From IMG/VR virus record IMGVR_UViG_3300025132_000324, positions 1-22,929 of that record: a stretch of DNA of 22,929 nt; one strand, given 5' to 3'. Both the position numbers and the translations under genes were made by a program. The stretch is from a virus. The notes beneath the pieces were generated by a model. It was not told the DNA's origin. It worked only from the letters and a program-made list of their open reading frames with translations, and did not search any database. Positions 1 to 22,929 of the stretch are shown here, one piece after another (within the stretch, counting starts at the first letter, position 1; the number at the start of each line of letters is the position of its first letter).

Positions 1-1
1 T

Positions 2-268
2 TTGATGGATGAGGCAATACAGAACATACGGAATGATCGCGATACTGCGAAAGAGTTCCTCAATGAATTGGCCAACCAGATCGCTCAAAACGCAGAAAAC
101 AACCGAGCCCTGTCACCTGTAGCCGCAAAGCATATCGAAACCATGCAGCGTTCTAATGAACAGCTAGTGAAGGTTCTCACCTTGAAACAAAAGGAAAGAA
201 CCAAGGAAGTCGGACTGACTGACGAAGACAAGGCTAGTCTCTTTGATATGATTCAGGGAGAGGCGTAA
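2..268 (+). CDS. Small helical protein, possibly 5'-truncated, unknown function
   Basis: Open frame of 88 residues reaching the window's left edge. A TTG at 2 and an ATG at 5 are both possible starts, but no stop codon lies upstream inside the window, so this could equally be the C-terminal end of a longer gene. The product is rich in Glu, Lys, Asn and Gln, has no cysteine, no signal peptide and no membrane segment, and looks almost entirely helical. I do not recognise a family. It ends in TAATG, sharing one base with the next start codon, which suggests translational coupling to the OB/M15 hub protein and a role in tail or baseplate assembly. That role is inferred only from position. Confidence 0.6.
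   Translation: MMDEAIQNIRNDRDTAKEFLNELANQIAQNAENNRALSPVAAKHIETMQRSNEQLVKVLTLKQKERTKEVGLTDEDKASLFDMIQGEA
257..263 (+). promoter_or_regulatory. Shine-Dalgarno site for the hub/M15 gene
   Basis: A purine-rich GGAGAGG lies inside the end of the upstream gene, four bases before the ATG at 268. It supports the 268 start and shows that the TAATG junction is served by its own ribosome binding site. Confidence 0.6.
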
Positions 269-1431
269 TGGCAATCAAAGATAATGTTGACTTTTCAGCT
301 TTTTCAACACCAGAAGAAGGTTTTCAGCTTTTTGGAAACTCAATTAGAAAAGGATTTCAATATGACTCCTATGGAAACAGAAGTAAGTTTAACGCTGTTG
401 TTTTGTCTAATCCTATACCAATTGATCCCGATGATTTAAAATATTTTACAAACTCTAGCAATGCAACCGCTATTAAAAGGACCAATAAATTTGTTTATAG
501 AGCGAGAATTATTGGCGATAACTCGCCACATCAATTTTTACCAGATCCTTGTGACACAACCTACGCTGCTAACCAACAGCAGGCTTTAAAAATCATAGCA
601 ATGCACACACTATTTGTTTCAAATGTTGAAGATGGTAGTGCAATGTCGTTGCCAGCAATCAACTCTATTGTTGAAGTCGAACTATCAAAAAATTCATTTG
701 GCTATAATTTACAACATGGAAAACATATAAAGGTTGTTACAAATCCAGATTATGATTCTGCCACTGCTGTTAATTGTGACTCGTTACAGAGCATAATGAA
801 TAACGCAGACGCCAGCCCCGCGTCGTCCTATAATGATGGAGAGAATATTGGCGGACCCCCTCTTGATGATCCGAAGGTTAAAGAAATATATGATGAATAT
901 ATTAGAATGACTGGGGGCAACTTTGCCCCACCTTCTGGTATGTGCGGCAATTTGCCTGGATTTCCTTTAGAAAAATGCAAAAAAGGCAAAATAGGAACAA
1001 GAAGCGTAACTCTGCACCCTAAATTTTTTGACATAGTAAAACAAAAATATGACATGGTAACGGCACAAAATTTTGGTGAAGCCATTGATGGTGGAAGCAC
1101 CATTAGAACGGTTGAAACTCAAATAAGTTTGAGGATTAAAAACGCTACAAGACCATTAAGTGTAGGAGAATATATAGCTGCACAGACGAAAGGTGTTTGG
1201 GATCCCCCCACAGCACGTCTACCAGTCTCCAAGGGTGGTGGTTCCAGACACATATATGGTTGCGCTATAGATTTTAAAGGGATTTTAATGGAAGACGGCA
1301 CCAAAAAAGCAAAACTACAAAACTCGAAAGCAAGGCAATCAAAAACTTATGCTTACTTGCTTGGACTACAAGAAGAAGGTTTTAAAAATTATAGTGTAGA
1401 ACCATGGCACTGGAGTGTAGACGGACATTAA
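268..1431 (+). CDS. Baseplate hub/spike protein: OB-fold-like N-part fused to M15 D,D-peptidase
   Basis: 387 residues. The C-terminal third is a clear M15/VanY-type zinc peptidase: SRHIYGCAID at 326-335 supplies ligands His328 and Asp335, and EPWHW at 378-382 supplies the catalytic Glu378 and third ligand His381. This family cuts peptide bonds in peptidoglycan stems or cross-bridges. Residues about 77-157 form a beta-rich stretch (VYRARIIGDNSPH, then IVEVELSKNSFGYNLQHGK) that resembles the OB-fold part of phage baseplate hub and spike proteins; this is a pattern judgement. Residues about 180-240 look like a Gly/Pro-rich linker. No signal peptide or membrane segment is visible, so a virion location fits better than secretion. 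The architecture parallels T4 gp5 (OB fold plus lysozyme), with a peptidase in place of the glycosidase. A free endolysin is the main alternative, but the N-terminal part and the baseplate neighbours argue against it. Confidence 0.8.
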   Translation: MAIKDNVDFSAFSTPEEGFQLFGNSIRKGFQYDSYGNRSKFNAVVLSNPIPIDPDDLKYFTNSSNATAIKRTNKFVYRARIIGDNSPHQFLPDPCDTTYAANQQQALKIIAMHTLFVSNVEDGSAMSLPAINSIVEVELSKNSFGYNLQHGKHIKVVTNPDYDSATAVNCDSLQSIMNNADASPASSYNDGENIGGPPLDDPKVKEIYDEYIRMTGGNFAPPSGMCGNLPGFPLEKCKKGKIGTRSVTLHPKFFDIVKQKYDMVTAQNFGEAIDGGSTIRTVETQISLRIKNATRPLSVGEYIAAQTKGVWDPPTARLPVSKGGGSRHIYGCAIDFKGILMEDGTKKAKLQNSKARQSKTYAYLLGLQEEGFKNYSVEPWHWSVDGH

Positions 1432-1432
1432 A

Positions 1433-2425
1433 ATGGCAAAAAAACTATCAGATAAGGGCTCCTCAACAGAGCAAAGAATAAAAGAAAACAAGACTGTCAA
1501 TACCACACCTCCCAATAGTGGTATTATGCACATGAATAATTGGATTGATGAAGCTGGCGCCCAATATAAAAATGCTCCAAACGAAAAAATTATATCCAAA
1601 AATGGGGCATTTGTTGTTCTTGGAACAGACAGGCCAACTTCCGAGGCTTCCGGTTATGGAGCCAAGGGCAGCAGCCGCGCCGCCTCTATTGATTTGGTTG
1701 TAGGCCGCATGTCATCTGCACGAGGCGGTAAAGGCGTTAAAGATGGCACCTTTGTTGATAACAACTTCGCAGCAGACGCTGCAAGAATTTATATAAGCCA
1801 GCAGACCGATATAGATACTAATTTTGGTATTGTGGAGGGATCTGTTGGTAATCCTCGTGCTAGAAGTGCAGTTGGTATAAAAGCTGATGGCGTTAGAATT
1901 TTTGGTAGAGAGGGAATCAAAATTGTAACAGGAAAAGGTAATGCATGGAAAGGCTTTGCTCTTAAAGGCGAAACTAATTCACTGGGAGGCAAGATTTCAC
2001 AGCCAGCCCCTGGCATTGAACTGATTGCTGGGAACAATGTTGAACCAAGAGAAGTTCGTGGCTTTTCTGGAAGAAAAGAGACTATTGAAACTCTGCAACC
2101 TGTTGCTATGGGCTACAATACTCGTGATTCTCTACGAGAACTGAGCGATATTTTAGATGACATATTGGGTGCTATAATAAATTTTGCATTGATACAAACT
2201 GCGATAAATACCCAAACAGCCACAGCGTTTGCTTCAAGTGCTGTTTTCCCGCCACATGGCGCCGCCGCAGGCGCCATTGGAACATCAAATACAGTCGGAC
2301 TCCCCTCACAGGTGCTAAGCCCTCTTTATCATGCAAGATTGACCAAGACTTATGACTGGGAACTAAATTATTTGTATCCTTTTAGTTACAAGTGGATATG
2401 TAGTAGAAGTGTTAAGACGACCTAA
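1433..2425 (+). CDS. Candidate baseplate spike-tip protein with beta-repeat core
   Basis: 330 residues. Residues about 112-167 are the most distinctive part: DAARIYISQQTDIDTNFG at 115-132, then SAVGIKADGVRIFGREGIK at 145-163, a run of short alternating beta strands with Gly/Asp turns. This resembles the intertwined beta-helix or beta-prism of phage spikes, such as the C-terminal part of T4 gp5. The N-terminal 60 residues are Lys/Asn/Ser-rich and probably flexible. Residues about 231-264 look helical and are followed by an Ala/Gly/Pro-rich stretch. The gene starts one base after the hub/M15 stop codon, and its Shine-Dalgarno is weak (GGA at 1423-1425), so translation is probably coupled. I infer a trimeric spike or needle that works with the hub. 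The family assignment is not proven, and another baseplate structural role is possible. Confidence 0.6.
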   Translation: MAKKLSDKGSSTEQRIKENKTVNTTPPNSGIMHMNNWIDEAGAQYKNAPNEKIISKNGAFVVLGTDRPTSEASGYGAKGSSRAASIDLVVGRMSSARGGKGVKDGTFVDNNFAADAARIYISQQTDIDTNFGIVEGSVGNPRARSAVGIKADGVRIFGREGIKIVTGKGNAWKGFALKGETNSLGGKISQPAPGIELIAGNNVEPREVRGFSGRKETIETLQPVAMGYNTRDSLRELSDILDDILGAIINFALIQTAINTQTATAFASSAVFPPHGAAAGAIGTSNTVGLPSQVLSPLYHARLTKTYDWELNYLYPFSYKWICSRSVKTT

Positions 2426-2442
2426 ATAATAGAGAGTTTATA

Positions 2443-5400
2443 ATGGCAGAATCAAAATTTTTAAAATATCAAGATCGGAATGGCGACTCACTTATTGACA
2501 TTTGTGAGATAGAACTTGCACGCGAACAGCCAGTTTGTAAAGATTGTGTTCCAAATCCAAAAGCATTAGTTCCAAATTGGAAGACCTCACCGCCACTTGA
2601 ACCATTTCTCAATGAGAAATTGTGCCAGTATCAAATAGCAATTACAACCCCTGAGACCACCACAGGAGGAGATTCTACAACAACGGAAGAACAAGCCGAA
2701 GCAAACCTTCAAGCTTTCTATGCACAATATGCCGATGAAGTATATGAAGAATTTTTAGATTTTTATGACAAAGGCGCCACAGACGACAATAAGGCAATCC
2801 TGTCGGAAAATGTAGACTTCAAAGATTACTATCTTGAAGCTTTGCCATCTTCTCACTTACAGTTATTATATTCTTTTCCGTTTGAGATTCTATCAATGCT
2901 TGCGGGCGAGGAAGAAGATGAGGAAGAAGAAGAAGAGCCAGAAGATGTGACTGTTGATTACATAGCCACCGATATGGCCACTGATATGATACGCATCCGA
3001 AAAGGTTTGAATTTATATTCTCGTTATGAAAAAGTTTATAAATTTACTGATGGTGGCTCCCTTGTTTTTATAGAAACTGGAGGCTTATTTAATTTAGAAA
3101 AATATGGTGATGCTGGATTTTTTCCGGGTGCGTCGATTACTGCCGGGCTACTGCCGCAGTTAGATGAGTTCCTCAATAACAAAGGTTTTAATATCGCTGG
3201 CGTTGGCGGAATTGGTGGACTTTTTGAGGACACAGTAACAAGGATAGAGTTTACTTTTACTGGTAAATATAGGCTCAAAAAGATGAAAGTTTATTCTGAG
3301 ACTTGTGGAGAAAAGCCAAAAGTATTCAATAAAAGAAAATTGAAAGCCCTCAATAAAAAATCAGCTTGGAAAAACCGAACAGCAGTCGCTTACTTTGCGC
3401 AGATGAAAAAAATGGAACGTGATTTAACAGCCCGCGTTCCCAAGCCATGGCTTGAATTTGTAAAAGAATACACGTATCCAAAAGTTGAGTCAGTCATCAA
3501 TGCTGGCTACACCAACACTGATCCAGAAAATTCTGTTGGCTCATGTATTGCAGGCAACCTTGCCGCCGAGGGCAAACAACTAGGTCAAGATATTTTAGAT
3601 GATGTTTTTGGCTTAGGAGACGCAATTGCGGCACAGTTCCACAAAATGCTTTGTAATGAAGATTACAAAGAAATGTTGGGACAAAAAATAAAATTTGGCC
3701 AAATTCCAAAGGCAGCACAAGATGTGGCTGCCCAGGGGGCGAATGTTGATCAAATAGACGCAGCAAAATTTGTCCCTACCGGAAAAGACGAAGATGCATC
3801 AAAAAATATTGGAGCGTTTGCTATTGAGCAGGCATTCAAGGAACTGGACGAAAACGATCAGGTATTTGGGAACTTCTGTGCGCTAATATTGGCAGGATTT
3901 GCTGGTGGTGGTGATGCAACAAGACAATTAGATTTACTTTGGGCTAATGGTTTAGATAAGATTAGAGTTTGTGGTCTTTTCGATTTAATGTTGGATGCCC
4001 TTCAATGCTTGTTTAAGGGAATGACGCTAGAAGAAGCTTTGGCCAGTATGCTTAAAGCAGCTTTGACTGCCATGTCTATTGAAAATTTTGGTGACCTCTT
4101 TATTGGACTACCACCAGATAAACAACAAGAGCTTAACGCCCTTGTGCAGAAAAAACTAAATGAAGGTGACATCTTCCAGCCTGATTCGCAGGCACAAAGA
4201 GTTTCTGATCAAGCTGCCGAAGGCGAAAACGCTAGAGTAGATGTTGATAGCGATGCAGAATTGTTTGTAAAACCAGAGTTTAAAGTGCCCTGGGAGAACC
4301 CTGAGCTTATAAGTAAGCAAAATAAAGATATGATGCGTGAAGGTTCTTATGAGACGATGACCCCATCAGGAATCCCACCAGCAACTTCAAGAGAATCTGA
4401 TGTTGCGAATGCGACCGTCAAAGCTCAATTGCAAAATGCTGGTTCTCAATTGAATCCAAGCGTTGTTATGGAAGCTTACATCGCCGCTTTAATTGAAGTT
4501 TATAGCGAAAATCTACTAGATTTGATGGACATTCTCAACAAGTTTCCCGGCGCCCAAATTATATCTAAGATAATCGCACTTATTGACTGCCCAATTCCAC
4601 CAATTTTTGATCCAAGTATAGCAGATTTTTTGAAAGATATTGAACTACCTTTTTGTAGAAACACTAACCACATAGGTCTCCCGAGACTTGAGAATCCATT
4701 TGCTTATCTACCAAAATTAAAAGACATTTTTAGACTCTTGTTTTTGATTATTAAGATACAAATTCAGAAACTTGTTGTAAAAATTATAATTAAACTCATT
4801 ATTAAGCTTTGTGAGCTTATTGGTAATGCTATATGTAAGGCACTTGAAACAGTCGGAGATATTGCTGCCGCCCTTCCAAGTATCGCTACTGGAAGGAGCA
4901 CATTTAAAGATGTAATTCGTGAGAGTATTTGTGGTCCTGACACTCCAGATGAGCAAATCGATGACACAATTGTTGATATGTTCCAAAAGATGGGCGCCGG
5001 CGGCGCAGCATTTGCTGATAGAGAAGCAGTAATGGCGTTTGCTGAAGACATGTCCGCCGCAACCACCCGCCGCGAACTATCAAATGCGGTCATAGGAGAC
5101 CCATCTGAGACTTTTCTTAAAGTTATTCAGAGTCTTGTAGAGTTTGAATATCCACAATTTGCAGAAGCATTCGACAGTAGGGAAAATATTTCTAGCTTCT
5201 TTGGCAATGTCGGAAACCTTATGCCAGCAGCAGCTAAGCAAGCAGTTAAGGACTTTGCTCGCGGTCTTGGTGATGACGATGAGTTGCCGGCAAACCCAAC
5301 TCTTTGTGCAACCCCGCAGCAAATTGAAGATTTTTGTTCTGCCAGAGCAGGATTGCTTGAAGGAAGAGCCACCCCAGAACAGATTGCGAAACTTTGTAAT

Positions 5401-8400
5401 AGCGCACGTAACACTTTTAAAGATGATATTGATGATCTTGCAACAATTTTAAATGACGGCATTCCAGCCTATATTGAAAACAACCTACCCCCGTTATTAT
5501 CTGATCCTGGCTGCGATAATGGTTTGGCACCTTTTGAACCAGAAGCAATTGCTAAGGCAACAACCAACGCTCTTGACGGCAACATGGAAGCACTTAAAAT
5601 TGCTTACACTTATGATATGATTGGGAATGGCCCAGGCGAGAGAAACTGGGGCTTTATGAATATGGTGCTTTCTGATACTATGGGCAACCCATATACAGCA
5701 CACGTTAGAAAGTCTTTTAACTCTGGCGGCTGGCTTTCTAAGAGAAGGTATGTAGATTTTAATGCTCAAAGTGATGGTGGTGCGTCTTACGGTGACGATG
5801 CAACCTTCGCAAAAACACAAAACCAGCAAGGGGCGTTTCCTAATAAGGTTGCAGACTGGCTAATGGAAGAGATGCCAAAGCAATTCTTGGCTAGTAGTTT
5901 TAGTTCTACAAATGAAGGTAGAGACGACAAAATATCTAGAAAATCATTTGAAGATTTAAATTTTGATGGTTTGTTTGGAGATGTAAATCTTCTTAATATA
6001 CCCGATATGGGATACAACGTTGACATTAGCGTTAATTTTGACGAAGAGCGAGTAAAGTTTAATCGCAAGGCAAGAAAGAAGTCCGCCGATTTAGAATTAA
6101 AGTTTAGAGATAATGCTAAGGGCACCGCTGACTCCGAAAGTCAAGCTCCATTCTCATATGGATTTAATATGAAACTATTCTTGTCTGATATAGTCAAGGA
6201 AGATGACGAGTTCAAGAATAGGCAGGATGACAATGCAAGAATAGTCATTACAAATGTTGTCAATACATTAGCAAAAGTTGAAGCTGGTGAGGGTGCCTAT
6301 GCCGAAGCTGGAGGAGATGCTGATAAAAAGGAGAAAAATAAAGGTGGAGCGATTCTAAAGTGGCGAGCTTATGAGTTCCTTTCCACGGATAATGGACTTG
6401 ACGGACTTGACTTGCTATCCTACAGAAGATTTTCTGAGACCGGAGATAAGGCAAAAAACTACATTCCACAAGTGTATATGCTTCAAGATATTATAGAAAA
6501 AGCTGGAGGTACTCCACCCAGCGCCCAAGACGTAAAGAACACGCATGATGCAATTATGGATAGGTTGTTTAAGAACTTTGCCGAACAAGTCTATACAAAT
6601 GAAAAGGCGTTTACATATGGTGCCGAATATGATGATATAAGTTATTCGGATGTGGATTATGGTGTGGAAAACGATGCCGGGGAGTTTATCCTATATGCAA
6701 CGTATGCTGACAATAACGATATCACAAACGAAGATGCAGTATTGGGTGTCAGTAGGGATCAATATAATAACGGAGACAAGGCGAGAGTATATTACTTAGA
6801 CCCTGCCAAGCATGGTGGAAACTATTTTAACCCTCCCGTATATATCAAGCCAGTAGAGAACACTGGTTGGCTTGGGTTTGTAAATGTTATGTTCCCAGAA
6901 ATTGGACCATGCAAACCATATCGAACAGACGTAATCGACTTTGGCTCGATTCAAGAAAGAATAAATAGCACATATTCTAGCATTCCAGAAGATGAAAGGC
7001 TCAAGACAGATCCCGATTGTGTGCGCGAGGAGCCTTACAATAGGATTCTTGAGCGTCCAGCGAAGGCTGGTATTGAAGGCTTGATAAGTGCAGCCATTAG
7101 AATTTATGCGAGTGTTCATATTCTCAAAGCATCTGCCACATTTACCAAGTTTAAGCCAGACTTTAAAAATACTTTTAGTTCCCTTTACGCACAATACATC
7201 ATAGAGAAGATGCAAGAAGATTTTAAGGATGCTCAGCCAAGTGGCTTTTTTGAATTCTTTAACCCGTTCAAGGATGAAGAATTTTGGTATGCATTCTTAG
7301 AACAATCAGTCCAAACATATGCTAGAAGATATGCAGATGGACAATTACCAGATCCTCCTACTCCAGTTGTTGATGCATTGCTTAGAATTGAAGAGGCTAT
7401 AGGCAAGCATAGACAAATTTTTAAAGATGACTACAACACCAAAGATGGTAGAACAATCATGGGTGTCCGCACAGCAAGAGACATCGGCGATGCCGGGCGA
7501 CTCCAAACACTTAAGAGTTACAGAGGCGACAAAAATCTTGAAGTGATTAAAGAGACCGAAGATGATGCAAAACTAATCTTCCAAGAAATGGTGATCGAAG
7601 AGCTACAATTTATGGCTGATACTTATGTTAAAAATATGCAAGATGTTGGCCTTGCTAGCGAAGAGGACATGGTGGGAGATATAAGAAAATATATTCTTGA
7701 AGAATTGACCGCTGGCGCTCTTGATCTTGAAATTGACAAAGAAATAAAAGAACAAGTTGAAGAAGTACCCACAGAAGATTTAGAGGCTGCCAGCGACTTA
7801 TACGCCGCGCCTGGGGTCTTTATCACAGAAGATGGGGAAGAGTATTCTGGCTATTATCATATACACATAGATGAAGAAGGAGATCCAATTTATATGGAGG
7901 GCTCCTACCACACTGAGGATGATCATCCAGTGCTGAGAGTATCTGCTAACAAGGTGATAGTTCCAATCGGAGATATATCTTGGGACGAATCCAGCACTTC
8001 TGATAGCAAGCCATTTAAAATTCGTAAATACATCAGAGTGGGAAGTGATAAGGTTTATAGCAATGACGATGCTAGAGAAATACTTAACAACGCGGCAACT
8101 GATGCTGGGTTGGAACCTAGCGACACAAATATATCCGATTTATTCCCAGGCACGATGGAGCTTCTTCTTGATGAAAATGGCTCAGCAATTGGCATCACGG
8201 GTGAGCTTGGCGTTCGTTATGGGATTGAATTTTATGTTGGTGTTACCAGAGTAGTTTCAGTTGAAGTAGACGCTCTTGATTTACCAATCGATCAGTTCCA
8301 AGAACTCAACGCTAATACAAAATTACTTCTTTGTCTTATTAATAATTTACTCGATGATCCAGATTTCAATGCAATTGTTAAATATGTTTTTCCACTAAAC

Positions 8401-8913
8401 AAAATTCTATCAACAATCGCAATCTACAACGATATGGCGTTCGTTCCCTCAATTGGGGAAACAATTAGTGCTGGTGAAGAGTCAGGTACAGCTAGCTCTA
8501 AGCCCGGTCGCTACATAGCGGTATCGTATGATGGAGTCGATGACGAGACAGGCGACCCAATTGTAAATATAACGGCTGGAGATGGCAGTGATGGTTGGTT
8601 TGCAACCGAGAACAGGACACCTGGATTTTTCGTCGGTAATGGACTATTCTTATTACACTATGATAAGTGGGATCAAAACATATTCACAAAATCCAAATTC
8701 AGGGTAAAGAAATTATTTAAGGGTTTCTATAATTCAAGAGATTTTGATCCTGGCGGCGACGATTCTGATGGTCCCGGTCAGGCACTTATCTCCCAGCTTT
8801 CTGCTGCCTTTAGACCAGCATCTGGACAAAGACTTCTCCCTTGGTGGAAGAAGAGAATGCTAAGAAGCAATCCTTTTAATGCAGATGGCGGTATGTGTGA
8901 TAAAAAAGATTAG
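2443..8913 (+). CDS. Giant virion structural protein (2156 aa), unknown fold
   Basis: 2156 residues with no enzyme domain I can recognise. Visible landmarks: an EF-hand-like loop at residues 11-22 (D11, N13, D15, D19, E22); a CxxC at 32-35; an acidic run at 156-168; a hydrophobic, lysine-striped probable helix at 763-801; an acidic helical stretch near 1720-1785; and a histidine cluster at 1801-1831 (H1806, H1808, H1823, H1828). Cysteines recur along the whole chain. There is no signal peptide. The ATG at 2443 is preceded by GAGAG (2432-2436). It lies between the spike genes and the gp25 homologue, where P2 has nothing and T4 has no equivalent of this size, so a baseplate or tail-tip structural role is likely. 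Length alone might suggest a tape measure, but the composition is not a long continuous helix, which argues against that. Product identity is inferred from context. Confidence 0.75.
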   Translation: MAESKFLKYQDRNGDSLIDICEIELAREQPVCKDCVPNPKALVPNWKTSPPLEPFLNEKLCQYQIAITTPETTTGGDSTTTEEQAEANLQAFYAQYADEVYEEFLDFYDKGATDDNKAILSENVDFKDYYLEALPSSHLQLLYSFPFEILSMLAGEEEDEEEEEEPEDVTVDYIATDMATDMIRIRKGLNLYSRYEKVYKFTDGGSLVFIETGGLFNLEKYGDAGFFPGASITAGLLPQLDEFLNNKGFNIAGVGGIGGLFEDTVTRIEFTFTGKYRLKKMKVYSETCGEKPKVFNKRKLKALNKKSAWKNRTAVAYFAQMKKMERDLTARVPKPWLEFVKEYTYPKVESVINAGYTNTDPENSVGSCIAGNLAAEGKQLGQDILDDVFGLGDAIAAQFHKMLCNEDYKEMLGQKIKFGQIPKAAQDVAAQGANVDQIDAAKFVPTGKDEDASKNIGAFAIEQAFKELDENDQVFGNFCALILAGFAGGGDATRQLDLLWANGLDKIRVCGLFDLMLDALQCLFKGMTLEEALASMLKAALTAMSIENFGDLFIGLPPDKQQELNALVQKKLNEGDIFQPDSQAQRVSDQAAEGENARVDVDSDAELFVKPEFKVPWENPELISKQNKDMMREGSYETMTPSGIPPATSRESDVANATVKAQLQNAGSQLNPSVVMEAYIAALIEVYSENLLDLMDILNKFPGAQIISKIIALIDCPIPPIFDPSIADFLKDIELPFCRNTNHIGLPRLENPFAYLPKLKDIFRLLFLIIKIQIQKLVVKIIIKLIIKLCELIGNAICKALETVGDIAAALPSIATGRSTFKDVIRESICGPDTPDEQIDDTIVDMFQKMGAGGAAFADREAVMAFAEDMSAATTRRELSNAVIGDPSETFLKVIQSLVEFEYPQFAEAFDSRENISSFFGNVGNLMPAAAKQAVKDFARGLGDDDELPANPTLCATPQQIEDFCSARAGLLEGRATPEQIAKLCNSARNTFKDDIDDLATILNDGIPAYIENNLPPLLSDPGCDNGLAPFEPEAIAKATTNALDGNMEALKIAYTYDMIGNGPGERNWGFMNMVLSDTMGNPYTAHVRKSFNSGGWLSKRRYVDFNAQSDGGASYGDDATFAKTQNQQGAFPNKVADWLMEEMPKQFLASSFSSTNEGRDDKISRKSFEDLNFDGLFGDVNLLNIPDMGYNVDISVNFDEERVKFNRKARKKSADLELKFRDNAKGTADSESQAPFSYGFNMKLFLSDIVKEDDEFKNRQDDNARIVITNVVNTLAKVEAGEGAYAEAGGDADKKEKNKGGAILKWRAYEFLSTDNGLDGLDLLSYRRFSETGDKAKNYIPQVYMLQDIIEKAGGTPPSAQDVKNTHDAIMDRLFKNFAEQVYTNEKAFTYGAEYDDISYSDVDYGVENDAGEFILYATYADNNDITNEDAVLGVSRDQYNNGDKARVYYLDPAKHGGNYFNPPVYIKPVENTGWLGFVNVMFPEIGPCKPYRTDVIDFGSIQERINSTYSSIPEDERLKTDPDCVREEPYNRILERPAKAGIEGLISAAIRIYASVHILKASATFTKFKPDFKNTFSSLYAQYIIEKMQEDFKDAQPSGFFEFFNPFKDEEFWYAFLEQSVQTYARRYADGQLPDPPTPVVDALLRIEEAIGKHRQIFKDDYNTKDGRTIMGVRTARDIGDAGRLQTLKSYRGDKNLEVIKETEDDAKLIFQEMVIEELQFMADTYVKNMQDVGLASEEDMVGDIRKYILEELTAGALDLEIDKEIKEQVEEVPTEDLEAASDLYAAPGVFITEDGEEYSGYYHIHIDEEGDPIYMEGSYHTEDDHPVLRVSANKVIVPIGDISWDESSTSDSKPFKIRKYIRVGSDKVYSNDDAREILNNAATDAGLEPSDTNISDLFPGTMELLLDENGSAIGITGELGVRYGIEFYVGVTRVVSVEVDALDLPIDQFQELNANTKLLLCLINNLLDDPDFNAIVKYVFPLNKILSTIAIYNDMAFVPSIGETISAGEESGTASSKPGRYIAVSYDGVDDETGDPIVNITAGDGSDGWFATENRTPGFFVGNGLFLLHYDKWDQNIFTKSKFRVKKLFKGFYNSRDFDPGGDDSDGPGQALISQLSAAFRPASGQRLLPWWKKRMLRSNPFNADGGMCDKKD

Positions 8914-8928
8914 TGCGTAGTATTTATA

Positions 8929-8934
8929 GAGGAG
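8929..8934 (+). promoter_or_regulatory. Strong Shine-Dalgarno site for the gp25-like gene
   Basis: GAGGAG ends seven bases before the ATG at 8942, in the largest intergenic gap of the window (28 bases). It fixes the start of the gp25-like gene and suggests independent, efficient initiation there. Confidence 0.7.
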
Positions 8935-8941
8935 AACAAAA

Positions 8942-9310
8942 ATGGCTTCTATTAGTGTAAGATTACCTCTATCGCTTGATAATACTGACGGGTTTGGGAT
9001 GATCAAGCAAGTCACAGCTATGGTAAGTCAAAATTTAAAAATGCTGATTCTCACTAATCCTGGCGAAAGGGTTATGGAGCCTGAGTTTGGCGTTGGGATA
9101 AAACAATTTTTGTTTGAAAGTTTTGAGAGTGATGTTTATGCAAGAATAGATAATAGGATTAGAGAACAGGTGCAGGAATACATGCCGATTGTAACAGTAG
9201 AAGAAGTCAATTTCTTTTCTTTAGAGCCTGATTCAAATAAAGTATCATTTAGGTTAGTGTATTCTATACCGTCAATCGCTGTAAGTGATTTGTTAGAATT
9301 TACTATTTAA
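8942..9310 (+). CDS. gp25: Baseplate wedge protein, gp25/GPW family
   Basis: 122 residues, close to the usual length of the family (T4 gp25, P2 gpW, TssE of type VI secretion). The family hallmark is seen at residues 39-50, NPGERVMEPEFG, followed by VGIKQFLFE; this corresponds to the conserved Glu-Pro core that contacts the sheath and wedge. A helical segment (residues 61-80) and a beta-rich C-terminus complete the compact fold. The protein sits at the inner baseplate ring and links the wedge to the first sheath ring, helping to trigger contraction. It is followed 19 bases later by the gp6-like gene, the same W-J adjacency as in P2. No oddities are seen. This is one of the two most secure calls in the window. 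Confidence 0.95.
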   Translation: MASISVRLPLSLDNTDGFGMIKQVTAMVSQNLKMLILTNPGERVMEPEFGVGIKQFLFESFESDVYARIDNRIREQVQEYMPIVTVEEVNFFSLEPDSNKVSFRLVYSIPSIAVSDLLEFTI

Positions 9311-9329
9311 ATTGAAAAGGTAACAATAT

Positions 9330-11126
9330 ATGCCACAAGACCCAAAGAAAAAAATACCCATTAATTATACAAATCGTGAATTTACTGGGATTAGATCAGA
9401 TCTAGAACAAATAGCAGAAAGGTTTTATCCTGATACTTTTCAAGATTTCAGTGAAGCCTCTTTTGGCTCAATAGTTCTCGATTCTATAGCATACGTTGGA
9501 GATCAGCTATCATTTTATCTGGACTACAATGTCAATGAAATGTTCCTCGATACGTCGTATCAATATTCCAATGTTCTTCGACATGGAAGAATTATGGGAT
9601 ACAAAAATCAAGGCAGACCTTCCACGTATGGCGTAGCCTCTTTGTATGTTTTAGTTCCGGCCTCTACAGTGGGTCTTGGACCTGATGATAGCTATTTGCC
9701 CATTTTAAAAAGAGGAAGCAGATTTACATCACAATCTGGCTTAAACTTTGTTTTGTTAGAAAATGTAGATTTCTCAGATGCAAAAAATCAAGTAGTGGTT
9801 GCTAACGTAGATGCTGCCACGGGCGCACCTACTTTCTTCGCTGTTAAGGCATATGGTAATGTGGTGTCTGGATTTTTTAAAAGAGATACGTATACTTGTG
9901 GCAACTTTGAAAGATTTAAGCTTATAGAATTGCAATCAAATAATATTTCCGAAATCATTTCCGTTACAGATGCCGAGGGCAACGAATATTTTGAAGTGGA
10001 CAACTTATCGCAAGACATAATTTATCAAGAATTTTCAAACAATAATTTTAAAAATGAAAATGCCCCATCTATTATGAAGCCTTTGCTAGTTTCAAGAAAA
10101 TTTATATCTTTTACTGAAAGAACAAGAACGTTTATTCAATTTGGCTCAGGAAACCCTAATGAATCTGACGTTGTGGCAGATCCACAAAAAGTTGCCATGA
10201 ATATTTTTGGAAAGTCGTATGTCACAGATACAACATTTGACCCAACTAAACTAACAAAAAATCAAAATTTTGGCATAGTCCCGACAAACACCACGCTAGA
10301 AATAATCTATAGAGTTACAAATCCAACAAACTCAAATGTAGCAGTCGGCGCTCTAAATAAGGTTGCTAATACAAATTTTGAATTTGAAGATAGGCCAAGC
10401 TTGATTAGTTCTAAGGTTGATGCTGTCATAAGCTCGATTGAGATTTTTAATGAGAAGCCGATAACAGGAGATATATCTACCCCAACCGCAGGCGAAATAA
10501 AAAGAAGAATTTATGATTCTTTTTCCACTCAAAACCGCGCTGTTACACAAGTAGATTATGAGAACTTGGCATATAGAATGCCGTCTAAATTTGGCTCGAT
10601 AAAAAGATGTTCAGTACAGCGAGATCCAGATTCTCAAAAAAGAAACTTAAATATGTATATTGTTTCAGAGGACTCGTTTGCCAAATTAATCTTATCCAGC
10701 GACACGATAAAGAAAAATTTAAAAGTTTGGCTGAATCAGCATAGAATGATTAACGATACAATAGACATAATTGACCCATTTATTATCAATATGGGCGTGA
10801 ACTTTGTAGTGTCCGCAAGAGAAGGTGTCAATAAATTTGATTTAAATCAGAGATGCGTAGAGGCTATTGGAAAACGTTTTGGAACTCCTTACTACATTGG
10901 AGAAGATGTTAATATATCAGAAATGTATAAAGAACTTGGAAAGGTTCCAGGCGTATATGAAGTCTTATCCATCATAATGATCAACAAGACAGGGACAAAT
11001 TATTCAGGCAATTCAATTGATATCAAGAAAAACTTGTCACCCGATGGGTCGAAACTAGTTATACCAAAAAATGCAATTGTTGAAATTAAATACCCAGATA
11101 CAGATATCAAAGGACAGGTTAAATAA
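9330..11126 (+). CDS. gp6: Baseplate wedge protein, gp6 / baseplate J family
   Basis: 598 residues, a little shorter than T4 gp6 (660). The N-terminal part carries the typical helical signature SFGSIVLDSIAYVGDQLSFY at 44-63, followed by a segment about disordered versus layered subunits' contacts (NEMFLDTSYQ, 69-78). The middle has the baseplate-J style block around TQNRAVTQVDYENLAYRMPS (400-419), and the C-terminal part (FGTPYYIGEDVNISEMY, then KVPGVYEV) matches the alpha/beta domain that dimerises neighbouring wedges in T4. In the family (T4 gp6, P2 gpJ, TssF) this protein forms the iris-like ring of the inner baseplate, with gp25 and gp7. A Shine-Dalgarno AAGG ends nine bases before the ATG. 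The gene ends TAATG, sharing one base with the next start. Identification is by family pattern and by the gp25 neighbour. Confidence 0.93.
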   Translation: MPQDPKKKIPINYTNREFTGIRSDLEQIAERFYPDTFQDFSEASFGSIVLDSIAYVGDQLSFYLDYNVNEMFLDTSYQYSNVLRHGRIMGYKNQGRPSTYGVASLYVLVPASTVGLGPDDSYLPILKRGSRFTSQSGLNFVLLENVDFSDAKNQVVVANVDAATGAPTFFAVKAYGNVVSGFFKRDTYTCGNFERFKLIELQSNNISEIISVTDAEGNEYFEVDNLSQDIIYQEFSNNNFKNENAPSIMKPLLVSRKFISFTERTRTFIQFGSGNPNESDVVADPQKVAMNIFGKSYVTDTTFDPTKLTKNQNFGIVPTNTTLEIIYRVTNPTNSNVAVGALNKVANTNFEFEDRPSLISSKVDAVISSIEIFNEKPITGDISTPTAGEIKRRIYDSFSTQNRAVTQVDYENLAYRMPSKFGSIKRCSVQRDPDSQKRNLNMYIVSEDSFAKLILSSDTIKKNLKVWLNQHRMINDTIDIIDPFIINMGVNFVVSAREGVNKFDLNQRCVEAIGKRFGTPYYIGEDVNISEMYKELGKVPGVYEVLSIIMINKTGTNYSGNSIDIKKNLSPDGSKLVIPKNAIVEIKYPDTDIKGQVK

Positions 11127-12568
11127 TGGCTATTAAACGCTATGTGGCTGATGCAGATAACACTATCTCAAACGCTTTTAAAGAAAATCTAACCACCCGC
11201 GCAACAGGCTCAAATATGGGTCAGGCTGATGTCAGCGAAGTGTTTTCAATTTATGCTCGCGCGTCCACATCCTCTGCTGAATTATCGAGAGTTCTGACTA
11301 AATTTGACATTGGAGCCATTTCATCAGATCGTGCAGCAGGAACAATACCGGCATCGGGTAATGTTAGTTTTTACTTACGTTTATTTAATGCAGAAACTGT
11401 CAGAACTGTTCCAAAAAACTTTACTATCGTGGCACAGGCAATTTCAAGATCTTGGAACGAAGGCGATGGCTTAGATCTCGAAAATTATAAAGATCTTGGA
11501 AAATCAAATTGGGTAGCAGCCAACTCCACAACAAATTGGACTACCGCCGGCGGTGATTATCATTCGTTACCCGTATTTACTCAGCAATTTTCTACAGGAC
11601 TTGAAGACTTGGAGATTGATGTTTCAGAACTTGTAGAACAATGGATCGCAGGAACCAAACAAAACTACGGTATTGGCTTGCGCCTAACATCTTCCAACGA
11701 AGCGTCATCATCGGCCAACCCGACCGGGGCAGAAGATTCATACTATACAAAGCGTTTTTTCGCAAGAGGAACACAATATTTCTTTAAAAAGCCCGTAATT
11801 GAAGCTAGATGGAATTCGTCACTACAAGATGATCGCGGTGATTTTTATATGTCATCATCATTGGCACCTGCAACTGACAACCTTAATACTTTATACCTAT
11901 ACAATTATGTTCGTGGTAGACTAACAAATATACCTGCTGTTGGAACAGGAGAGATTTTTGTTGACTTGTACGAAACACTCGGTGACAGCGCAGTAACACA
12001 GGCAGTAAACACACCCGCGACCGGCGGATATGTTTCGACTGGTGTGTATTCGTGCTCTGTATGTGTCGAGGGTTCTTATTCAACTTTGCGAGATGTGTGG
12101 CATACCGGCGGCGTTGAATACTTTACCGGCAGCGTTAGCCCCGAAAGTTTTGCTGCCACTTCTTTCTCAAATGGAAACTATCGGTATGTTGTAAATATAA
12201 AAAACTTGAGAAGCAAGTATTTCTGCGAAGAGGAAGCTCGCTTCAATGTTTATGTGAGAAACAAAAACTGGTCCCCAACTATTTACACAGTAGCGTCAAC
12301 GGAAATAGAAAACACAATAATTCCTAGCGCATCATACAGAGTTTATAGGGTTTTAGATGGATATAATGCTATACCACACGGCACGGGTTCGAACTTACAA
12401 ACAATACTCTCCTATGATGTTTCAGGAAACTATTTCAACCTCGACATGTCGCTTCTTGAACCGGGATACGAATATGGCATCAAGCTCGCATTCTATGATT
12501 CACAGAGGCAATCTTGGATCGAGCAAGACCAGAAATTCCTATTCCGAGTAGAAGATTATGAGTATTAA
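11126..12568 (+). CDS. Structural protein with DNRLRE-like N-terminal domain
   Basis: 480 residues. Residues about 5-230 follow the layout of the DNRLRE domain family, beta-sandwich modules found mostly in secreted and surface proteins: RVLTKFDIGAI at 55-65, a beta strand with aromatic residues, SRSWNEGDG at 108-115, Trp129 and Trp138, then the diagnostic LEIDVSELVEQWIAGTKQNYG at 162-182 region and a closing KKPVIEARW at 221-229. The C-terminal half is also beta-rich, with Tyr, Ser and Thr abundant, and looks like one or two further sandwich domains. No signal peptide or membrane segment is seen. Translation is probably coupled to the gp6-like gene through TAATG, and AGGACAGG upstream may serve as ribosome binding site. 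Placed between the J-like and I-like genes, it is likely an outer baseplate or adaptor protein that may contact the host surface. Function is inferred. Confidence 0.7.
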   Translation: MAIKRYVADADNTISNAFKENLTTRATGSNMGQADVSEVFSIYARASTSSAELSRVLTKFDIGAISSDRAAGTIPASGNVSFYLRLFNAETVRTVPKNFTIVAQAISRSWNEGDGLDLENYKDLGKSNWVAANSTTNWTTAGGDYHSLPVFTQQFSTGLEDLEIDVSELVEQWIAGTKQNYGIGLRLTSSNEASSSANPTGAEDSYYTKRFFARGTQYFFKKPVIEARWNSSLQDDRGDFYMSSSLAPATDNLNTLYLYNYVRGRLTNIPAVGTGEIFVDLYETLGDSAVTQAVNTPATGGYVSTGVYSCSVCVEGSYSTLRDVWHTGGVEYFTGSVSPESFAATSFSNGNYRYVVNIKNLRSKYFCEEEARFNVYVRNKNWSPTIYTVASTEIENTIIPSASYRVYRVLDGYNAIPHGTGSNLQTILSYDVSGNYFNLDMSLLEPGYEYGIKLAFYDSQRQSWIEQDQKFLFRVEDYEY

Positions 12569-15500
12569 AGATTTATTTGGCAAGCAAAGAACATTACTTC
12601 CGCAAACAACAAATAAAGAATTGTTGGAAAATGTTGAATCTACAAAAAATGTAAAAGAAAAGCTGGAACTGAAGAGGACTTTTGTTCCGCAAATAGACTA
12701 TTCAGAACCAGCAAACTTTGCTAAGTATGGCTCTGCCCACTTATACTATAAGTCAGCAATTGAAAGAATACACGATTTCTTTCCATATGATGGGTCTGAC
12801 GCTGAAATAAACGAATTTGTAAATAAATCGTTACCACATGAAAAATATATATTTGATAATTTATATCCAAGAACAAATGGTTACGCAAATTTTGATGGCT
12901 CTTCGCATATTACTCTAAAGGGCGGACCTCACGCCACCTCGTATACAACACTTGGAAATTTATTTAAAGATGCCGATTCTAGTAAGCGGAGCCAAGCTAA
13001 TATATATGAATCTAATATATATCAGGATAACAACAAGCCTTCAGACTATGGCGGTGGAACCAGAGAATCAAACCTTAAATGTGATTTTCAACAAGGGGTA
13101 ACAGTTGAATTTTGGCTAAAAGCGCCAAGCCCTTCTGCAAACTCAAAGCAAACAATTTTCCACTTGACAAACTCATCTGGTGGAGATGCTTTAACAATAT
13201 ATCTATCTGGCACAGCAGGCTCGCCTTTTCATGTTAGCCTTGATAACTCGTCAGCAGCAGTTTTTTCTAATCAACAGGTTGGCTCAACGCCGACCACCGC
13301 GTCGGTGTCGTCTTGGTCACACTACGCCTTATCTTTTAAAAGTGCTAGCGCTGGTGTTCAAACAAAACTTTATGTTAATGGACGACTAGATTCGTCAGAT
13401 GCGCTGGGATCTGCTGGCGTCAACACCCTTACTCAGAAAGGCACTATCGCCCATATAGCCTCGGGCTCTGTAGGCTTTCTATCAGCGTCAATCGATGAAT
13501 TTAGATTTTGGAAAACTGAAAGAGATGCTTTTCAAATAGGTTCGCGTTATTTTACACAGGCTCGCGGTGGCTCAAACACTGATGTTTCCAATGCAACACT
13601 TGGTGTATATTACAAATTTAATGAGGGCACAACTGGCATCACGTCCACAGATGAAATAGTATTGGACTATGCAGGGAGAATTACAAATGGAACTTGGAGC
13701 GGCACACCTTCACGAACACTTGAATCGGCCATTGTAGAAGCGGGCGCTGCTTCTAGCGAATTTAAAGATCCAATCATCTATAGCTCTCACCCTTCAGTGT
13801 CATCTTTAAAATCAGATTTGGAATCAAAAGGTAGGTTTTACGACCTTAATAACTCTACAAGATTTATAAATTATTTCCCAAGCTGGGTTATAGAGGAATC
13901 TGAAAACGATGATACTAGCCAATTAGAAATGGTTTCCCATATTGTTGGTGCCTATTTTGATAAACTATATTTGCAAATACAATCAGTTACAGAATTCAAA
14001 CAACCGTTGTACACTAGCTCATCTTATAAGCCTCTTACTTTTGCAAGACATTTGCCACAATCCCTGGGTCTTTACACACCAGAAATATTTATTGATTCTG
14101 ATATAATAAATACGATCTCTAATAAGACAGAAAATTTTAATTTTGAAAGTGATTTAGAAGATACTAAAAATCTTATTTATCTAAATTTATATAATAATTT
14201 AGCATCAATATTTAAATCAAAAGGCACTGAAAAATCAATTAAAAGCATATTGAGATGTTTCTATATTGATGACCAAATTATAAAATTAAATACATACACA
14301 AATAAGGCAAGATACGAATTAAGAAATAACTTAGAACAAACAACAAAATTAAACAATTATATAAATTTCAACAACTCATCTAGTGTTGATGCTGTGGTAT
14401 ATCAAAGGCAAAACCCCTCCAACACAGCAAACACAATTGGATACATATCAGGTTCCGAAAACGAGGGTTATGAGTTTGCTTACGGTGCAACTGTACAAGC
14501 TGATATAACATTTCCGTATTTCAGGACTACGGTAGACGTAATTGATAGGAGTTTTTCCGAAGTATCACTTTTTGGTGTAGTATCTGCAAGCGTTCAAAAC
14601 CCCGATGATACAAAATTTTTATCAACAGACAATACCAACTTTCAAATTTTTGCTGTTCGTGAGAGCGAAAAATCAAAAAATGCATACTTTAAATTAACTT
14701 CTTCGATTTCTCCAAATCCATTTTCTGAAATGACCAGTAGCGTCTTTTTTGGGGTTTATAATAATCAAGACTGGAATTTTTCAGTTTCTATTGAGCCAAA
14801 TAAATCTGGTAGTGTTAAATTTGTTACTGGCTCTGATGACTATAATTATATATTAAGGTTTGAGGGGCATAATACGCTTCTTGGTGATGTCAGGGACACT
14901 TTCTCGCTTGAGCAAACATTAACAAAAACACAAGGCAACAACTTTTTAAAATCTGCTAAAAGAGTCTACGCAGGCGCTTATAGACAAAATATAACTGGCT
15001 CCTTGGTGAATAAAAGTGACGTGCTGCTATCCGGTGTTCGTTATTGGCTAAAAAGCATTGATTATAATGCAAAGAAACAGCACTCTCTTGATTTTGATAA
15101 TGTTGGAATAAGCGATAATTATGAAAACATTTCCGCTCTTGATCCTGCAATAAAAAATCTAGATGTGCTCAATAAAGATATGCTAGCATTGAGTTGGGAG
15201 TTTTCTAATCTGACCGGTTCAGACTCGACTGGAAATTTTTATGTAACAGATTTTAGCTCAGGGTCAGCGCAGATAAGAAACAATTTTGGTTGGGTTGGTA
15301 ATATTTCTGGCTATATGCATTCAGGCTATGGCTTTGGGTTCCCCAATTCTTCAACCAAGGCAATAGAAAATAAGAGAATAAATGTTTTTAAATTTGTTGA
15401 TCCAGAAAGAAGCACTTCATCCGACATGGTTACACTCGTAGACGACTCTCAAGAGTTATTTGGAATCCCAGAAGACGTTGTAAGCTACCATCACACTTTA

Positions 15501-18500
15501 GAAAAAAGTATGTATAGTGCAATATCAGATGAAATGTTAAAATTCTTTGCTGGCGCTGTAGACTTTAATAACTTAATTGGAGAGCCTGTAAACCGCTATA
15601 GAATGAACTATAAGGCTCTTGAGAAACTCAGAGAAGCTTTCTTCCGTCGTGTAGAGAACGTTAAGGAGGTTGAAAAATATGTTGAATATTATAAATGGTT
15701 TGACGATTCTCTCGGTGACATAATTAAGCAATTATTACCTGCCTCGGCTGTAATATCAGAAAACATATTTGATGTCGTAGAGGGACATGTGCTTGAGAGG
15801 AATAAGTACCAATCCAAATTCCCAACAATAGAGTTTAAGGCCCAAGACCCAGAGACTCCGATGTTAGGAATTAGAGAAAAAACACTTGATTGGGAAAGAG
15901 CCCACCACCCAGCTTCTAATTCTCAGAGAGATAATTCTGAATATTGGAAAAATCGTGCGATTAGAAAAAACTCAGATGTAGTATCGTCTGGAAATGACGC
16001 CGTTGATGAACAGCGCGATAATATAATTGAGACGGCAGAAAAATACAATACTCAGCCAGGACCAACCGTAAGCCAAATCAATAAGCAAACATATTCTGGT
16101 CAAACTTTTGTTCTTAGAAAACTTTCCAGACCATATAAATTAAATGTAGATTATAAAACAAATCCTCCAAGAGTTATTAAAGGAGGTGTCAACTTCGACT
16201 TAAACAAGAATTTTGGATTCCACAGAGTTGCGCTACACCCTGCTGGGCCAATAAACACAGAGGATGGTATTTTTGTTCCAAGAAATGTTTTGCTTGCATC
16301 CCTTGAAGACTTAGCACAAGTTGAAGAAACAAATGACCCGCCAAAGAATCCAAATAAAAAAATAAAAAGAAACATAAAAGTACAATCTGGTAGAGATTAT
16401 GAGGATGGGGTAGGCTATAAAAATATCAAATCTGATATAGCCTTCCCGTTTAATATTATTAGTTCGTCCGTTAAGACCGGGTATAATAAGCAAGTTGCAG
16501 AGTTAGTGTCATCTAATTTTCAAATTGTAAATGTTCACAATGATGTTTATGGTAATGATATGGAAAAACCAATGCAGGGACCATTCACAGAACATGTGGT
16601 CGGCGGCTTGCAATATAGACACGTTGGAATTAACAAGGGCAATGATTCGTATCTCACCAGACCAGAGGGCTGGAAGATACTGCTTGGGCAAAATTGTGAT
16701 GTATTAACTGGTGCTATCGGCATGGTCGGCGCTGACTATCCATACCCAGAAGCGAATGAGGTCGGCGTCACTCCGTATCCTTTAACGGGTGCCCAGAAAG
16801 CATTCTTATACAGGGACATGGTCGCAAAAAGACCTGTGAATATAAAAAATATACGCCACCGCACCGGCTCTACTGTTCTTGGGAATTACAATCATAATTA
16901 CGATGTTGTAAATTCTGTTGGGTCTTTTTCAAATCCAAGACAATTTATAGAATCACAACCAATCCTGCCAGAAAATACTTTCACCCCCCAAACACGTTTT
17001 GCAACATCTGCTAGAACCATTCTTGATATTAATAGAACAGAACTTGGACATACTGATTTTAATGGCGATTATTCAGTGAGCTACCTCCACAGTGCCTCTG
17101 GGGAGTCTGTAATAATTTCAAGATTTGCTGCGCCCGGTGGTATTGAGGTTATGACAAGAGGATACCAAGATTTTAGATCAAGCGACTATTCAGTTTATAA
17201 TGCCATGAACGCTAGAAATCTCACTGTGAGAAGGTCATTCCAGGGGGTATCGTCATCCATAGCTTCCGAAACCACGGGGATCAGGAATTTTGACCACACC
17301 GGTCGAGACTTCGGTTTGATGAATCTTTCCGCACGCCATTCTGGAAGGTTCTTCCGCGATTCAACTTTGGTGCCCGATCCCGGCTCATCAGATAATGAAA
17401 GTCCTTCGTTTCATAGGGTTCATAGAAACAATAAGCCAGTGGCAATTGATGAAGGCCGTCCCGCAGTTGAGCAAAAATTTGATAACTTAAATGTTCAACA
17501 CCAAATACCCAGATCTGATAGGCAGTATAGTTGGATTTCGCACTCCATAATACATATGGACGGCGCCGATCCAAGATACGCTGGATTTATGAAAACTCGC
17601 GAAAAAACGCCTCCACCCGAAGCACCATATTATAGAATAGGTGACTCATATGTGCCATTTTTTGAATATGTGACTGCTTCTGATCCAGGGTCACCAATTT
17701 ATCAGAACACAACAAGATTGAATCTGTTAGTGAGAGATGGGACAGGTTCAGCAATGAATACTTTAGGATTGAATACTCTTAGAAGAACATTGTTAACCTC
17801 GCTGCCCATGCATCGTAGGCTAAACGCATTGCTGATCCGTAGGGGCGATTTGTATGGCTGGAACTGGACAGGCACAAGACAACAAGACCATCCGATTATA
17901 AGAATAGAGAAGAAAGAAAATAAAATAAGTTCCATCGATCCCCAAACAGGTCTAATAAAATCCTACGATATGTCTCCTGTTAACATGTCAGGCAGGCCAG
18001 TATATCTTAACATTTATAAAAATACCGGCACATCACCCCAGGGCTCGACCTTTGTGCCAAGACTTGGCACAACCATAAAAGCAACATACAACAACCTAAA
18101 GCAAGGCTTTAACGACCCAATGCTCGCGGATAGAAATAGTACATTGAACGCTGTTGCTGCGGATAGAAGAACCCATCTTGAAGATATGGTTCAGATGATT
18201 AATGAAAGCCCGACTACATCACTTAATTGGGTGTTATACTCGGAAAACATTTTCCCATCTCAAATTAATTCTTTCAATGGCGAAAAGACTTTCAGAGACG
18301 ACTATGATAATCTCTACTGGAGAAACACACAAGATGATAGGGAATCACTTGGAAACACTCTTGTTAATTCATTTGATGTAGATGTAAATCAAAGCTCTTG
18401 GGTGCTAGACGCTCCTCCCGATTTTCTTACTCGCGCCGCCCCGCCAGGGCCGGCAGATTTAAAGACTATCGGTGGCGGTGAGTTGCAGAATACATACTTC

Positions 18501-21464
18501 CATTATTATGATGATGTGCCAGGACCTCCATCAGACTCTGTAATAATAGGGGCTCTATCGCCCTCCGCGCTTTACTCTAGAAAGCATCTCCTAACAACTT
18601 ACAAATCTGTTGTATCGCCGTCCGGTGTTAAGATTGCCGAAACTGGTAGCTCTCACACAAGCTTAACAAGTCATCCAATATCTGTACGTGGAGGGGAGGC
18701 TAAATGGCAAGCTGGCGAAAAGGCAGGCTTTGTAAATTATGAAGGAACGACCCCGACATTTATTTTCGATTCATCAGAGCCGTGGTTCAACAGTTATGCA
18801 GACTATAAGTCTGAACTAAAACTTATATCGAAAGATCATGGCATAGTTCCTGAATTTAGAATTAGCGAAAAGGTTGCAGATTACTTAAAATCAGGACCAA
18901 ATGCTGCTGGATTAACAGACACCTTTGAGGTAGTTGGGACCACTCACGATAGTGATGACCCAGGATTCTATAAGGATTTTTCAAACTCAGAGTTCCTGAA
19001 AGAATTTGCAAATATTTCAGAGATAACAGATACCACTCCAAAAGAAATAAGATTGATATGTAAGGCTGTGACACGCTTTAATCCATATAAGGGATTCTAT
19101 CCTGCACAGAGAACCATTGATATGGTGTCACAATTTGCTGAATCATATAAAGATTCAATATCGGCTAATGGCTATGGGGCTCCAGCAGTATCTGGCAGGA
19201 CTGCTATAGATGATAATGGTTCATTATTAAGGCCACTTTTACAGCCCCTATTTGCACCCGGCATCCTTTACAATACAATCAAATCAGGCATCTCTGTTGA
19301 TTTTCCTGTAATCACGACTCCAAAGAAAACAATAGTAAACCCCGCCGGGACGAATATATATGCTCTCCGAGGTGTGACTGATCAGCCAAATGGGCATAGA
19401 GAGGAATACTCTGGTGGCGTATTTTGGGACAAAAGGCTGCCATTTGAGACAATTCTAGATCCAGATAGGCACATGTCCAAACTTCAGATTTTTGATATGG
19501 AGCCTCACCCATCAGCTAGTTTAAATGCAACAGCCTCACTTGTGGCGCCCTCTAGCGACCCAACTTTCAAAAAAATGTCAAACAACTTTTTCGCAGAAGT
19601 GGCTGACTTTTTCTTAAAAGATTCTGAATACACAACACTTAAGTCTGGAATTGTTGAAGGTACTTTGTCCTTTGAATCTGGCTCAGTGTATGGTGCTAGG
19701 TTGAAAATACGACGCTCCACCAAGGGCTCAAGAACCTACCTAGATGATTTTGACAACGCGGGCAACTCCGGTAATAACTTAACAAGTGGATTTGCTATTG
19801 GCGGACTAAGAGTAAGCTCTTCAGTTGGTTATGGTACAAGCTCCATACAAATTCCGCAAGATCCAAAAAACACCCCGACCTTTAAAGAAACCTTTACGAT
19901 GTATTCGCGCCCATCGGCGTTTGGGCCAGCAATCTGGGGGAGAGCAGACACCGGCATTAAAGAAAATAGTGGTTCATTGGACTCGCTTGTTGGATATAAC
20001 TGGTCTTTTACTCCTCCCTATTATCATGGTGAATCTTGGGCAGATCTTGTGTTTTATCCCGATCACACAAAGAAATATACCTTGGAAGAAATCCTATCAG
20101 AAATAAAAGTAAATTACTTAAGAGTGGATAAGGGCTACCCAACACGCGGCTTAATGCCGGCTGAAGCAAATACCATATATTCTGCAAACAATGTAAATCA
20201 AAACGCAATGCAATTAGATTCTGTTTTAAACATGTTTGGAATCGAAAATATTACTTTTGAAGAAACAAATGATATAACTGGCGGCAAAACCAAGCGGAAC
20301 ACAACTGTTGCACAGCGATGGGTAATTCAGCCCAAGGCAGAAACACCTATGCTTAACTTTAATGACGAAGGTGTTAACAAAATAACAACTGTCAATGGGT
20401 ATTCGCTGAACCCAACATATGGATCCGAGTCGGTCCCAAGAGGAATGTGGCACCAGTTTGGTAACATTCCCGAAGAGGCGAATAAAGGAATCTTTTTGGA
20501 AATAGAAGACATACCAACAAACTGGCTACAATTCCACCAACAAGCTGTGAATTTAGATTCGATATATAATAATCAAGACGCTGATGCTAATGGCGAAGGC
20601 TTGTATAAAAATATGGAATCCTTGACTGATCTTTTCGGCTTTAAAGATTCCTCAGCAAGACTCGGTGAGCTTAAAGATTCACAGACGATTAGGGAAGCAA
20701 TCGTCGCTGTTCCATATATAACAACGACAAATGGTGGCTGCGGGGATGTTGCGGGACAAGAAACAACTTCAGAACAAAAGCAGTTCTTTACAATCCCAAG
20801 AGAAAGAATAGATGCCGCGCTAAGTGTAGGAACCAGCAAGGGCGATGCAGAATCTTCTGCTGGAGATTCAATTAGAGACCTAATACAGAACGTTAAAGAT
20901 TATGTGTTACCACCAGACTTTGATTTCTTGTCGGATCAAAAGAAGAGTCCTCTTGTTATGTACTTCTTTGAGTTTGAATATGAATTTGATAAGGATGATC
21001 TATCTTACATTTGGCAGAACCTTGCACCAAGAGGTTATAAGAAGATGGAACAGAAAGTCCAAACTGCTTCTCATACTCTTGCGAATAACGAATTACTACA
21101 GCCAGAAGATATTCTTGAAAATGAAAACTTGCGTTGGATGGTCTTCAAGGTTAAGCAGCGTAGCATGTCAAAGTATGAGAATAAGATATATCGCCAAGTA
21201 GGAACTAAGGGCGCAGATACTTCTACGTCAGGATACCAAGTGGAATACAATTGGCCATACGATTACTTATCCTTTGTTGAGATGGTCAATATGGATGTAG
21301 AGGTTCTCATGGATAACGAAGTAGAAATGGTCAATACATCAGCACAGATAGCAAAAACCAAAATTCCCAAAACCATCGACAATAGTAAGATAACAAGTGC
21401 CGCAGAAGATATCATTATCGACAGAGCACTAAGTACAATAGACCTACCGGGTGATATGACATGA
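12558..21464 (+). CDS. Giant baseplate protein (2968 aa): LamG-like lectin domain plus gpI/gp7-like region
   Basis: 2968 residues. Residues about 105-355 form a LamG/concanavalin-like domain: YANFDGS at 109-115, VTVEFWLKA at 181-189, WSHYALSF near 253-260, KLYVNG at 270-275 and SIDEFRFW at 311-318. Residues about 439-575 resemble the P2 gpI / T4 gp7 family, starting YFPSW (439-443) and ending with a KGTEKSI motif at 555-561. A second possible jelly roll spans about 640-845. Other conspicuous blocks are LLPASAV (P1061), GHVLERNKYQSKFP soon after, PMQGPFTE (from 1338), APGGIEVMTRGYQDF (about 1524-1538) and DDLSYIWQNL (2813-2822) near the C-terminus. Most of residues 1150-2750 is beta-rich and unassigned. 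It overlaps the previous gene by 11 bases with only a weak Shine-Dalgarno, suggesting coupling. I infer a gp7-type wedge component enlarged with sugar-binding or receptor-facing domains. A tail-fibre-like protein is the alternative. Confidence 0.75.
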   Translation: MSIKDLFGKQRTLLPQTTNKELLENVESTKNVKEKLELKRTFVPQIDYSEPANFAKYGSAHLYYKSAIERIHDFFPYDGSDAEINEFVNKSLPHEKYIFDNLYPRTNGYANFDGSSHITLKGGPHATSYTTLGNLFKDADSSKRSQANIYESNIYQDNNKPSDYGGGTRESNLKCDFQQGVTVEFWLKAPSPSANSKQTIFHLTNSSGGDALTIYLSGTAGSPFHVSLDNSSAAVFSNQQVGSTPTTASVSSWSHYALSFKSASAGVQTKLYVNGRLDSSDALGSAGVNTLTQKGTIAHIASGSVGFLSASIDEFRFWKTERDAFQIGSRYFTQARGGSNTDVSNATLGVYYKFNEGTTGITSTDEIVLDYAGRITNGTWSGTPSRTLESAIVEAGAASSEFKDPIIYSSHPSVSSLKSDLESKGRFYDLNNSTRFINYFPSWVIEESENDDTSQLEMVSHIVGAYFDKLYLQIQSVTEFKQPLYTSSSYKPLTFARHLPQSLGLYTPEIFIDSDIINTISNKTENFNFESDLEDTKNLIYLNLYNNLASIFKSKGTEKSIKSILRCFYIDDQIIKLNTYTNKARYELRNNLEQTTKLNNYINFNNSSSVDAVVYQRQNPSNTANTIGYISGSENEGYEFAYGATVQADITFPYFRTTVDVIDRSFSEVSLFGVVSASVQNPDDTKFLSTDNTNFQIFAVRESEKSKNAYFKLTSSISPNPFSEMTSSVFFGVYNNQDWNFSVSIEPNKSGSVKFVTGSDDYNYILRFEGHNTLLGDVRDTFSLEQTLTKTQGNNFLKSAKRVYAGAYRQNITGSLVNKSDVLLSGVRYWLKSIDYNAKKQHSLDFDNVGISDNYENISALDPAIKNLDVLNKDMLALSWEFSNLTGSDSTGNFYVTDFSSGSAQIRNNFGWVGNISGYMHSGYGFGFPNSSTKAIENKRINVFKFVDPERSTSSDMVTLVDDSQELFGIPEDVVSYHHTLEKSMYSAISDEMLKFFAGAVDFNNLIGEPVNRYRMNYKALEKLREAFFRRVENVKEVEKYVEYYKWFDDSLGDIIKQLLPASAVISENIFDVVEGHVLERNKYQSKFPTIEFKAQDPETPMLGIREKTLDWERAHHPASNSQRDNSEYWKNRAIRKNSDVVSSGNDAVDEQRDNIIETAEKYNTQPGPTVSQINKQTYSGQTFVLRKLSRPYKLNVDYKTNPPRVIKGGVNFDLNKNFGFHRVALHPAGPINTEDGIFVPRNVLLASLEDLAQVEETNDPPKNPNKKIKRNIKVQSGRDYEDGVGYKNIKSDIAFPFNIISSSVKTGYNKQVAELVSSNFQIVNVHNDVYGNDMEKPMQGPFTEHVVGGLQYRHVGINKGNDSYLTRPEGWKILLGQNCDVLTGAIGMVGADYPYPEANEVGVTPYPLTGAQKAFLYRDMVAKRPVNIKNIRHRTGSTVLGNYNHNYDVVNSVGSFSNPRQFIESQPILPENTFTPQTRFATSARTILDINRTELGHTDFNGDYSVSYLHSASGESVIISRFAAPGGIEVMTRGYQDFRSSDYSVYNAMNARNLTVRRSFQGVSSSIASETTGIRNFDHTGRDFGLMNLSARHSGRFFRDSTLVPDPGSSDNESPSFHRVHRNNKPVAIDEGRPAVEQKFDNLNVQHQIPRSDRQYSWISHSIIHMDGADPRYAGFMKTREKTPPPEAPYYRIGDSYVPFFEYVTASDPGSPIYQNTTRLNLLVRDGTGSAMNTLGLNTLRRTLLTSLPMHRRLNALLIRRGDLYGWNWTGTRQQDHPIIRIEKKENKISSIDPQTGLIKSYDMSPVNMSGRPVYLNIYKNTGTSPQGSTFVPRLGTTIKATYNNLKQGFNDPMLADRNSTLNAVAADRRTHLEDMVQMINESPTTSLNWVLYSENIFPSQINSFNGEKTFRDDYDNLYWRNTQDDRESLGNTLVNSFDVDVNQSSWVLDAPPDFLTRAAPPGPADLKTIGGGELQNTYFHYYDDVPGPPSDSVIIGALSPSALYSRKHLLTTYKSVVSPSGVKIAETGSSHTSLTSHPISVRGGEAKWQAGEKAGFVNYEGTTPTFIFDSSEPWFNSYADYKSELKLISKDHGIVPEFRISEKVADYLKSGPNAAGLTDTFEVVGTTHDSDDPGFYKDFSNSEFLKEFANISEITDTTPKEIRLICKAVTRFNPYKGFYPAQRTIDMVSQFAESYKDSISANGYGAPAVSGRTAIDDNGSLLRPLLQPLFAPGILYNTIKSGISVDFPVITTPKKTIVNPAGTNIYALRGVTDQPNGHREEYSGGVFWDKRLPFETILDPDRHMSKLQIFDMEPHPSASLNATASLVAPSSDPTFKKMSNNFFAEVADFFLKDSEYTTLKSGIVEGTLSFESGSVYGARLKIRRSTKGSRTYLDDFDNAGNSGNNLTSGFAIGGLRVSSSVGYGTSSIQIPQDPKNTPTFKETFTMYSRPSAFGPAIWGRADTGIKENSGSLDSLVGYNWSFTPPYYHGESWADLVFYPDHTKKYTLEEILSEIKVNYLRVDKGYPTRGLMPAEANTIYSANNVNQNAMQLDSVLNMFGIENITFEETNDITGGKTKRNTTVAQRWVIQPKAETPMLNFNDEGVNKITTVNGYSLNPTYGSESVPRGMWHQFGNIPEEANKGIFLEIEDIPTNWLQFHQQAVNLDSIYNNQDADANGEGLYKNMESLTDLFGFKDSSARLGELKDSQTIREAIVAVPYITTTNGGCGDVAGQETTSEQKQFFTIPRERIDAALSVGTSKGDAESSAGDSIRDLIQNVKDYVLPPDFDFLSDQKKSPLVMYFFEFEYEFDKDDLSYIWQNLAPRGYKKMEQKVQTASHTLANNELLQPEDILENENLRWMVFKVKQRSMSKYENKIYRQVGTKGADTSTSGYQVEYNWPYDYLSFVEMVNMDVEVLMDNEVEMVNTSAQIAKTKIPKTIDNSKITSAAEDIIIDRALSTIDLPGDMT
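12997..13022 (+). repeat. Short 15-base-period tandem repeat inside the giant gene
   Basis: CTAATATATAT occurs at 12997-13007 and again at 13012-13022, a period of 15 bases or five codons, so the frame is kept and the protein reads NIYESNIYQD. It lies in the LamG-like domain before its main strands. It looks like a small in-frame duplication rather than a regulatory element. Confidence 0.6.
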
Positions 21465-22462
21465 GTAAATTTTTAAATAAAAAAGAACAGGTCATTGATT
21501 TCAAGCTGACAAATTACGGCAACTATCTGCTTTCAATTGGAAACTTTAAGCCGACATATTACACATTTATTGATGACAACGTAGTATATGATTCAGCCTA
21601 TTTTCGTAGAACTGGCGAGCCACAAAACGAAATTCAAAAAAGAATCAAAGAAGAAACGCAATATCTAGAATCTTTAGTTTTGTTTGAAGAGGTTGGAAAG
21701 AATGATCTTCCAGATACAGAGATGAATTTTTTCCCCTCCGACGTGACACCAATTCAAAAGACAACAAGAATTGATGAATTTAGGCTTAATTCAATAATTG
21801 GTGATTCGTTTGTCGGAGAAGATAAACAAAAAGTCCCTTCATGGAAGGTCATATCTTTGAGATCTGATATTAGCTCATCGTCAGAAGTAGACACCATTAA
21901 TAATACAAGAATACCACAAGTAAATATCACAGCAAATTATTATAAAAAAATTGCTGACAGGCAAGAATACACACAAAGAACCTTCAACACATCTACTGAT
22001 AGAGATTTAGAAGTTGTTAGCAGAACGTTTGCAGACGGTAAAGTGGTGTATTTGGAAATGGCCGAGCCCCTAATTTATGTTGAAGAGGCAAATACAGAAG
22101 TCTTAAATGAAAATTTTGATATTGAAGTGTTCGAAGTACAGGATGGTTCAACATCAAATGGCGAAAGGCTAAACAGAAAATATTTTCAAAACATACAAGA
22201 GCAAATTGTTGATGGACTCATGGTTGCAGCAAATCCTGTAGAGCCTATAACAACAGAATTAACAAACGATGCAATTGAAAAACTATTCTCTGTCTATGTT
22301 GACGGAGAAATAGATGCCGAGACCGCTTGCAAGATTGCATCAGAATTTAACAAAGAAAGTTTCTTGGTCGATCTTGACTTTGATTGCAGTGCAACCACAC
22401 AGGAAGACTTGTTTTATGATATTTATGGTAGTGAAACGGAGGCAGAGATATGTCAAACATAG
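21461..22462 (+). CDS. Unrecognised structural-block protein (333 aa)
   Basis: 333 residues; I do not recognise a family. The N-terminus (FLNKKEQVIDFKLTNYGNYL, residues 4-23) is followed by an aromatic-rich stretch, YYTFIDDNVVYDSAYFRR, a likely compact alpha/beta start. The middle (about 100-240) is mixed beta, and the C-terminal third is acidic, with helical stretches and two cysteines separated by a DLDFDCS segment. No signal peptide, membrane segment or catalytic motif is visible. The start overlaps the giant gene's stop as ATGA, a typical coupled junction, and only a weak GGGTG precedes it. The next gene starts inside its 3' end. Its place after the baseplate genes makes a virion or tail-assembly role likely, but nothing in the sequence itself proves this. 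Confidence 0.75.
   Translation: MSKFLNKKEQVIDFKLTNYGNYLLSIGNFKPTYYTFIDDNVVYDSAYFRRTGEPQNEIQKRIKEETQYLESLVLFEEVGKNDLPDTEMNFFPSDVTPIQKTTRIDEFRLNSIIGDSFVGEDKQKVPSWKVISLRSDISSSSEVDTINNTRIPQVNITANYYKKIADRQEYTQRTFNTSTDRDLEVVSRTFADGKVVYLEMAEPLIYVEEANTEVLNENFDIEVFEVQDGSTSNGERLNRKYFQNIQEQIVDGLMVAANPVEPITTELTNDAIEKLFSVYVDGEIDAETACKIASEFNKESFLVDLDFDCSATTQEDLFYDIYGSETEAEICQT
22438..22442 (+). promoter_or_regulatory. Consensus Shine-Dalgarno site for the last gene
   Basis: GGAGG lies inside the coding end of the 333-residue gene, seven bases before the ATG at 22450. It is the best Shine-Dalgarno match of the window and decides the start of the truncated last gene. Confidence 0.7.
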
Positions 22463-22929
22463 CATTAAAGGGTGACGTTATACAAGATCTGGGTGAATAC
22501 CTCCCCAATCCATATATTGAGAGCATTGAAGTAGTCGAAGCGCTGCCAGTAGACCGACCTCAACAGGTAACGTTAAATATTCATTGTTCTCTTTTGTTTC
22601 TTATATCGGATGATTATAATGTTGAGGATGTGCAAGCAAACATTGAACAAACAGATATATATGCAGTAATCCTATCTAGTGCTGGAAAACAATTCAAGAA
22701 GCAATTAATTATTGACAGAATATCGTCCGATTCTACTACTAACGATGAGATTTATACTTTAGACTCGGGCGATGGAATTTCTGATAGGATAAGCGACGGC
22801 GATTATCAAGATGATTTATATGACGAAGAGGGCAGAAGAATTCTGAAAGTAAATTTTAGTTCAACCGTTTTATTAGATGTAGACGAGGGTATTGAGAGAG
22901 GAAATGTTTATCTTTATGTGTTTTCAAGT
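22450..22929 (+). CDS. Unrecognised protein, 3'-truncated by the window
   Basis: An open frame of 160 codons with no stop, running off the right edge, so this is a partial gene. It begins MSNIALKGDVIQDLGEYLPN and overlaps the previous gene by 13 bases in a different frame; a consensus GGAGG seven bases upstream supports the start. The visible part alternates beta strands (VTLNIHCSLLFLI near 41-53, VYAVI-like and QLIIDRI segments) with an acidic Asp/Gly/Ser-rich stretch around residues 100-125, and looks soluble. I recognise no family. The tight overlap and shared direction place it in the same late structural unit, so a virion or tail-assembly protein is the best guess. Confidence 0.8.
   Translation, partial: MSNIALKGDVIQDLGEYLPNPYIESIEVVEALPVDRPQQVTLNIHCSLLFLISDDYNVEDVQANIEQTDIYAVILSSAGKQFKKQLIIDRISSDSTTNDEIYTLDSGDGISDRISDGDYQDDLYDEEGRRILKVNFSSTVLLDVDEGIERGNVYLYVFSS

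Follow-up and report, generated by a model that had tools for sequence, protein, structure and literature searches.

Residues about 408 to 600 of a 2968-residue protein encoded by an uncultured marine phage were found to form, very probably, a highly diverged baseplate wedge core of the gpI/gp7 type, and thus to be a remote homologue of these proteins. The window, i.e., the whole stretch of DNA analyzed, is a 22.9-kb fragment of this phage, and its relevant features are listed in Table 1. The assignment is based on the conservation of the segment among relatives, its profile relation to wedge proteins, its predicted helices and its gene context. The original prediction had described a hidden gpI/gp7/TssG-like segment at 13872-14285, which corresponds to residues 439-576 in the frame of the giant ORF. 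The motifs were located where it had placed them (YFPSW at 439-443, ARHLPQSLGLY at 496-506 and SKGTEKSIKSILRCF at 554-568), and helices were predicted by structure modeling, including one directly behind the KGT, in agreement with its description of the stretch as helical. Its extent (residues about 439-575) falls inside the core, but the core is wider. The proposed relation to gpI and gp7 was supported by profiles and gene context, with a wedge protein as the best, though weak, structure match, but no sequence match to TssG was detected.

Table 1. Features of the window related to the gpI/gp7-like core, with residue numbers referring to the giant protein.
Feature	Positions	Strand	Basis
gp25/W-like sheath initiator	8942..9310	+	Pfam GPW_gp25 (PF04965) 8.1e-14; phrog_261 1.1e-17
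gp6/J-like wedge protein (putative core partner)	9330..11126	+	phrog_219 and phrog_10646, baseplate wedge subunit, about 1e-15
480-aa protein, encoded between the gp6-like gene and the giant ORF	11126..12568	+	
Giant ORF of 2968 aa that includes the gpI/gp7-like core	12558..21464	+	
N-terminal helical module, residues 44-110 (FAKYGSA..YYKSAIERI..PYDGS..YPRTNGY)	12687..12887	+	
First concanavalin-A/LamG-like domain, residues about 105-403	12870..13766	+	Lies between N-terminal module and core
gpI/gp7-like wedge core (very probable), residues about 408-600	13779..14357	+	Alignment of 111 homologues; model; gpI, cyanophage and gp32 matches
Long helix and core-bundle candidate, residues 455-478 (LEMVSHIVGAYFDKLYLQIQ..)	13920..13991	+	
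KSKGT turn (553-557) and helix behind it (558-567)	14214..14258	+	Conservation; focus of gpI/gp7 profile matches
Strand following the KGT helix (residues 575-582)	14280..14303	+	Predicted
Second beta-sandwich, residues about 592-946	14331..15395	+	All-beta model, mostly pLDDT 80-93
C-terminal helical module, residues 985-1083 (MYSAISDEM..LLPASA..LERNK)	15510..15806	+	Match to immuto family

Direct searches with the giant protein were negative. The 2968-aa protein had no match in PHROGs and Pfam by hmmscan, including Pfam PF09684; tblastn returned no match in phages with the whole protein and none with a 59-aa query for intermediates, and a PDB search by sequence profile gave only noise. When gpI and gp7 profiles were applied to the ten genes of the window, scores were near zero and the core was not singled out. 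The window's own sequence is thus not decisive with these profiles, and the case rests on the family, with many IMG/VR contigs encoding homologues of 2800-3976 aa and a few encoding ones of 1528-1818 aa.

A KGT motif followed by a short helix had been taken as characteristic of the P2 tail protein I family. The tripeptide occurs twice in the giant protein compared to 0.8 occurrences expected from composition, a count that is not rarer than chance, and the bare motif is thus no evidence of relationship. What goes beyond chance is the conservation of the turn. In an alignment of the core (A4) with 111 homologues from three phage groups at ~20% identity, K553, K555 and G556 were kept in all 111 sequences and T557 in 110, such that a K.KG[TS] turn is common to every relative and persists down to 15-22% identity. 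In the core, as in P2 tail protein I, a [KR]G[TS] turn precedes a helix and a strand, and the aspartate D468 of its long helix was also invariant in the homologue alignments.

Profiles of reference families were used to locate the best local match within the full-length relatives. For a P2-gpI profile built from 66 genome sequences, this match covered the KGT in 110 of 111 relatives compared to 1.6 expected from the lengths of match and protein; these relatives are akin and such counts are not independent. The corresponding numbers were 65 of 93 for TIGR02242 and 11 of 78 for T4 gp7, and the control profiles, TssG and Mu gp48, gave 0 of 111 each. By hhalign, A4 scored 32.3 against merged gpI and TIGR02242 (null 11.4 +/- 2.2, 0/100), and the core scored 30-32 against gpI at the KGT region (null about 11.5 +/- 2.2, 0/100). 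Expressed as Z over column-shuffled nulls, the values were 8.3 for gpI, 7.3 for TIGR02242 and 9.5 for the merged profile. By contrast, T4 gp7 compared directly reached only 1.9, with Mu gp48 (PF10076) at 1.7 and TssG (PF06996) at 0.6, the null level; neither of the latter two families gave a sequence-profile match. The profile-profile check suggested in the original prediction was thus positive for gpI, but not for TssG or, in direct comparison, for T4 gp7. The gpI/gp7 alignments are local, spanning 25-54 columns around the KGT with hhalign probabilities of 14-60%.

Tail_P2_I was the Pfam family matched by most relatives (13 of 62, best 5.3e-4; 15 of 111 in a larger set), and TIGR02242 was the NCBIfam family matched by most (10 of 62, best 0.023 in alignment A3, below cut-off). 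The latter also matched the KGT stretch of the immuto and Mel groups at 0.014-0.17. This gpI-like phage tail protein domain shares with the core an LP...FL.RF.. helix and an RGT/KGT helix, but its E-values of 0.01-0.2 are far under the 51.85-bit cut-off. The curated cut-offs of PF09684 and TIGR01634 were reached neither by the window protein nor by any relative, and a single relative matched TIGR01634, at 0.2. As the curated cut-offs were missed, the segment is described as a remote gpI/gp7 homologue, and assignment to Pfam Tail_P2_I or TssG would not be appropriate. Another family, PF23786 (Baseplate_wedge), matched one relative at 0.0012; it was not found in the records searched and was set aside.

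Compared to P2 gpI and R-pyocin Tri2, the core has a similar LLP/FPSW start, helical stretch and KGT turn with helix and strand, and P2 gpI likewise has gp25/W and gp6/J genes upstream. P2 gpI differs in being a 176-aa protein, whereas the core described here lies inside 2968 residues beside lectin-like domains and scores below cut-off. The C-terminal alpha/beta half of gpI (EWW..TFRL..KPxSRHL) gave no clear match in the giant protein (Z -0.9 and 3.1). TssG of type VI secretion systems is regarded as the gp7/gpI counterpart (PMC6300606), but differs in having no sequence-profile signal to the core (0/111).

The relation to T4 gp7 appears to be bridged by a cyanophage protein. A profile of the S-PM2 type (49 sequences) scored 36.7 against the core (null 14.6 +/- 3.4, 0/50; Z 6.5-7.8), 40.1 against T4 gp7 (null 17.9 +/- 3.0; Z 7.5) and 26.3 against gpI (null 12.6 +/- 2.2; Z 6.3), in each case at the KGT helix. 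The same profile, when applied to the ten genes of the window, matched the giant protein at residues 544-574 (0.0029), with all others above 0.4. In the giant ORF of one relative (L008), its best match was off the KGT, at residues 1992-2065, and covered profile positions 67-137 (3.7e-5). Within T4 gp7, the first match reported by hhalign was STKGIEASYKFLF, with STKGIEAS, and the first match of both core profiles was FYSTKGIEASYKFLFK at residues 733-764, at the edge of noise; the matching pair is STKGIEASYKFLFKVLYNEE / SKGTEKSIKSILRCFYIDD. T4 gp7 resembles the giant protein in being a large wedge protein and differs in its length of 1032 aa, in a KG turn near residue 738 and in its other domains. 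Its direct profile score against the core was only about 2 s.d. over null, and these profile comparisons suggest that the two are connected through the cyanophage bridge.

In Synechococcus phage S-PM2, the bridging protein is S-PM2p084, a 3048-aa 'virion structural protein' at 4073-13219 of locus L358 (S-PM2 29072-38218). Its gene lies directly after gp25-gp6 and ahead of gp8, with a 176-aa-sized gene between S-PM2p084 and gp8, and its KRTLIKNISDFYRAKGTDQSIKFIFNTL matches the core. The gp7/gpI-type core of this protein is N-terminal (residues 1-220), by which it differs from the giant protein, and the remainder consists of other domains. Among the genes of the S-PM2 stretches read, none was annotated as gp7.

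Gene neighborhoods were surveyed in 80 IMG/VR loci. A gp6-like gene and a homologue of the 480-aa protein were found upstream of the giant gene in all 80, and a gp25-like gene in 79. The gp6/J-like protein of the window matched the baseplate wedge protein of Flavobacterium phage immuto at 5e-67. The order gp25-gp6-gp7 (W-J-I) is thus kept with one extra gene, and the earlier statement that the giant gene lies just after J/gp6 was incorrect in this detail. The 480-aa protein had no family match beyond noise, and a gene of similar size occupies this position in immuto and Microcystis phage Mel-JY01. Elsewhere in the window, a 333-aa protein (NKKEQVIDFKLTNYGNYLLSIGNFKPTYYTFIDDNVVYD) is encoded at 21461-22462 after the giant gene and was detected in 46 of the 80 loci, a set that includes many truncated ones; a 2156-aa ORF at 2443-8913 lies ahead of the gp25-like gene; and a 387-aa protein (268-1431) has weak endolysin matches in its C-terminal part (phrog_2649, 0.018).

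Immuto gp162 and Mel-JY01 WWT39511.1 represent the same gene at the same place. Gene order in these phages is also the same, except that two genes lie between the gp6-like gene and the giant homologue. The immuto homologue was marginal by tblastn (0.07) but firm by profile comparison (probability 98.2); its core alone aligned along its length with a probability of 99.0 and a score of 114 (null 14 +/- 2.7). A profile of immuto and Mel sequences only matched the window protein at residues 424-479 (1.2e-7) and 521-584 (2.6e-11). By eye, neither beta-sandwich insert is visible in immuto, which has a shorter stretch in place of the second, and Mel-JY01 and LR756508 appear to have only the insert after the KGT; no Pfam family confirmed a LamG domain in these three.

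The core was modeled as residues 405-611 with 111 sequences, and the model was of middling confidence (pLDDT 70.6, pTM 0.45), with the predicted helix 455-478 corresponding to model residues 51-77. Foldseek of the core against the PDB gave no match below 0.001. When 73 chains were compared by VIA-align, the best was 8kea chain c (Z 4.2, 125 residues aligned, rmsd 7.6), followed by a chain at 2.1. This chain was identified by sequence search as the wedge protein gp32 of Anabaena cyanophage A-1(L). A Z of 4.2 is low in absolute terms, and the weight of the match comes from gp32 being a wedge protein. Similarly to the core, gp32 has a KGS turn at the same place and its gene directly follows a J/gp6 wedge gene, gp31, but it is a 191-aa protein without such insertions. 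Even this wedge protein of known structure scores below the Tail_P2_I cut-off (0.0016).

The regions flanking the core were also characterized. The N-terminal module, with invariant residues in alignment A1 and helices at 60-74, 81-90 and 93-102, had a weak match to the corresponding part of the immuto family (Z 5.0). The first insert is clearly concanavalin-A-like, with VIA-align Z of 21.4 to PAPP-A and 18-20 to pentraxins, and Laminin_G_3 led the Pfam families for the A1 relatives (matched by 33 of 41, best 1.8e-27). The second beta-sandwich is, judging from its model, probably concanavalin-A-like. The C-terminal helical module, in which ERNK is invariant in A1, matched the immuto family with a probability of 97.3 and a score of 68 (null 12.7 +/- 3.0, Z 18.7). 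A fold search with residues 1-1110 gave a list filled by LamG/pentraxin matches, and the BFVD matches of this region named no function.

Other explanations were weighed against this evidence. The core may have descended from gpI/gp7 and lost its wedge role, such that it now anchors an adhesin of lectin domains while another gene supplies the wedge protein. Lectin folds suit adhesion, most of the giant protein consists of other domains, and the window is only a fragment of the genome, all of which fit such a loss. We nonetheless regard it as improbable, as the other genes of the window had no convincing gpI-type match (0.8 bits or less), gp25- and gp6-like genes are upstream in nearly all relatives, and few parts of the giant protein are as constant as the KGT core, with the insertions being variable. 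It is more doubtful still that the segment is an unrelated helical domain with the KGT and helix a convergent N-cap turn. The shortness of the match, hhalign probabilities of 60% at best, the lack of a full-length fold match and the expectation of KGT by chance would agree with convergence; against it, the core profile scored 6-9 s.d. over shuffled-column nulls with gpI and the cyanophage gp7-like protein, and such scores extend to three reference families, the position specificity of 110/111 holds across three phage groups, the operon is the correct one and the best structural match is a wedge protein.

Residues 509-601 (14082-14360) also scored 2.4e-6 to 4.6e-5 with the archaeal S-layer duplication domain PF07752, and TIGR01567 scored 1e-4, both under cut-off. 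The archaeal S-layer duplication domain is a beta-sandwich, whereas the models show mostly helices in the matched part, and only 5 of the 111 relatives matched PF07752. The match was judged spurious, and the chance that the segment belongs to this domain is negligible.

For a gpI/gp7-type core, a role may be proposed from related baseplates. In XM1, one gp7-like chain and two gp6-like chains form the core bundle with their N-terminal helices, the gp25-like protein sits atop this bundle, and tail spikes are bound by loops of the gp7-like chain (PMC10457771). A similar helical bundle occurs in the (gp31)2-gp32 wedge of A-1(L), where gp32 contributes to holding a long fiber (PMC10966104). The same stoichiometry is found in TssF2-TssG (PMC6300606), and the gp7-like part of AlgoCIS has been termed a hotspot of re-engineering (PMC8894135). 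By analogy with the A-1(L) and XM1 structures, helix 455-478 is a candidate core-bundle helix that would pack with N-terminal helices from two gp6-like protein copies to form a three-helix bundle in the wedge of a contractile-tail baseplate, on which the gp25-like protein would rest and initiate the sheath. The K.KGT turn and its helix would lie at the branching point of the wedge, and the strand behind them would start a C-terminal part interrupted by the second beta-sandwich. Both lectin-like domains, together with ~1900 residues at the C terminus, may be outside, in contact with fibers or the host surface, a placement drawn from the peripheral parts of other gp7-like proteins. An unlikely extension is that the wedge protein, with lectin-fold domains flanking its core, is itself the receptor-binding organ; if so, sugar-binding surfaces would be directly on the six wedges, and attachment to the host could act upon the core bundle and sheath initiator with no need for separate fibers.

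Large wedge proteins such as T4 gp7 and the cyanophage protein were already known. What is new is the context, namely a giant protein in which one lectin-fold domain precedes the core and a second one probably follows it. Taken together, these results give a function to an unannotated giant protein present in dozens of IMG/VR contigs, and tie together wedge proteins of immuto, Mel-JY01, the cyanophages, T4 and P2 that standard profiles leave unconnected. They also show that the smallest of the conserved wedge proteins can be concealed within proteins of ~3000 residues.
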